From: Bacillus sp. 123MFChir2
GTDB taxonomy: Bacteria; Bacillota; Bacilli; Bacillales; Bacillaceae_G
Direction of reading: 5' to 3'
DNA: 64,000 nt
Assembly (NCBI RefSeq): GCF_000383235.1
Contig: NZ_KB910926.1
Coordinates: 1-64,000, forward strand
The number at the start of each line of letters is the position of its first letter. The stretch's first letter is position 1. The notes under the pieces are model-generated. The model saw only the letters and a list, made by a program, of their open reading frames with translations, did no database searches and was not told where the DNA came from. Shown piece by piece: positions 1 to 64,000 of this stretch. The position numbers and the translations under genes were made by a program.

Positions 1-153
<153 letters not shown>

Positions 154-247
154 GTGTTTGTCTAGCATCATAAATAAAAATTGACGTTTCACGTTGTTTG
201 TTTCGTTTAGTTTTCAAAGTTCAATGCCGCGTTTTAGCGACCTTTAT

Positions 248-276
248 AATATAACATGATATTTTGTTTCCGTCAA
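248..276 (-). promoter_or_regulatory. rRNA operon promoter P2 (sigma-A)
   Basis: On the minus strand a -35 TTGACG (276-271) is followed after 17 bases by TATATT (253-248), about 95 bases before the 16S 5' end. It is the nearer of two tandem promoters, the usual Bacillus rRNA arrangement. Confidence 0.75.
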
Positions 277-321
277 CAACTTCTTTTATTTTTTTATCAA
301 CCAAAATTGCTGACTCCGCTT

Positions 322-350
322 ATTATATACACTTTCTAATGTATAAGCAA
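322..350 (-). promoter_or_regulatory. rRNA operon promoter P1 (sigma-A)
   Basis: On the minus strand TTGCTT (350-345), a 17-base spacer and a consensus TATAAT (327-322). It lies between the gyrA terminator and P2, giving the rRNA operon two tandem promoters. Confidence 0.75.
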
Positions 351-361
351 GCCCTATTTTC

Positions 362-389
362 AAAAAAAAATAAAGGGGAAATCCCCCCC
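362..389 (-). terminator. gyrA intrinsic terminator
   Basis: Directly after the gyrA stop the minus strand forms a short GGGGA/TCCCC hairpin followed by TTTA and a run of T (370-362). It separates the gyrase transcript from the rRNA promoters. Confidence 0.75.
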
Positions 390-2855
390 TTATTCTTCTT
401 CATTCCCCTGATTTTCTTCTTCATCTTCTTTTTGTGCTTTTGCCACTGTTGCGACTTCCTGTTCGCCTTCTAAACGAATTAAACGAACGCCTTGTGTATT
501 ACGTCCCATTTGAGAAATTTGGTCAACTGGCATACGAATTAACACACCTGCTGCTGTAATAAGCATAATATCTTCTTCGCCATGTACAGACTTAACAGCA
601 ATTAACTTACCATTTTTATCTGTAATATTACATGTTTTAAGTCCTTTACCACCACGACTTTGTAAACGATATTCCTCAACCGGAGTACGTTTACCATAGC
701 CATTTCTCGTAACAATTAAAACATCCATATTTTCTTCTACAATTTCCATGCCAACAACTTGATCTTCGTCGCCTAGTGTAATAGCTTTAACACCCGCTGC
801 ATTACGTCCCATCGATCGAACATCTTGTTCATGGAAACGAATTAACATCCCATTGCTCGTTCCGACAATCATATCTTTCTCGCCCGTTGTTAAACGAACA
901 GAAATTAATTCATCTTCTTCACGAAGAGAAATAGCAATTAGACCATTGTTACGAATGTTAGCAAATGAGGAAAGCGGCGTTCTTTTTGCAATACCGTATT
1001 TTGTTGTAAAGAATAAAAATTGATTATCATTAAATTCTCGGATTGGAATAATCGCATTTACCCATTCATCTTTATCCACTTCTAATAAGTTGATAATCGG
1101 TATCCCTTTTGCTGTCCGGCTGTATTCAGGAATTTCATACCCTTTCGTACGGTATACTTTCCCTTTATTTGTGAAGAATAAAATGTGATCATGCGTAGAT
1201 GTTGTTAATAAGTGTTCTACAAAGTCATCATCATTTGTACCCATACCTTGAACTCCGCGTCCCCCACGATTTTGCGTTTTGTACGTGGAAGCCGGTAATC
1301 GTTTCACATATCCATTATGAGTAAGTGTGATTACAATGTTTTGCTCTGGAATTAAATCTTCATCCTCGATCGCTTCCATACCGCCAATTGTAATTTCTGA
1401 CCTTCGTGTATCATTAAAGCGATCTTTCACTTCTGTTAATTCTTCACGAATAATTTCAAGAACTTTCTCTTCATCTGCGAGAATTGCTTTTAACTCCGCA
1501 ATCAACGCAAGTAGTTCTTGATATTCTTGTTCAATTTTTTCACGCTCTAACCCTGTTAAACGTTGCAAACGCATATCTAAAATTGCTTGTGCTTGCTTTT
1601 CACTTAAACCAAAACGTTCCATTAATCCTTGCTTTGCAATGTCCGCTGTCTTCGAATTACGAATTAAAGTAATTACTTCATCAAGATGATCTAACGCGAT
1701 GCGTAAACCTTCTAAAATATGAGCGCGAGCTTCTGCTTTCTCTAATTCATATGCAGTACGTCTACGAATAACAACCTTTTGATGCTCTAGGTAATGGTAT
1801 AGACATTCTTTTAAATTTAATACTTTGGGTTCTCCATTTACGAGCGATAGCATATTAATACCAAAGCTTGTCTGAAGTGCTGTATGTTTATATAAGTTAT
1901 TCAATAACACATTTGTATTTACATCTCGTCGTAATTCCATGACGATACGCATACCGTTTCGATCCGATTCATCACGTAAATCTGTAATACCATCAATCTT
2001 TTTGTCTCGAACAAGCTCCGCAATCTTTTCAATCAACCTTGCTTTATTCACTTGATATGGTAGTTCAGTTACAATAATAGATTGTTTCCCATTTGCCTTT
2101 TCTTCGATCTCGACTCTTGCACGAAGAATTACTGTACCACGCCCTGTTTCATATGCTCTTCGAATTCCACTCCGTCCAAGAATTTGACCAGCTGTTGGGA
2201 AATCCGGGCCAGGAATATACTCCATTAATTCTGCGATTGTAATCTCTGGGTTGTGACTTAACGCTAATACCCCATCAATTACTTCACCAAGCTGATGCGG
2301 AGGAATATTCGTTGCCATCCCAACGGCAATACCAGTTGCACCATTTACTAATAAATTAGGAAAACGCGCTGGTAATACAATTGGTTCTCTTTCTGAACCA
2401 TCATAGTTATCTTGATAATCAATTGTATTTTTGGTGATATCACGCAATAATTCCATAGAAATCTTGGACATTTTTGCCTCTGTATAACGCATCGCAGCTG
2501 CCGAATCACCATCGACAGAACCGAAATTACCATGCCCGTTGACTAGCATATAACGTTGACTAAAGTCTTGGGCCATTCGCACCATTGTTTCATATACCGC
2601 TGAATCACCGTGTGGATGATACTTACCAATTACTTCACCAACAATACGCGCTGACTTTTTATACGCTTTATCGGCAGTAATCCCTAAATCATTCATTGCA
2701 TATAAAACCCTACGATGTACAGGCTTTAGCCCATCTCGAACATCTGGTAGTGCACGAGATACGATAACGCTCATCGCGTAATCTAAAAACGAGGTACGCA
2801 TTTCCTGGCTAATATTAATTTCTCGAATTCGGCCTTGTTGTTGGTTGTCTGACAT
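390..2855 (-). CDS. gyrA: DNA gyrase subunit A
   Basis: GyrA carries the DNA breakage-reunion activity of gyrase, which introduces negative supercoils together with GyrB. The 821-residue protein starts [10 protein letters not shown], at the ATG at 2855 preceded by AGGAGGTG at proper spacing; an in-frame ATG at 2873 overlaps that ribosome binding site and is not used. The catalytic tyrosine is in AAMRYTEAK (Tyr124). The quinolone-determining segment reads PHGDSAVYE with Ser85 and Glu89, the usual sensitive residues. The C-terminal domain contains the GyrA-box-like SRGGKG that wraps DNA, and ends in an acidic tail. The gene lies 91 bp after gyrB on the same strand. Confidence 0.98.
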
Positions 2856-2946
2856 CAACCAGCACCTCCTCATTACATTTCCGATCGATATATCATGTTC
2901 ATTTATACGTAGAAGACAGGAATACTCCGATTCCTGTCATCAGTCA

Positions 2947-4884
<1,938 letters not shown>

Positions 4885-4907
4885 CTACTTTTCCATTTAG
4901 ACAGAAG

Positions 4908-6035
4908 TTATTTATCTTCTTCTCCACAATCCACCGTGCCGTTCGTTACATGAATTGTTTTTGCTTGTTTTAATGTATCATGCTCAATTCCATCAACACT
5001 TGTCGTTGTTACAAACGTTTGCACTTTTCCTTGAATCGTATTAAGCAGATGTGATTGCCTGTAATCATCCAGTTCTGATAACACATCATCTAATAAAAGG
5101 ATTGGATATTCGTTAACTTCTGAATAAATCAATTCGATCTCAGCTAACTTCAGGGAAAGCGCGGTCGTTCGTTGTTGTCCTTGCGAACCAAAAACTTGAA
5201 CGTTTTTCCCATTAACGAAGAATTGCAAATCGTCACGATGAGGCCCAATTAAGGTTGTACCACGGAAGATTTCACGTTGTTTCACAGATTGGAAACTTTC
5301 ATAGTATACTTCTTCTATTTTCGACAAATCCATGGATTCTGATACATCTATGCTTGGTTTATAAACTATTTCTAGTTCTTCAAGCCCTCTGCTAATACCT
5401 TGATGAATTGGAGCTGCCCATTCTTGCAATAGACGCAAAAATTCAAAACGTTTTTTTAACACCTTTACACCATGTTCAATGAGCTGAAGTGTAAACACAT
5501 CTAGCATAGCTTCATCACTCTTATTGCTTCCCTGCATTTTTTTAAGCAAATGATTACGCTGTGTAAGGACTTTTTGATATTGACTTAATTCATACAAATA
5601 CACAGGAGCTATTTGTCCAAGCTCCATGTCTAAAAATCGTCTTCGTACTTGAGGACTTCCTTTGACAAGGTTTAAATCTTCTGGTGCAAACATAACAACA
5701 TTCATCACACCAATATATTGACTTAATTTTTGTTGCTCCAGCCCATTTAACTTCGCCTTTTTCCCTTTCTTGGAAATATTTAGTTCCAAAGACAAAGAGT
5801 TGTTTCTTTTTTGTAGTTTCCCTTTTATTTTACCATAATCCTCATCCCATCGGATAAGTTCACGATCATTAGAAGTTCGATGAGATTTTGCCATCGCTAA
5901 TACATAGATCGCTTCCATCAAATTGGTTTTTCCTTGCGCATTTTCACCAATAATTACGTTTACTTTATCTTCGAAGGAGAGATCTAACTTCTCGTAATTG
6001 CGATAGTTTTGTAAATGTAATTCTGTAATATACAA
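4908..6035 (-). CDS. recF: DNA replication and repair protein RecF
   Basis: RecF is an SMC/ABC-like ATPase that, with RecO and RecR, loads RecA at single-strand gaps next to duplex DNA. The 375-residue protein has Walker [10 protein letters not shown] (residues 30-38), an ABC signature near [17 protein letters not shown] and Walker [12 protein letters not shown]. The start is a TTG at 6035, preceded by GGGGGA; no nearby ATG fits. It sits 12 bp after yaaA and ahead of gyrB in the conserved dnaA-dnaN-yaaA-recF-gyrBA order, so it is probably co-transcribed. Confidence 0.97.
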
Positions 6036-6047
6036 AGGGATCCCCCT

Positions 6048-6263
6048 TTATCCTTGAACTTGAAATGTTCCGATCTCCGGAATTTCAATAATGTCATTTG
6101 TATATAATTTTCGGCCTCGTCGATTTTCAAGCTCTTTATTCACATACACTTCATACTCTTGTAAAAACCACTTTACCGCTCCGCCTGTATCAATTACGTC
6201 AGCCAGTTTTAAAAATTGTCCTAATGTAATATATTCTGTCGAAATTTGAATACGTTTCATCAT
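6048..6263 (-). CDS. yaaA: S4-domain RNA-binding protein YaaA
   Basis: A 71-residue protein with an S4-like RNA-binding fold: the core GQFLKLADVIDTGGAVKWFL matches S4 helices, followed by a basic stretch NRRGRKLY and a final beta segment. The family (YaaA/RlbA) lies between dnaN and recF in Bacillus and has been linked to ribosome assembly; I cannot show that function here. Two adjacent ATG codons (6263 and 6260) are both possible starts; the ribosome binding site is weak. Confidence 0.93.
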   Translation of the reverse strand: MMKRIQISTEYITLGQFLKLADVIDTGGAVKWFLQEYEVYVNKELENRRGRKLYTNDIIEIPEIGTFQVQG

Positions 6264-6342
6264 AAATCGCTCACTTTCTAAAAGTGTTCATTCTTTCATT
6301 GTACTAAATAAACAAGCATTAGGAAAGTAATAGCGAGAAATC

Positions 6343-6379
6343 AAAAGGGTTACCAGTAGATTTGCACTAGTAACCCTTA
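6343..6379 (-). terminator. dnaN intrinsic terminator
   Basis: Inverted repeat AAGGGTTAC (6345-6353) / GTAACCCTT (6370-6378), followed on the minus strand by TTTTGATTT. It lies directly after the dnaN stop and before yaaA, so yaaA-recF may need readthrough or a promoter at 6264-6342. Confidence 0.75.
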
Positions 6380-6387
6380 TCATAATT

Positions 6388-7533
6388 TTAGTACGTACGT
6401 ACTGGTAAAATTAATTGAACGATGGATTCATCGTTCACAGTACGGATTAAAAATGGTCTCATCGCGCCAGTAAAACTAATTTTGATTTCTGTACTATCCA
6501 ACGCTTTTAATGCATCCATCATATATTTTGCACTAAACGAAATTTTTAACTCTTCTCCAGCAAATTGTTCACATTGAACCTCTTCTACTACTTTTCCGAT
6601 TTCTGGAGAATTCGATGAAATTTCCAACATTTGATTTTCTAACGTTGATAATTTCACAACATTATTACGTCCATCCCTCGCTAATAATGATGCTCGATCA
6701 ATTGCTTGCAAAAATTCTTTTGTATTTACAAAAATATCTGTTTTACTATCAGGCGGAATTAATCTTGTAGTGTCAGGGTAGCTACCTTCTAGTAGTCTAG
6801 AGAAAAATAACAAATGCTTTGTGCGGAATAGAACTTGATACTCCGTTATAACAATATCTACCATCTCTTCTGATTCATCAAGAATTTTACTTAACTCATT
6901 TAAACTTTTTCCTGGAATAACAACATTAGCTTGGAATTCATTCGCAATAGTTTGTCCTGCGATTTTAGCTTTACGAAGTGCTAAACGATGACTATCTGTT
7001 GCAATACAAGTCAACTCGCTGTTATATACTTTCCAGTTTACACCTGTCAAGATTGGGCGTGTTTCTGATGTAGATACAGCAAATACAGTTTGACGAATCA
7101 TATGCTTTAAAAGATCTGTCGGGATTTGAAACACATGATGCTCTTCGATCTGAGGTAATAATGGATATTCAGCTGAATCTAAACCATTTAGATTAAACTC
7201 AGATTTTCCAGATTTTATTTTTGTCATAAAATTACTTTCTACAGAAATTTCAACTGTATCTTTCGGTAATTTTTTTACAATTTCACTGAAATATTTTGCT
7301 TGTAAAATAATACTTCCATGTTGTTTTATTTCTACAATTTCTTTTCCATCTTCTTCAACTGGGATAAAAGATTCAATGGATATATCTGCGTCACTACCTG
7401 TTAATGTAACACCTTCTTCATTTGCTACAATTTTAATCCCTGTAAGAATCGGAATCGTTGTACGAGAGGAAACAGCTTTCATTACATCTTGTACACTTCT
7501 GACAAGGTGATCTTTTTGAATTGAAAAATGCAT
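6388..7533 (-). CDS. dnaN: DNA polymerase III sliding clamp (beta subunit)
   Basis: The beta clamp encircles DNA and tethers DNA polymerase, mismatch repair and regulatory proteins. The 381-residue protein has the three-domain clamp architecture, recognisable from SSRTTIPILTGIKI near the N-terminus, TSETRPILTGVNW in the middle domain and the C-terminal LPVRTY that forms part of the protein-binding pocket. The ATG at 7533 follows GGAGGG. Compared with B. anthracis DnaN as I remember it, there are scattered substitutions and a 2-residue insertion around residue 190, which argues for a diverged B. cereus group species. Confidence 0.98.
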   Translation of the reverse strand: MHFSIQKDHLVRSVQDVMKAVSSRTTIPILTGIKIVANEEGVTLTGSDADISIESFIPVEEDGKEIVEIKQHGSIILQAKYFSEIVKKLPKDTVEISVESNFMTKIKSGKSEFNLNGLDSAEYPLLPQIEEHHVFQIPTDLLKHMIRQTVFAVSTSETRPILTGVNWKVYNSELTCIATDSHRLALRKAKIAGQTIANEFQANVVIPGKSLNELSKILDESEEMVDIVITEYQVLFRTKHLLFFSRLLEGSYPDTTRLIPPDSKTDIFVNTKEFLQAIDRASLLARDGRNNVVKLSTLENQMLEISSNSPEIGKVVEEVQCEQFAGEELKISFSAKYMMDALKALDSTEIKISFTGAMRPFLIRTVNDESIVQLILPVRTY

Positions 7534-7587
7534 ATTGAAACCCTCCGGTAAGTATAAAATTGAGTTTATTTAATAATAATAAAAAAT

Positions 7588-7605
7588 TAGTAGTAATAGT
7601 AATAG
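7588..7605 (-). other. DnaA-trio array of the oriC unwinding element
   Basis: Six consecutive trinucleotides TAG TAG TAA TAG TAA TAG lie on the plus strand right next to two DnaA boxes (7610-7626), separated by a short GG-containing spacer. Read 3'-5' on one strand these are the [G/A]AT DnaA-trios that B. subtilis DnaA uses to load on single-stranded DNA. An AT-only stretch (7565-7587) follows, as expected for the duplex-unwinding element. Confidence 0.8.
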
Positions 7606-7609
7606 GGCT

Positions 7610-7700
7610 TGTGGATATGTGGATAACTCATTTAAAAGAAGGAAAAACAGTCTATCTACATGTGGATAGACTGTGTGTAAAACAAGAATAGTTATTCACG
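7610..7700. other. oriC: oriC, DnaA boxes between dnaA and dnaN (incC-type)
   Basis: DnaA boxes at 7610-7618 (TGTGGATAT), 7618-7626 (TGTGGATAA, perfect), 7661-7669 (TGTGGATAG) and a weak TTATTCACG at 7692-7700. The first two overlap by one base and abut the DnaA-trios, the basal unwinding arrangement known for B. subtilis. The third lies inside the dnaA terminator stem. Confidence 0.9.
7642..7674 (-). terminator. dnaA intrinsic terminator overlapping a DnaA box
   Basis: Ten-base stem ACAGTCTATC (7647-7656) / GATAGACTGT (7665-7674) with an 8-base loop, followed on the minus strand by TTTTT (7646-7642). The right arm and loop contain the DnaA-box-like TGTGGATAG. Confidence 0.8.
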
Positions 7701-7720
7701 TTGTTCACATTATTTAATTA

Positions 7721-9064
7721 TTACTTTAAAATATCGCGAATTTCTTCAATTTGTCTTTGTAATTGAGTATCTGTTTTTAATAACTTTGAAATTTTTTCAT
7801 GGGCATGAATGACTGTAGTGTGATCACGTCCTCCGAACTCTTCACCGATTTTTGGTAAAGAGGAATCAGTTAATTCACGAGATAGATACATTGCAATTTG
7901 ACGAGGAAAAGCGACAGATTTTGTGCGCTTTTTTGCTTTAAAGTCTTCTAATTTCACTTGAAAAATATCCCCTACAGCCTTCTGAATGTCGTAAATTGAA
8001 ATAATTTTTGGTTTTGAATTTGGAATAATATGTTTTAGTGCCTCAGCAGCTAAATCCGCATTCATATCCTTATTAATTAAAGAAGAGTACGCTACAACAC
8101 GAATTAGGGCACCTTCTAATTCACGAATGTTAGAGTCAATTTGATTGGCGATATAAAGCATAACTTCATTTGGGATATCAAGTCCCTCAGCTTTTGCTTT
8201 CTTACGTAAAATTGCAATCCTTGTTTCTAAATCTGGAGGAGTAATATCTGTAATGAGTCCCCATTCAAAACGCGAGCGTAAGCGATCTTCTAATGTTGGA
8301 ATTTCTTTTGGTGGACGATCACTTGAAATTACAATTTGCTTACTTTCTTCGTGCAATGCATTAAACGTATGGAAGAATTCCTCTTGTGTCTGTTCTTTTC
8401 CAGCAAGAAATTGAATATCATCTATAAGTAGAACATCGACGTTTCGATATTTATTGCGAAAATCAACTGCTTTATTATCACGAATAGAATTAATAAACTC
8501 ATTTGTAAATTTTTCAGATGATAGATAAACGACTTTTGCGTTTGGATTATGTTCAATGACATAATGACCAATTGCATGCATTAAATGCGTCTTTCCAAGT
8601 CCGACTCCCCCGTAAATAAATAAGGGATTGTATGCTTTAGCGGGTGCTTCCGCTACAGCTAAAGAAGCAGCATGGGCAAAACGATTGCCAGAACCGATTA
8701 CAAAAGTATCAAATATATATTTAGGATTAAGCATACTTTGTGGGAAATGATTAGGTTCATCATGCATTGCTTTATTCTTTTGAACAGGAGGATAGTCAAA
8801 TTCCTCTTCTGTTTGACTTTGTGGAATGATAAAGCGAATTGTAAGTTCTGCTCCCATTAAATGAATAATTGTTTCTGAAATAAGATCAGAATAATGGGAT
8901 TCCAACCAGTCACGTGCAAATTCATTTGGCGCAGTAATTGTTAAAACGTCCTTTTTTAAAGAATACGCTTTTGTAGACTTAAGCCATGTCTCATAACTAG
9001 GCTTACTGACCTTTTTTTCTAATTCTTTTAAGGTACTATTCCATAAATCCGAAATATTTTCCAA
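7721..9064 (-). CDS. dnaA: chromosomal replication initiator protein DnaA
   Basis: DnaA binds DnaA boxes and trios at oriC and opens the duplex to start replication. The 447-residue protein has an N-terminal helicase-interacting domain, a variable linker (about residues 85-110), an AAA+ domain with Walker [10 protein letters not shown] (152-160) and Walker [11 protein letters not shown], and the C-terminal helix-turn-helix signature [11 protein letters not shown]. The start is a TTG at 9064 with a strong AGGAGGG upstream. Its upstream region is packed with DnaA boxes, so autoregulation is likely; it is followed by its own terminator. Confidence 0.98.
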
Positions 9065-9210
9065 AGGTGTCCCTCCTTTACAAAAGATGATGAGTAAACA
9101 AGATGTTTAATATTTGTATAACGCAAGTGAAAAACGCTGTATATTTATACGAAGTGCTTTTTAAAAGAAAAAAGTACTTGAAATACAAAATAGGGTTTTC
9201 GACAAAAAAA

Positions 9211-9513
9211 CACATTGTGGAAAACTTTTTATGCACATGTGATTATACATGTCCACAAGTTATGCACATATTGTGGATAAATAACAATTGTGAAAAACTT
9301 GTTCAGGGTGAAAACACAACTATAATATCAAAAAAAGATAGCGATAGCAATGTATTTCGGAAAGTTATCCACAAAATCAATACCTTGTGGAATAAACTTG
9401 TCCACAGTACGACATACTGTGTAAAAAATAAAAAAAAGTTTGTGGATAGAAAAAAGTGGTGAAAAAAATTATCCACAACAAATAGAGTGAGATGTGAACA
9501 ACCTTGTGAATAG
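9211..9513. other. oriC: oriC, DnaA-box cluster upstream of dnaA (incA/incB-type)
   Basis: Perfect DnaA boxes at 9272-9280 (TGTGGATAA), 9365-9373 and 9469-9477 (both TTATCCACA). One-mismatch or similar boxes lie at 9216-9224, 9260-9268, 9386-9394, 9398-9406, 9441-9449 and 9505-9513. They occur on both strands in the ~560-bp AT-rich interval between dnaA and rpmH, which holds no credible gene. Together with 7588-7700 this makes a bipartite origin with dnaA between the halves. Confidence 0.93.
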
Positions 9514-9550
9514 TTAAAAAATGAATATTTTATTAAAATTTTTAGAGGCA

Positions 9551-9580
9551 TTGACATTTTACTAATAAATTAACTATAAT
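9551..9580 (+). promoter_or_regulatory. rpmH promoter (sigma-A)
   Basis: TTGACA (9551-9556), 18-base spacer and TATAAT (9575-9580), 46 bases before the rpmH start. The closest upstream DnaA box is about 37 bases away. Confidence 0.85.
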
Positions 9581-9626
9581 TTATAGGACTGTCTTTAACA
9601 GTTATTCCTCAGGGAGGTGTCATATA

Positions 9627-9761
9627 ATGAAAAGAACTTATCAACCAAATAAACGTAAGCGCAGCAAAGTACATGGTTTCCGTAGCCGTATGAGCACAGC
9701 GAACGGACGTAAAGTTCTAGCAGCTCGTCGTCGTAAAGGTAGAAAAGTATTATCTGCGTAG
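9627..9761 (+). CDS. rpmH: 50S ribosomal protein L34
   Basis: A 44-residue, highly basic protein: [20 protein letters not shown], then a central [20 protein letters not shown] segment, the L34 signature. The ATG at 9627 follows AGGGAGGTG. It is the first gene of the right arm and is separated from rnpA by a hairpin, so part of its transcripts should end before rnpA. Confidence 0.97.
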
Positions 9762-9789
9762 GCCACTGATCGTTCAGTGGTCTTTTTTT
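9762..9789 (+). terminator. rpmH terminator / attenuator before rnpA
   Basis: Stem CCACTGA (9763-9769) / TCAGTGG (9774-9780) followed by TCTTTTTTT. No promoter is obvious between it and rnpA, so it probably lowers rnpA-yidC-jag expression relative to rpmH. Confidence 0.85.
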
Positions 9790-9839
9790 CTAGTAATTAT
9801 GAGTTTTCCACTGGCGAAATACAGGAGTGTTCAATTGAT

Positions 9840-10205
9840 ATGAAGAAAAAGAATCGTGTAAAGAAGAATGAGGAGTTTCAAGCTGTTTTTCAAAATGGAA
9901 AATCAAATGCCAATCGTCAATTTGTTATCTATCAGTTAGAGAAGCCTGATCAACCGTATTTTCGAATTGGTCTTTCCGTTAGTAAAAAATTAGGAAATGC
10001 AGTCATGCGTAATCGTATTAAACGTATGATCCGTCAAGCTTTTACAGAATTAAAAGATGAGATAGATTCTGGGAAAGATTTTGTTATAATAGCAAGGAAG
10101 CCTTGTTCAGACATGGAATATGAACAATTAAAGAAAAGCTTAATTCATGCTCTGCAACGCTCGGGAGTTAAACGGGCAAAAAATGGCGAAAAAAGAGGAA
10201 AATGA
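9840..10205 (+). CDS. rnpA: ribonuclease P protein component
   Basis: RnpA is the protein subunit that helps the RNase P ribozyme remove 5' leaders from tRNA precursors. The 121-residue protein starts at the ATG at 9840 after CAGGAGTG; upstream in-frame codons run back into the rpmH terminator and were excluded. The family signature is clear: [27 protein letters not shown], a basic RNA-binding helix containing the RNR motif. It lies between rpmH and the membrane insertase gene, the conserved bacterial order. Confidence 0.97.
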
Positions 10206-10244
10206 ATTACACTATATACATAACGAAACAAGGAGGAGCAGGCT

Positions 10245-11012
10245 GTGAAAAAAAAGATAGGCTTACTAGTCATGCTTATTGCTGTTATGGCAATTGCTGC
10301 TGGCTGTAATCAAACCAATCAGCCGATTACACCACAAAGTACGGGAATTTGGAATGAATATTTCGTATATCCACTTTCTCAGCTAATCACGTATTTTGCA
10401 AAATTATTTGGCAATAACTATGGTTTAGCGATTGTTATTACGACTCTTATCATTCGTTTTGCTTTATTACCATTAATGATTAAGCAAACAAAGAGTACGA
10501 AAGCAATGCAAGTATTACAACCTGAAATGGCAAAATTAAAAGAAAAATATAGCTCTAAAGACCAAGCAACTCAACAAAAATTGCAACAAGAAATGATGCA
10601 ATTGTATCAAAAGCATGGTATCAATCCATTAGCAGGTTGTTTACCAATATTTATTCAAATGCCAATTTTATTTGCATTTTATCATGCAATTATTAGGACG
10701 GCAGAAATTAAACAACATAGTTTTTTATGGTTTGATTTAGGTCATGCTGATCCATTGTATATTCTTCCGATTGTTGCAGCGATTACAACGTTTATTCAAC
10801 AAAAGCTTGCAATGGCTGGTACTGCGGGGCAAAATCCACAAATGGCAATGATGCTTTGGCTTATGCCTATCATGATTTTAGTTTTCGCAATTAATTTCCC
10901 AGCTGCATTATCTCTTTACTGGGTAGTAGGTAACATTTTTGGTATTGCTCAAACATATTTGATCAAAGGGCCGGATCTTAAGGCTAGTAAGGCAGGAGGA
11001 TCAAGTAAGTGA
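10245..11012 (+). CDS. yidC: membrane protein insertase YidC1 (SpoIIIJ type)
   Basis: YidC inserts and folds membrane proteins, alone or with SecYEG; the rnpA-linked Bacillus copy (SpoIIIJ) is also needed for sigma-G activation during sporulation. The 255-residue protein starts at a GTG at 10245 with a strong AGGAGG. It has a lipoprotein signal with lipobox IAAGC (Cys21), then five membrane segments with [20 protein letters not shown] and [19 protein letters not shown], including the conserved arginine of the hydrophilic groove. It overlaps jag by 4 bases, so the two are translationally coupled. Confidence 0.97.
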
Positions 11013-11626
11013 GTATGATTACTGCTAAAGGACAAACCGTCGAGCTGGCAGTGCAATGCGCATTAGAACAATTGCAAGTATCAAGAGATAAAGTTGAGAT
11101 ACATGTTATTGATGAAGGGAAAAAAGCTTTTCTTGGTTTTATTGGAGGACGACCTGCTATTGTAGAGGTCGTTGTAATAAAAGACCCTGTAGAAGAAGCA
11201 GAACTTTATTTGAAAAGTATCATAAAAGAAATGGATGTTGATGTAACTGTTGGAACAGATGTAAAAGGGCGTGAAATTTACTTTACACTTTCTGGTAGTG
11301 ATGTGGGTGTATTAATTGGAAAAAGAGGGAATATATTAAATTCTTTACAATATGCAACAAAACTTGTTGCAAATCGTAGCACGAAACAGTATATCGGTGT
11401 AACAATTGACGCTGAAAACTATCGTGATAAACGAAAAAATACGTTAGAATTGCTTGCGCTTCGGTTAGCGAAGCAAGTTAGCAATACGAAAAAAAGAGTT
11501 GTGTTAGAACCGATGCCTTCTTTTGAAAGAAAAATTATACATCAAGCACTTTTGAATCATCCGTATGTGATTACGACGTCTGAAGGTAAAGAACCACATC
11601 GACATGTTGTTGTATCTCCGAAATAA
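11009..11626 (+). CDS. jag: RNA-binding protein Jag/KhpB (Jag_N-KH-R3H)
   Basis: A 205-residue protein with an N-terminal Jag domain (about 1-50, [16 protein letters not shown]), a KH domain with the [13 protein letters not shown] loop (about 105-125), and a C-terminal R3H domain ([11 protein letters not shown] ... HRHVVVSPK). KhpB proteins bind RNA together with KhpA and affect cell division and wall synthesis in other Firmicutes. The GTG at 11009 overlaps the yidC stop and fits AGGAGGA at 10994; the alternative ATG at 11015 is too far from it. Confidence 0.95.
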
Positions 11627-11627
11627 A

Positions 11628-11764
11628 ATAAAACATCCATCCTAAGGAATTGATTCTAGATGGTTGGCTAGTTGAACAAACCAAGCTCTAATAGGTAAAC
11701 TATCTGCTTTACATTTCTTAAAAGATTGAAGTAGGAGTTTTACTATCTTTTAGAGCGGGATAAA
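11628..11764 (-). repeat. bcr1-type repeat, minus orientation
   Basis: The reverse complement follows the full copy at 25111-25264: it starts TTTATCCCGCT, passes the TTGGTTTGTTCAAC segment and ends in TTTAT. It is 137 bp, shorter and more worn than the 154-bp copy, and begins right after the jag stop. Confidence 0.75.
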
Positions 11765-11794
11765 CCGGTAACTCGTTTGAGTGCCGGTTTTTTA
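11764..11794 (+). terminator. intrinsic terminator after jag
   Basis: ACCGG ... CCGGT with an inner ACTC/GAGT pairing and a T-run (11788-11793). It begins where the bcr1 copy ends and probably closes the rpmH-jag operon. Confidence 0.75.
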
Positions 11795-11824
11795 CTGGAT
11801 AAAATGTAAAGACAGAGAATGGTC

Positions 11825-11876
11825 TGTGGATAAATGAATCCACGCTAAACTTATACACAGTGGATAAGTTTAGCGT
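11825..11876. promoter_or_regulatory. DnaA-box cluster in the mnmE leader
   Basis: A perfect box TGTGGATAA (11825-11833), the partial ATCCACG (11838-11844), TTATACACA (11851-11859) and AGTGGATAA (11859-11867). The last two lie in an inverted repeat with a 13-base perfect stem (11842-11854 / 11864-11876). A DnaA-box cluster near this gene (thdF) is known in B. subtilis. Confidence 0.75.
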
Positions 11877-12007
11877 AATTTAGGTGAGGACATAATAAAA
11901 TAAGTTATTATTCTTTTTTACGCAGTTTTGTTATGGTATCCTAATAATTTAGTGAAAGAAAAAATCGTGTTGAAATATAGAGAAATAAGCAAGTGAGGTG
12001 AAAGAAC

Positions 12008-13384
12008 ATGGAATTTGATACAATTGCTGCGATTTCTACAGCTCTTGGGGAAGGTGCAATTGCCATTGTTCGAGTAAGTGGAGATGATGCGGTAGAGAAG
12101 GTAAACCGTATTTTTAAAGGAAAAGATTTAACGACAGTTCCATCTCATACAATTCAGTATGGGCATATTGTGGATTTAGATACAAATAAGGTTATTGAAG
12201 AAGTTATGGTTTCAATTATGCGGGCACCAAAGACATTTACGCGTGAAGATATTGTTGAGGTAAATTGTCATGGTGGCCTTGTTTCTGTAAACAAAGTATT
12301 ACAGCTTATTTTATCGCAAGGTGTTCGCTTAGCAGAGCCTGGAGAATTTACAAAGCGTGCTTTTTTAAATGGGCGTATTGACTTATCGCAAGCAGAAGCG
12401 GTTATGGATTTAATTCGCGCTAAAACAGATCGTGCAATGAACGTTGCGATTAACCAAATGGAAGGTCGATTATCAAAATTAATTGGTCGTTTACGACAAG
12501 AAATTTTAGAAACGTTGGCTCATGTAGAAGTGAACATTGATTATCCGGAATACGATGATGTAGAAGAAATGACGCATGGTGTTTTAATTGAGAAGGCAAC
12601 CTATGTCAAATCAGAGATTGCAATGTTGTTACAAACTTCAAAGCAAGGGAAAATTTTGCGTGAAGGAATTGCAACGGCTATTATCGGAAGGCCGAATGTT
12701 GGAAAGTCATCGTTATTAAATAGCCTTGTACAAGAAAAGAAAGCAATTGTGACAGATATAGCAGGAACAACCCGAGATGTTATTGAAGAATATGTGAACG
12801 TACGCGGTGTACCTCTGAAACTTATTGATACAGCTGGTATTCGTGAGACAGAGGATATTGTAGAACAAATTGGTGTCGAACGTTCAAAAGAGATGATGAA
12901 TAAAGCAGAGTTAGTACTTCTTGTTGTAAATTATAGCGAAGCGTTAACAAATGAAGATGAAGAGTTATTTCGAGCGGTGCAGGGGAAAGACCTTATCATC
13001 ATTGTAAATAAAACAGATTTACCGAAGCAGATTGATATGGAGTATGTTGCAAAATTAGCTGGTTCAGCTCGTGTTATTACAACGGCTTTACTTGAAGAGA
13101 AGGGTGTAGATGAGCTAGAACAGGCAATTGCTGATCTCTTCTTCGAAGGAACAATTGAAGCAGCTGATATGACATATGTATCGAATGCTCGTCACATTGG
13201 TTTATTAACACAAGCAGAAAAGACGATAGGTGATGCAATCGCGGCTATTCATAGTGGTGTGCCAATTGATATGGTACAGATTGATTTAACAAGAACGTGG
13301 GAAATACTCGGTGAAATTACGGGAGACACTGTACACGAAAGTTTAATTGATCAGTTATTCTCTCAATTTTGTTTAGGAAAGTAA
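12008..13384 (+). CDS. mnmE: tRNA modification GTPase MnmE
   Basis: MnmE, with MnmG, builds the 5-carboxymethylaminomethyl group on U34 of certain tRNAs. The 458-residue protein has an N-terminal formyl-THF-binding and dimerization domain, and a G domain inserted in a helical domain: GRPNVGKSS (P-loop), AGTTRD (switch I), DTAG, and NKTD. The C-terminal FCLGK holds the conserved cysteine motif (CxGK). The ATG at 12008 follows GAGGTG. It is the first gene of the mnmE-mnmG-rsmG operon. Confidence 0.98.
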
Positions 13385-13403
13385 TTGTAAGGAGGAATGG
13401 AAA

Positions 13404-15293
13404 ATGGGATATAACGCCGGTTTTTATGATGTTATTGTAATCGGTGCAGGCCATGCAGGATGTGAAGCTGGTTTGGCAGCAGCTCGCATGGGAGCAAAAA
13501 CATTAATGTTAACAATTAACTTAGACATGGTTGCGTTTATGCCGTGTAACCCTTCAGTTGGTGGGCCTGCAAAGGGAATTGTTGTTCGTGAAATTGATGC
13601 GCTCGGCGGTGAAATGGGAAGAAATATTGATAAAACACATATTCAAATGCGTATGTTAAATACAGGGAAGGGCCCAGCAGTACGTGCACTTCGCGCCCAA
13701 GCAGATAAATTTGCTTATCAGCATGAATTGAAAAAAACAATCGAGGAAACGCCAAATTTAACATTATGTCAAGCTATGGTTGAACGCTTAGTTGTAGAAG
13801 ATGGTGTATGTAAAGGTGTTGTTACACAAACTGGAGCAGAATATACAGCGAAAACAATCGTTATTACAACAGGTACGTTTTTACGCGGTGAAATTATCGT
13901 TGGGAATTTAAAATATTCAAGCGGTCCAAACAACCAACAACCATCTGTGAAATTATCAGAGCATTTAGAAGAACTTGGGTTTGAACTAGTTCGTTTTAAA
14001 ACAGGTACGCCTCCACGTGTAGATAGTAGTACAATTGATTATAGCAAAACAGAAATTCAACCAGGTGATGATATACCGCGTGCATTCTCTTTTGAAACAA
14101 CGAAGTTCATTATGGATCAAATTCCGTGCTGGTTAACATATACAAGTGAAGAAACGCATCGTTTAATCGATGGAAACTTACATCGTTCCGCTATGTATTC
14201 TGGCATGATTAAAGGAACAGGCCCACGATATTGTCCTTCCATTGAAGATAAGGTTGTTCGTTTCCATGATAAGCCGCGTCATCAAATTTTCTTAGAGCCA
14301 GAAGGCCGTAATACACAAGAAGTATACGTACAAGGTTTATCAACAAGTTTACCAGAAGATGTACAACGTGAGATGTTAAAGACTATTCCTGGCCTAGAGA
14401 ACGTAGAAATGATGCGCACAGGATATGCAATTGAATATGACGCAATTGTACCAACACAGTTGTGGCCAACACTTGAAACAAAGAAAATACAAAATTTATA
14501 TACAGCGGGTCAAATTAATGGAACATCTGGTTATGAAGAAGCGGCAGGGCAAGGTTTAATGGCCGGTATTAACGCTGCGTGCCGTTCGTTAGGTAAAAAG
14601 GAAGTGATTTTAAATCGTTCGGATGCGTACATTGGCGTTTTAATCGATGATTTAGTCACAAAAGGTACAAATGAACCATATCGCTTGTTAACATCCCGTG
14701 CAGAATACCGATTATTATTACGCCATGACAATGCGGACCTACGTTTAACAGAGATTGGGCATGAAATTGGGTTAATTCCAGAAGAACGTTATGAACGTTT
14801 TACAGCAAAGAAAGAGAAAATTGAAAAAGAAAAAGAACGTTTAGCAAGTATTATTATTAAACCGCGTCCTGAAGTACAAGAGCTCATTCGCGGGGCTGGC
14901 GGAAGCGAACTAAAGGATGGTATACGTGCGAGTGACTTATTACGCCGTCCAGAAATGACATATGGGCATATTCATATTCTTGCTCCAAGTGAAGTGGAAG
15001 TTAGTGATGAAGTAGCAGAGCAAGTTGAGATTCAGCTTAAATATGAAGGATATATTGAAAAATCTTTACAACAAGTAGAACGTATGAAGCGTATGGAAAG
15101 TAAAAAGATTCCGATTGACATTGATTACGATGCAATTTCTGGAATAGCTTCTGAAGCACGTCAAAAATTAAAAGATGTCCGTCCACTATCTATGGGGCAA
15201 GCATCACGTATTTCTGGGGTAAATCCAGCTGATATTTCCATTTTACTTGTGTATATAGAACAAGGAAAAATTGCACGAGTATCGAACCAATAA
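13404..15293 (+). CDS. mnmG: tRNA uridine-5-carboxymethylaminomethyl modification enzyme MnmG
   Basis: The FAD-binding partner of MnmE in wobble uridine modification. The 629-residue protein opens with the dinucleotide-binding motif [17 protein letters not shown], followed by the family motifs [10 protein letters not shown] and [13 protein letters not shown]. Later come [23 protein letters not shown] and the C-terminal helical MnmE-binding domain. It lies 19 bp after mnmE with AAGGAGG before the ATG. Length is normal for the family (about 630). Confidence 0.98.
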
Positions 15294-15314
15294 ATAGTTA
15301 GGAGATATAGCGAG

Positions 15315-16034
15315 ATGAATATAGAACAATTTCAATCTATGCTAGTAGAAAGAGGGATTACTCTTTCTACTAGGCAGTTAGAACAATTTGAAATCTATTT
15401 TGAGACATTAGTTGAATGGAATGAAAAAATGAACTTAACTGCAATTACAGAGAAAGAAGATGTGTATTTAAAACACTTTTTTGATTCTATTACAGCTGCT
15501 TTTTATCATGATTTTTCAAAGCCATTTTCTATTTGTGATGTTGGTGCAGGAGCGGGGTTCCCTAGCATTCCATTAAAAATATGTTTTCCAAGTTTAAAAA
15601 TTACAATTGTCGATTCTTTGCAAAAACGTATTACGTTTTTAAATCATTTAGCAACAAAATTGGAATTACAAGACGTGGCATTTTGTCATGATCGTGCTGA
15701 AACATTTGGACAAAAAGAAGGAGTACGTGAATCATTTGATATTGTAATGGCACGCGCCGTTGCCCGCCTTTCTGTCTTAAGTGAATTGTGTTTACCGCTT
15801 GTGAAAGTAGGGGGAACATTTATTGCAATGAAAGGTGCAGCTGCAAGCGAAGAGATTGAAAATGGTAAGTATGCTCTGCAAGTACTTGGTGGTGAATTAA
15901 AAGGGATGTCTACGTTTCAATTACCATTCGAGGAAAGTGAACGCAACATTTTATTGATTGAGAAAAAGAGAAAAACGCCAAAGAAATATCCGCGTAAGCC
16001 CGGAACACCGAATAAATTACCTATTGAAAAATAA
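15315..16034 (+). CDS. rsmG: 16S rRNA (guanine527-N7)-methyltransferase
   Basis: RsmG methylates N7 of G527 in 16S rRNA; its loss gives low-level streptomycin resistance in several bacteria. The 239-residue protein has the SAM-binding motif [15 protein letters not shown] (about residues 75-90), an NLT-containing N-terminal segment and MARAVARL. A basic C-terminal tail follows. It is the last gene of the mnmE operon and is followed by two repeat copies rather than a clear terminator. Confidence 0.97.
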
Positions 16035-16198
16035 ATCTTATTAGACGTAAGATTAAGTTATATATCAGTAAGCAAGTTTATTAGCAACTGATGGTTAGTC
16101 GAACGAATTGAGCTTTTACAGGCAGTTATCCACCACCTATCTTTTTAGATTTCTTACAATGTTGAGGCGTGGGCTTACTGCCCGTTAGAGCGGAAGAA
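16035..16198 (-). repeat. bcr1-type repeat, minus orientation (first of a tandem pair)
   Basis: The reverse complement contains TTATTTCTTCCGCTCTAACG, GGGCAGTAAGCCCACGCC and CGACTAACCATCAG, in the same order as the full copy at 25111-25264. The far end near the rsmG stop is degraded. It joins the next copy at 16199 through a shared ATAA edge. Confidence 0.7.
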
Positions 16199-16354
16199 AT
16201 AAGGTGAAACTTTGATTAGTAGGGAGGCTGCACATCTCGCTAATCGCTAGTTCAACAAATTGAGCTTTTGCGGACAGTTTATCTCTACTTACCTGCTTTA
16301 TGTATGGAAAAATGTTGAGATGAGGATATTGCTGCCCACGAATAGCAAGATAAA
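16199..16354 (-). repeat. bcr1-type repeat, minus orientation (second of a tandem pair)
   Basis: 156 bp; the reverse complement runs from TTTATCTTGCTATTCG through GGGCAGCAATATCC to AAAGTTTCACCTTAT. Length and segment order match the 154-bp copy at 25111-25264. It ends 70 bp before the noc start. Confidence 0.75.
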
Positions 16355-16362
16355 AACGTAAA

Positions 16363-16378
16363 TGTTTCACATGGAACA
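16363..16378. promoter_or_regulatory. parS-like site before noc
   Basis: TGTTTCACATGGAACA, 14 of 16 matches to the parS consensus TGTTTCACGTGAAACA, 46 bases before the noc start. Two central mismatches make ParB binding uncertain. Confidence 0.45.
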
Positions 16379-16423
16379 TTTTTGTATAGAGTATTCAATA
16401 GGATTCAAGGTGGTGGAATATGT

Positions 16424-17272
16424 ATGAAAAACACATTTTCTCGTTTATTTGGTTTTGGAGATAAAGAGGCTGAATTAGCATTACAAGAAGAAAGTCATGA
16501 AGAAATCAAACAAATTTCGTTAGCAAATATCGTTCCAAATCGTTATCAGCCACGGACAATTTTTGATGATGCTCGTATTGAAGAGCTTGCTCTTACAATT
16601 CATACACATGGATTAATTCAACCAATTGTTGTTAGGCAGTATGAAGGGAACAAATATGAGATTATCGCTGGTGAAAGACGTTTTCGAGCTGCTACAAAAT
16701 TAGGTTGGGAAACTGTTCCGGCTATTATAAAGAATTTGAACGATACTGAGACTGCTTCTGTTGCTTTAATTGAAAACTTGCAACGAGAAGAACTTACGGC
16801 AATTGAAGAAGCTGTTGCTTATCAAAAGTTAATTGAATTACATAGTTTAACACAAGAAGCATTAGCGCAGCGACTAGGTAAAGGGCAATCTACAATTGCG
16901 AACAAGTTGAGACTATTAAAGTTACCTGAAGAGATTAAACAAGCACTATTAGAGAAAAGTATTACAGAACGTCATGCACGTGCTCTTATTCCACTTAAAA
17001 ATGAAGAGATTCAATTAAAGGTTTTACAAGAAATCATTGAAAAGCAATTAAATGTAAAGCAAACAGAAGATAGAATTGCTAAATTGTTAGAAGAAACGAA
17101 ACCGAAACGAAAAGCAAAACAAAAAGCAGTAAGCCGCGATATGCGTATCGCAATGAATACCATTCGTCAATCTTTACAAATGGTCGCAAATAGTGGCTTA
17201 AACGTGAATTCAGAAGAAGAAGAATTTGATGAATACTATCAAATTACAATTAAAATTCCCAAAAAAAAGTAA
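16424..17272 (+). CDS. noc: nucleoid occlusion protein Noc
   Basis: Noc is a ParB-family CTPase that binds Noc sites around the chromosome and blocks division over the nucleoid. The 282-residue protein starts at the ATG at 16424 (AAGGTGG upstream). Its first residues [12 protein letters not shown] form the amphipathic helix that targets Noc to the membrane. The ParB/CTPase domain has [11 protein letters not shown] and [13 protein letters not shown]; the helix-turn-helix follows ([20 protein letters not shown]). It lies directly upstream of its paralogue system parA-parB, as in B. subtilis. Confidence 0.95.
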
Positions 17273-17282
17273 GGAAATAGAA

Positions 17283-17313
17283 AGGCCTCAACCGTCGGTT
17301 AGGGGTCTTTTTG
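17283..17313 (+). terminator. noc intrinsic terminator
   Basis: An imperfect GC-rich hairpin (GGCCTCAACC / GGTTAGGGGTC) followed by TTTTTG just after the noc stop. Confidence 0.65.
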
Positions 17314-17326
17314 TTACGCATTCAAA

Positions 17327-17443
17327 ACTATATAAATCTACATTGAAAAACAACAAAAATCCCCTCTTTTTAGATGGGCGAGAGCATCTAGCTGTGCATA
17401 GAATCAATCTATATGTTGAAAAATCAAAATGGATTTATATAGT
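17327..17443 (+). repeat. MITE-like repeat, short derivative (117 bp)
   Basis: Terminal inverted repeats ACTATATAAATC (17327-17338) and GATTTATATAGT (17432-17443) are perfect over 12 bases. The inside (CTTTTTAGATGGGCGAGAGC, then CATCTAGCTGTGCATAGA) resembles a shrunken version of the element at 45073-45276. It has no coding capacity. Confidence 0.65.
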
Positions 17444-17453
17444 AAGGCCTTAC

Positions 17454-17498
17454 TGATGGAGGTTTCACTTTATCCCGCTGATAGAAGTTTCACTTTAT
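17454..17498 (+). repeat. bcr1-type remnants sharing a TTTAT edge
   Basis: A bcr1 right end (TGATGGAGGTTTCACTTTAT, 17454-17473) shares its TTTAT with the start of a second copy (TTTATCCCGCT). The second copy then jumps straight to its own right end (GATAGAAGTTTCACTTTAT, to 17498). The second copy is therefore an internally deleted 30-bp remnant. The remaining bases to the parA start hold nothing else I recognise. Confidence 0.65.
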
Positions 17499-17649
17499 AA
17501 GTACTATATTTTCTTTTAAAATTAAGAAGGAGTTTGTAAATAAATTTTGAAGTTTAATATACAGAAGCAAATGAAGCGTAATTGTTTCATGTTAAAATGA
17601 AAATAATCATTTGTAGAATAAGATATAAAGGTTGAAAGTAGGTGACATC

Positions 17650-18411
17650 ATGGGGAAAATCATTGCCATTGCTAATCAAAAAGGTGGGGTTGGAAAGACA
17701 ACAACATCGGTAAATTTAGGAGCTGGATTGGCACAAGTAGGAAAAAAAGTACTTCTTGTTGATATTGATGCACAAGGAAATGCAACGACAGGAGTGGGAA
17801 TTGAAAAATCAGATTTAAATGAATGTATTTATAATGTGCTTGTAGAAGACATGGATGTTCATGTTGTTATACAGCGAACCGCAACTGAAAATTTAGATGT
17901 ACTCCCTGCCACCATTCAACTAGCAGGAGCCGAGATAGAACTTGTACCGACAATTTCCCGGGAAGTTCGCCTGCAGCGTGCGCTGCAACCAATTCGTGAT
18001 GAATATGATTATATTATTATTGATTGTCCCCCATCTTTAGGTTTATTAACTATTAATGCATTAACTGCTGCAGATTCTGTTATTATTCCTGTTCAATGTG
18101 AGTATTATGCCCTAGAGGGGTTAAGTCAATTATTAAATACAGTTCGCCTTGTGCAAAAGCATTTAAATAAAAACTTAGCAATTCAAGGTGTTTTACTAAC
18201 AATGCTGGACGCCCGTACAAATTTAGGATTACAAGTAATTGATGAAGTGAAGAAATACTTCCGAGATAAAGTATATAGATCCATTATTCCGCGTAATGTA
18301 CGTTTAAGTGAAGCACCGAGTCATGGAAAACCAATTATGATGTATGATGCTAAGTCAAGGGGGGCAGAAGTGTATTTAGATTTAGCAAAGGAAGTGATTG
18401 CAGGTGGCTAA
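17650..18411 (+). CDS. parA: chromosome partitioning ATPase ParA (Soj)
   Basis: Soj/ParA is a deviant Walker ATPase that acts with ParB in origin segregation and, in B. subtilis, controls DnaA activity. The 253-residue protein starts at the ATG at 17650 (AGGTGA upstream); the TTG 18 bases earlier lies before the ribosome binding site. The deviant Walker A KGGVGKTTTS holds the signature lysine; VDIDAQGNAT and IIDCPPSLG mark the switch regions. It overlaps parB by 8 bases. Confidence 0.97.
   Translation: MGKIIAIANQKGGVGKTTTSVNLGAGLAQVGKKVLLVDIDAQGNATTGVGIEKSDLNECIYNVLVEDMDVHVVIQRTATENLDVLPATIQLAGAEIELVPTISREVRLQRALQPIRDEYDYIIIDCPPSLGLLTINALTAADSVIIPVQCEYYALEGLSQLLNTVRLVQKHLNKNLAIQGVLLTMLDARTNLGLQVIDEVKKYFRDKVYRSIIPRNVRLSEAPSHGKPIMMYDAKSRGAEVYLDLAKEVIAGG
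17953..17966. promoter_or_regulatory. Noc-binding-site-like sequence inside parA
   Basis: ATTTCCCGGGAAGT, 13 of 14 matches to the Noc site consensus ATTTCCCGGGAAAT that I recall from B. subtilis. It lies in the parA coding region. Confidence 0.55.
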
Positions 18412-19252
18412 AGGACTAGGAAGAGGAATTAATGCGTTTTTTCCAGATTTAGATGTGAAAGAGGGAGAAACAATTCAAGAATTGCAAGTAAATCAATTAC
18501 GTCCTAACCCATATCAGCCGCGTAAATATTTTCATAATGAAGCAATTCAAGAATTAGCGTTATCTATTAAAGAACATGGGATTTTACAACCTCTTATTGT
18601 TCGGAAAAGTATTAAAGGATATGAAATTGTTGCAGGAGAACGGAGATTTCGTGCTGCAAAAGAAGCAAAACTTAAAACAGTTCCTGCCGTTGTTCGAGAG
18701 TTAAATGATCAACAAATGATGGAATTTGCGCTACTAGAGAATTTGCAACGTGAAGATTTAACGCCTATCGAAGAAGCATTAGCTTATCAAATGCTCATGG
18801 AAGAGCTTAAGGTAACGCAAGAACAGTTAGCAAAGCGGCTTGGAAAAAGCAGACCGCATATTGCAAACCACATTCGTTTACTTTCTCTACCACCTTCCAT
18901 ACAAGACATGATTGCAAATGGAAGCATGTCTATGGGACATGGACGAACACTACTTGCATTAAAAGATAAAACAAAAATTAATAATTTATTACAACGAATT
19001 AAAGAAGAAGGATTAAATGTCCGTCAGTTGGAACAAATTATTCAACAGATGAATGAAAATGTTCCACGTGAAACAAAGAAACAAAAACCACAAAAAAATA
19101 TCTTTTTTGAGGAACAAGAAACGGTGTTACGAGAACGATTTGGAACATCTGTGAAAATTAAAGAAACAAAACAAGAAAAAGGAAAAATTGAAATTCAATT
19201 TTTCAATAAAGATGATTTGCAACGCATTTTAGAGCTTTTAGCGGGAGAATGA
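18404..19252 (+). CDS. parB: chromosome partitioning protein ParB (Spo0J)
   Basis: ParB binds parS, spreads as a CTP-dependent clamp and loads SMC condensin at the origin. The 282-residue protein has NPYQPRKYFH, the CTP-binding [26 protein letters not shown] and a helix-turn-helix (QEQLAKRLGKSRPHIANHIR). I choose the GTG at 18404 (MAKGLGRGINAFF), which matches the family N-terminus and has AAGGAAG upstream, over the in-frame TTG at 18398. A parS site lies within its 3' half. Confidence 0.96.
   Translation: MAKGLGRGINAFFPDLDVKEGETIQELQVNQLRPNPYQPRKYFHNEAIQELALSIKEHGILQPLIVRKSIKGYEIVAGERRFRAAKEAKLKTVPAVVRELNDQQMMEFALLENLQREDLTPIEEALAYQMLMEELKVTQEQLAKRLGKSRPHIANHIRLLSLPPSIQDMIANGSMSMGHGRTLLALKDKTKINNLLQRIKEEGLNVRQLEQIIQQMNENVPRETKKQKPQKNIFFEEQETVLRERFGTSVKIKETKQEKGKIEIQFFNKDDLQRILELLAGE
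19060..19075. promoter_or_regulatory. parS: parS site inside parB
   Basis: TGTTCCACGTGAAACA, 15 of 16 matches to the consensus. It is identical to the parS I recall within B. subtilis spo0J, and is at the equivalent place in the gene. Confidence 0.9.
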
Positions 19253-19294
19253 AAAAAAGTAAACCATCTTCAGTTATAGATGGTTTATTTTTTT
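19253..19294. terminator. bidirectional terminator between parB and yyaC
   Basis: AAACCATC / GATGGTTT stem with a T-run on the plus side and an A-run on the other side, so it can end the convergent parB and yyaC transcripts. Confidence 0.85.
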
Positions 19295-19870
19295 CATTAC
19301 AGCAATTTTTTTATCAGTTTCAATGATACTTTCTGCAATACCAGTAGCCATTTTCATAACAAGATTTAGTCTTGTATTTTGTAGTACAAAAAACTCCATA
19401 AATCCATTTAAATTTACAATACCATGAATATGCATATCACCAATCGCGGGAAGATTTTTATTCATAGCTGCTCCAGGTTTACTAGGACCTTTTCCAACTG
19501 TAATTGAACCAATATTTTGTGATTTTCCTAAACAAGCATCAATTGCAATAATAAAAGGATGCATAAATGATTGGTGTATTTCTGTAATTGTTTCTTCCAA
19601 GTTTAAAGCGTGGACGGGTGATTCTAGTGTTCCGTATAAATGAAAATTTTGAATGTTATAATCCTGTAATTTTGAGCCAACAAGAGGTCCTAATGCATCA
19701 CCAGTTGAGCGATCCGTTCCAATACACAGTATAATAAGTGGAGGGTTTTGTTCGATTGGGAGATGAGAAAGTAGAAAACTACTAATTGTTTGATTGCAAT
19801 TTACATCATGATACATAATCTGCTGTGAATCTTTTTCAAAAAAAGGTAAACGAAAACTTCCGATATTCAC
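19274..19870 (-). CDS. yyaC: spore protease-like protein YyaC (DUF1256)
   Basis: A 198-residue protein of the YyaC family, structurally related to the germination protease GPR. Seen: ILCIGTDRSTGDALGPLVG, AIDACLGKSQNIGSI, KGPSKPGAAMNKNLPAIGD. In B. subtilis yyaC is a sporulation gene next to spo0J; the substrate is not known to me. The start is a GTG at 19870 after AAAGGATGG; no ATG fits. It runs against the flow of its neighbours, typical of a separately controlled sporulation gene. Confidence 0.88.
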   Translation of the reverse strand: MNIGSFRLPFFEKDSQQIMYHDVNCNQTISSFLLSHLPIEQNPPLIILCIGTDRSTGDALGPLVGSKLQDYNIQNFHLYGTLESPVHALNLEETITEIHQSFMHPFIIAIDACLGKSQNIGSITVGKGPSKPGAAMNKNLPAIGDMHIHGIVNLNGFMEFFVLQNTRLNLVMKMATGIAESIIETDKKIAVMKKINHL

Positions 19871-20282
19871 GAAGCATCCATCCTTTAATAGAGTTTAGTC
19901 ATAAACTTGATTTTTACATATTGTATATTTCTCCTAAGGTAAGAACTATTTTGCTTTTAGTTTAGGGAAAACTTCATTTGATATTAGGTGATTTTGGGTA
20001 TTCCTGTTGCGTAGATGTAGCTTTCTTATGGGATAAGAGTGTTATAAAAGGTATGATATGAGCAGAAGAGGTGGGCACTCTTGTATATGGATTTATAAAG
20101 TATAAAAAGGATGAAGCGTACCATGTAGTTTGTAGAATACTAGTACTAGTATATAAAAAAGTGTGTCATTTTATACCTCATGGAATGCGAAAATAAAAGT
20201 GTATGAAAGAACTTTTTTCGTAAAATATAGGAGAAATTCTGTTACAATAAATAATGAATATGAGATAGAAAGGTAGGTCGCG
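19871..20282. other. intergenic region between divergent yyaC and the mscS-like gene
   Basis: About 410 AT-rich bases. It must hold the yyaC promoter (minus) and the mscS-like promoter (plus). I see TACAAT at 20243-20248 as a possible -10 for the latter. I found no repeat, RNA gene or coding segment I can support. Confidence 0.4.
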
Positions 20283-21164
20283 ATGAAAGGACTTCACGAC
20301 TTATATACAGACTTTACAAATGGATTGTTAAATGCAGGGTTATGGGAGAGTATCGGTCTTGGTTTGCTGAAAATCACACTTATTTTATTTATTTCGAGTG
20401 TAGTTATTCGAATTGGCAGAGTGATTATCCGTAATGCTTTCAAAATGAAGGCAAAATCACCAATTCAAATTTCTGAAAGACGAACGATGACAGTAGCGAA
20501 GTTGTTAGAAAATATTCTAACATACGTTATCTTTTTCATTGTAATAATTGCGATTTTAGGGGTATTTGGAATTGATACAAAAGGATTATTAGCTGGTGCA
20601 GGGGTTGTTGGTTTGGCGGTTGGTTTTGGTGCACAAAACTTAGTCAAAGACGTTATCACTGGATTCTTTATTTTATTAGAGGATCAATTTTCAGTAGGAG
20701 ACTATGTACGCTTAGGTCAATTTGAAGGAGTTATCGAAGAAATTGGCTTACGCACAACAAAAATGAAGAAATGGACAGGAGAAATTCACATTATTCCAAA
20801 TGGAAGTATTAAGGAAGTAACAAATTTCTCTGTTAGTAATAGCGTTGCCTTTGTAGATGTATCGATTTCATATGAAAGCGATATTGAACATGCAGAGCAA
20901 GTCCTTGAAAAGTTATTAGATGAATTACCAACAAGGTATGAACAAATGATTGCTCGCCCGCAATTATTAGGTGTGCAAAGCTTAGCAGCATCAGAGGTTG
21001 TGTTGAGGGTTACAGCTGAAGTAGAACCGATGCAACATTTTGCAGTGGCGAGAGCGCTGCGTAAAGAAATTAAAAGTCGTCTAGATTTACACGGGATTGA
21101 AATTCCATATCCGCGTATGGTTTTATACAACCGTGAAGAGCTGATGAATGAAAAAGTAAATTAG
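20283..21164 (+). CDS. small-conductance mechanosensitive channel, MscS family
   Basis: MscS channels open under membrane tension to release solutes during hypo-osmotic shock. The 293-residue protein has three membrane segments (about 25-45, 75-95, 98-125), the third being the Gly/Ala-rich pore helix in GLLAGAGVVGLAVGFGAQNLVKDVITG. A cytoplasmic beta domain follows (FSVGDYVRLGQFEGVIEEIGLRTT) and then IHIIPNGSI and a C-terminal alpha/beta domain. It belongs to the short YkuT-like group. The ATG at 20283 follows GGTAGG. Confidence 0.93.
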   Translation: MKGLHDLYTDFTNGLLNAGLWESIGLGLLKITLILFISSVVIRIGRVIIRNAFKMKAKSPIQISERRTMTVAKLLENILTYVIFFIVIIAILGVFGIDTKGLLAGAGVVGLAVGFGAQNLVKDVITGFFILLEDQFSVGDYVRLGQFEGVIEEIGLRTTKMKKWTGEIHIIPNGSIKEVTNFSVSNSVAFVDVSISYESDIEHAEQVLEKLLDELPTRYEQMIARPQLLGVQSLAASEVVLRVTAEVEPMQHFAVARALRKEIKSRLDLHGIEIPYPRMVLYNREELMNEKVN

Positions 21165-21184
21165 CAGTGAGAGGAGTTTAAAGA

Positions 21185-21382
21185 ATGGAGCAAAAACAAT
21201 ATAACTTGCATGACGTAGTGGAAATGAAGAAAGCTCATCCATGCGGCGAAAATCGTTGGAAGATTATCCGTATGGGAATGGACATCCGTATTAAGTGCGA
21301 GGGGTGTAACCATTCAGTATTAATTCCTCGAAAAGAATTTGATCGTAAGGTGAAAAAAGTACTTGTAAAACATGAGGAGTAG
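21185..21382 (+). CDS. yyzM: DUF951 family protein (YyzM-like)
   Basis: A 65-residue protein with the pattern DVVEMKKAHPCGENRWKIIR, then MDIRIKCEGC and a basic end. The family (DUF951) occurs across Firmicutes just upstream of ychF and has no known function. Two cysteines (HPCG and KCEGC) could bind metal, which is only a guess. It lies 20 bp after the mscS-like gene with AGGAG before the ATG. Confidence 0.85.
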   Translation: MEQKQYNLHDVVEMKKAHPCGENRWKIIRMGMDIRIKCEGCNHSVLIPRKEFDRKVKKVLVKHEE

Positions 21383-21419
21383 ATGAAATAGGAAACAGTA
21401 GCGTTGTTGCTGCTGTTTT

Positions 21420-21555
21420 TTTATTTAGCAATTAATGGGCAGTAAGGTTCTCACTTCAAAGTTGTAAGAAATCTGCAGAAGAGAGAAGGCAAGAAATGGT
21501 CTGTAAAAGATTATTCGTTTCATTTGATAAATTTGGATGAAGCTTGTCATTTTAT
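21420..21555 (+). repeat. bcr1-type repeat, degenerate
   Basis: It starts TTTATTTAGCAATTAATGGG, keeps GGGCAGTAAGGTTCTCACTTC, and ends GATGAAGCTTGTCATTTTAT, a worn form of the usual right end. 136 bp. It sits in the ychF leader, 49 bp before the start codon. Confidence 0.65.
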
Positions 21556-21603
21556 TCGTTACTATCTATAATGATGGAAGATTGAGTCATAGGAGTGGAT
21601 TAT

Positions 21604-22704
21604 ATGGGATTAACGGCTGGTATCGTTGGATTACCGAACGTAGGTAAGTCAACACTATTTAATGCAATTACACAAGCGGGAGCGGAATCTGCGAACTACC
21701 CATTCTGTACAATAGATCCAAACGTTGGGATCGTAGAAGTTCCAGATCATCGTTTAAATAAATTAACTGAGCTTGTAGAACCGAAGAAAACTGTGCCAAC
21801 TGTCTTTGAATTTACAGATATCGCAGGTATTGTAAAAGGTGCGAGTAAAGGTGAAGGATTAGGAAATAAATTCTTATCTCACATTCGTCAAGTAGATGCA
21901 ATTTGCCAAGTAGTTCGTTGTTTTGAAGATGAGAATATTACGCACGTAGCAGGAAAAGTAGATCCAATTGCAGATATTGAAACAATTAATTTAGAGCTTA
22001 TTTTAGCGGATTTAGAATCTGTTGATAAGCGTCTTGAACGCGTTACAAAACTAGCGAAACAAAAAGATAAAGATGCTGTATTTGAACATGAAATCTTAGT
22101 TCGCTTAAAAGAAGCATTTGAAGAAGGACAACCAGCTCGTACAGTTGAATTTACTGAAGAACAAATGAAAGTAGTAAAAGGTCTTCACTTATTAACAATA
22201 AAAGAAATGCTATATGTAGCAAACGTTTCTGAAGATGACGTAATGGATCCATCTGGAAACGAATATGTACAAATTGTAAAAGAATTTGCTGCAAAAGAAA
22301 ATTCTCAAGTAATTGTTGTTTGCGCAAAAATCGAATCAGAAATTGCTGAGTTAGATGAAGAAGAAAAGAGGGTCTTCCTGGAAGAACTAGGAATTGAAGA
22401 ATCTGGCCTAGATCAATTAATTCGCGCAGCTTATGATTTATTAGGGTTGGCTACTTATTTCACAGCGGGTGTGCAAGAAGTACGTGCTTGGACATTTAAA
22501 ACAGGAATGAAAGCACCTCAATGTGCTGGAATCATTCATACGGACTTTGAACGTGGATTTATTCGTGCAGAAACAGTGTCTTATGATGATTTAGTAGGAA
22601 ATGGCTCTATGACAGCTGCTAAAGAAGCTGGAAAAGTACGTTTAGAAGGAAAAGAGTACATTATGAAAGACGGAGATGTTGTGCACTTCCGTTTTAATGT
22701 ATAA
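21604..22704 (+). CDS. ychF: ribosome-binding ATPase YchF
   Basis: YchF is an Obg-family protein that prefers ATP to GTP and binds the 50S subunit. The 366-residue protein has the P-loop GLPNVGKSTLFNAI, the switch DIAGIVKGASKGEGLGNKFL, and the C-terminal TGS domain that ends in DGDVVHFRFNV. The ATG at 21604 follows AGGAGTGG; the GTG at 21595 lies too close to it. Length is exactly typical. Confidence 0.97.
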   Translation: MGLTAGIVGLPNVGKSTLFNAITQAGAESANYPFCTIDPNVGIVEVPDHRLNKLTELVEPKKTVPTVFEFTDIAGIVKGASKGEGLGNKFLSHIRQVDAICQVVRCFEDENITHVAGKVDPIADIETINLELILADLESVDKRLERVTKLAKQKDKDAVFEHEILVRLKEAFEEGQPARTVEFTEEQMKVVKGLHLLTIKEMLYVANVSEDDVMDPSGNEYVQIVKEFAAKENSQVIVVCAKIESEIAELDEEEKRVFLEELGIEESGLDQLIRAAYDLLGLATYFTAGVQEVRAWTFKTGMKAPQCAGIIHTDFERGFIRAETVSYDDLVGNGSMTAAKEAGKVRLEGKEYIMKDGDVVHFRFNV

Positions 22705-22736
22705 TTTTTATTTCCTAGGAAAAAAATAAAGTATTT

Positions 22737-22772
22737 AACTTGGCAAATTCATTGGATTTGCCAAGTTTTTTT
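22737..22772 (+). terminator. ychF intrinsic terminator
   Basis: Strong hairpin AACTTGGCAAAT / ATTTGCCAAGTT followed by a T-run. Confidence 0.9.
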
Positions 22773-22786
22773 ATGCTTTCGTGAGT

Positions 22787-22814
22787 TGCTTACTCCAACT
22801 TACTATGATATAAT
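22787..22814 (+). promoter_or_regulatory. rpsF-ssb-rpsR promoter (sigma-A)
   Basis: TTGCTT (22787-22792), 16-base spacer, TATAAT (22809-22814). It starts a leader of about 75 bases that carries the S6:S18 element. Confidence 0.7.
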
Positions 22815-22847
22815 CTAAACTCGTGAGTAATTACTATAAATTAATTG

Positions 22848-22884
22848 CTCCTTGCCCCGTGTGGGCCGTTTAGACCAAAAGGAG
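22848..22884 (+). promoter_or_regulatory. S6:S18 ribosomal protein leader element
   Basis: An outer stem CTCCTT (22848-22853) / AAGGAG (22879-22884) encloses an inner hairpin CCCC-GTGT-GGG. The conserved GGGCCGTTTAGACC contains the CCG that mimics the 16S site for the S6:S18 complex. The outer stem covers the rpsF ribosome binding site, so binding of S6:S18 should repress translation. The fold is my pairing by eye of the known element. Confidence 0.75.
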
Positions 22885-22895
22885 GTGAAAGTGTA

Positions 22896-23183
22896 ATGAA
22901 AAAGTACGAAATCATGTACATCATTCGTCCAAACATGGAAGAAGAAGCTCAAAAAGCTTTAGTTGAACGTTTTGCAGGCGTTTTAACTGACAATGGTGCA
23001 GAAATCATTAACACAAAAGATTGGGGTAAGCGTCGTTTAGCTTACGAAATCAACGACTTACGTGACGGTTTCTACATGATCTTAAACGTAAATTCTAACC
23101 CAGAAGCGGTTAAAGAATTCGATCGTTTAGCTAAGATCAGCGAAGATATCATTCGTCACATCGTTGTTAAAGACGAAGAATAA
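22896..23183 (+). CDS. rpsF: 30S ribosomal protein S6
   Basis: A 96-residue protein with the S6 signature: [28 protein letters not shown], and [10 protein letters not shown]. The ATG at 22896 follows AAAGGAGGTG; upstream in-frame codons lie inside the leader element. It is the first gene of rpsF-ssb-rpsR and is probably autoregulated by the leader just upstream. Confidence 0.97.
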
Positions 23184-23213
23184 TCATTAAGATATATAGG
23201 GAGAGTGGTTCGA

Positions 23214-23723
23214 TTGATGAATCGTGTTATACTCGTTGGTCGTTTAACTAAGGACCCTGACTTACGTTACACGCCCAATGGTGTTGCGGTAGCTACTTTC
23301 ACGTTAGCTGTGAATCGCGCATTTACGAATCAGCAAGGTGAGCGTGAAGCTGACTTTATTAACTGTGTAATATGGCGTAAACAAGCAGAGAACGTAGCAA
23401 ACTTCTTGAAAAAGGGTAGCTTAGCAGGCGTAGATGGACGTCTTCAAACTCGTAATTACGATGGACAAGATGGTAAGCGTGTATATGTAACAGAAGTTCT
23501 AGCGGAGAACGTACAATTTTTAGAACCGCGTAATAGCGGTGGTGAGCAACGCGGTTCATTCAATCAGCAGCCATCGGGAGCCGGATTCGGAAACCAAGGC
23601 TCTCAAAATCCGTTTGGTCAATCTAGTAACAATGGCAATAATGCTGGATTTACTAAAAATGACGATCCATTTGCAAATGTAGGTCAACCAATTGATATTT
23701 CAGACGATGACTTACCTTTCTAA
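23214..23723 (+). CDS. ssb: single-stranded DNA-binding protein SsbA
   Basis: SSB coats single-stranded DNA and recruits repair and replication proteins. The 169-residue protein has an OB fold ([35 protein letters not shown]), a flexible Gly/Gln/Asn-rich linker (about 110-150) and the acidic tip DISDDDLPF that binds partners. I choose TTG at 23214 because the Bacillus family normally has one residue between the start Met and NRV; ATG at 23217 is the alternative. It lies between rpsF and rpsR. Confidence 0.95.
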
Positions 23724-23731
23724 TGGCATAG

Positions 23732-24004
<273 letters not shown>

Positions 24005-24015
24005 TAACGTATGAA

Positions 24016-24050
24016 ATGCACAGTAGAGTATCACTCTACTGTGCATTTTG
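24016..24050 (+). terminator. rpsR intrinsic terminator
   Basis: Perfect 13-base stem ATGCACAGTAGAG / CTCTACTGTGCAT with a 5-base loop and TTTTG after it. Confidence 0.9.
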
Positions 24051-24072
24051 CTATTCTCTTCTTTTTGTTAAC

Positions 24073-24094
24073 CACGATAGAAGTTTCACTTTAT
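24073..24094 (+). repeat. bcr1-type right-end remnant
   Basis: CGATAGAAGTTTCACTTTAT matches the bcr1 right end only; the rest of the element is absent. It ends 18 bases before the yybS start, inside its leader. Confidence 0.5.
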
Positions 24095-24112
24095 AGAAAG
24101 AGGGTGTGAAGA

Positions 24113-25051
24113 ATGAAGCGTACACGGCTCATTACAGAAGGAGCAGTATTACTTGCTTTATATGCCATTTTGCTTCTTGTGTCTCTGTATATGCCTGTTT
24201 TAGGGGGTATATGTATATTTGCACTGCCGTTGCCATTTCTTATTTTTTCAGTTAGATACCAGTTAAGTAGTGCTTGTATGTTATTAGGAGCGGCAATTTT
24301 TGTAACACTTATTGTGAGTTCGCCTCTTAGTATTGCCAATACACTTATGTTCGGAATAACAGGAATTATATTAGGACACATGTATAAAAAGAAAAAAAGT
24401 GTTATTGAAATTTTATTGGTCGGAACGCTTGTATATCTTGTGAGTTTTGTATTGCTGTATATTGTTAGTGTACAGTTTTTTAATATAGATATTGTGAAGC
24501 AGATGCAAGATATGTTCAAACAATCAATGGAACAAAGCGAGAAGTTTATAAAAATGGCGGGTGCATCTGTAAATGAAGGGCAGCTAGCTGAATTGAAAAA
24601 AGCGGTTAATACAATTGGGATGCTTTTACCAACCGTACTTGCTATGGCTTCACTATTCTCTTCTTGGATTACTATTTTAATTGCTAATCGTGTTTTAAAA
24701 CGATTAAAGTATACGACGATATCTTGGCCGAAATTCCGTGATATGCAAATTCCTAAGAGCATTGTTTGGCTGTATGTCATGACTGTTTTGTTCGCTTCTT
24801 TTGTAAAAATAGAAGCAGGGTCATATGTAGAAATGGTGTTCTTAAATTTATCAACAATTTTTACTTTTTTACTGTTGTTTCAAGGGTTTTCATTCCTTGC
24901 TTTTTTTACAAATGCAAAAGGATATACTAAAGCTGTTCCAATCTTAACCTTTGTTGCAGGGTTCTTTGTTCCAGTTTTGTTTCCTCTTATGACAATCTTA
25001 GGTATAATTGATTTAGGCTTTTCGTTACGATTGAAAGTACAGGTAAAATAA
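24113..25051 (+). CDS. yybS: integral membrane protein YybS (DUF2232)
   Basis: A 312-residue polytopic membrane protein with about eight hydrophobic segments. The start MKRTRLITEGAVLLALYAIL and a later ISWPKFRDMQIP after a membrane pair are typical of DUF2232/YybS. The N-terminal half resembles S-component-like membrane folds, but no substrate is known. It sits upstream of gdpP as in other Bacillus, and the two may be transcribed together despite a bcr1 copy between them. Confidence 0.85.
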   Translation: MKRTRLITEGAVLLALYAILLLVSLYMPVLGGICIFALPLPFLIFSVRYQLSSACMLLGAAIFVTLIVSSPLSIANTLMFGITGIILGHMYKKKKSVIEILLVGTLVYLVSFVLLYIVSVQFFNIDIVKQMQDMFKQSMEQSEKFIKMAGASVNEGQLAELKKAVNTIGMLLPTVLAMASLFSSWITILIANRVLKRLKYTTISWPKFRDMQIPKSIVWLYVMTVLFASFVKIEAGSYVEMVFLNLSTIFTFLLLFQGFSFLAFFTNAKGYTKAVPILTFVAGFFVPVLFPLMTILGIIDLGFSLRLKVQVK

Positions 25052-25110
25052 GTATTTGAAACAAAGTACTTTTTATAAGCCTTTTGTAACGGAACATAGA
25101 AATCAAAGCT

Positions 25111-25264
25111 TTTATCCTGCTATGAATAGGCAGTAGAACTCTCACTTCAAAAAATTGAGAAGTCAAAGAAGATCTGTAGAGGATAACTGCTAGCATATGC
25201 CCGATTAGTTCAACTAACTATCAGTGGAGATACAAAAAACTCTCTGATGGAAGTTTCACTTTAT
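25111..25264 (+). repeat. bcr1-type repeat, full length (reference copy)
   Basis: 154 bp bounded by TTTAT at both ends (25111-25115, 25260-25264). It contains GGCAGTAGAACTCTCACTTC, then CCCGATTAGTTCAACTAAC, and a hairpin formed by ACTATCAGTGGAGA and TCTCTGATGG, before AAGTTTCACTTTAT. These match what I recall of bcr1, a non-coding element found in hundreds of copies in the B. cereus group. It ends 13 bases before the gdpP start, next to its AGGAG. Confidence 0.85.
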
Positions 25265-25277
25265 AGGAGTTGTATAT

Positions 25278-27251
25278 ATGCCTGAATTTTATAAGAAACA
25301 GCGGTTTCTATATCCTGTTTATGTATTGGCGTTTTTAGCATTTTTGCTCATTACTATTCTTGTTTATTTTCATTGGATGACGGGGATGATTTCCTTTGTT
25401 GTTTTTTGTATTGTTTTATTTTTTGTTATTAAATTTGAACTTGCATTTCAAAGAAGTGTTGAAAAGTATACGAATGATACGATTACAAGGGTAAAAAAGG
25501 TAAGTAATGAGGCTTTTAATCAAATGCCGATTGGAATTTTACTATATAATAAGGATTATGGGATCGACTGGGCAAATCCATATCTATCTTCTTGTTTAGG
25601 ACAACATTCTTTAGCTGGATGGCACTTGTATGATTTATCAGAAACGCTACTTTTATTTACAAAAGGGGAAACAGCTAATGATATCGTATCTTTAAACAAT
25701 CGGAAATTTCGTGTGTTTGCGAGGAAAGAAGAGAAATTAATCTATTTCTTTGATGTGACAGAACAAACAGAAATAGAGAAAATGTATGAAGATCAAAGAA
25801 CAGTACTCGCTGTTATCTATTTAGACAATTACGATGAAGTAACACAAGGATTAGATGATCAATTGCGTACAAATATTACAAGCCACGTTACATCTTTACT
25901 AAATGAATGGGCTGTGAAGCATGGAGCTTATTTGAAGCGCGCTTCATCTGAACGATTTTTTGTTGTGTTAAATGAAAGTGTTTTAACGCAGATGGAGAAA
26001 GGGAAATTTGATATTTTAGATCAAGTGCGTGAAGAAACGTCTAAACGAAATATTCCTCTTACTCTTAGTATTGGTGTTGGTTCTGGTGATTTATCACTAG
26101 TAGAACTTGGGGCTATGGCGCAATCTGGTCTCGACTTAGCGCTTGGCCGTGGTGGAGATCAAGTGGCTATTAAACAAGCAACAGGCAAAGTAAAGTTTTA
26201 TGGCGGGAAAACGAATCCTGTAGAAAAACGTACTCGTGTACGTGCACGTGTGATTTCTCACGCTTTAAAAGATCTTGTGTTGGAAAGTAGCAATATCATT
26301 ATTATGGGACACCGGGCACCGGATATGGATGCAATCGGAGCTGCAATCGGGATTTTAAAAGTAGCACAGCTAAATGAGCGCGAAGGATATATTGTATTAG
26401 ATGAAAATGATTCTGATAAAGGGATTAAGCGTTTAATGGACGAAGTTAAGCAGCACGAGGAATTGTGGTCGCGCTTTATTACACCGCAGCAGGCACTTGA
26501 ATTTGCGAATGATGATTCGCTTCTTGTTGTAGTAGATACGCATAAACCATCTATGGTTATGGAAAGAAAGTTGCTTGATAAGATTGAAAATGTTGTTGTA
26601 ATTGATCATCATCGACGCGGTGAGGACTTCATTGAAGATCCGTTGCTTGTTTATATGGAGCCATATGCATCATCTACAGCAGAACTTGTAACAGAGCTGT
26701 TGGAATATCAGCCTAAGCGTTTGAAAATGAATATGCTAGAGGCAACAGCTTTACTGGCAGGTATTATTGTGGATACCAAGAGTTTTACATTCCGCACTGG
26801 AGCGCGTACATTTGATGCGGCTTCCTATCTTCGTTCTCATGGCGCAGATACGATATTGGTACAAAAGTTATTAAAAGAAGATATGGCCCATTATTTACAA
26901 ATTGCAAAAACAATTCGAAATGCGTACATTTATAAAAATGGGATTGCGATTGCAAAGGTAGATGGTGATGGGTTTTATGATCAAGTATTAATTGCCCAAT
27001 CAGCTGATACATTGCTCACAATGACAGGAGTAATTGCCTCTTTCGTAATTGCACAGCGCAGTGAAAGTGTGATTGGAATTAGTGGGCGCTCTTTAGGAGA
27101 AGTAAATGTACAACTTATTATGGAAAATTTAGGCGGAGGCGGTCATTTAACAAATGCTGCAACGCAAATACAAGACATATCAATTGATGAAGCAGAAGCA
27201 AACTTACAATCTGTTATAAATGAGTATTTAGAGGGAGGAACACAAACATGA
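25278..27251 (+). CDS. gdpP: cyclic-di-AMP phosphodiesterase GdpP
   Basis: GdpP hydrolyses c-di-AMP and thereby controls potassium, wall and beta-lactam responses. The 657-residue protein has two N-terminal membrane helices (about 10-60), a heme-binding-type PAS domain (about 75-150), a degenerate GGDEF domain (YLDNYDEV at about 175; no GGDEF motif), and a DHH domain with [16 protein letters not shown] and [13 protein letters not shown]1 domain ends with [10 protein letters not shown]. Order and length are those of the YybT/GdpP family. It overlaps rplI by 4 bases. Confidence 0.95.
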
Positions 27252-27694
27252 AAGTAATCTTTTTAAAAGACGTAAAAGGTAAAGGGAAAAAGGGGGAAAT
27301 AAAAAACGTACCAGATGGTTATGCAAATAACTTTTTATTAAAACAAGGACTTGCAACTGAAGCGACAAATGCAAATGTGAAAACATTAGATGCGAAAAAG
27401 CGTAAAGAAGAAAAAGATGCAGAATTAGAGCTTGAAAAGTGCAAGGAATTAAAAGAAACTCTAGAAAAGTTAACAGTAGAATTAAAAGCAAAATCGGGTG
27501 AAGGTGGCCGTTTATTCGGTTCTATTACAAGTAAACAAATTGTAGATGGCTTACAAAAAACTCATAATATTAAACTTGATAAACGTAAATTTGAAATGGA
27601 CGATGCAATTCGTGCATTAGGATATACGAACGTTACTGTAAAATTACATCCACAGGTAACAGCAACAGTAAAAGTACATGTTACTGAGCAATAA
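27248..27694 (+). CDS. rplI: 50S ribosomal protein L9
   Basis: A 148-residue protein: the N-terminal RNA-binding domain [20 protein letters not shown] and [13 protein letters not shown], a long charged connecting helix (about 40-75), and the C-terminal domain. It is coupled to gdpP by an ATGA overlap and followed by the replicative helicase gene, the conserved gdpP-rplI-dnaC order. Confidence 0.97.
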
Positions 27695-27721
27695 ACAAAC
27701 GATTGAAGAGGAGGTTTGCGT

Positions 27722-29083
27722 ATGAGTGACGTATTTGCTGATCGTACCCCTCCGCATAATATTGAGGCTGAACAAGCCGTATTAGGAGCTATTTTTCTCG
27801 ATCAAGAAGCATTAACATCAGCTTCGGAAATGCTAATGCCAGAAGACTTCTATCGAACGGCACATCAAAAAATTTATCAAATGATGCTCGATCTTTCTGA
27901 TAAAGGAGAGCCTATTGATTTAGTTACCGCAACAGCAGCACTTGCTAATCAAAATTTGTTAGAAGAAATTGGCGGTGTTTCTTACTTAGCTGAACTAGCG
28001 GAAGCTGTACCGACGGCTGCCAATGTAGAATATTATGCACGTATTATCGCAGAAAAATCGATTTTGCGCCGGCTTATTCGGACAGCAACGCATATTGTGT
28101 CGGATGGTTATGAACGAGAAGATGATGTCGAGAGTCTATTAAATGAAGCCGAGAAAAAAATATTAGAAGTATCTCAGCGTACGAATACAAAAGGTTTTCA
28201 AAATATTAAAGATGTTCTTGTGGCAGCTTACGATAAAATTGAGTTACTGCATAATCAAAAAGGTGAAATTACAGGAATCCCAACCGGTTTTACCGAGTTA
28301 GATCGTATGACAGCGGGTTTCCAGCGCAATGATTTAATTATTGTAGCGGCGCGTCCATCTGTAGGGAAAACAGCATTTTCTTTAAATATTGCTCAAAACG
28401 TTGCGACAAAAACGGACGAAAACGTTGCAATTTTTAGTTTAGAGATGGGGTCCGACCAGCTTGTTATGCGTATGCTTTGTGCAGAAGGGAATATTGATGC
28501 ACAACGTCTTCGTACAGGAACTTTAACTTCAGACGACTGGGCGAAATTAACGATGGCAATGGGAAGTCTCTCAAATGCAGGTATTTTTATTGATGATACG
28601 CCAGGTATTCGCGTTAGTGAAATTCGAGCGAAGTGCAGGCGTTTAAAACAAGAACATGGTCTTGGAATGATTCTGATTGATTATTTGCAGCTTATTCAAG
28701 GTAGCGGGAAATCTGGTGAAAACCGTCAGCAAGAAGTATCGGAGATTTCTCGTACATTAAAAGGGCTTGCGCGTGAACTAGAGGTTCCGGTTATTGCTTT
28801 ATCTCAGCTTTCTCGTGGTGTAGAATCCCGTCAAGATAAGCGTCCGATGATGTCGGACATTCGTGAATCAGGAAGTATTGAGCAAGATGCTGATATAGTA
28901 GCATTCTTATATCGTGAAGATTACTATGACCGAGAAACAGAAAATAAAAATACAATTGAAATTATTATTGCTAAGCAGCGTAATGGTCCAGTAGGTTCAG
29001 TTGAACTGGCGTTTGTGAAGGAATTTAACAAATTCGTAAACTTAGAACGGCGCCTTGATGATGGGCACGCACCGCCAGCATAG
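27722..29083 (+). CDS. dnaC: replicative DNA helicase (DnaB family; dnaC in B. subtilis)
   Basis: The hexameric helicase that unwinds DNA ahead of the replisome; in Bacillus it is loaded by DnaB, DnaD and DnaI. The 453-residue protein has the N-terminal collar domain (PPHNIEAEQAVLGAIFLD), a linker, and the RecA-like domain with Walker A ARPSVGKTAF, Walker B MILIDYLQLI and SQLSRGVESRQDKRP. The ATG at 27722 follows GAGGAGG. The name follows B. subtilis use; most other bacteria call it dnaB. Confidence 0.96.
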   Translation: MSDVFADRTPPHNIEAEQAVLGAIFLDQEALTSASEMLMPEDFYRTAHQKIYQMMLDLSDKGEPIDLVTATAALANQNLLEEIGGVSYLAELAEAVPTAANVEYYARIIAEKSILRRLIRTATHIVSDGYEREDDVESLLNEAEKKILEVSQRTNTKGFQNIKDVLVAAYDKIELLHNQKGEITGIPTGFTELDRMTAGFQRNDLIIVAARPSVGKTAFSLNIAQNVATKTDENVAIFSLEMGSDQLVMRMLCAEGNIDAQRLRTGTLTSDDWAKLTMAMGSLSNAGIFIDDTPGIRVSEIRAKCRRLKQEHGLGMILIDYLQLIQGSGKSGENRQQEVSEISRTLKGLARELEVPVIALSQLSRGVESRQDKRPMMSDIRESGSIEQDADIVAFLYREDYYDRETENKNTIEIIIAKQRNGPVGSVELAFVKEFNKFVNLERRLDDGHAPPA

Positions 29084-29094
29084 TGAGAGTATAA

Positions 29095-29138
29095 AAAAGA
29101 GGCATATTTCTTATAATAAAATGTGCTTCTTTTTTGTT
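29095..29138 (+). terminator. helicase gene terminator
   Basis: Imperfect hairpin AAGAGGCATATTTC / AAATGTGCTTCTT followed by TTTT, right after the stop codon. Confidence 0.65.
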
Positions 29139-29173
29139 TGTAAAAAATAATGCTTTACATAAGTAAGAAGAAT

Positions 29174-29219
29174 TCTTACGAACGAAAAAGATAAAAGATA
29201 AAAAAATGTTCGTTTTTAA
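29174..29219. promoter_or_regulatory. PurR box pair upstream of purA
   Basis: A CGAA core (29179-29182) and an inverted TTCG core (29209-29212) with AT-rich flanks. The reverse box AAAAACGAACATT matches the PurBox consensus AWWWCCGAACWWT at 12 of 13 positions; the forward box is weaker. The pair ends where the -35 begins, the position expected for PurR repression. Confidence 0.65.
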
Positions 29220-29220
29220 A

Positions 29221-29248
29221 TTGACTTCTCTTTGCATTTTGGTACAAT
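29221..29248 (+). promoter_or_regulatory. purA promoter (sigma-A)
   Basis: TTGACT (29221-29226), 16-base spacer, TACAAT (29243-29248), followed by a leader of about 40 bases. Confidence 0.75.
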
Positions 29249-29292
29249 TATATTGTTTGAAAAGTTCGTTTGAAAATTTCGGAGGTGCTTGA

Positions 29293-30585
<1,293 letters not shown>

Positions 30586-30616
30586 TCTTGTTTTTTTCTT
30601 AAAAATACGGTATATT

Positions 30617-30650
30617 AAAAAAGAATCCAAGTTATATGGGTTCTTTTTTT
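30617..30650 (+). terminator. purA intrinsic terminator
   Basis: AAAAAAGAATCC / GGGTTCTTTTTT hairpin with a T-run, just after the purA stop. Confidence 0.8.
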
Positions 30651-30679
30651 ATGTTTTTATAAAAAAACATAAAAAAGTA

Positions 30680-30709
30680 TTGCAAAAAGAAAACATTTCA
30701 TGATATTAT
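30680..30709 (+). promoter_or_regulatory. tRNA cluster promoter
   Basis: TTGCAA (30680-30685) and TATTAT (30704-30709) with an 18-base spacer, 38 bases before tRNA-Lys. Confidence 0.65.
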
Positions 30710-30747
30710 AAATCCTGTCGTCACGAAAACATGACATTGGTGAACAT

Positions 30748-30823
30748 GAGCCATTAGCTCAGTTGGTAGAGCATCTGACTTTTAATCAGAGGGTCGAAGG
30801 TTCGAGTCCTTCATGGCTCACCA
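30748..30823 (+). tRNA. tRNA-Lys (TTT)
   Basis: Cloverleaf with acceptor GAGCCAT/ATGGCTC, D-arm TAGCTCAGTTGGTAGAGCA, anticodon arm CTGACTTTTAATCAG with anticodon TTT, and T-loop GTTCGAGTC. CCA is encoded (30821-30823). Confidence 0.97.
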
Positions 30824-30835
30824 TTTTATTTTCGT

Positions 30836-30907
30836 GGCCCGTTGGTCAAGTGGTTAAGACACCGCCCTTTCACGGCGGTAACACGGGTTCGAATCCCGTA
30901 CGGGTCA
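30836..30907 (+). tRNA. tRNA-Glu (TTC)
   Basis: 72 nt with acceptor GGCCCGT/ACGGGTC, anticodon stem CCGCC/GGCGG with anticodon TTC, and T-loop GTTCGAATC. The 3' CCA is not encoded (A then CTT), so it must be added by nucleotidyltransferase. Confidence 0.96.
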
Positions 30908-30924
30908 CTTCTTTATATTTTTTT

Positions 30925-31000
30925 GGTCCCGTGGTGTAGTGGTTAACATGCCTGCCTGTCACGCAGGAGATCGCCGGTTCGACCCCGGTCGGGACCGCCA
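30925..31000 (+). tRNA. tRNA-Asp (GTC)
   Basis: Acceptor GGTCCCG/CGGGACC, anticodon arm CCTGCCTGTCACGCAGG with anticodon GTC, T-loop GTTCGACCC, and encoded CCA (30998-31000). Confidence 0.97.
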
Positions 31001-31043
31001 CTTTTGTTTAATACCACAATTAGTGGTTTTATATATATGTTTT

Positions 31044-31116
<73 letters not shown>

Positions 31117-31121
31117 CTTCC

Positions 31122-31157
31122 AAGGATATTAAGTGGGCCCGCTTAATATCCTTTTTA
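31122..31157 (+). terminator. tRNA cluster terminator
   Basis: AAGGATATTAAG / CTTAATATCCTT stem followed by a T-run. Confidence 0.9.
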
Positions 31158-31209
31158 TATTGTACAATTTTACAAATGAGATTAGTTCTTTTAAAATAGA
31201 ATGAAGGGA

Positions 31210-31239
31210 AGCCTCTAGCAGTTGAAGCTAGAGGTTTTT
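31210..31239 (+). terminator. terminator-like hairpin in front of walR
   Basis: CCTCTAGC / GCTAGAGG with a 7-base loop and TTTTT. It is a second stop after the tRNAs, or an attenuator in the walR leader if the wal promoter lies upstream of it. Confidence 0.75.
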
Positions 31240-31277
31240 CTGTAAGGAAGGCACTAAACGTTCAGGAGGAAACTAAA

Positions 31278-31985
31278 ATGATGGGAAAGAAAATTTTAGT
31301 CGTTGATGATGAAAAACCAATTGCAGATATTTTAAAGTTTAATTTAGAAAAAGAAGGTTTTGAAATTGTAATGGCTCATGATGGTGATGAAGCCATTGAA
31401 AAGGCAAATGAAGAACAACCAGATATGGTTTTATTAGATATTATGTTACCAGGAAAAGATGGTTTAGAAGTTTGTCGTGAAATACGAAAAAACCATGAAA
31501 TGCCAATTATTATGCTAACAGCAAAGGACTCTGAAATTGATAAAGTTCTTGGATTAGAACTAGGGGCAGATGACTATGTAACAAAGCCGTTTAGTACACG
31601 TGAGTTATTAGCACGCGTAAAGGCCAATCTACGTCGTCATCAACAAGGAGGCGCAGCTGAAAAAGAAGAAAATGCAGAGATGGTTATTGGTCCGATTGTG
31701 ATTAACCCTAATGCATATAGTGTAACAAAGCGTGAAGAAAATATTGAGTTAACACATCGCGAATTTGAATTACTTCATTATTTAGCGAAGCATTTAGGAC
31801 AAGTTATGACGCGTGAACATTTATTACAAACCGTTTGGGGTTATGATTATTTTGGTGATGTGCGGACAGTAGATGTAACAGTGCGTCGTTTACGTGAAAA
31901 AATTGAAGATAATCCAAGTCATCCAACTTTAATTGTAACAAGACGTGGTGTGGGATATTACTTACGCGATCCAGAGCAGGAGTAA
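31278..31985 (+). CDS. walR: response regulator WalR (YycF)
   Basis: WalR is the essential OmpR-family regulator of autolysins and wall metabolism. The 235-residue protein has a receiver domain ([11 protein letters not shown]; phospho-acceptor Asp in [12 protein letters not shown], about residue 54; conserved Lys in [10 protein letters not shown]) and a C-terminal winged helix ([15 protein letters not shown] ... VRRLREKI). The ATG at 31278 follows AGGAGGA; a second ATG follows at once. It is the first gene of walRKHIJ-htrA. Confidence 0.97.
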
Positions 31986-31988
31986 TAT

Positions 31989-33830
31989 ATGAAGAAAGTT
32001 GGTTTTTTTCAGTCTATTCACTTAAAGTTTGTATTAATTTACATGCTATTAATTTTAATGGCAATGCAAATTATTGGTGTCTATTTCGTTCGGGAGTTAG
32101 AGAAGAATCTTGTGAAAAGTTTTAAAGAATCATTAACGCAACGAACGAACTTACTTGCTTACAACTTAAAGCAGGAATTTGCGAAAGAAAGAGATAAAAA
32201 AGATCCTACTCTTGAAGAGGCACTTAAAACGAGTATAGAAGATTTTGCTTCTGACCGAAAAGCTGATATTCAAGAGGTTCGTATCATTGATGAGAGTAGT
32301 CGTGTATTGGCAACATCACATCAATATAATCAAGGTATTGTCGGAAAAAAAACAACGGATTTATTGGTAAAACGAGCCTTGGTGCAAAAAAACCCTGTTG
32401 AAAAAATGGAAATAGACCGCAATACAGGAAATCGTGTGCAAGTTGTTGCTACTCCTATTCAAGTAACTCAACTAAATAATAAGAAACCTTGTGTAATCTA
32501 TATTGTTGCTTCTATGGAAGATGTTTATAAACAAATGAAGCTCATTAATCAAATCTTTGCAACAGGAACGGTTATCGCATTATTAGTAACAGCTGTGTTA
32601 GGTATTTTATTAGCGCAAACTATTACAAGACCAATTTCAGATATGAGAAAGCAAGCCATTGAAATGGCAAAAGGAAATTACTCTCGTAAGGTAAAAGTAC
32701 ATGGTCATGACGAAATTGGTCAATTAGCTCTGGCATTTAATAATCTATCGAAGAAGTTACAGCAAGCGCGTTCTTCTACAGAGAGTGAGAGAAGAAAGCT
32801 TTCGTCTGTATTATCTCATATGACAGATGGAGTAATTGCAACGGATCGAAAAGGAGATATTATCTTATTAAATGATCCGGCAGAAAAAATGCTTAACGTT
32901 TCACGTGAAACAGCATTAGATCAATCGATTTTAGAAATATTAGGCATACAGGAAGAGTACACATTAGATAATTTATATGAAGAACCAGACTCTGTTATAT
33001 TAGATTTTAGTACAAGAGATGAGCCGTATATTTTACGAGCGAGCTTTTCTATTATTCAAAAAGATAATGGAAAGGTAAATGGTTTCATCGCTGTATTATA
33101 TGATGTAACGGAACAGGAGCGAATTGAGGGGGAACGCCGTGAATTTGTGGCAAACGTTTCTCATGAACTTCGTACACCATTAACAACGATGCGAAGCTAT
33201 TTAGAGGCATTGGGTGAAGGAGCGTGGCAAGATCCGAATATTGCACCGCAGTTCTTACAAGTAACACAAGAAGAAACGGAGCGGATGATTCGACTTGTTA
33301 ATGCGCTGCTACAACTTTCAAAATTAGACAGTACAGAGTATCGTTTAATGAAAGAATGGGTAGACTTTACACAATTCTTTAGTAACATCATTGATCGTTT
33401 TGAAATGTCAAAAGAGCAGAATGTATCTTTTAAACGTTCATTTTCTAAGAGAACACGTTTTATTGAGATAGATGAAGATAAAGTTACACAAGTTCTTTAT
33501 AACATCATTTCAAACGCATTAAAGTATTCTCCAGAAGGTGGAACAATCACATATCGTTTACGGGAAAGAGAAGATATGTTAGAAATAAGCATTAGCGACC
33601 AAGGAATGGGAATTCCGAAAGAGAACGTTGATAAGATTTTTGAACGTTTCTATCGCGTTGATAAAGCGCGTTCACGCAAATTGGGTGGGACAGGATTAGG
33701 TCTAGCAATTGCCAAGGAAATGATTCAAGCTCATGGCGGTTCGATTTGGGCAAAAAGCGAAGAAGGAAAAGGGACGACCATTTATTTTACGCTTCCAATG
33801 GAAAAGGAAGAAGAGGATGACTGGGAATGA
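31989..33830 (+). CDS. walK: sensor histidine kinase WalK (YycG)
   Basis: The partner kinase of WalR, which senses wall status at the division septum. The 613-residue protein has two membrane helices (about 10-30 and 183-203) around an extracellular PAS-like domain. HAMP (ARPIS-like TRPISDMRKQ), cytoplasmic PAS, HisKA (FVANVSHELRTPLTTMRSYL with the phospho-His), and HATPase (NIISNALKYSPEGG, DQGMGIPKEN, GGTGLGLAIAKEM) follow. A parS site is embedded in the PAS-coding region. It overlaps walH by ATGA. Confidence 0.97.
   Translation: MKKVGFFQSIHLKFVLIYMLLILMAMQIIGVYFVRELEKNLVKSFKESLTQRTNLLAYNLKQEFAKERDKKDPTLEEALKTSIEDFASDRKADIQEVRIIDESSRVLATSHQYNQGIVGKKTTDLLVKRALVQKNPVEKMEIDRNTGNRVQVVATPIQVTQLNNKKPCVIYIVASMEDVYKQMKLINQIFATGTVIALLVTAVLGILLAQTITRPISDMRKQAIEMAKGNYSRKVKVHGHDEIGQLALAFNNLSKKLQQARSSTESERRKLSSVLSHMTDGVIATDRKGDIILLNDPAEKMLNVSRETALDQSILEILGIQEEYTLDNLYEEPDSVILDFSTRDEPYILRASFSIIQKDNGKVNGFIAVLYDVTEQERIEGERREFVANVSHELRTPLTTMRSYLEALGEGAWQDPNIAPQFLQVTQEETERMIRLVNALLQLSKLDSTEYRLMKEWVDFTQFFSNIIDRFEMSKEQNVSFKRSFSKRTRFIEIDEDKVTQVLYNIISNALKYSPEGGTITYRLREREDMLEISISDQGMGIPKENVDKIFERFYRVDKARSRKLGGTGLGLAIAKEMIQAHGGSIWAKSEEGKGTTIYFTLPMEKEEEDDWE
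32897..32912. promoter_or_regulatory. parS: parS site inside walK
   Basis: CGTTTCACGTGAAACA, 15 of 16 matches to the parS consensus; only the first base differs. It encodes residues of the walK PAS domain in frame (NVSRETA). Confidence 0.85.
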
Positions 33831-35164
33831 ATATTGAGAACTTAAAATCAGTCTTACTAATTAACTTGGTTGTTATTAGTGTATTTCTTACTTTTAATTT
33901 ATGGACCTATGTACCTGATTCTAGTAAATTGCAAAATGCGAAATATTTACAAGACAATACAGAGGGAGAACAGAAGAGCCTTGCGAATGTAATTTTGCCT
34001 TCTCTAGTTCTTTTTCATAAAGAGAATACACATCTTGGAAGCGAAAATATGGATAGTATTGACCCGTTATATAAATTACTTGAAAGAGGAGAATTGTCCG
34101 ATTTTAAAGATATATCAAATGATATCCCAAAACAGCAATTCTTCTCCTTTGTTCGTGGTAAAAACAAGATTGAAATGATTTTTCCTACACATATACCATT
34201 GGATTCTATGAGAGGCGTTTTTTCCATTAAAGAAAAAATTCCAGAGTCATATGGCTTTAATCGTATAATGATTGATTTACAAAAAAGTCGGGATGGTAAT
34301 ATTCCTGTATATTTCATTTCATATGAAAATCACAAGGTATATCATATGGTATTAAAAGGAGTTATGCTTCGAGATCTTGAAACGGCACGTGATCAATTTG
34401 CAGCTAGTGCGAGGGACTACTCTCAATACACATTAAGTGAGACGAGAGAGATATTTTTACCAGATACGAAAACGGATATGCAGAGTATGGGGTATTTAGT
34501 AAGTGATATATCCGAGGATATATTTATAAATGCATTATTTACAGATCCTCGTTATGTAAAAAAAATATCTGATGAACGTGAAAACACATATACAGATGGA
34601 ATTCGCCTTATGCAAGTGGCGAAGAAAAAGAAAATGTTACAGTACACAAATTCAGCTGTATTAGAACAAGCAAATATATCTGGAAATGCGCTTGTTCAAC
34701 GTAGTTTTGATTTTATTAATGGTCATGGTGGTTTAACAGATTCTTATCGTTTTGAATATATGAACTCTAGAAAAAGACAAACAACGTATCGTTTATATGT
34801 TGATAGCTTACCTGTATTTAACGAAAATGGCATGGCAACATTAGAAGAAGTGTGGGGAACGGAAGAATTAATTTCCTATAAGCGTCCATTGTTTAAGTTA
34901 TCATGGAAATATGGTGATGATCAAAAAATCTCTCTTGCAGATGGTAAGACCGTTATGCAATCTTTGGAGAAAAATGGAAATGTGGATATGAAATTAATTC
35001 AAGATATTCGATTGGGATACAAGCTTACACCAGAGTCAGGGACAGATGGTAAAAATATTGCTGCAGTAAATTTAAAACCTATTTGGTATGTTGTATACGG
35101 TGAGGAAGATAAAGTTCAAGAGTGGTGCGAAGAGAAGGGGGGAGAGCTCATTGGATTGGAATAG
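33827..35164 (+). CDS. walH: WalRK regulatory protein WalH (YycH)
   Basis: A 445-residue membrane-anchored protein with one N-terminal helix (VLLINLVVISVFLTFNLW, about 9-27) and a large outside domain. With WalI it binds WalK in the membrane and modulates its activity (a negative effect in B. subtilis). Family identity rests on position, topology and length. The ATG overlaps the walK stop, and the end overlaps the walI start by 14 bases, so the chain is translationally coupled. Confidence 0.9.
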   Translation: MNIENLKSVLLINLVVISVFLTFNLWTYVPDSSKLQNAKYLQDNTEGEQKSLANVILPSLVLFHKENTHLGSENMDSIDPLYKLLERGELSDFKDISNDIPKQQFFSFVRGKNKIEMIFPTHIPLDSMRGVFSIKEKIPESYGFNRIMIDLQKSRDGNIPVYFISYENHKVYHMVLKGVMLRDLETARDQFAASARDYSQYTLSETREIFLPDTKTDMQSMGYLVSDISEDIFINALFTDPRYVKKISDERENTYTDGIRLMQVAKKKKMLQYTNSAVLEQANISGNALVQRSFDFINGHGGLTDSYRFEYMNSRKRQTTYRLYVDSLPVFNENGMATLEEVWGTEELISYKRPLFKLSWKYGDDQKISLADGKTVMQSLEKNGNVDMKLIQDIRLGYKLTPESGTDGKNIAAVNLKPIWYVVYGEEDKVQEWCEEKGGELIGLE

Positions 35165-35969
35165 GATTAAAACAATTTTTATTGTTACCTTTTTCATTTT
35201 AGATCTCTTCCTTATCTTCCAGTTTGTACAAAAACAAGATAGTAATCAACTTGATTATATGACGGAAACGAATATTGAAGACCAAATGAAGGCAGATAAA
35301 GTTACATTTGAGGATTTACCAAAAGAGTTGACGAAAGATACGTATATTATGGCGAAAAATAGAGTTTTTTCTGATGAAGATATACATTCTTTAAAAAATC
35401 AAACAGCGTCTTTACAAGAATCAAATACACTTGTAAGTAAGCTTAAAGAACCATTTTGGAATGCAAAGGCAACGACAAGTGATAACTATAGTGAATTTTT
35501 GCGTTCTTATGTAATTGATGGACAAAAGTATAGTGCTGCAGGAAAAGCAGAAGGATCAAAAGTGTATTTTTTTCAAAAATATAAGGATAAACCTCTTTTT
35601 TATAATCAACATGGGATGATTGTTGTGGAACTAAATGAAAAGAAGGAAATTGTGTCGTATACACAAACGATGCTGTATGAATTTAAAGAGATGGGAGATC
35701 GAAATAAAGAGTTGGATATTATTTCTGCTCGAAATGCATTAGAAACGTTGTATACAAAAACTGGATTGAAACAAGGAATTCATATAAAGGGAGCAAAATT
35801 AGGATATGCAACCGTGGTAGCTCCTTCTTCCTCAAATGTACAAGTTCTTGTTCCAACCTGGAATTTGTATACAGACAAAATGGACTACTTTGTAAATGCA
35901 GTAGAAGGACAAATTATTCAATTAGGTAAGGACAACAAGGAAATTGAGCAATGGAGTGAGGCTAAATGA
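35151..35969 (+). CDS. walI: WalRK regulatory protein WalI (YycI)
   Basis: A 272-residue single-pass protein ([20 protein letters not shown], about 3-25) with an outside domain resembling WalH. I place the start at the TTG at 35151 (LDWNRIK), since it matches the family N-terminus and follows a strong GGGGGGAG. Upstream in-frame codons lie inside walH and lack a ribosome binding site. The stop overlaps the walJ start (ATGA). Confidence 0.9.
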
Positions 35970-36760
35970 GTTTGCATTTTAGTGTACTCGCAAGCGGCAG
36001 TACGGGGAATGCGCTTTATGTAGGGACAGAACGTGAAAAATTATTAGTAGACGCGGGATTGAGTGGGAAAGCAATGGAAGCGTTGTTTCAACAGGTCGAA
36101 TTAGATATAAATAGTATATCTGGTATTCTTGTCACACATGAACATAGTGATCATATTAAAGGGCTAGGTGTGTTAGCCCGTAAGTATCATTTACCCATTT
36201 ATGCAAATGAGAAAACATGGAATGCGATGGAACATTTAGTTGGCAATATTCCAACGGACCAAAAGTTTGTTTTCTCGATTGGAGAAGTGAAAACATTTGG
36301 AGATATTGAAGTGGAATCATTTGGCGTTTCACATGATGCTGCGGAGCCAATGTTTTATGCGTTTCATCATAATGGAAGAAAGTTAGCACTTATTACAGAT
36401 ACGGGGTATGTTAGTGACCGAATGAAAGGCGTTATTAAGGGAGCCAACGCTTTTGTGTTTGAAAGTAATCACGACGTTGAAATGCTCCGAATGGGACGTT
36501 ATCCATGGAGTGTTAAACGAAGAATTTTAAGTGATGTAGGGCATGTTTGTAATGAAGATGCAGCTCTAGCAATGACTGATGTAATTACAGACGAAACAAA
36601 TCATATATATTTGGCTCATCTTAGTTTAGATAACAATATGAAAGAACTTGCTCGTATGTCTGTTGCGCAAGTACTTGAAGAAAAAGGACTTGCTGTAGGA
36701 GAAGCGTTCCAATTGCACGATACTGATCCGAAAACGCCAACTAAAATTCAATACGTATAA
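35966..36760 (+). CDS. walJ: metallo-beta-lactamase fold hydrolase WalJ (YycJ)
   Basis: A 264-residue MBL-fold protein: [13 protein letters not shown] at the N-terminus and the zinc ligands [10 protein letters not shown] (about 57-66) and ITDTGYVS, with a later VFESNHD. The family contains exo/endonuclease-like enzymes; in Streptococcus and Bacillus, walJ affects the link between DNA replication, mutation rate and division. It overlaps walI and precedes htrA. Confidence 0.93.
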
Positions 36761-36823
36761 TTCTTCATTTTGGTAAATAATAAAGGGGAATCTAAATGCT
36801 TTCGGAAGGCTAGGTGAGCATAA

Positions 36824-38017
36824 ATGTCCTTTATTGATGAAGAAGATGTTCAGATGAAACGAAAAAGAAAACAAAAGCATAAACATATTCTTATTTCTGT
36901 TGTAGCCGGAACTGTCATTGGTGCTACATTATTTGCTTTTGCTATTCCTACGTTTTCAAAATTAGGTTGGACTACGATAAGAGAAACAGAAGCAAGTGAA
37001 GAGAAACAGTATATAGCACAGTCTACTCCTCAAGTTGTGAATACAGGAGATGGCTTTGTTAAAGCTGTTGACCACGCTTCAGAAGCAGTGGTTGGTATTA
37101 TTAATATTCAGCGTGATAATTTTTCAGAGGCAGATTCAGAAGCAGGAACAGGATCTGGTGTAATTTATAAGAAGGAAAAAGGAAACGCATATATTGTAAC
37201 GAATAATCATGTTGTAGCAGGAGCAAATCGCATTGAAGTAAGTTTGAGCGATGGAAAAAAAGTTCCTGGAAAGATTTTAGGAACCGATGTGGTGACAGAT
37301 TTAGCTGTCGTACAAATTGAAGAAAAATATGCGAAAAAGGTCATTGAACTTGGTGATTCTACGAAAGTAAAACGTGGTGAAGCTGCACTTGCAATTGGAA
37401 ATCCGCTTGGTTTACAATTTTCAGGTACTGTAACGCAAGGGATTATCTCAGCAAATGAACGTATTGTACCGGTTGATTTAGATCAAGATGGACATTATGA
37501 TTGGCAAGTAGAAGTATTGCAGACAGATGCTGCTATTAACCCTGGTAATAGTGGAGGAGCTCTTGTAAATGAAGCAGGACAACTTATTGGCATCAACTCC
37601 ATGAAAATTGCTGCAAAAGAGGTTGAGGGAATTGGACTTGCAATTCCTGTCGCAAGAGCTGTCCCTGTGATGAATGAGCTCGAAAAGTATGGGAAAGTAA
37701 GACGCCCTTATGTTGGAGTTGAACTTAGATCTTTAAATGAAATTCCTACTTATTATTGGGAGAAAACATTGCATCTACCAGCCAATGTAACGGAAGGTGT
37801 ATGTATTTTAGATGTGAAAAGTCCATCACCAGGTAGCGATGCAGGTTTACATGAATATGATGTCATTATAGCAGTTGATGGAAAAACAGTTCAGGATATT
37901 ATTGCATTCCGAAAAGTCTTATATAATAAGAAAATTGACGATAAAATGACGATTACATATTATCGTGGGACAAAACGAGTAACAACAACTGTAAAATTAG
38001 GCAGTCAGCAGTATTAA
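36824..38017 (+). CDS. htrA: HtrA-like serine protease (HtrC/YyxA type)
   Basis: A DegP/HtrA family protease for misfolded envelope proteins. The 397-residue protein has a short basic cytoplasmic part, one membrane helix (HILISVVAGTVIGATLFAFA, about 22-41), a trypsin-like domain with the triad in TNNHVV, TDLAVVQ and NPGNSGGA, and one C-terminal PDZ domain (RRPYVGVEL to the end). AGGTGAG precedes the ATG. As the last gene of the wal operon it corresponds to yyxA (htrC) of B. subtilis. Confidence 0.94.
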   Translation: MSFIDEEDVQMKRKRKQKHKHILISVVAGTVIGATLFAFAIPTFSKLGWTTIRETEASEEKQYIAQSTPQVVNTGDGFVKAVDHASEAVVGIINIQRDNFSEADSEAGTGSGVIYKKEKGNAYIVTNNHVVAGANRIEVSLSDGKKVPGKILGTDVVTDLAVVQIEEKYAKKVIELGDSTKVKRGEAALAIGNPLGLQFSGTVTQGIISANERIVPVDLDQDGHYDWQVEVLQTDAAINPGNSGGALVNEAGQLIGINSMKIAAKEVEGIGLAIPVARAVPVMNELEKYGKVRRPYVGVELRSLNEIPTYYWEKTLHLPANVTEGVCILDVKSPSPGSDAGLHEYDVIIAVDGKTVQDIIAFRKVLYNKKIDDKMTITYYRGTKRVTTTVKLGSQQY

Positions 38018-38047
38018 AGCAGGAGGCAGCCCCCTCCTGTTTTCTGT

Positions 38048-38289
38048 TGTGGATAAGTGAGGTGAAATTATGAAGTTACCTTGTTGTTTAGAACATGTAG
38101 AGTTAGCGCTGGATATCATTGTGGATGAATGTGAAGTAGCTCCAGTTATCCACAATGTGGATAACGAAGAAGAAGAGAAAAAAACATGTGAATTTTGTCA
38201 AAATAAGGCGATATATGTTGTGTCGAACACAGATTCCCACACAATATGTGGATGATATATGTGGATATGTGGATAACTTCTGTGGATAA
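38048..38289. promoter_or_regulatory. DnaA-box cluster spanning the CxxH/CxxC gene and rlmH leader
   Basis: Perfect boxes at 38048-38056, 38146-38154, 38156-38164, 38268-38276 and 38281-38289; near-perfect at 38120-38128, 38247-38255 and 38260-38268. Two form the palindrome TTATCCACAATGTGGATAA inside the coding gene. A DnaA-box cluster near this locus (yydA, the rlmH orthologue) is known in B. subtilis. Confidence 0.85.
38070..38255 (+). CDS. CxxH/CxxC small protein (BA_5709 family)
   Basis: A 61-residue acidic protein: [20 protein letters not shown] near the N-terminus and [12 protein letters not shown] near the C-terminus, the paired CxxH and CxxC motifs that name this family of Bacillaceae. 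The Cys/His pattern suggests a zinc ribbon; the role is unknown. GAGGTG precedes the ATG. It sits between htrA and rlmH as in B. anthracis. Its DNA carries DnaA boxes that encode residues such as VIHNVDN. Confidence 0.85.
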
Positions 38290-38314
38290 CGTGTTTGTAA
38301 GGTGGGGAGTATAT

Positions 38315-38794
38315 GTGAATATCTTAATTGTATCAATCGGAAAGTTAAAAGAAAAATATTTAAAACAGGGTATTGAAGAATACTTAAAACGATTATCTTC
38401 TTACGCGAAAGTGGAAGTTGTTGAATTACCAGATGAAAAGGCACCAGAAAATTTAAGTGAAGCAGAAATGCAAATGGTAAAAGAAAAAGAAGGGGTTCGT
38501 ATTTTAGATAGAATTTCTGATGATATGCATGTCATTGCATTAGCAATTGAAGGAAAACAAAAATCATCAGAAGAATTCGCTGCAAACTTAGATCGTCTTG
38601 CTACATATGGAAAGAGCAAAGTGGCATTTGTTATTGGTGGATCGCTTGGACTAAGTAAAGAGGTGATGAAGCGCTCCAACGAATCATTGTCGTTCTCGAA
38701 AATGACTTTGCCTCATCAGTTGATGCGTTTAGTACTGTTAGAGCAGGTGTATAGGGCGTTTCGGATAAATCGTAATGAACCGTACCATAAGTAA
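38315..38794 (+). CDS. rlmH: 23S rRNA (pseudouridine1915-N3)-methyltransferase
   Basis: RlmH methylates pseudouridine 1915 in helix 69 of 23S rRNA. The 159-residue SPOUT enzyme has [20 protein letters not shown], the SAM-binding knot [13 protein letters not shown], and [17 protein letters not shown]. The GTG at 38315 follows GGTGGGGAG and gives the exact family length; upstream codons lie within DnaA boxes. In staphylococci this gene (orfX) is the SCCmec attachment site; I see no cassette here. Confidence 0.97.
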
Positions 38795-38871
38795 ATGAGG
38801 TTTTTTATTTTTATCTAGGCTAATAATGAGTTTGTAATAAAGTTAAATATATATCATACCTATGATGGCAA

Positions 38872-38905
38872 TATCCTTCCGGTTTAGGGGTATTGTCTTT
38901 TTTTT
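38872..38905 (+). terminator. terminator downstream of rlmH
   Basis: GGCAATATCC ... GGGGTATTGTC imperfect stem followed by a nine-base T-run. Confidence 0.75.
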
Positions 38906-39017
38906 TAGCTATTCCTTGCTTTTGAAGACCTGTTTTATTTCCTGGCTCAAATACTTTTTTTAATTACAAAAGGTGTCCTACCATTTTCAAGTACTACAAT
39001 ATAACTGGATAAATTTC

Positions 39018-39152
39018 TTTTTATGAAGTGAAAGTGTGTTCAGGGGCGTGGGCGTCCTGCGATTCTGAGCGAGCCGCTTCCGCTTTTCTAAAGAAGATAG
39101 GTGGGGACAACTGCCCGTAAAAGCCCGATTGGTGATGGAAGTTTCACTTTAT
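39018..39152 (+). repeat. composite repeat: GC-rich unit joined to a bcr1 right half
   Basis: From 39093 the sequence follows bcr1 (GATAGGTGGGGACAACTGCC, then CGTAAAAGCCCGATTGG and TGATGGAAGTTTCACTTTAT) but lacks the CAACTAAC...CAGTGGGAG hairpin. The left part (39040-39090; GGGGCGTGGGCGTCCTGCG, TGAGCGAGCCGCTTCCGC) is much richer in GC than its surroundings and looks like a different Bacillus repeat. Confidence 0.6.
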
Positions 39153-39160
39153 TAAGAGCG

Positions 39161-39241
39161 GAGGATATTCAACTGTCAATTTTAAAAAATGCAATGGTTC
39201 TGACCTTAATTATAGCAAGTGCCATTTTGCTAATTCGGTGA
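39161..39241 (+). pseudogene. possible truncated 3' end of a membrane protein gene
   Basis: An open frame ending at the TGA at 39239-39241 encodes KNAMVLTLIIASAILLIR, a single hydrophobic segment with a basic end. It has no convincing start, begins where the repeat at 39152 ends, and is followed by its own terminator-like hairpin, which suggests the tail of a deleted membrane protein gene. I do not recognise the family. Confidence 0.35.
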
Positions 39242-39248
39242 TTATTGA

Positions 39249-39296
39249 TAAAGGCTGCTTACAGCTTTTTTATGAGCTTAGCGGCCTTTTGTAACT
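39249..39296 (+). terminator. terminator before malK
   Basis: AAAGGCTGC ... GCGGCCTTTT imperfect hairpin; it fits as the terminator of the truncated upstream gene. Confidence 0.55.
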
Positions 39297-39348
39297 TTTT
39301 GGATAAGTCTTATACATACTATAATTTTGATAATACCTGGAGGAGATT

Positions 39349-40944
39349 ATGAAGAAGGGCAAACTTAGTTTACAAGCCATTATTATTATATTTGTTTGCA
39401 TTGTCGTCGTATTATCACTTGGAATAACTGATTTAATAATAAGCAAGAGAATTACTTCCAGTGTGGAAGAAGCAGAGAAAGAGAAGGCTCTCAATGTTGC
39501 AAAGATGGTAGCCCTTAGTCCGCAAGTGATTGAAGCCCTTGAAGGGAAAGCAAACCAGAAAAATGTCCAAGTTTTTAGTAATCAAATTAAAGAAAAGATT
39601 AATGTCAACTTCGTTGTTGTTATGGACATGAAAGGAATCCGTCAATCTCATCCAGACCCCGAATTGGTTGGAAAGCCCTTCATGGGAGAAGATGAAGGGC
39701 CAGTTCTTAAAGGAAAAGAGTATGTGTCCATTTCAAAGGGGACTCTCGGCCAATCCATGCGGGCATTTACTCCAATAAAAAATTCACAGGGAAAACAAGT
39801 GGGAGCGGTTGCTGTAGGAATTACTTTAGAGAGCGTTACAAAGGCGGTACAGAAAGGGCGAATGGCGATCGTTATAGGGACGTTAATCGGAATCCTAATA
39901 GGTGTAATCGGTGCAGTGTGCCTAGCAAGATATATCAAAAAAACTCTTTTAGGGCTCGAGCCGATTGTTATTGCTAAGCTGCTTGAAGAACGTAGTTCCA
40001 TGCTACAGTCTGTGCGTGAGGGAATCATAGCCATCGACCAAGTAGGGAATATCACACTTGTAAACAGGGCAGCCAGTAAGCTTTTTAAAAAGGCCGGACT
40101 TGGAGAGAATCCTATAGGGAAGAACATTGAAGATTATTTGCCAGAAACCCGGTTAAGTCGCATTATCAAATCGGGCGAGACAGAGCTCGACCAAGAACAG
40201 AACCTGCATGGGGTCACCATTTTAGTAAACAGGGTACCAGTGATTGTGCAAAATCAGCCAGTGGGAGCAATCGCAACATTCCGTGATAAAACCGAGGTTC
40301 AAGTTTTGGCTGAACAGCTTACAGGTGTACGCAATTATGCGGAAGCTCTTCGTGCTCAGACTCATGAATTCATGAATAAACTTCATGTCATTCTTGGTCT
40401 AGTTCATACTGAGCAATACGATACACTTGCTAGCTATGTGAGTGAAGTCGTTAACCACCGTGAAACGGAAGTGGGCTTTGTAACGAAACAAGTCCAAGAT
40501 CCGGTTCTTGCCGGGTTTTTGATTGGCAAGCTAAGCTTTGCAAGAGAATCAGGGGCCTTACTTTCATTTGATAGCGCAAATACACTTCCCAAGCCTGCCA
40601 ACTCGGAAATTACACATGATTTAATAACGATAATTGGAAATCTTGTCGATAATGCAATGGAGGCAATTGTAGACAGTCCAAACAAAAAAGTCGACCTTAT
40701 ACTAGATTACGCAGAGGATATTTTAACAATAGAGGTTAAAGACACAGGAGTGGGAATGACGAATTCATTCCAAAACAAAATATTGAATAAAGGTTTTTCA
40801 ACGAAAGGAAATCACCGTGGGTTTGGATTATACTTGTTGGCACAGGCAATTGAAAGACTGGAGGGGGACCTAATTATTTCGTCCAAGCCTGGAAAGGGAA
40901 CGGATTTTGCTGTATATATACCTTATAAAGCAGAGGATGTATGA
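39349..40944 (+). CDS. malK: sensor histidine kinase, CitA/DcuS family (malate-type, MalK/YufL)
   Basis: A 531-residue kinase with helix 1 (about 10-31), an extracellular PAS-like ligand domain with the di/tricarboxylate sensor pattern DMKGIRQSHPDPELVGKPF, helix 2 (about 170-192), a cytoplasmic PAS, a Spo0B-type phosphoacceptor region with THEFMNKLHVILGLVH, and HATPase (NLVDNAMEA, DTGVGM, GFGLYLL). The closest family I recall is B. subtilis MalK (YufL), which senses malate; citrate or other C4-acids cannot be excluded. It overlaps malR by ATGA. Codons are richer in C/G third bases than in the wal operon. Confidence 0.87.
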   Translation: MKKGKLSLQAIIIIFVCIVVVLSLGITDLIISKRITSSVEEAEKEKALNVAKMVALSPQVIEALEGKANQKNVQVFSNQIKEKINVNFVVVMDMKGIRQSHPDPELVGKPFMGEDEGPVLKGKEYVSISKGTLGQSMRAFTPIKNSQGKQVGAVAVGITLESVTKAVQKGRMAIVIGTLIGILIGVIGAVCLARYIKKTLLGLEPIVIAKLLEERSSMLQSVREGIIAIDQVGNITLVNRAASKLFKKAGLGENPIGKNIEDYLPETRLSRIIKSGETELDQEQNLHGVTILVNRVPVIVQNQPVGAIATFRDKTEVQVLAEQLTGVRNYAEALRAQTHEFMNKLHVILGLVHTEQYDTLASYVSEVVNHRETEVGFVTKQVQDPVLAGFLIGKLSFARESGALLSFDSANTLPKPANSEITHDLITIIGNLVDNAMEAIVDSPNKKVDLILDYAEDILTIEVKDTGVGMTNSFQNKILNKGFSTKGNHRGFGLYLLAQAIERLEGDLIISSKPGKGTDFAVYIPYKAEDV

Positions 40945-41654
40945 AAATGATTAATGTAATGATTGTTGAAGATGACCCGATGGTAGCAGAAATTAATAAG
41001 CAGTACCTTTCTAAGATTGCCGGGTTCCGTTTAGTTGCAATAGTCAATTCAGTTGCTGAAGCCATTCAACTTTTAGGGAAACATGATATTCAGCTCATTC
41101 TTCTGGATATTTTTATGCCTGGAAAACAGGGTCTGGAGCTGTTATCGTACCTTCGGAAAAATGATTTTGAAAGTGATGTCATCATTATTTCAGCGGCCTC
41201 AGATCTTGAACGAATTAAGAGGGCATTAAGGTATGGTGTTGTCGACTATTTAATTAAACCTTTTGAGTTTGATCGGTTTAATGCTGCGCTTGTTGCCTAC
41301 CTTGAGCAAACTCGGTTAATTGATAAACAGGATTCGGTAAGTCAGCAGGAGCTAGATTACTTACTTTTGCACAGAGAAGAAGCAGTAATCGCAGAGGAAC
41401 TCCCAAAGGGATTAACCAAGGATACTTTAAAGCAGATATGGGATGCGGTTCAAGAGTTGAAACAGGGGCCCTTTTCCACTGATGAAGTAGCTAATGTTAT
41501 AGGCATTTCAAAGGTTTCAGCAAGAAAGTACCTTAACTTTCTAAAGGACTTAGGAATACTTGAAGTCAAAGTCATCTATGGAACAATCGGACGGCCTGTA
41601 TATCAGCATGAATATAACCAATATAAGGAACATCTAATAAAAAACTTTTTGTAA
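40941..41654 (+). CDS. malR: response regulator, CitB/DcuR family (MalR/YufM)
   Basis: A 237-residue regulator with an N-terminal receiver (VEDDPMVAEINKQYL; phospho-acceptor in LLDIFMPGKQG; LIKPFEFDRF) and a C-terminal helix-turn-helix (STDEVANVIGISKVSARKYLNFL) as in DcuR/CitB/MalR. It is coupled to malK by an ATGA overlap. The likely targets are the neighbouring permease and malic enzyme genes. Confidence 0.87.
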   Translation: MKMINVMIVEDDPMVAEINKQYLSKIAGFRLVAIVNSVAEAIQLLGKHDIQLILLDIFMPGKQGLELLSYLRKNDFESDVIIISAASDLERIKRALRYGVVDYLIKPFEFDRFNAALVAYLEQTRLIDKQDSVSQQELDYLLLHREEAVIAEELPKGLTKDTLKQIWDAVQELKQGPFSTDEVANVIGISKVSARKYLNFLKDLGILEVKVIYGTIGRPVYQHEYNQYKEHLIKNFL

Positions 41655-41684
41655 GCAGTTTTTGAAACTGCTTACTTTTTTTAT
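41651..41684 (+). terminator. malR intrinsic terminator
   Basis: AAGCAGTTT / AAACTGCTT hairpin followed by a T-rich run. Confidence 0.85.
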
Positions 41685-41717
41685 TTACAAAAAGGATTAT
41701 TAAACTTTCATAAACTA

Positions 41718-41732
41718 CGAAAACGCTTTCTT
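41718..41732. promoter_or_regulatory. candidate cre (CcpA) site before the kdgT-like gene
   Basis: The reverse strand reads AAGAAAGCGTTTTCG, 13 of 15 matches to the catabolite-responsive element WTGWAARCGYWWWCW. It lies about 145 bases before the gene. Carbon catabolite repression of an organic-acid uptake gene would be expected. Confidence 0.5.
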
Positions 41733-41876
41733 TGTGGATATGATAGACATGTAACAAAACAAAGAGAGATTAAAACGTAGTACAAGGTGCAAGAAAATTG
41801 GAATCGATTTCTTAAATTACTGGGAAAATAACGGATTCCTTTCGAGATTATAAAAACTACTTTAGGAGGGTTAAAA

Positions 41877-42845
41877 GTGCAAATTCCAATTAAGAAAACG
41901 CTTGATAAAATCCCAGGTGGTATGATGGTTGTTCCACTTTTTTTAGGAGTATTAACGAATACATTTTTTCCGCAATTTTTAAAAATTGGAGGTTTTACAA
42001 CGGCATTATTCAGTAAAGAAGCATCATCTACCATTTTGGCATGTTTTATGTTTTTAATTGGTTCACAAATTAATTTCAAATTAGCACCAAAGGCAATAAA
42101 AAAAGGTGCAATATTATTAACAGGAAAATTTATAATCGGTGCCGGTATAGGTTTAACTGTAGCAATGATTTTTGGGCCTGCCGGAGTACTAGGATTATCA
42201 CCATTAGCCATCCTTGCGGCGTTACTAAATGCTAATGGTGGATTGTATGCATCTCTTGCTTCATCGTATGGTGACGAAACTGATGTAGGCGCATATGCTG
42301 TATTTTCTTTAAAAGATGGTCCGTTTTTCACATTAGTTGCATTAGGTGCATCCGGCCTTGCTACAATTCCTCTTCACACACTTGTAGGAGTATTAATTCC
42401 AATAGTAATAGGAATGATTTTAGGAAATATTGATTCTGATATGAGAAAGTTCCTTGGAAGCAGTAAATTATTATTAATTCCATTCTTCTCATTCCCATTA
42501 GGTGCAGGAATGAACCTTACAACTATTATAAAAGCGGGAGGTCCTGGCATATTACTAGGATTAGTAGCTGCATTCACTGGAATTGGGGCTTACGTACTTT
42601 TGAAGTTATTTAAAGAAAATCCTATCGTTGGTTTAGCAACAGGTTCAACTGCCGGAAATGCTGTAGCTACACCAGCTGTTGTTGCTGCAGCAGATCCAAC
42701 CTTAGCTGCAATAGCACCATCCGCCACTGCACAAGTTGCAGCAGCATGTGTAATATCTGCAGTAGTCTGTCCGATTATTGTTAGTTATGCATTTAAAATG
42801 TCCGAAAAGAAAAAAGCTAAAAAACCAATTGCAGGGGCAGCATGA
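41877..42845 (+). CDS. kdgT: 2-keto-3-deoxygluconate permease family transporter (KdgT)
   Basis: A 322-residue membrane protein with about ten hydrophobic segments and the KdgT family motifs KIPGGMMVVPLFLG, FMFLIGSQINFKLAPKAIKKG, LNANGGLYASLASSYGDE and STAGNAVATPAVVAAADP. The GTG at 41877 follows AGGAGGG. KdgT proteins carry 2-keto-3-deoxygluconate, but no KDG-catabolic gene lies nearby. It sits between a malate-type two-component system and a malic enzyme, so an organic-acid substrate is plausible; that is inference. Its low GC differs from malK and malS. Confidence 0.85.
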   Translation: MQIPIKKTLDKIPGGMMVVPLFLGVLTNTFFPQFLKIGGFTTALFSKEASSTILACFMFLIGSQINFKLAPKAIKKGAILLTGKFIIGAGIGLTVAMIFGPAGVLGLSPLAILAALLNANGGLYASLASSYGDETDVGAYAVFSLKDGPFFTLVALGASGLATIPLHTLVGVLIPIVIGMILGNIDSDMRKFLGSSKLLLIPFFSFPLGAGMNLTTIIKAGGPGILLGLVAAFTGIGAYVLLKLFKENPIVGLATGSTAGNAVATPAVVAAADPTLAAIAPSATAQVAAACVISAVVCPIIVSYAFKMSEKKKAKKPIAGAA

Positions 42846-42913
42846 CAATAAAGTAAAAATCTACTGTTATCCTATTCATCATGCTGCTGAAGCTTTTAAG
42901 CCAATTTGAAAAT

Positions 42914-42959
42914 GAAACAAAGAAAAAGCAGTCAGCGGTTTCACTGTCTACTTTGTTTA
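42914..42959 (+). terminator. terminator-like hairpin between kdgT and malS
   Basis: AAACAAAG (42915-42922) pairs with CTTTGTTT (42951-42958), with an inner CAGT/ACTG. No T-run follows, so it may be a weak terminator or an RNA structure. Confidence 0.4.
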
Positions 42960-43069
42960 GTTACAAAAAAGGTCATTAAGATAAAAAACTAGTGGGATAA
43001 GGATAAATTTATTAACATAGTTGAGGTATTGTCAGAATAGCTATTTTAAGATAGGAGGAAGGAAACACC

Positions 43070-44788
43070 ATGAATGTACCTGAGAATGTTATTATTACTA
43101 CAATAAAAGGAAAAGAAGTTCTCTCCAATCCTTTTTTGAATAAAGGAACAGCTTTTACGAAGGAGGAGAGGGAAGACCTTGGACTTGAAGGTCTGTTACC
43201 TCCACAAGTACTCACCCTTGATGAACAAGTTAGTAGGATCTATGAACAATATTCGATGCAGACGACGAATCTGTTCAAAAACGGGTTGCTTTATGATTTA
43301 TATAACCGCAATGTTGTCTTGTTTTATCGTCTTTTGAAAGAACACCTGGCAGAAATGCTCCCTATCATCTACACTCCTACTGTCGGTGATGCAATTCAGT
43401 CATACTCCCATAGCTATCGTCGTCCAGGTGGCTTATATCTTTCCATTGATGATCTTGAGGGCATTGAAAAGGCATTTTATAATTTAGGAAAGCCCAAAAA
43501 TGGTATTGATTTAATCGTCGTTACCGACTCTGAAAGCATTCTTGGTATTGGGGACCAAGGGATAGGCGGTATTAATATTGCGATTGGTAAACTTGCCGTG
43601 TACACAGCTGCAGCTGGGATTGATCCGAGCCGTGTTCTGCCAGTTGTGTTGGATGTTGGCACGAACAATCAGACTTTGATTGCAGACCCTATGTATATCG
43701 GCAACAAATTCGCACGTGTCCGCGGTGAGCGTTATGATCAATTCATTGATTTATTCATTCAGACTGCAAGAAAGTTCTTCCCAGAGGTTCTTCTTCACTG
43801 GGAGGACCTTGGCAACGTCAATGCGCGAAAAATCTTGGACAAATGCGGTGACAAAATCCTTACCTTCAATGATGACATCCAGGGAACAGGTGCTGTTACT
43901 CTTGCTGCTATTATGTCTGCTTTGAAAGTAACAGGAGAATCCCTAAAGGATCAGCGCATTGTTGTCTTTGGACCAGGGGCTGCCGGCATTGGTAACGCAG
44001 ACCAAATGACAGATGCCATGGTTTTAGAAGGGTTGACTAGAGAAGAAGCCTATGATCGTTTTTGGGCTGTTGACTATCGGGGTCTACTAACAGATGAAAC
44101 ACCAGATGTTCTGAACTTTCAGAAGCCTTATACAAGACAGGTGGATGAAGTTAAGGACTGGGGTAAGAATGAGGAAGGGATCATTTCATTAATGGAAGTA
44201 GTTCAAAGGGTGAAGCCAACCATCCTAATTGGTACTTCCGGACAAGCCGGTGCCTTCACTGAGGATATTATAAAAGAGATGGCCAAGCACGTTGAACGTC
44301 CAATCATTATGCCAATGTCCAACCCGACTGCACTAGCTGAAGCAGTGCCAGAAAACCTAATCAAATGGACAGATGGAAAGGCGTTAATTGCGACTGGCAG
44401 CCCATTTGCCGATGTAAAATACAAAGGTGTTACCTATGAAATCGGGCAGTCAAACAACGCATTTGTGTTCCCAGGGCTTGGACTTGGAGCAATTGTTGCA
44501 AAAGCTGAAATCATCTCAAAAGGAATGTTCGCAGCAGCAGCAAATGCAGTTGCCAAAATGTCAGATATCAGCACATCAGGCGCATCCCTGCTGCCATCCA
44601 TTGAAAAGCTTCATGAAGTCTCAAAATATGTGGCCATTGAAGTAGCTCATGCTGCAATACACGAAGGAATTGCAAGAGTAGATATTCAAGATGTTGAGAA
44701 TGCTATTGAAGATGCTATGTGGAAGCCTGAGTATAAAGAAATTAAGAGTGTAGGTATTTGGACAAACATTAATTCCTATGCATATTAA
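43070..44788 (+). CDS. malS: NAD-dependent malic enzyme
   Basis: Oxidative decarboxylation of malate to pyruvate. The 572-residue protein belongs to the large malic enzyme group (SfcA/MalS): [38 protein letters not shown], the metal-binding EDLGNVNA and [10 protein letters not shown], and the nucleotide-binding [20 protein letters not shown] precedes the ATG. Length is typical of B. subtilis MalS. With malKR and the permease it forms an uptake-and-use cassette for malate or a related acid. Codon choice is richer in C/G than in kdgT. Confidence 0.93.
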
Positions 44789-44794
44789 ATAGTT

Positions 44795-44864
44795 AAATAA
44801 AATGCCTGTACTCCTGGTAATTGATCGAACTTTCGGTATTCCGGGCAGTGACAGGCATTTTTTG
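44795..44864 (+). terminator. malS intrinsic terminator
   Basis: AAAATGCCTGT at one end pairs with ACAGGCATTTTTT at the other across a long imperfect hairpin; the T-run follows the right arm. Confidence 0.8.
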
Positions 44865-44897
44865 TAATCAACTAGATTAAATGGATCAAAATTATGA

Positions 44898-44978
44898 CTA
44901 GCTCTTGCAATTGAGAGGTGGTCTTTTTTGTGCTTCTGTTGGAAAGATTTCATATTTTTGACTCAACAACATTGTCAT
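44898..44978 (-). pseudogene. fragment of an IS200/IS605-type TnpB N-terminus
   Basis: The minus strand reads MTMLLSQKYEIFPTEAQKR and then stops after 26 codons. The start is preceded by GAGGG. The pattern (short N-term, K-Y-x-I-x-P-T-x-x-Q) is how many TnpB/OrfB transposases begin. The rest of the gene is absent, so this is decayed. The match is from memory of the family and is short. Confidence 0.45.
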
Positions 44979-45072
44979 CATCCCTCAAGTATAAGGATAC
45001 GCATGGTTTATTCACTTTTCCTCCTTAACTGTTTATTGCCTATACTCTAGTCAACACGAAGAAGAACAAGAA

Positions 45073-45276
45073 TATATAAATACAAATTGAAAAAATGACA
45101 TAAAAACCAATTTTTTAGGGGAGGGGACGAGAGCAACTGGCCATGCATAGAGGCGGTCGGTCCCTTTTTCTGCCATGTGCAAAGTTTAAAACAAAGATAG
45201 ACAACAAGTAGCGACCATGTTTTGTTCTGCATGGCAGCGACTTAGATGTTAAAAGGTCAACTTGTATTTATATATT
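45073..45276 (+). repeat. MITE-like repeat, copy A (~200 bp)
   Basis: Ends with inverted tips (TATATAAATACAAATTGA and CTTGTATTTATATA). The inside includes AGCAACTGGCCATGCATAGA, TTCTGCCATGTGCAAAGTTT and CATGTTTTGTTCTGCATGGC. It is non-coding. The copy at 48317-48517 has the same order in opposite orientation. The rest of 44979-45486 is AT-rich and holds only the leader of the next gene. Confidence 0.75.
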
Positions 45277-45486
45277 CAACGTTATATCTATATTCTATTT
45301 ATACAAGTGATATGAAAATCTCTGAATGGTTAATGACATTGAAGAAGTTATTCATAAGAATTATAATCGAAAAAATGGATATTATTACTTTTTATAGTTA
45401 TATATGTTAAAATTATAGGGGTGTTTGGTAAACTGAATTTTCGAAATATACGAAAGTAGAGTTTTTTAAAATTAAGGAGTGGAAAA

Positions 45487-46482
45487 ATGGCGCGCAATGT
45501 ACCCTTATTGACGATTGTTGTTCCCTGCTACAATGAAGAAGCTACACTAGAGGAAACAACAAAAGAACTAACGAGAGTTATGGATGATTTAGTTGTTAAT
45601 AATAAAATAAGTGATGAAAGTATTATTTTCTATGTAGACGATGGAAGCTCTGATAACACTTGGGGCATAATTGAAGAAAAGACAGTAACCAATCCGTATG
45701 TCCAAGGGTTAAAATTAAGTCGGAATTTTGGACATCAAGGAGCATTAATTGCTGGTTTAGAATCAGCAAGGGATTTTTCAGATTGTGTTGTCTCAATAGA
45801 TGCAGACCTTCAAGATGATGTTAACGTTATCTATCAGTTTATCGATAAATATCAAGAAGGTTATGAGATTGTATATGGAGTTCGAGATAAGAGAGACACG
45901 GATACCAAATTTAAAAGAAACACTGCTTTATGGTTTTACGGCCTCATGGGAAAAATGGGCGTTAAGTTAGTACCCAATCATGCAGATTATCGTTTAATGA
46001 GCAAAAGAGCGTTGGACGAATTTATAAAATATCAAGAAGAAAACTTATTTATTCGCGGAATCGTACCTTTATTAGGCTTTAAATCTACTAATGTTTATTA
46101 TGACCGCAAAGAAAGATTTGCTGGCGAATCAAAGTATCCATTAAAGAAAATGATTGCTTTCGCTTTTGATGGACTTACTTCATTTAGCGTTGCACCAATA
46201 AGGTTCGTTTCATATTTAGGATTTTTGATGGTGCTTATCGGGATAGGAATTGCTCTTTATGCATTATTTGCAAAAGTTTTTTCATATACGACTAGTGGCT
46301 GGACCTCATTGATGCTATCCATTTGGATTGTTGGAGGAGTACAGTTGTTGGCAATTGGAATTATTGGTGAATATATAGGGAAAATTTTCAAAGAAACAAA
46401 AGGGCGACCAAGATATACAATTGAAAAAAATAGTGTTCTTGAGGAACAAAAAGAATACGTATCAGACCTAATTAAAAAGTAA
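45487..46482 (+). CDS. polyprenyl-phosphate glycosyltransferase, GT2 (GtrB/DPM1-like)
   Basis: Transfers a sugar from a nucleotide donor to undecaprenyl phosphate. The 331-residue protein has a GT2 domain with VVPCYNEEATLEE, VDDGSSDNTW, SRNFGHQGALIAGL and the metal-binding IDADLQDD, followed by two C-terminal membrane helices (about 235-260 and 270-295). This matches the GtrB/YkoT/CsbB group. AAGGAGTGG precedes the ATG. The next gene is a GT-C-like enzyme that could use the lipid-linked sugar; the two lie between inverted repeats A and B. Confidence 0.92.
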   Translation: MARNVPLLTIVVPCYNEEATLEETTKELTRVMDDLVVNNKISDESIIFYVDDGSSDNTWGIIEEKTVTNPYVQGLKLSRNFGHQGALIAGLESARDFSDCVVSIDADLQDDVNVIYQFIDKYQEGYEIVYGVRDKRDTDTKFKRNTALWFYGLMGKMGVKLVPNHADYRLMSKRALDEFIKYQEENLFIRGIVPLLGFKSTNVYYDRKERFAGESKYPLKKMIAFAFDGLTSFSVAPIRFVSYLGFLMVLIGIGIALYALFAKVFSYTTSGWTSLMLSIWIVGGVQLLAIGIIGEYIGKIFKETKGRPRYTIEKNSVLEEQKEYVSDLIKK

Positions 46483-46711
46483 ATAAGAAATAAGAAGATT
46501 CATCCTTACAAAGGTATTTTGGCGTGGGTGTTCAAAAAAACTATTAGTCTCTCATTGACTGTATAGCTAAGAAGAATTCTATAGAAAAGTATTCTTAGGA
46601 TGGACAAAACTTAGAAGTAGTTACTAACAATTATTTTAGGATAGGTATTAAGTTTTAAAGGGGCATAAGCTGGTTATAAAATGTTCCGAATGAGAGGAAG
46701 AATTAAAAGAA

Positions 46712-48274
46712 ATGAAAAAATCAGTTAGATTTAATGATTTCAGAATAAATAAATTATCATTTGAAAAACTAAATATCTTTTTATTTTCTTATTCCTTTTT
46801 TATTATGTTATTTTTTACACAGACATCCCCATTCTTTACGTTAACCGAGTGGGTAGATTCTAATGCCTTTTTTACAGTTGGGAAAGGTATGGCTAATGGA
46901 TTAGTCCCCTACCAAGATATTTTTGAACAAAAGGGTCCTTTGCTATATGGTTTGCACGCATTAGCTTATTCGTTTTCTCATTCCACTTTCGTTGGAGTTT
47001 ACATATTGGAAAGTCTTGCAATGTTTGTTAATATTGTTTTTGCATTCAAGATTTCTCGCCTTTATTTGAATTGGATGCCTTCGGCGCTTATATCTATTTT
47101 TTTCCCAGTATTAGTATTAAATCAAAATGCATTTCGTTTTGGCGATAGTGCTGAAGAATTTTCGATTCCTTTCATAATGATTCTTCTTTATATGATATTT
47201 AAATATTTTAAGTATGGATCTGGCGCCCTTTTTAAACGGAGAATTTATCTTCTAAATGGGATTATGATTGCCTGCGTGTTTTGGATTAAATTTACTCTTG
47301 TTGGAGCTTGGATCGGATTCTACCTTGCGATTTTAATTATCTGTATAGGTGAAAGAAGATGGAAGGACTTAATGAGTGCAATTGTCTACACGTTTGCGGG
47401 GCTAGTTCTTGCAAGTGTTCCATGGCTTATCTATTTTGGTATGAATCATGCAATTCAAGATTTGATAGATGTGTATTTAAAATTTAACCTCGTTAGTTAT
47501 TCATCACAAGTGGGTACAGTTGAAAAACTTATCAATTGCGCATTTATTTTTGGCGGTGCATTTAATGCTAACTTCGAAAATAAAGTGTTGATTCTTGTTG
47601 GTTTAATTGATTTTATGTTTACATGGAAGTATTTTAAAGATAGAAGTCAAAAATGGTTGCTTTTAAGTACTATTATTTTCTTAATAGTAGGGGTATATAT
47701 TGGAGGAAGAGAAATTCCATACTACTTTCTTATTATAACTCCTTTAGGGCTATTTGGATTGATAGCAATCGCTCATTATATTCAAAATGCTAACATAAAG
47801 TCACAGATTACTCTTGGTAAAAGTAAATGGTTTGCTCTATCCATGATGGCGATGGCAACAATTTTCTTTTGCTTCGGCTATAATTCTAACATGAAGGCTT
47901 CAAAGTTCTATCAGAAGGGGCCTCTTGCGCAGGAAACATTCGCTAAAATTATGCATCAAGAACCGAATCCAACGTTATTAAATTACAATTCTTTAGATGG
48001 TGGATTTTATTTTGCTGCAGATATTGTACCGAATATCCGCTATTTTGAAAGACAAAATATTGACTATGAGATATATCCTGAAAATATGGATGAGCAACAT
48101 CGTTATATAAAAGAGAAAAAAATTAAATTCGTTGTAGTAAAAGTTGAGCCACAAACGAATCCAAGTGAGCTTACCATTCCTTACCTTCACAAAAATTATC
48201 GTTTAGTTGCTGAGCAAAATCAATTTGTAGAAGGAGTGGAGTACAAATTTTTACTCTATAAGCAGAAAGATTAA
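46712..48274 (+). CDS. GT-C-type membrane glycosyltransferase-like protein
   Basis: A 520-residue protein with about eleven membrane segments and a short outside C-terminal domain (about 400-520). Near the N-terminus it has WVDSNAFFTVGKGMANGLVPYQDIFEQKGPLLY; an acidic residue in the first outside loop followed by YQDIFEQKGP is a GT39/PMT-like arrangement seen in many Firmicute wall glycosylation enzymes. It probably moves a sugar from a lipid carrier (made by the upstream GT2) onto an outside acceptor. The acceptor is unknown. The ribosome binding site AGAGGAAG is 14 bases from the ATG, unusually far. Confidence 0.7.
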   Translation: MKKSVRFNDFRINKLSFEKLNIFLFSYSFFIMLFFTQTSPFFTLTEWVDSNAFFTVGKGMANGLVPYQDIFEQKGPLLYGLHALAYSFSHSTFVGVYILESLAMFVNIVFAFKISRLYLNWMPSALISIFFPVLVLNQNAFRFGDSAEEFSIPFIMILLYMIFKYFKYGSGALFKRRIYLLNGIMIACVFWIKFTLVGAWIGFYLAILIICIGERRWKDLMSAIVYTFAGLVLASVPWLIYFGMNHAIQDLIDVYLKFNLVSYSSQVGTVEKLINCAFIFGGAFNANFENKVLILVGLIDFMFTWKYFKDRSQKWLLLSTIIFLIVGVYIGGREIPYYFLIITPLGLFGLIAIAHYIQNANIKSQITLGKSKWFALSMMAMATIFFCFGYNSNMKASKFYQKGPLAQETFAKIMHQEPNPTLLNYNSLDGGFYFAADIVPNIRYFERQNIDYEIYPENMDEQHRYIKEKKIKFVVVKVEPQTNPSELTIPYLHKNYRLVAEQNQFVEGVEYKFLLYKQKD

Positions 48275-48316
48275 GGATTTGAGAAGGGTCTCTGCATTGA
48301 ATAAATAGGTTGACCA

Positions 48317-48517
48317 TATAAATACAAGTTGATTTTTCAACATATAAGTCGGTGCTATGCAGAACAAAACATGGCCGCTACTTGCTTTCTACCTTTGTTT
48401 TAAACTTTGCACGTGGCAGGAAAAGGCCCTGGCTGCTTCTATGCATGGCCAGTTATCCAGGTCTTCTTCCTTAAAAAAGTGGTTTTTATGTCATTTTTTC
48501 AATTTGTATTTATATAT
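48317..48517 (-). repeat. MITE-like repeat, copy B, inverted relative to A
   Basis: The reverse complement follows copy A for about 200 bp, including CATGGCCAGTTATCC/CTGGCC, AGTTTAAAACAAAG and CATGTTTTGTTCTGCATAGC. By eye identity is about 80% or more. Tips: TATAAATACAAGTTGA and TTCAATTTGTATTTATATA. Short open frames across it are not genes. Confidence 0.75.
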
Positions 48518-48689
48518 AATAATCAGTTTATTTGTTATGTGGATTATGAAACTGAAAAGGGAGTAATTGATAATTCTCGTTTACTCCCTTTTATAAAGTT
48601 TTGTCAAAGGCCTGGCTAGAGCGGATGCATTTTGATGTGTTGCCTACAATGACGCGCACCAGATCAAGTGCCGAAACCTAAATGATGTA

Positions 48690-48725
48690 AGAAGGAATCT
48701 CCTCGTTTGAGAGAGCTTCTTTTTA
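48690..48725 (+). terminator. orphan terminator-like hairpin
   Basis: AAGAAGGAATCTC / GAGAGAGCTTCTT followed by TTTATTTTT. It lies after the repeat with no intact gene just upstream, so its gene is probably lost. The rest of 48518-48790 holds nothing else I recognise. Confidence 0.55.
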
Positions 48726-48791
48726 TTTTTATATTATAATGTTTTCCCCATAAAATAATGGTGTAATGACTACATGAGGGATGGACATAAA

Positions 48792-49040
48792 ATGGGCGAT
48801 ATATTATTGATGATAATTGAACGTGTTGGTTTATTTATTATTTTATTATCTTTATTTCCTTATATTCGGATATTAATTTGGTTGCTGCATAATATTTTGA
48901 TTCCACCATTTGTGCTGCAATTATTAGTAGAAAATGCCCTTTGTCATGCATTTCCTAAAAAACAGCTTCTATGCCAAATTGGAATTCATGTTTATGCTAA
49001 GCAAAAAGTAACCTGCTACTTTCTTCCTCTTTTTGTTTGA
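48792..49040 (+). pseudogene. internally deleted lytS-like sensor kinase remnant
   Basis: The frame starts MGDILLMIIERVGLFIILLS, like the first membrane helix of LytS-type sensors, and then jumps to IPPFVLQLLVENALCHAFPK, like the N-box of the LytS HATPase domain (IPPFxLQPLVENAxxHAF). Some 400 residues between are missing. The end runs into repeat copy C, where the coding similarity stops. GAGGG precedes the start. LytS/LytR control murein hydrolase regulators in the B. cereus group; no lytR or lrgAB is present here. Confidence 0.65.
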
Positions 49041-49104
49041 ATATTGCATGTGGCAGAAATAGGCCCTGACCGCTTCTACTCATGGCCAGATGCCCTTGAC
49101 CATC
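49013..49104 (-). repeat. MITE-like repeat, copy C, partial
   Basis: The plus strand CTGCTACTTTCTTCC, GCATGTGGCAGAAATAGGCC and CATGGCCAGATGCCC aligns with the middle of copy B (48374-48472). Both tips are missing. It cuts into the 3' end of the lytS remnant. Confidence 0.6.
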
Positions 49105-49125
49105 TAAAAAGAAAAGGGTTTTATA

Positions 49126-49157
49126 AAAAGTTTTAACATTTTATAATAAAACTTTTT
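49126..49157. repeat. short palindrome before the AI-2E gene
   Basis: AAAAAGTTTT and AAAACTTTTT form a 10-base perfect inverted repeat around a 13-base AT-rich centre. It could be a terminator or the edge of a degraded element. Confidence 0.35.
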
Positions 49158-49251
49158 ATTTAGTTTATAATAATACGTTCTGAAAGTATCGTTTATATTG
49201 TACAATAAAATAAATACGAATTATAAGGACAGGAGAGATCACGCTTCGATT

Positions 49252-50286
49252 ATGCAAATGAAAAACCTGTTTCAAAGTAAAGGATTTCAGAGATTAGTTG
49301 TATTAGGGTTACTTGTGCTCATCTTATATGCGATGAAAAGTATGTTTAATTTAATTTTGATTACATTTATTCTTACGTATTTGATGGATAGATTTCAAAA
49401 ATTTATTTCTCGTAAGTTGGAACACTTTTTACCAATTAATAGGAAGATAATTATTGCATTTTTATATGTAGCATTGATTAGTGGAATCGTTATTACACTA
49501 TACAAATATGTACCAGTTTTACTGGTACAAATTACGCAACTTGTATATCAGTTCAATATATTTGTAAGAAATCCACCTGATAATGAGGTAATTAGATATT
49601 TAGTTTCCGCAATTGACCACGTGGAATTATCGAAGTATGTGAATCAAGGCGTTGATATTATTTATAATTCGCTAGCAAATGTTTGGAAAGTAAGTTTACA
49701 AATTTTACTTTCCCTTATTTTAAGCTTATTTTTCTTGTTAGAAAAGTCTAGAATTGTTATGTTTACAGCGAAGTTCAAAGAAAGTAAACTCGCTGTTTTC
49801 TATAATGAAATTGAGTATTTTGGAAGAAAATTTGCTCGCTCATTTGGAAAAGTGATTGAGGCGCAATTTCTTATTGCCGTTGTAAATTGTGTGTTATCGA
49901 CCATTGCACTTTGGATTTTAGGTTTCCCACAGTTGCTGGGGCTAGCCTTAATGATTTTCTTGCTGGGGCTTATTCCAGTCGCAGGTGTAATTATTTCGCT
50001 GTTTCCACTTTGTATAATTGCTTATAATACCGGTGGCATGGTGTATATTTTATATGTTTTAATTATGGTAGCTGTCATTCATGCGGTTGAAAGTTATTTT
50101 TTAAATCCAAAGTTTATGTCAGAAAAAACAAATTTACCTATATTTTATACATTTATGATTTTAATTTTCTCTGAACATTTTTTAGGTGTATGGGGATTGA
50201 TTATAGGGATTCCAATTTTTATGTTTTTACTCGATGTATTAGAAGTAATAAGTGATGAAAAAGAAGAAACAGTAAATAAGAAATAA
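49252..50286 (+). CDS. AI-2E family membrane transporter
   Basis: A 344-residue protein with eight membrane segments in the AI-2E (UPF0118) pattern. Two or three helices come first, then an outside helical domain (about 85-130), then QILLSLILSLFFLLEKSR and GLALMIFLLGLIPVAGVIISLFP, and finally LGVWGLIIGIPIF. Members export small molecules or ions (the founding one AI-2); the substrate here is unknown. I take the ATG at 49252, though AGGAGAG lies 15 bases upstream; the in-frame TTG at 49198 lacks a ribosome binding site. Confidence 0.88.
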   Translation: MQMKNLFQSKGFQRLVVLGLLVLILYAMKSMFNLILITFILTYLMDRFQKFISRKLEHFLPINRKIIIAFLYVALISGIVITLYKYVPVLLVQITQLVYQFNIFVRNPPDNEVIRYLVSAIDHVELSKYVNQGVDIIYNSLANVWKVSLQILLSLILSLFFLLEKSRIVMFTAKFKESKLAVFYNEIEYFGRKFARSFGKVIEAQFLIAVVNCVLSTIALWILGFPQLLGLALMIFLLGLIPVAGVIISLFPLCIIAYNTGGMVYILYVLIMVAVIHAVESYFLNPKFMSEKTNLPIFYTFMILIFSEHFLGVWGLIIGIPIFMFLLDVLEVISDEKEETVNKK

Positions 50287-50312
50287 AAAGCATCTATTTT
50301 GATGCTTTTTTA
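50286..50312 (+). terminator. AI-2E gene terminator
   Basis: AAAAAGCATC / GATGCTTTTTT hairpin directly after the stop codon. Confidence 0.85.
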
Positions 50313-50368
50313 TTTATAACTTATATTTTCGTATGCCATACTGTAAGAAAAGATAATGGGGTGAAGAA

Positions 50369-51328
50369 GTGGTTGTAAACGAAAAATATGAATTTGCAAC
50401 ATTTGCTGGAGGCTGTTTTTGGTGCATGGTGTCGCCATTTGAGAAAATGGTTGGCGTTATAAAAATTGTATCTGGATATACAGGTGGACATAAGGAAAAT
50501 CCAACATACAAAGAAGTTTGCTCAGAGACAACTGGGCATTATGAAGCGGTACAAATTACTTTTGATCCAGAGCGTATGCCGTATGAGCAATTACTTCACT
50601 TATATTGGCAACAAATTGACCCAACTGATGCTGGAGGTCAATTTCATGATCGCGGACAATCATATGAAACAGCCATTTTCTATCATAGTGAAGAGCAGCG
50701 TAAAGCCGCAGAAGTATCTAAACGCGGGCTAGAAGAAAGTGGACGTTTTTCGAATCCGATTGTCACAAAAATTTTACCAGCTGCAGCATTTTATTCTGCG
50801 GAAGAGTATCATCAAGGGTATCATGAGAAAAATGCGTTTCGCTACGCGTTATATCGCCAAGGATCAGGGCGCGATGCGTTTATCAAAAAATATTGGCCAA
50901 AGGATAATACTCATTTAAAGGAAAAGCTTACTGATATGCAATTTTATGTTACACAAGAAAATGGAACAGAACCACCTTTTCAAAATGAGTATTGGGGCCA
51001 TAAAGAAGAAGGTATTTATGTTGATATCGTATCAGGAGAGCCTTTATTTAGTTCGTTAGATAAATTTGATAGCGGTTGTGGGTGGCCTAGTTTTACGAAT
51101 CCGATACTATCAGCAAGTATAAAAGAAAAAATGGACGTTAGTCATAATATGACGAGAACGGAAGTACGCAGTAAAGAAGCAGATTCTCATTTGGGACACG
51201 TATTTCCAGATGGACCAGGACCGAATGGTTTGCGTTATTGTATTAACTCTGCAGCATTGCGCTTTATCCCTAAAGAGGATTTAGAGAAAGAAGGATATGG
51301 GGATTTTCTTATCTTGTTTAGACGCTAA
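50369..51328 (+). CDS. msrAB: bifunctional methionine sulfoxide reductase MsrAB
   Basis: Repairs both the S and R forms of methionine sulfoxide in proteins. The 319-residue fusion has MsrA first (catalytic GGCFWC near residue 17, [30 protein letters not shown]) and MsrB last ([35 protein letters not shown] with the catalytic Cys). The usual MsrB zinc cysteines are missing: the expected CxxC position reads VSGEPLF. The start is a GTG at 50369 after GGGGTG. No signal peptide is visible, so it is cytoplasmic. Confidence 0.96.
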
Positions 51329-51337
51329 AAGGATAAC

Positions 51338-51374
51338 GGCCTGTTCCATTTATTTCATTTTTAGAACAGGCTGT
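51338..51374 (+). terminator. msrAB terminator-like hairpin
   Basis: GCCTGTTC / GAACAGGC stem with a 16-base loop and a weak T-rich tail. Confidence 0.6.
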
Positions 51375-51462
51375 TGTTATATTGGAATACATCCGGCATG
51401 ATCAATACTCCGGAAATCTCCAGTATCTTTTCGAATGTGAACATTTTATATAGGAATGGTAA

Positions 51463-52896
51463 TCATACAGTTTTTTTTCTTATATATTGATGAATTACAT
51501 AGATTCCATAGCTTTGAATAATGAAGAAGCCAGGAATGATAAAATATCGATACCTTGTTTGTATCTCTATTAAAAAATGAACAGATATATATCCGATGAT
51601 AAGTAAGAGAAGTAATGTATATTGAAGGTTTTTCTGTTTTGTGAAAAGAAGGGATAATAATCCAATCACACCAAATAACATAGTTGCCATATACATATAT
51701 TTTTCATATTTCATGGATGTATTAATTAATTCTTTTTTATTTAACTGATTTAAGCTCCAATAACCAGCTGAGTCAATATCTCCCCACATAGAGGAAAATT
51801 TATCTCCAAAGAGCGTGAATAGCTTTTCTTTATCTGTAATTCGTTCTTTAATGAGTTTCATTTCTACTACTTTTCGTTCTTCACCTATTTCTAGACCCAA
51901 GATTTGTTCAGCATCTGATTCTGAATATGATCCTGCTGTTTCATGGTTAAGCCCTATGACAAATTTCCAAAGAGGATCACGATTAGATAAAGGATATTTT
52001 GTAACTCCTGTAGCAATGAACAGAGAGCTTACAATATAATGGACAGCGTAAAAGGTAACAAGAATACCAATAAGTTTCTTTGTTGTAGTGAACATTGTTT
52101 GTTTATCTTTTCCAAGAAATCTATGAAGGAATAGGTAAATGATAACCGCTAATAAAATGAAACTACCTGGAGGGCGTATTATATCACCAAGTGCTAGTGT
52201 AATTCCGACAAAAATCCAAGTATATTTACTGTGGAACTCTTTTGTTGTTAGTAAATAGAATCCTAAATAAAATAAAAATGTTGCAAGGTGTTCATTGGTT
52301 AAGACAGAACTCATCATAATGCTTGAAATATAAAAAGCATATAGTAATCCAGCTGTGCGTCCAGTCCACTCATTGAAAATTTTGCTTGTAATGCCATATA
52401 CACATAGTGTAGTTCCTGTACAATAAAGGACATTTAAAAATTTTAAAATGAATATATGGTTACCAAATAATTTGATGACGAAAGCTTGATACATCGTAAA
52501 TCCCAGTTGATACACCCATGTTGTGTAGTATGGAGAGCTTGAAAAACTATAGTTGCCGTGAGCAGCTTGTACAGCACTCTCATACATTAATGCAAAGTCA
52601 GATTCAACCGGTGTTGGGATTTTTAGAATCCAAATAAATCGAGTGGCAAACGCACAAAGTGTTAATAAAATAATAAATGTAGTTTTTGAAAAATATGTAT
52701 TACAGAGATAAGTTAGTAGTATAAGCAAAATCATGGTGATAATTATAATGGGAGCACTAATAAGTGTTCGAACGAATAGAGTCTCCTTAACAGTTAAATA
52801 AGAATTCCAAATAGAAAAAGCAAAGATAAGCAAGCACAAAATTGTGAGGCACTTTGCTAATAATGAACTGAAACGATTCCATTGTATAGTCAACAT
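51463..52896 (-). CDS. GT39/ArnT-like membrane glycosyltransferase
   Basis: A 477-residue membrane protein with about eleven to twelve helices. The first outside loop has IPTPVESDFALMYESA, with the acidic residue typical of GT-C enzymes, then SSPYYTTWVYQLGFTMYQ. Later IRPPGSFILLAVI and a long outside loop (about 300-390) follow. These are features of the ArnT/PMT group that transfers sugars from polyprenyl phosphate. I choose the ATG at 52896 (GGGGTG upstream) over that at 52920. It is a single-gene unit; the acceptor is unknown. Confidence 0.8.
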   Translation of the reverse strand: MLTIQWNRFSSLLAKCLTILCLLIFAFSIWNSYLTVKETLFVRTLISAPIIIITMILLILLTYLCNTYFSKTTFIILLTLCAFATRFIWILKIPTPVESDFALMYESAVQAAHGNYSFSSSPYYTTWVYQLGFTMYQAFVIKLFGNHIFILKFLNVLYCTGTTLCVYGITSKIFNEWTGRTAGLLYAFYISSIMMSSVLTNEHLATFLFYLGFYLLTTKEFHSKYTWIFVGITLALGDIIRPPGSFILLAVIIYLFLHRFLGKDKQTMFTTTKKLIGILVTFYAVHYIVSSLFIATGVTKYPLSNRDPLWKFVIGLNHETAGSYSESDAEQILGLEIGEERKVVEMKLIKERITDKEKLFTLFGDKFSSMWGDIDSAGYWSLNQLNKKELINTSMKYEKYMYMATMLFGVIGLLSLLFTKQKNLQYTLLLLLIIGYISVHFLIEIQTRYRYFIIPGFFIIQSYGIYVIHQYIRKKTV

Positions 52897-52951
52897 AATT
52901 GGATACACCCCTTGATGCATATAATAATTTATATAGGAATAAAGCGCACTA

Positions 52952-52986
52952 TTTATCGCGCCTAAGAACTCGAAGTTTTACTTTAT
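52952..52986 (+). repeat. bcr1-type internally deleted remnant
   Basis: TTTATCGCGCC at the left and CGAAGTTTTACTTTAT at the right, 35 bp in total. It is the same minimal left-end-plus-right-end form as at 17469-17498. Confidence 0.5.
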
Positions 52987-53040
52987 AAGAATACAATTTT
53001 TGCGGGCAAGGTAAAATGTTTTTCAGGAAGAAAAAATAAT

Positions 53041-53077
53041 AAAATATGCCCCTTGTTTAGACAAGAGGCATATTTTT
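53041..53077. terminator. bidirectional terminator after the ABC-F gene
   Basis: AAAATATGCC and GGCATATTTTT with an inner CTTGT/ACAAG pairing; A/T runs on both sides. Confidence 0.8.
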
Positions 53078-53121
53078 ATCCCGTTATTTGTGTACAGTAA
53101 GGTTTCAATTGGTTCAACTAA

Positions 53122-54681
53122 TTATTGATGAGCTGCTTTCTCTGCCCATTCTTCTACGTTCCATACTTTTGTAATCCAACCTTCATAAAAATCTGGTTCG
53201 TGACAAACAAGAACGATTGTACCTTTATATGCTTTCATAGCACGCTGTAATTCTTCTTTTGCTGTTACATCGAGATGGTTTGTTGGCTCGTCAAATAATA
53301 GCCAGTTACTTTCTGTTGCCATTAATTTACATAAGCGAACTTTTGCTTGTTCACCACCACTTAACTGGCTCAGTGGACGAGAAATATGTTCATTTTTCAA
53401 GCCGCATTTCGCAAGCATTGCACGTACTTGATGTTGATCTAAGTGCGGGAACGCATTCCATATATCATCAATTGGCGTAATATTTTCAGCCTTAACTTCT
53501 TGTTCAAAATAAGCAGGTTCTAAGAAATCACCAAGACTAATTTTCCCGCCTAGCGGTTTAATTTTTCCAAGAATCGTTTTAAGTAATGTTGATTTTCCGA
53601 CCCCGTTACATCCAACAATGGCAATTTTTTCACCGCGTTCAATTGTCATTGTTAACTTCGGTAATAGGGGATGTGTGTAACCGATTTCTACATCTTCTCC
53701 TTCAAAAACAAAACGACTGCTTGCACGGCATTCTTTAAAAGAAAACTCCGGTTTTATAGCAGTTTCTGGACGATCAATACGTTCCATGCGATTGAGTTGT
53801 TTTTGACGGCTTTTTGCGCGTCCAGTTGTTGAGTAACGCGCTTTATTTCGCGCAATAAAATCTTCTTGCTGTTTAATGAATTCTTGTTGTTTTTGATATG
53901 CTTGTAAATGTTGATTTTTATTAATTTCTGCTAGTTCTAAGAACTTTTCATATGTTGCTGTATAACGTGACATTTTTGAAAATTCAAGGTGGAAAATAAC
54001 ATTTACACATTTGTTCATAAACTCTGTATCATGGGAAATTAAAAGGAATGCATGAGGGTATTCCTTTAAATAGCTTGTTAACCATTGAATATGTTCAACG
54101 TCTAAATAGTTAGTTGGCTCATCGAGTAATAGTACTTCAGGTTGTTCAAGTAATAGCTTTGCAAGCAATACTTTCGTACGTTGTCCACCACTTAACGCCG
54201 AAACATCACGATCTAGGCCAATTGCATCAATTCCAAGACCGCGTGCCGCTTCTTCAATTTTAATATCTAATAAATAGAAACCGCCTGCTTCTAGTGCATC
54301 TTGCACTTCTGCCATTTTTTCAAGTAGTTCTTCCAATTCTTCTGGTGACGCTGTTGCCATGTTTTCAGCAATCGTATTTAATTCTTTTTCTTTTTCAAAT
54401 AAAGGCAAGAACGCATCTGTTAATACATCACGAATCGTTCGTCCAGGTGTTAATATTGTATGCTGATCTAAATATCCATAGTGGGTGCCGGGTGTCCATT
54501 CTACACGTCCCTGATCATGAATCAGTTGCCCTGTAATAATATTCATAAATGTTGATTTACCAACTCCGTTTGCACCGACTAATCCAACATGTTCTCCTGC
54601 TAATAAACGCATTGATACATCTTTAAATAGTGTACGATCACCAAAAGTATGACCTAGGTTTTCAACTGTTAATAAGCTCAT
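53122..54681 (-). CDS. ABC-F family ribosome-associated ATPase (YfmM-like)
   Basis: ABC-F proteins act on ribosomes (translation factors or antibiotic protection) and have no membrane domain. The 519-residue protein has two ABC domains: Walker A GANGVGKST (about 36-44) and GCNGVGKST (about 352-360), signatures LSGGQRTK and LSGGEQAK, Walker B VLLLDEPTNYLD and LLFDEPTNHLD. They are joined by a charged linker with KNKARYSTTGRAKSRQKQ. By memory the sequence is closest to B. subtilis YfmM. GGAGGACACT precedes the ATG. Confidence 0.92.
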   Translation of the reverse strand: MSLLTVENLGHTFGDRTLFKDVSMRLLAGEHVGLVGANGVGKSTFMNIITGQLIHDQGRVEWTPGTHYGYLDQHTILTPGRTIRDVLTDAFLPLFEKEKELNTIAENMATASPEELEELLEKMAEVQDALEAGGFYLLDIKIEEAARGLGIDAIGLDRDVSALSGGQRTKVLLAKLLLEQPEVLLLDEPTNYLDVEHIQWLTSYLKEYPHAFLLISHDTEFMNKCVNVIFHLEFSKMSRYTATYEKFLELAEINKNQHLQAYQKQQEFIKQQEDFIARNKARYSTTGRAKSRQKQLNRMERIDRPETAIKPEFSFKECRASSRFVFEGEDVEIGYTHPLLPKLTMTIERGEKIAIVGCNGVGKSTLLKTILGKIKPLGGKISLGDFLEPAYFEQEVKAENITPIDDIWNAFPHLDQHQVRAMLAKCGLKNEHISRPLSQLSGGEQAKVRLCKLMATESNWLLFDEPTNHLDVTAKEELQRAMKAYKGTIVLVCHEPDFYEGWITKVWNVEEWAEKAAHQ

Positions 54682-54711
54682 AGTGTCCTCCGCTCTGTTT
54701 CAAATCTATAA

Positions 54712-54868
54712 GTTCATTTTAATTTTTCAATATAAAAGTCGCTGCTACGCAGCATAAAAAATGACCTCATTCGCTTTCTTCCTTTGTTTTCATCCTTATG
54801 TTCAGATGCTCTTGCAAAAAGAAAGAGATTTTAGGTCGGTTTTTCAATTTATAATAGTATCTTGAATC
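54712..54868 (-). repeat. MITE-like repeat, copy D, degenerate
   Basis: TTTTTCAATATAAAAGTCGC, TGCTACGCAGCATAAAAAATG and CTTTCTTCCTTTGTTTTCATCC follow the order of copy B, and AGGTCGGTTTTTCAATTTATA gives the right end. It is about 155 bp, shorter than A and B. The rest of 54869-55215 is AT-rich and must hold the ABC-F promoter (minus); nothing else was recognised. Confidence 0.55.
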
Positions 54869-55217
54869 ATGATACTAAATTCTTAAATATAATGCTATCT
54901 TTTATCTTTGAATGATTGTGTATTTCTTATGGGAAATAATTGTAATCTTATGGTATATTTTGTTACAATAATGTTATTTTTATTACAAAAATGTAATGTT
55001 CGTGTAAGCTAAATCGATAGTGGAGTTCTTTTATATATTATAAAATTTAGTCGGTAAGGTGGTACAAACACAGTAAAGATGAATAAACATAATGATAAAA
55101 ACTACGAGAATGTGTGCTGTATACCAATATGATAAATGGTCATTAGTGTATTCGTCTTATCTTGTTTAAAGATTATAAAAAACCCCTTGTTTTTATGAAA
55201 AGACCCCTTGTAAAAAG

Positions 55218-55252
55218 AGCAACTGTTCCTGTCTGGGACAGTTGCTCTTTTT
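55218..55252. terminator. strong terminator in the 54.7-55.4 kb gap
   Basis: GAGCAACTGT / ACAGTTGCTC perfect stem with an 11-base loop and a seven-T run on the plus side, with an A-rich run on the other. Confidence 0.8.
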
Positions 55253-55306
55253 TTCTCCTGCTGATTTGAGATCAGTTGATGAAAGTTGTAATTGATTGGA
55301 CTATTT

Positions 55307-55357
55307 ACCAGCAGTAAGCCCCTACCTCAATATTTGGGGTGGGGGCTTACTGCTGGT
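55307..55357. other. long perfect hairpin downstream of the GT2 gene
   Basis: ACCAGCAGTAAGCCCC (55307-55322) and GGGGCTTACTGCTGGT (55342-55357) form a 16-base perfect stem, with further ACC/GGT pairing inside. There is no T-run. It ends 6 bases from the GT2 stop and may stop or stabilise that mRNA. Confidence 0.65.
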
Positions 55358-55363
55358 ATGAAC

Positions 55364-56185
55364 TTATTTAAAGTATCCTCTAACAATTCCTTTTAAGCGC
55401 TTTGTATGAAATTTTCGTTTATCATTAGAAATGTTTTGCATTGCACGGAATAAAGCAGCGGCAATGGCGCGTAAAAAGTAAGGGAATCCATAATGTAAGC
55501 GAATGACTCTTCCGAAACCGCCGGCATAGGAAATAGCTCTTTTTAATGATTGCTCATTAATAATCTCTTCTTTTACTGGATGATATACGAAAAGATCTTT
55601 CTTAAATAAACCTGTATATCCATTTTTCATACCACGAAGTACAAAGTCAGTTTCTTCACCAGCTCCGTAAATTGTTCCCGCTCCAACTCCTAAGTCTTCA
55701 TCAAAAGTGCCTACATCTTGTACAAATTGTTTCGTGAAGAAGAGGGCAAAGGAAGGACCCATGAATCCATATTTATTATTTAAAATAATATCTGTATTAG
55801 GAGCGTGTATTAAAGATCCTGTCCCTTCTACATTTGTTGTATTGGTAGAAATAAAATGAATATTTTTATTTTGTTTAAACGTTTCTTGAATGTTTTCCAA
55901 CACATTTGTTTCATAAATACAGTCGTCATCTGGAAAAGCGATAACATCACCATCAGCTACTTTTAAACCTGTGTTTCGTGCACGGGAGAGTCCTTTGATT
56001 GGTGTGTATATATAATTGATTGGGAATTTTTCTTTATAGTCATTAAATAAATCAACGATTGGTGTATCGTTTTGGTCGACTACAATGAGTTCAAAGCCTT
56101 TATATGTTTGTTTTTCTAACGATTTTAGTAAATCTATAATATCATCACGTCTGCCGCAAGTCGCCATGATTAAAGAGAATTTCAA
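55364..56185 (-). CDS. family 2 glycosyltransferase
   Basis: A 273-residue cytoplasmic GT-A enzyme: SLIMATCGRRDDIIDLL, LIVVDQNDTP, and IAFPDDDCIYE with the DxD-type motif (about 90-98), then GAGEETDFVLRG as the catalytic-base region. No membrane helix. The donor and acceptor are unknown. The start is a TTG at 56185 with AAAGGAGC upstream. It lies 66 bp after the flippase gene on the same strand, so both probably serve one surface polysaccharide. Confidence 0.88.
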   Translation of the reverse strand: MKFSLIMATCGRRDDIIDLLKSLEKQTYKGFELIVVDQNDTPIVDLFNDYKEKFPINYIYTPIKGLSRARNTGLKVADGDVIAFPDDDCIYETNVLENIQETFKQNKNIHFISTNTTNVEGTGSLIHAPNTDIILNNKYGFMGPSFALFFTKQFVQDVGTFDEDLGVGAGTIYGAGEETDFVLRGMKNGYTGLFKKDLFVYHPVKEEIINEQSLKRAISYAGGFGRVIRLHYGFPYFLRAIAAALFRAMQNISNDKRKFHTKRLKGIVRGYFK

Positions 56186-56251
56186 TCGGAACAGCTCCTT
56201 TAAAGAAGTTTCATTCGCCTAAACATGCAAGATGGTGTTTTGTTACTTACA

Positions 56252-57706
56252 TCATTTTTTCTTCAGTTTTCCTTTGATTTTATCTAAAAACGTAAACAAT
56301 ATCTCATCTTTTGTTATTAATAAAATTAATGCATATACACATCCACACGTGATAATGATAACCAATACAGAAAGGATTTTTCCTGGTATTGTTATATGAA
56401 TGAGATATGATAACGGTACAAATGTAAGTGAATAGAAGAGATATTTTAGTTTCGACATATCGAATAATGTGTAATTTACTTTTAGTTTCTTTTTTACATA
56501 TATATATTCCAGTGTAATTAGCAAGCAGTATGAAATCGTAGTTGTGAAAATCGCTGTTGTCGGTGTGAATACATGAAAGACGATCAGCGAGATATTTAAA
56601 ATCAGGTTTAGAAAACCACCAATGAATAAAAAACGTACTAAAATGTTTTCTTTCTTTTTTACGTAAATAATTTGATTCGATAAAATAGATTCGATACCGA
56701 GTGCAATCATGTATAGTGCAAAAGCAACTAATGTATCACCAGCATTAGCAAATTCATTTCCTCCATAAATAATAACAGCCCCATGAGCGATAAGCATTAA
56801 GCCAATAGCTGCTGGGAATAATGTAATAAAGTACACTTTTGAGATTTTATTTAATAGTGATTCATACTCTTTTTCATCCGCAGTTCCTGATAAATAAGAG
56901 AGCCGTGGAACGGTAACTTGGATTACACTTAACATCAGTGTATTAATAATCGTCATAATTTGAAAAGCCATGACATAGTAAGAAAGTTCGGGTTTCCCAA
57001 CATACTTACCTAATAATAGTCGGTCTAATTGTGTATAGAGAATAGTTGCATTTGAAAAGATAACAACTAAAAATAATGGTTTTAAATGCCGAACAATGGT
57101 TATGTTGGAAAAATCAAACTTAACTTGACGTTTTACATATATAAAACTGATAAAGTGGTTTAAAAATGTTGATAAAACTAATAAACTTGCAAATTGTCTG
57201 TAATCATTTGCCCCATGAACGAAAATAAATAAAAGGACAACATAAATGAGACGAACAATAACTGTTTTTTTGGCAATGAAATCATAATTTTCATGTGCTT
57301 CATTGTACCATTCTACATAAAATAAACTCGAAATAAAGTTGAATCCAAAAATAAGGAGGACAGGAAATACATCTTTATTTCCATAGCCAATGTAACTAAA
57401 AAGTAAAAATGCAATTAAAGCAAGAATACTAGTTGTAAAGTTAATAACGTATAAACTTGTAAACAATTGTGAAGTTTTTTTCTTATCGTTTTTCACTAAG
57501 CTAATTTCACGTAAGCCATATTGATACACACCAAATGTAGCAAAAACAAAGAAATAATTAAAAATTGTTTCGCTAAAGTTAACTGTTCCCATTGAATGCG
57601 AACCAAGCATTCGATATGCATATGGGCCTACGAGAAGCGGAAGGATAATATTAAAGGTGTTGAGCAATAATTTATAGAAAATATTTGAAACAAGTGATTT
57701 TTGCAT
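56252..57706 (-). CDS. Wzx-like polysaccharide flippase (MOP superfamily)
   Basis: A 484-residue membrane protein with about fourteen helices, the Wzx/RfbX pattern: LLLNTFNIILPLLVGPYAYRMLG near the N-terminus, GVYQYGLREISL in the first inside loop, and TQLDRLLLGKYVG in the middle. It should move an undecaprenyl-linked repeat unit across the membrane. The ATG at 57706 follows AAAGGTG. With the GT2 gene after it and the O-antigen-ligase-like, GT4 and TagA genes at 61.1-64 kb it could make up a wall polysaccharide pathway. Confidence 0.88.
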   Translation of the reverse strand: MQKSLVSNIFYKLLLNTFNIILPLLVGPYAYRMLGSHSMGTVNFSETIFNYFFVFATFGVYQYGLREISLVKNDKKKTSQLFTSLYVINFTTSILALIAFLLFSYIGYGNKDVFPVLLIFGFNFISSLFYVEWYNEAHENYDFIAKKTVIVRLIYVVLLFIFVHGANDYRQFASLLVLSTFLNHFISFIYVKRQVKFDFSNITIVRHLKPLFLVVIFSNATILYTQLDRLLLGKYVGKPELSYYVMAFQIMTIINTLMLSVIQVTVPRLSYLSGTADEKEYESLLNKISKVYFITLFPAAIGLMLIAHGAVIIYGGNEFANAGDTLVAFALYMIALGIESILSNQIIYVKKKENILVRFLFIGGFLNLILNISLIVFHVFTPTTAIFTTTISYCLLITLEYIYVKKKLKVNYTLFDMSKLKYLFYSLTFVPLSYLIHITIPGKILSVLVIIITCGCVYALILLITKDEILFTFLDKIKGKLKKK

Positions 57707-57900
57707 AATTTCACCTTTCACTGATAGTTCTTCAAATAAAATGCTTTTGTGAGTTTTATTGAAAGTGATTTAATTATAAGTAATTACGGATATAAGTTTA
57801 CCGCAGATAAACTTTGTAAAGCAACAATAGATTCTTTTCTTAATTGCAGTCAAAGTAGCACACAATGTATGAAAATAGCCTTAGTATTTCTTCATGAATA

Positions 57901-57930
57901 TAAAAAACCTGGCGAATACATTCGCCAAGT
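57901..57930 (-). terminator. thioesterase gene terminator
   Basis: Hairpin with GGCGAAT / ATTCGCC arms followed on the minus strand by TTTTTTA (57907-57901). Confidence 0.8.
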
Positions 57931-57943
57931 AGAGGGTGTAGAA

Positions 57944-58456
57944 TTATACATTCCACGGTTTTTGAATAGTTAGTACTTCTGCCATTTCTTTACTTTTCAA
58001 TCGGTTCATTTTGCGTTTTTCTGCACGTTCTCCGCCTGTGTTATATAACCAGAGCTCTTCCTCTGTTTCAGCGATCACACCTGGTACAGAGGCTGGTTTT
58101 CCATCTTTTAATGCGACGAAAGTGATGAAGCAAGTAGCGGCAATGCGGCGTTGCCCGCCTAATAAATCTTCTGCAACAATTTTTACGAATACTTCCATAG
58201 AAGATCTTCCTGTATAACAAACGAATGCTTCATAGCAAACAGAATCGGTTTGATGAATGGGTGTTAAGAAATCAACAGAATCGATAGAAGCTGTTACACA
58301 GTGCTCACGGCTATGGCGCGCAGCAGCGATAGATGCGATGCTATCAATTTCTGCTAATAATTTTCCGCCAAATAATGTTTGATGGTTGTTTAAGTCATTG
58401 GGAAAAACACGTGTTGTTTTTATCGCTCTTGACTCTCTCATAAATTTCTTTTCCAT
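57944..58456 (-). CDS. acyl-CoA thioesterase (hotdog fold, YkhA/YciA type)
   Basis: Hydrolyses acyl-CoA thioesters. The 170-residue protein has one hotdog domain: VFPNDLNNHQTLFGGKLLAEID with the catalytic Asn/Asp region, AARHSREHCVTASIDSVDF, and YTGRSSMEVFVKI. This fits the hexameric BFIT/YkhA group. The ATG at 58456 follows AGGAG; the upstream in-frame ATG at 58495 has no ribosome binding site. A single-gene unit. Confidence 0.92.
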   Translation of the reverse strand: MEKKFMRESRAIKTTRVFPNDLNNHQTLFGGKLLAEIDSIASIAAARHSREHCVTASIDSVDFLTPIHQTDSVCYEAFVCYTGRSSMEVFVKIVAEDLLGGQRRIAATCFITFVALKDGKPASVPGVIAETEEELWLYNTGGERAEKRKMNRLKSKEMAEVLTIQKPWNV

Positions 58457-58736
58457 ATTATCTACTCCTGTTTTGTTTGTTCTCATGATATTCATCAGAA
58501 CTTAATTTATTTCGTCCATCATTCATTATAAATAGTGGATGAAAGTTTCTCTGTATATAGATTGTAGTGTAAAAGAGATTTCGCTTACATTGCAAGGGGA
58601 ATATATGACGTTACTAACTTTATCATAGAAATAGGGTACCGTGTTACTTCGGTTTCTATCCATTGTGTTAATAAAATTTCCAATTGAAAGTGACATGAAT
58701 GTGATACAAGGAAATACTATTTTTTAAAAAGTAAAA
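58457..58736. other. intergenic region between the thioesterase and HemAT genes
   Basis: About 280 AT-rich bases carrying the thioesterase promoter (minus strand). I saw no repeat, RNA gene or coding segment in it. Confidence 0.4.
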
Positions 58737-58785
58737 CGCCTAAGAGTGTGGATGTGTTTCTTCCTCGCTCTTAGGCACCTTGTTT
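58737..58785 (-). terminator. HemAT gene terminator
   Basis: GCCTAAGAG (58738-58746) / CTCTTAGGC (58768-58776) stem, followed on the minus strand by GTTTTACTTTTT. Confidence 0.8.
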
Positions 58786-60089
58786 TATCGATTTAATTCT
58801 GCCATTAAACTATCAGCTGTTTGGGCCATGTTTGTAGAAGTCTTTTCAATTGCCTTTATAACATGTGTAATGAATTCAAGTTCACCTTCAATTTTTTGAG
58901 TTTGTTTTTTTGAATTAGACATGTCTTTTACAATTTCTTCAAAGTAACTATCAGTTTCATTCATGCTATTTGTTCCGTCAGAGACAAGATTATTAATTTG
59001 TTCAACAGAAGATGAAACATGCGTAATTTGTTCATTTGTTTTTTCAACAAGTTTTGTTACGTTTGAAATAGACTCTTTTGTTTGCTCTGATAACTTACGA
59101 ATTTCTCCTGCTACAACTGCAAATCCTTTTCCGAATTCACCAGCACGTGCAGATTCAATCGCTGCATTTAAGGCAAGTAAGTTTGTTTGATCAGCAATTG
59201 ATTTGACAATATCGATAATTTCATTAATTTTTTTGGAAATGACAAGTAGCTCTTGTGTATCTTGAATAATAGTTTGCATGCTGCCCTTTATGCTTTCCAT
59301 GCGCTGATTTTGAATATGAAGCTGCTGTTTTCCTTGATTTGCCTTTTGCTCTGATTGTATCGCTAGTGATGTACCTGTTTTGGCAATGTCAATCATGTTT
59401 TCTGATTGCTCCGTTAATTGATGAATGGAGGCATTTGTTTTCTCTGATGCAACAGCAAGCTCTTGAGCAATATGGCTGATTGTCATTTGAGCAATTTCTT
59501 TTTCTTGCTCATGTTCTTTTCGAATCGCTTCATATTCTTGTTCGTATGCTGTTAAAACAAGCTCCTGCTCAAGCGTAAAGAGCTTGTTTAGTACATGTAC
59601 AGCACAAGAAAAATCTTCAATTTTTGTGAAGTGTTCTTTGAAAATTTTAATAATAGATCGGAATAATTCTTGATATGCAGATGTATACCATTTTCTATGT
59701 AAACCAATTTTCACGTGTCTTCGTGCAATTTGAACGCGACGTTGAATAAAATCCTCGTCAATATCGCCACTAAATAGTTGTTTGATATGTTCTTTTAATG
59801 TTATTTGTAATTTTTGAACGGAACTATATTTTTCAATGACCTGTATAAGGTGTGGTTGCTTTGTAATATTTTCATAAAATTTCTTTGTAATCCAATCCAA
59901 TTGTTCATAAATAAAAGGTTGTAGCACTTTTACAACCTGTAAATCTTCTCTTGTTACGTGTAACATGTTCATTTGTACGGCTAAATCGGAATTTTTAGGT
60001 ACAAGAAATGTTACGGCCTTATCTTTACTTTGTTCTTTTATACTTCTTTCTTTCGTTTGATTACTTTCCCTTTTAAAAAGCCTTAGCAT
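58785..60089 (-). CDS. hemAT: globin-coupled chemoreceptor (HemAT-type aerotaxis transducer)
   Basis: A soluble oxygen sensor for aerotaxis. The 434-residue protein has an N-terminal sensor-globin domain (about 35-190); the proximal heme-binding His is likely in [15 protein letters not shown] signalling coiled coil with the chemoreceptor hairpin tip [38 protein letters not shown] (in the middle of about 290-330) follows. There are no membrane helices and no HAMP domain, as in B. subtilis HemAT. AGGGGGAA precedes the ATG. No other chemotaxis gene is nearby. Confidence 0.93.
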
Positions 60090-60234
60090 AATGTTCCCCC
60101 TGTATATATGTCTTTCTCTCTCTCCTTGTAAAAAAATGTTAAAACGTTTCCAACATTGCCATCTTGTTTATTATATCTATTCTTTTATATTTTCTCTATA
60201 TTGTTATATGGAATTAAGGGAATTTATGCGCTAT

Positions 60235-60272
60235 AAAAAAAGAGAATCCATGAAAGAATTCTCTTTTTATAA
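60235..60272. terminator. terminator of the TRIC-family gene
   Basis: AAAAAGAGAAT / ATTCTCTTTTT hairpin, A/T-runs on both sides, just beyond the stop at 60278. Confidence 0.8.
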
Positions 60273-60277
60273 ATAGA

Positions 60278-60910
60278 TCAATGACCTTTATGAACTTTTG
60301 TATGTGTTTTAAAAAAGACTGGGAAATGTACATTATAGATAAAAGTTACGACGCGTATAACAAATGTTATGAGTAAACAAATGTAGAAAGCCAATACGTG
60401 TGATCCCATCTCATAAGTAATGAGGAAGCTAATTGCGCCTAGGATAGAGGCAATTGCATAAATTTCTTTACGAAAGACATATGGGATATCTTGCGCGCAC
60501 ATATCACGTAAAATTCCACCGCCAATACCTGTAATGACTCCCATAGAAACAACTAAGAAAGAACCATCCATATGATGAGTAATGGCCGCATTTGCACCGA
60601 TGGCAGTAAATACGCCTAAGCCGACAGCGTCTGAGAGCATAATAACAACTTGTAATTTATGAATTCGTTCAAAAAACATACAAGTAAATAATGCTGCTAA
60701 AATACTAATGAAAAAGTAGATTGGTTGTACAAACGCAACTGGAGGCAAGTTTCCAATCATAATATCCCGAATTATTCCGCCGCCAAGTGCTGTTGCTACA
60801 GACAAACAAAGGACACCAAATAAATCGAGTTCTTTTTTTAAACCTACTAATGTACCAGAAATAGCAGCTGCAATAATGCCGAGAAACGTAAATACATCAA
60901 TTAAAAACAT
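60278..60910 (-). CDS. TRIC/UPF0126 family membrane protein (YvgT-like)
   Basis: A 210-residue protein with about seven membrane helices made of two repeats, each with a glycine-rich bend: GGGIIRDIMIGNLPP (about 44-58) and GGGILRDMCAQDIPYV (about 131-146). This duplicated pattern is the mark of UPF0126/TRIC proteins, some of which are trimeric K+ channels. The specific role here is unknown. GGAAGGGATCGG precedes the ATG. Confidence 0.88.
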   Translation of the reverse strand: MFLIDVFTFLGIIAAAISGTLVGLKKELDLFGVLCLSVATALGGGIIRDIMIGNLPPVAFVQPIYFFISILAALFTCMFFERIHKLQVVIMLSDAVGLGVFTAIGANAAITHHMDGSFLVVSMGVITGIGGGILRDMCAQDIPYVFRKEIYAIASILGAISFLITYEMGSHVLAFYICLLITFVIRVVTFIYNVHFPVFFKTHTKVHKGH

Positions 60911-61122
60911 CGCTCCGATCCCTTCCTTCTAAAGATGTTCCAAGGAAAGAATATACACTAAAGTTATCAAAATAACAATTACTGTTTCGCTACATGTAAA
61001 AAAAGTGAAAATGACATCTCCAAAGATTTTATGATTCAATTAAAATACCATCTAGTCAATTGAAAACTTATGCTATAATAGGTATTTGAAACGAGACGCA
61101 ACAATATTTATAGGGGGTAAAG

Positions 61123-62505
61123 ATGTTAAATCACAATAGTTTAAGTTATAAATTTGAACAATTTCTATTGATTTTTATTATATTACAACCAATTATAGAT
61201 TTACTCACATCGTTTTGTATTTTAGAGCTTAAAATCGATGCAACGGTTGGAGTGATAACACGTTTATTTGTTATGGCTCTTGGTGGGATTTATATTCTTA
61301 CGCAAGCTCGTGTGAAAGAAAATCGAAAATACATTATATATTTACTTGGATTAGGAATTGTACTTGGATTAGGATTTTTAAATAATAAAATGATTAAACA
61401 TCCGATGCTACAAATGGAAGATCTTAAGTTTATAGCAAAGGCGTTATATCCATTTGTGATGATAAGTTGCTATATTCTCGTATTCAAGTCATTAAAGATG
61501 AAAGAAACAATGCATACAAAGATGAGAAATTATATAGCATATGCAGCTTTAATTATAAATGTAACGATGGTTGCAGCTATCGCAACTGGAACAGATTATA
61601 ATAGTTATGACTATTTTAAAGAAGGTTCACGCGGCTGGTTTTTTGCAGGAAATGAACTTGGATCCATTTTAGCAATCATATGCCCAGTTGTTGTTCTATA
61701 TTCTATTGAAAAAACAACAAGCTTAGCAAAAAGTTATTTTTGGATTCCATCCATTTTAATTATATTTTCATTGTTTGCAATTGGTACAAAAGTAGGGGCT
61801 GGAGCTATTGTTTGTACATTTGTTATTGCTGTTTTTATGTGTTTTATACAAGCATTTTTACAACGAAAAGAGCGTAATAAAAAGCCATATTTGTTAAATG
61901 GTTTGATTGCAACAGTTATATTAGTAGGAATAGCAGGATATTTTCCGTCCTCTCCAATATATAAAAATACAGGGATCAGTCATAAAGTATTCAAATTGCA
62001 AGAGGCAGAAAGGCAACAAAAGAACCATGTTAAACAAGAGGAAACGGTAAAAGGGACAGAAAAAACAAAAGAAGAAGAGAAAAAGGCTGAGACGCAAGCT
62101 ATTATTTTTAGCGGACGTGAATTATTTATGCAAACGTATAAAGATTTTTATAAACAAGCACCTATGTCTCAGAAATTACTTGGTATGGGGTATGGTGGTA
62201 ACCTTAAAGATATCTCAGAACTAAAAATAATTGAGCGAGATTTCCATGATTGGTTTTATACCTTTGGAATTATCGGTTTTATTTTTCTTATGATTCCATT
62301 TCTGTATTATGGTTTGAGAATCCTAATGGTATTAATAACAAGGTTCCGTGAAGTATTTACGGTTAAGTACGCATTGTTAGCTGCTGGTCTTGGGCTAGCA
62401 TTAGGAATTGCTTTTACAGCAGGTCATGTGTTAACGGCACCAGGAGTAAGTATTTACTTTGTTGTATTATTAGCATATTTAATCGTTGATTTAGAAATAG
62501 AATAA
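61123..62505 (+). CDS. O-antigen ligase/polymerase-like membrane protein
   Basis: A 460-residue protein with about eleven helices. A large outside loop (about 275-355) is rich in Lys, Glu and Gln around residues 295-325. The motif FHDWFYTFGIIGFIFLM after the loop is typical of the Wzy_C/O-antigen ligase family (H and a following hydrophobic helix). Such proteins polymerise or ligate lipid-linked repeats. In B. anthracis a homologue in a similar near-origin cluster (wpaB, by memory) takes part in secondary cell wall polysaccharide assembly. AGGGGG precedes the ATG. Confidence 0.82.
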   Translation: MLNHNSLSYKFEQFLLIFIILQPIIDLLTSFCILELKIDATVGVITRLFVMALGGIYILTQARVKENRKYIIYLLGLGIVLGLGFLNNKMIKHPMLQMEDLKFIAKALYPFVMISCYILVFKSLKMKETMHTKMRNYIAYAALIINVTMVAAIATGTDYNSYDYFKEGSRGWFFAGNELGSILAIICPVVVLYSIEKTTSLAKSYFWIPSILIIFSLFAIGTKVGAGAIVCTFVIAVFMCFIQAFLQRKERNKKPYLLNGLIATVILVGIAGYFPSSPIYKNTGISHKVFKLQEAERQQKNHVKQEETVKGTEKTKEEEKKAETQAIIFSGRELFMQTYKDFYKQAPMSQKLLGMGYGGNLKDISELKIIERDFHDWFYTFGIIGFIFLMIPFLYYGLRILMVLITRFREVFTVKYALLAAGLGLALGIAFTAGHVLTAPGVSIYFVVLLAYLIVDLEIE

Positions 62506-62514
62506 TGGAAGAAT

Positions 62515-62547
62515 AAGAGCTAGCATGATGTTAGCTTTTATTTTTTG
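62515..62547 (+). terminator. weak terminator after the ligase-like gene
   Basis: AGCTA / TAGCT with partial inner pairing, followed by TTTTATTTTTT. Confidence 0.5.
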
Positions 62548-62590
62548 CTATAGTAAAAAATGAGAAAATATATTTAATGGAGGAAAAAAG

Positions 62591-63721
62591 ATGAAAGTGC
62601 TACATATGAATGCTGGAGCAGAAACAGGTGGCGGAAAAACGCATATTATTTCACTTTTGTCGCAATTCCCGAAAGATGTAGTAGAACTAGCGGTATTTGA
62701 AGAAGGTGCAATAGCAAGCGAGGCGAGGGTATTAGGAATAAAAGTACATGTTTTTTCACAATCATCTCGTTATGATATATCCATTCTTTCAAAAATACGT
62801 TCTTTTATTAATAAAGAAGGTTTTGATATTGTCCATACCCATGGAGCAAGAGCTAACTTTTATCTTTCCCTATTAAAGAGAAAGGTAAATGCCAAATGGG
62901 TTACAACTGTGCACAGTGACCCAACGTTGGATTTTATGAAGCGTGGTTTAAAAGGTTGGATTTTTACAAAGTTAAATTTACGTTCGTTTCAGAAAGTTGA
63001 TTTATTTTTTGCTATTACAGAACGTTTTAAGATGAATACGGTAACACTAGGTGTACCAGAAGAGAAAATTTGCACAATCTATAACGGAATTGAATATGAT
63101 CGTAAGTTGGCAAAGCCTTATAATTTAAAAGAGAATTTTGATATACAAGAAGATGTATTTACAGCGATTCAAGTAGCCCGTTTACATCCTGTTAAAGGGC
63201 ATGAAATATTATTTGAAGCGTTGCAAAACACAACAATTCCAAAAATTAAAGTGCTGTTACTTGGTGATGGGCCAATTGAGAATGAGTTAAAAGAAACAGT
63301 GAAACAAAAAGGATTAGAAGATAAAGTTCTATTTTTAGGACATCGTGAAGATGCAAAGAATTTATATGCCGCAGCGCATATAAATTTATTAACATCGTAT
63401 AGTGAAAGTTTCCCCCTTGTTTTATTAGAAGGGGCGAATCAACGTTTAACCCCTATTGCTACAGATGTTGGTGATATGTCACAACTTATTGTTGATAACA
63501 CATATGGCTGGATTGTTCCAATTGGTGATGCGGTGGCTCTTACTCGTGCGTTAGAAGAGGCATATGAAAAATGGAAAAATGGTGAATTAGTAGAGATGGG
63601 TGAGCGTTTGTATACCCATGCCTCTTCTCATTTTTCGTTACGGAATTTATATGAAAATACGTATGAGGCGTATGAGAAGGTTTTGTCTGGCAGTAATGAT
63701 TATGTAAAAGTAAGAGGTTAG
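62591..63721 (+). CDS. family 4 glycosyltransferase
   Basis: A 376-residue GT-B enzyme. The N-terminal acceptor domain opens MNAGAETGGGKTHIISLL and has IVHTHGARANFYL. The C-terminal donor domain has AIQVARLHPVKGHEILFEAL, LLGDGPIENELK and the E-x7-E-type motif SYSESFPLVLLEGANQ. These are GT4 hallmarks. Sugar and acceptor are unknown. GGAGG precedes the ATG. It lies 85 bp after the ligase-like gene and 48 bp before tagA. Confidence 0.92.
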   Translation: MKVLHMNAGAETGGGKTHIISLLSQFPKDVVELAVFEEGAIASEARVLGIKVHVFSQSSRYDISILSKIRSFINKEGFDIVHTHGARANFYLSLLKRKVNAKWVTTVHSDPTLDFMKRGLKGWIFTKLNLRSFQKVDLFFAITERFKMNTVTLGVPEEKICTIYNGIEYDRKLAKPYNLKENFDIQEDVFTAIQVARLHPVKGHEILFEALQNTTIPKIKVLLLGDGPIENELKETVKQKGLEDKVLFLGHREDAKNLYAAAHINLLTSYSESFPLVLLEGANQRLTPIATDVGDMSQLIVDNTYGWIVPIGDAVALTRALEEAYEKWKNGELVEMGERLYTHASSHFSLRNLYENTYEAYEKVLSGSNDYVKVRG

Positions 63722-63769
63722 AATAATTAGTAGTGGAAAAAGATATTTGAAATAGAGAGGATTGTAAAC

Positions 63770-64000
63770 ATGGCAGTGCAAACAATTGATATTTTAGGCG
63801 TGCCCTTCTCAACGATGACAATGGAAGAAACAGTTCGTTATATAATGCAGCAGCTAGAACAAGAACGAGAGAATACATTTCAAGTTGTAACAGCCAATCC
63901 TGAAATTGTGATGTGTGCCAAAAAGGATACTGTGTTTCATCAAACGCTTCTTCAGGTAGATCTTATTACACCAGATGGGATTGGTGTTGTAAAGGCAAGT
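63770..64000 (+). CDS. tagA: WecG/TagA/CpsF family glycosyltransferase (partial, 5' end)
   Basis: The first 77 residues of a GT26 enzyme: VQTIDILGVPFSTMTMEETV, VVTANPEIVMCAKKD, and LITPDGIGVV. TagA-type enzymes add N-acetylmannosamine to lipid-linked GlcNAc, the linkage-unit step of wall teichoic acid and, in the B. cereus group, of secondary cell wall polysaccharide. The ATG at 63770 follows GAGAGG. The rest lies beyond the window. Confidence 0.9.
   Translation, partial: MAVQTIDILGVPFSTMTMEETVRYIMQQLEQERENTFQVVTANPEIVMCAKKDTVFHQTLLQVDLITPDGIGVVKAS

Follow-up and report, generated by a model that had tools for sequence, protein, structure and literature searches.

Inverted MITE copies around a glycosyltransferase gene pair most likely bracket it by coincidence

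Introduction

Mobile insertion cassettes consist of passenger genes enclosed by transposable ends, and they lack a transposase gene. Bacterial MITEs of the TA-ended type can be compared with the Correia and RUP elements and with IS630/Tc1-mariner targets. According to the review PMC10969869, DNA flanked by MITEs may be mobilised, and Correia elements are capable of inversion, so that a cassette formed by two MITE copies and the genes between them is possible in principle. Among Bacillus relatives, short dispersed repeats are represented by the bcr repeats of the B. cereus group, of which bcr1 reaches up to 130 copies per genome and is described in PMC6542083 as confined to that group; the same paper mentions a TTTAT motif for these repeats and the B. 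cereus mobile insertion cassette MIC231. Adjoining GT2 and GT-C-like genes are found in multi-component transmembrane glycosylation systems, for which PMC8035078 gives CsbB-GtcA-YfhO and YkcC-YkcB.

The locus described here lies in a stretch of 64 kb, the whole of the DNA that was analysed and hereafter called the window. An initial annotation had proposed that a pair of glycosyltransferase genes and the two inverted repeats that enclose it, A and B, could form a cassette able to move or to invert. The repeat resembles the TA-ended bacterial MITEs in its length of about 200 bp, its terminal inverted repeats and its dispersed copies, and differs from them in that no parent transposase was found in the genomes and stretches searched and in that the TA duplication is a presumed one. 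With the bcr repeats it shares, in a comparison by description only, a short and dispersed character and the presence of TTTAT in its ends; in contrast to MIC231, the A-B unit gave no sign of moving as a unit. The gene pair has the adjoining arrangement known from the transmembrane glycosylation systems, and GtrA genes occur near it in two homologous loci (L003 and L005), but no GtrA gene is present between A and B and the GT2 protein scores under the curated NCBIfam cut-offs. A literature search covering titles and the starts of abstracts returned no published description of this repeat family.

Results

Copies A and B

A repeat search of the window returned a sole inverted pair of at least 60 nt, with arms of 209 nt each at 45072-45280 and 48309-48517 that are 86% complementary and separated by a gap of 3028 nt; the inverted repeats of about 200 bp reported by the initial annotation are thus present where it had placed them. 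Copy A (about 200 bp, 45073-45277, plus strand) is located 5' of the GT2 gene, and copy B (48309-48517, minus strand), inverted relative to A, is located 3' of the GT-C gene. The GT2 and GT-C-like genes are the only ORFs of at least 80 aa between the two copies, which bears out the earlier statement that exactly these genes are enclosed. Aligned with each other, A and B are identical at 179 of 209 positions, with 38 nt as the longest identical run; the first 38 nt of their outer ends are identical and the remainder has diverged. As they differ at 30 of the 209 positions, the two copies do not stem from a recent duplication. Copy A carries TATATAAATACAA at both termini, and B carries the same sequence with one base changed at its inner end. 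TA stands outside both outer ends of the A-B unit and is also part of the end sequence of single copies. No ORF of at least 80 aa was found within A or B, and an Rfam scan at gathering scores returned nothing at either copy. Terminal inverted repeats, the lack of such an ORF and the many dispersed copies agree with the MITE-like character first noted, and we class the repeat as a non-coding, high-copy MITE.

Further copies in the window

The window carries five copies in all, A and B included. Searches with A and B by blastn, and also by nhmmer, detected three diverged copies in addition: copy C, with unrecognisable ends, at about 48975-49150 (minus strand, best blastn E 2e-12); copy D, which is shorter, at about 54705-54859 (minus strand, best blastn E 1e-14); and copy E, a short copy with an internal deletion and both ends retained, at about 17329-17442 (plus strand, best blastn E 4e-8). 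Copy C starts about 460 bp past B and has the same orientation as B. Of 200,000 simulations, each scattering five copies randomly over 64 kb, 40% contained one or more pairs of inverted neighbours no more than 3.3 kb apart. Judged by this post hoc simulation, which assumes random placement, an arrangement such as the A-B bracket lies within what chance can produce.

Neighbouring copies were also compared in genome G576, where 130 of the 131 profile matches yielded 70 neighbouring pairs. Among the 14 pairs that lie 1-5 kb apart five are inverted, and all five pairs less than 1 kb apart are direct. Copies in this genome often stand head to tail (L161, 10968-11748; L168, 3717-4080; L165, 19447-19844), an arrangement that could be caused by insertion beside the TA-rich ends.

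Copy C overlaps the second half of an 88-aa ORF at 48774-49040. This ORF has no Pfam match, its first half presumably resembles a LytS-type membrane N-terminus, and it is perhaps a gene remnant.

The repeat family in other genomes

Alignment of 28 copies from G576 with A and B revealed a conserved part that starts with TATATAAAT and ends with TTATATA, with no clear conservation outside it; the ends of the family are sequences like TATATAAATGCAACT. The termini are the best-conserved part of the G576 copies. Of 17 near-full copies picked from 77 matches in this genome, 15 have TA on either side, one miss being a parsing failure. This is the pattern expected from a TA-targeting transposase, the target duplication itself being putative. 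The intergenic stretch of G555 that lies opposite copy E is too diverged to act as an empty site.

A profile built from copies A-E and one copy of G163 (R2) gave 131 matches in G576, 29 in G259, 10 in G320 and one in G573. Four of the 19 genomes of G555's family were positive with this profile, and 15 gave no match. Another profile (R1), with 11 candidates scored per genome, reported five of 193 Neobacillus-family genomes. G067 was accepted with four copies that have ends, and G163 by its interior only, which matches at 81 bits without recognisable ends; the matches of G107, G078 and G161 were discarded, no ends being present. The terminal motif occurs 31 times in G067 at up to 2 mismatches, against 9 occurrences of a reversed-pattern control.

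DNA searches of 397 sampled genomes of the order returned six weak matches. One of them (L120) is a short element of MITE type, another (L122) has one MITE-type end, and the other four look unrelated. These searches are insensitive: they missed G259 and G320, both matched by R2, and their silence is therefore weak evidence for absence. After a 27-bp match in G035 comes an array of unrelated repeats in place of the rest of the element. The repeat had no match in phage and plasmid records. Among viral contigs, 17 have one exact terminal-repeat match each, none with a partner end nearby; the five inspected all fall in one conserved, gene-like stretch, and these matches were regarded as coincidence.

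With respect to a transposase, a search for DDE_3 (PF13358) in G067 and G163 found none, and 20 stretches of G576 with unpaired ends contained no clear long element. Two ends in G067 that lie 1.4 kb apart enclose a dehydrogenase-like ORF and no transposase.

The gene pair and its transcription

The first gene (45487-46482, plus strand) codes for a GtrB-like GT2 glycosyltransferase of the polyprenyl-phosphate sugar transferase type (PF00535, E 2.7e-23). Its profile matched the structures of sll0501, a protein of the GtrB type, at E 1e-72 over residues 7-313, comprising a GT-A-fold and a membrane part, and the protein matches NCBIfam PgfS below cut-off. The second gene (46712-48274, plus strand) codes for a GT-C-like multi-spanning membrane protein of 520 aa to which Pfam gives no direct match; among eight homologues of the GT-C protein, two have a match to PMT_2, with a best E of 5.5e-7. 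A search of solved structures with the GT-C profile gave chance-level matches only and no GT-C structure, and the structure model of the protein is poor (mean pLDDT 54). Judging from the two families, the pair fits the function that the initial annotation had put forward, the transfer of a lipid-linked sugar to an external polymer: the GT2 protein would attach a sugar to a lipid carrier, from which the GT-C protein would hand it on to an extracellular polymer. Elsewhere in the window, a Polysacc_synt (Wzx-like) gene is found at 56252-57721, within a stretch not far from the gene pair (51463-63721) that holds more surface-sugar genes: those for a PMT_2 protein, a GT2, the Wzx-like protein, an O-antigen-ligase-like protein and a group 1 glycosyltransferase.

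Beyond B, a strong hairpin at 48545-48606 (plus strand, -21.1 kcal/mol, z -4.6) is likely the terminator of the operon; it is absent from the listing of a consensus terminator scan. A comparable hairpin follows the GT-C gene within about 120 bases in L001, L042 and L004. Copy B sits between the stop codon of the GT-C gene (48274) and this hairpin, and on the simplest reading it landed in the 3' untranslated stretch of the operon, in which case A-B would not be a complete transcription unit. At the other side, a promoter-like site is found at 45339-45367, between A and the GT2 gene; chance alone would yield such sites.

Homologous loci

Nine GT-C loci were compared, eight with a GT-C relative and L042 of G047. 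A GT2 gene stands beside the GT-C gene in five of them (L003, L004, L008, L042 and, in reversed order, L005) and was not found beside it in L001, L002, L006 and L007. Profile R2 detected no copy in any of the nine, the positive controls L131 and L132 both being matched; the same unit of genes plus repeats is thus absent from these loci, although the lack of a repeat weighs little for L042, which has only 603 bases before its GT2 gene, and for L006 (7 kb in total) and L007, both distant relatives on short stretches. Neighbour genes differ across the seven loci for which ORFs were listed. Both the presence and the location of the gene pair differ among the relatives examined, in line with the variability that the initial annotation had expected.

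The GT-C gene shares 83.7% DNA identity with that of N. massiliamazoniensis (L001), against 70-77% in 15 pairs among six relatives, some of the pairs including the GT2. As this value exceeds those of all 15 pairs, the gene has seemingly passed between lineages. The gene pair would seem to be horizontally mobile, and nothing links this mobility to A and B. In L001 a different repeat, 96 bp long and direct (9758-9853 and 11731-11826, 92% identical, 1973 bp apart), stands on either side of the lone GT-C gene and may be another sign of mobility, by some other route. In N. cucumis (L004, G004:C11) the gene pair is on the gyrAB contig at a distance of about 100 kb, and hence origin-proximal there too. 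The GT-C protein had no match in phage records. Matches were present in 47 plasmid records, none over 80% of the gene pair, and the ten listed among them cover the GT2 sequence only.

The neighbouring block and the host lineage

Outside the repeat pair, A is adjoined by a dctS-dctR-kdgT-mae block of Neobacillus-like DNA (39165-44885, plus strand). The limits of the block were taken from the longest of six homologous stretches, and it is 84-87% identical to genomes of the genus Neobacillus. In a comparison with the ten Neobacillus genomes that gave the best mae matches, mae of the window is 85-88% identical to theirs, against 83-94% among those ten, and gyrAB of the window is 72-74% identical, against 79-87% among the ten. 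Since the window falls within the range of these genomes for mae but outside it for gyrAB, the block would have come from the Neobacillus side. It was likely acquired horizontally, just after rlmH, and we infer that the species of the window is no Neobacillus.

G555, the best gyrB match (79%) among the 397 sampled genomes of the order, runs collinear with the window as far as about 38.8 kb, a point shortly after rlmH. Beyond the collinear part, its contig C9 contains other genes, and neither the dctSR-kdgT-mae block nor the glycosyltransferase pair was found there.

Discussion

We favour, at a probability of roughly 0.8, the reading that A and B are two independent MITE insertions which came to lie around a two-gene operon by chance. 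The five copies in the window, the 131, 29, 10 and 1 matches in relatives and the 40% of random placements that contain such a pair count for chance insertions, as do the lack of the repeat in nine homologous loci and the position of B upstream of the hairpin. The identical outer ends of 38 nt count against them, since a unit whose outer ends keep it mobile would look like this; in the G576 copies, too, however, conservation is highest at the ends. Chance insertion would involve a MITE of about 200 bp with terminal inverted repeats, moved in trans by a transposase which, given the TA at the ends, may be of the TA-targeting type, and the operon would move between lineages by a route other than A and B.

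The initial proposal of a movable or invertible cassette delimited by A and B fares poorly against a dispersed, high-copy family, a difference of 14% between the two copies, a copy B that precedes the likely operon terminator and nine homologous loci without the repeat. A composite MITE or mobile insertion cassette, in which a transposase acting in trans would use the outer ends of A and B to move the gene pair as one unit, would account for the inverted copies with their identical 38-nt outer ends and for the differing surroundings of the genes among the relatives examined. It is nevertheless very unlikely, in view of the nine loci, of flanking repeats that are 14% different rather than nearly identical, of a likely terminator that stays outside the unit and of copy C, which has the orientation of B and would be equally usable. 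The broader idea that inverted non-autonomous repeats of Bacillales can capture and move whole surface-glycosylation operons without a transposase, with A-GT2-GTC-B as one such unit, has a correspondingly slim chance of being right.

MITEs may instead have served as joining points, recombination between copies having placed the glycosyltransferase pair and perhaps the dctSR-kdgT-mae block. Copy A does lie between two seemingly acquired pieces, and G555 is collinear only to about 38.8 kb, after which C9 carries neither of them; but the block stops at 44885, almost 190 bp short of A, and starts at 39165 with no copy near, and five copies in 64 kb make such closeness unsurprising, so that the chance of this account appears slimmer still. 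The least probable in our view is an invertible segment, in which the gene pair would be turned round by recombination between the two copies. Inverted arms of 209 nt and the inversion of Correia elements reported in PMC10969869 speak for it; however, the longest identical run between the arms is 38 nt only, a Pfam scan of 17 window proteins, out of about 50 longer ORFs, revealed no site-specific recombinase, and the promoter-like site between A and the GT2 gene means that a flip need not sever the genes from a promoter.

Conclusions

The bracket formed by A and B is most likely a coincidence in a genome rich in MITE copies, and the locus illustrates how closely spaced members of a MITE family can give the appearance of a gene cassette. 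The repeat family, with 131 profile matches in one genome, provides material for studies of its transposase and of effects on neighbouring genes, and the surface-sugar gene pair apparently passes between Bacillales lineages.
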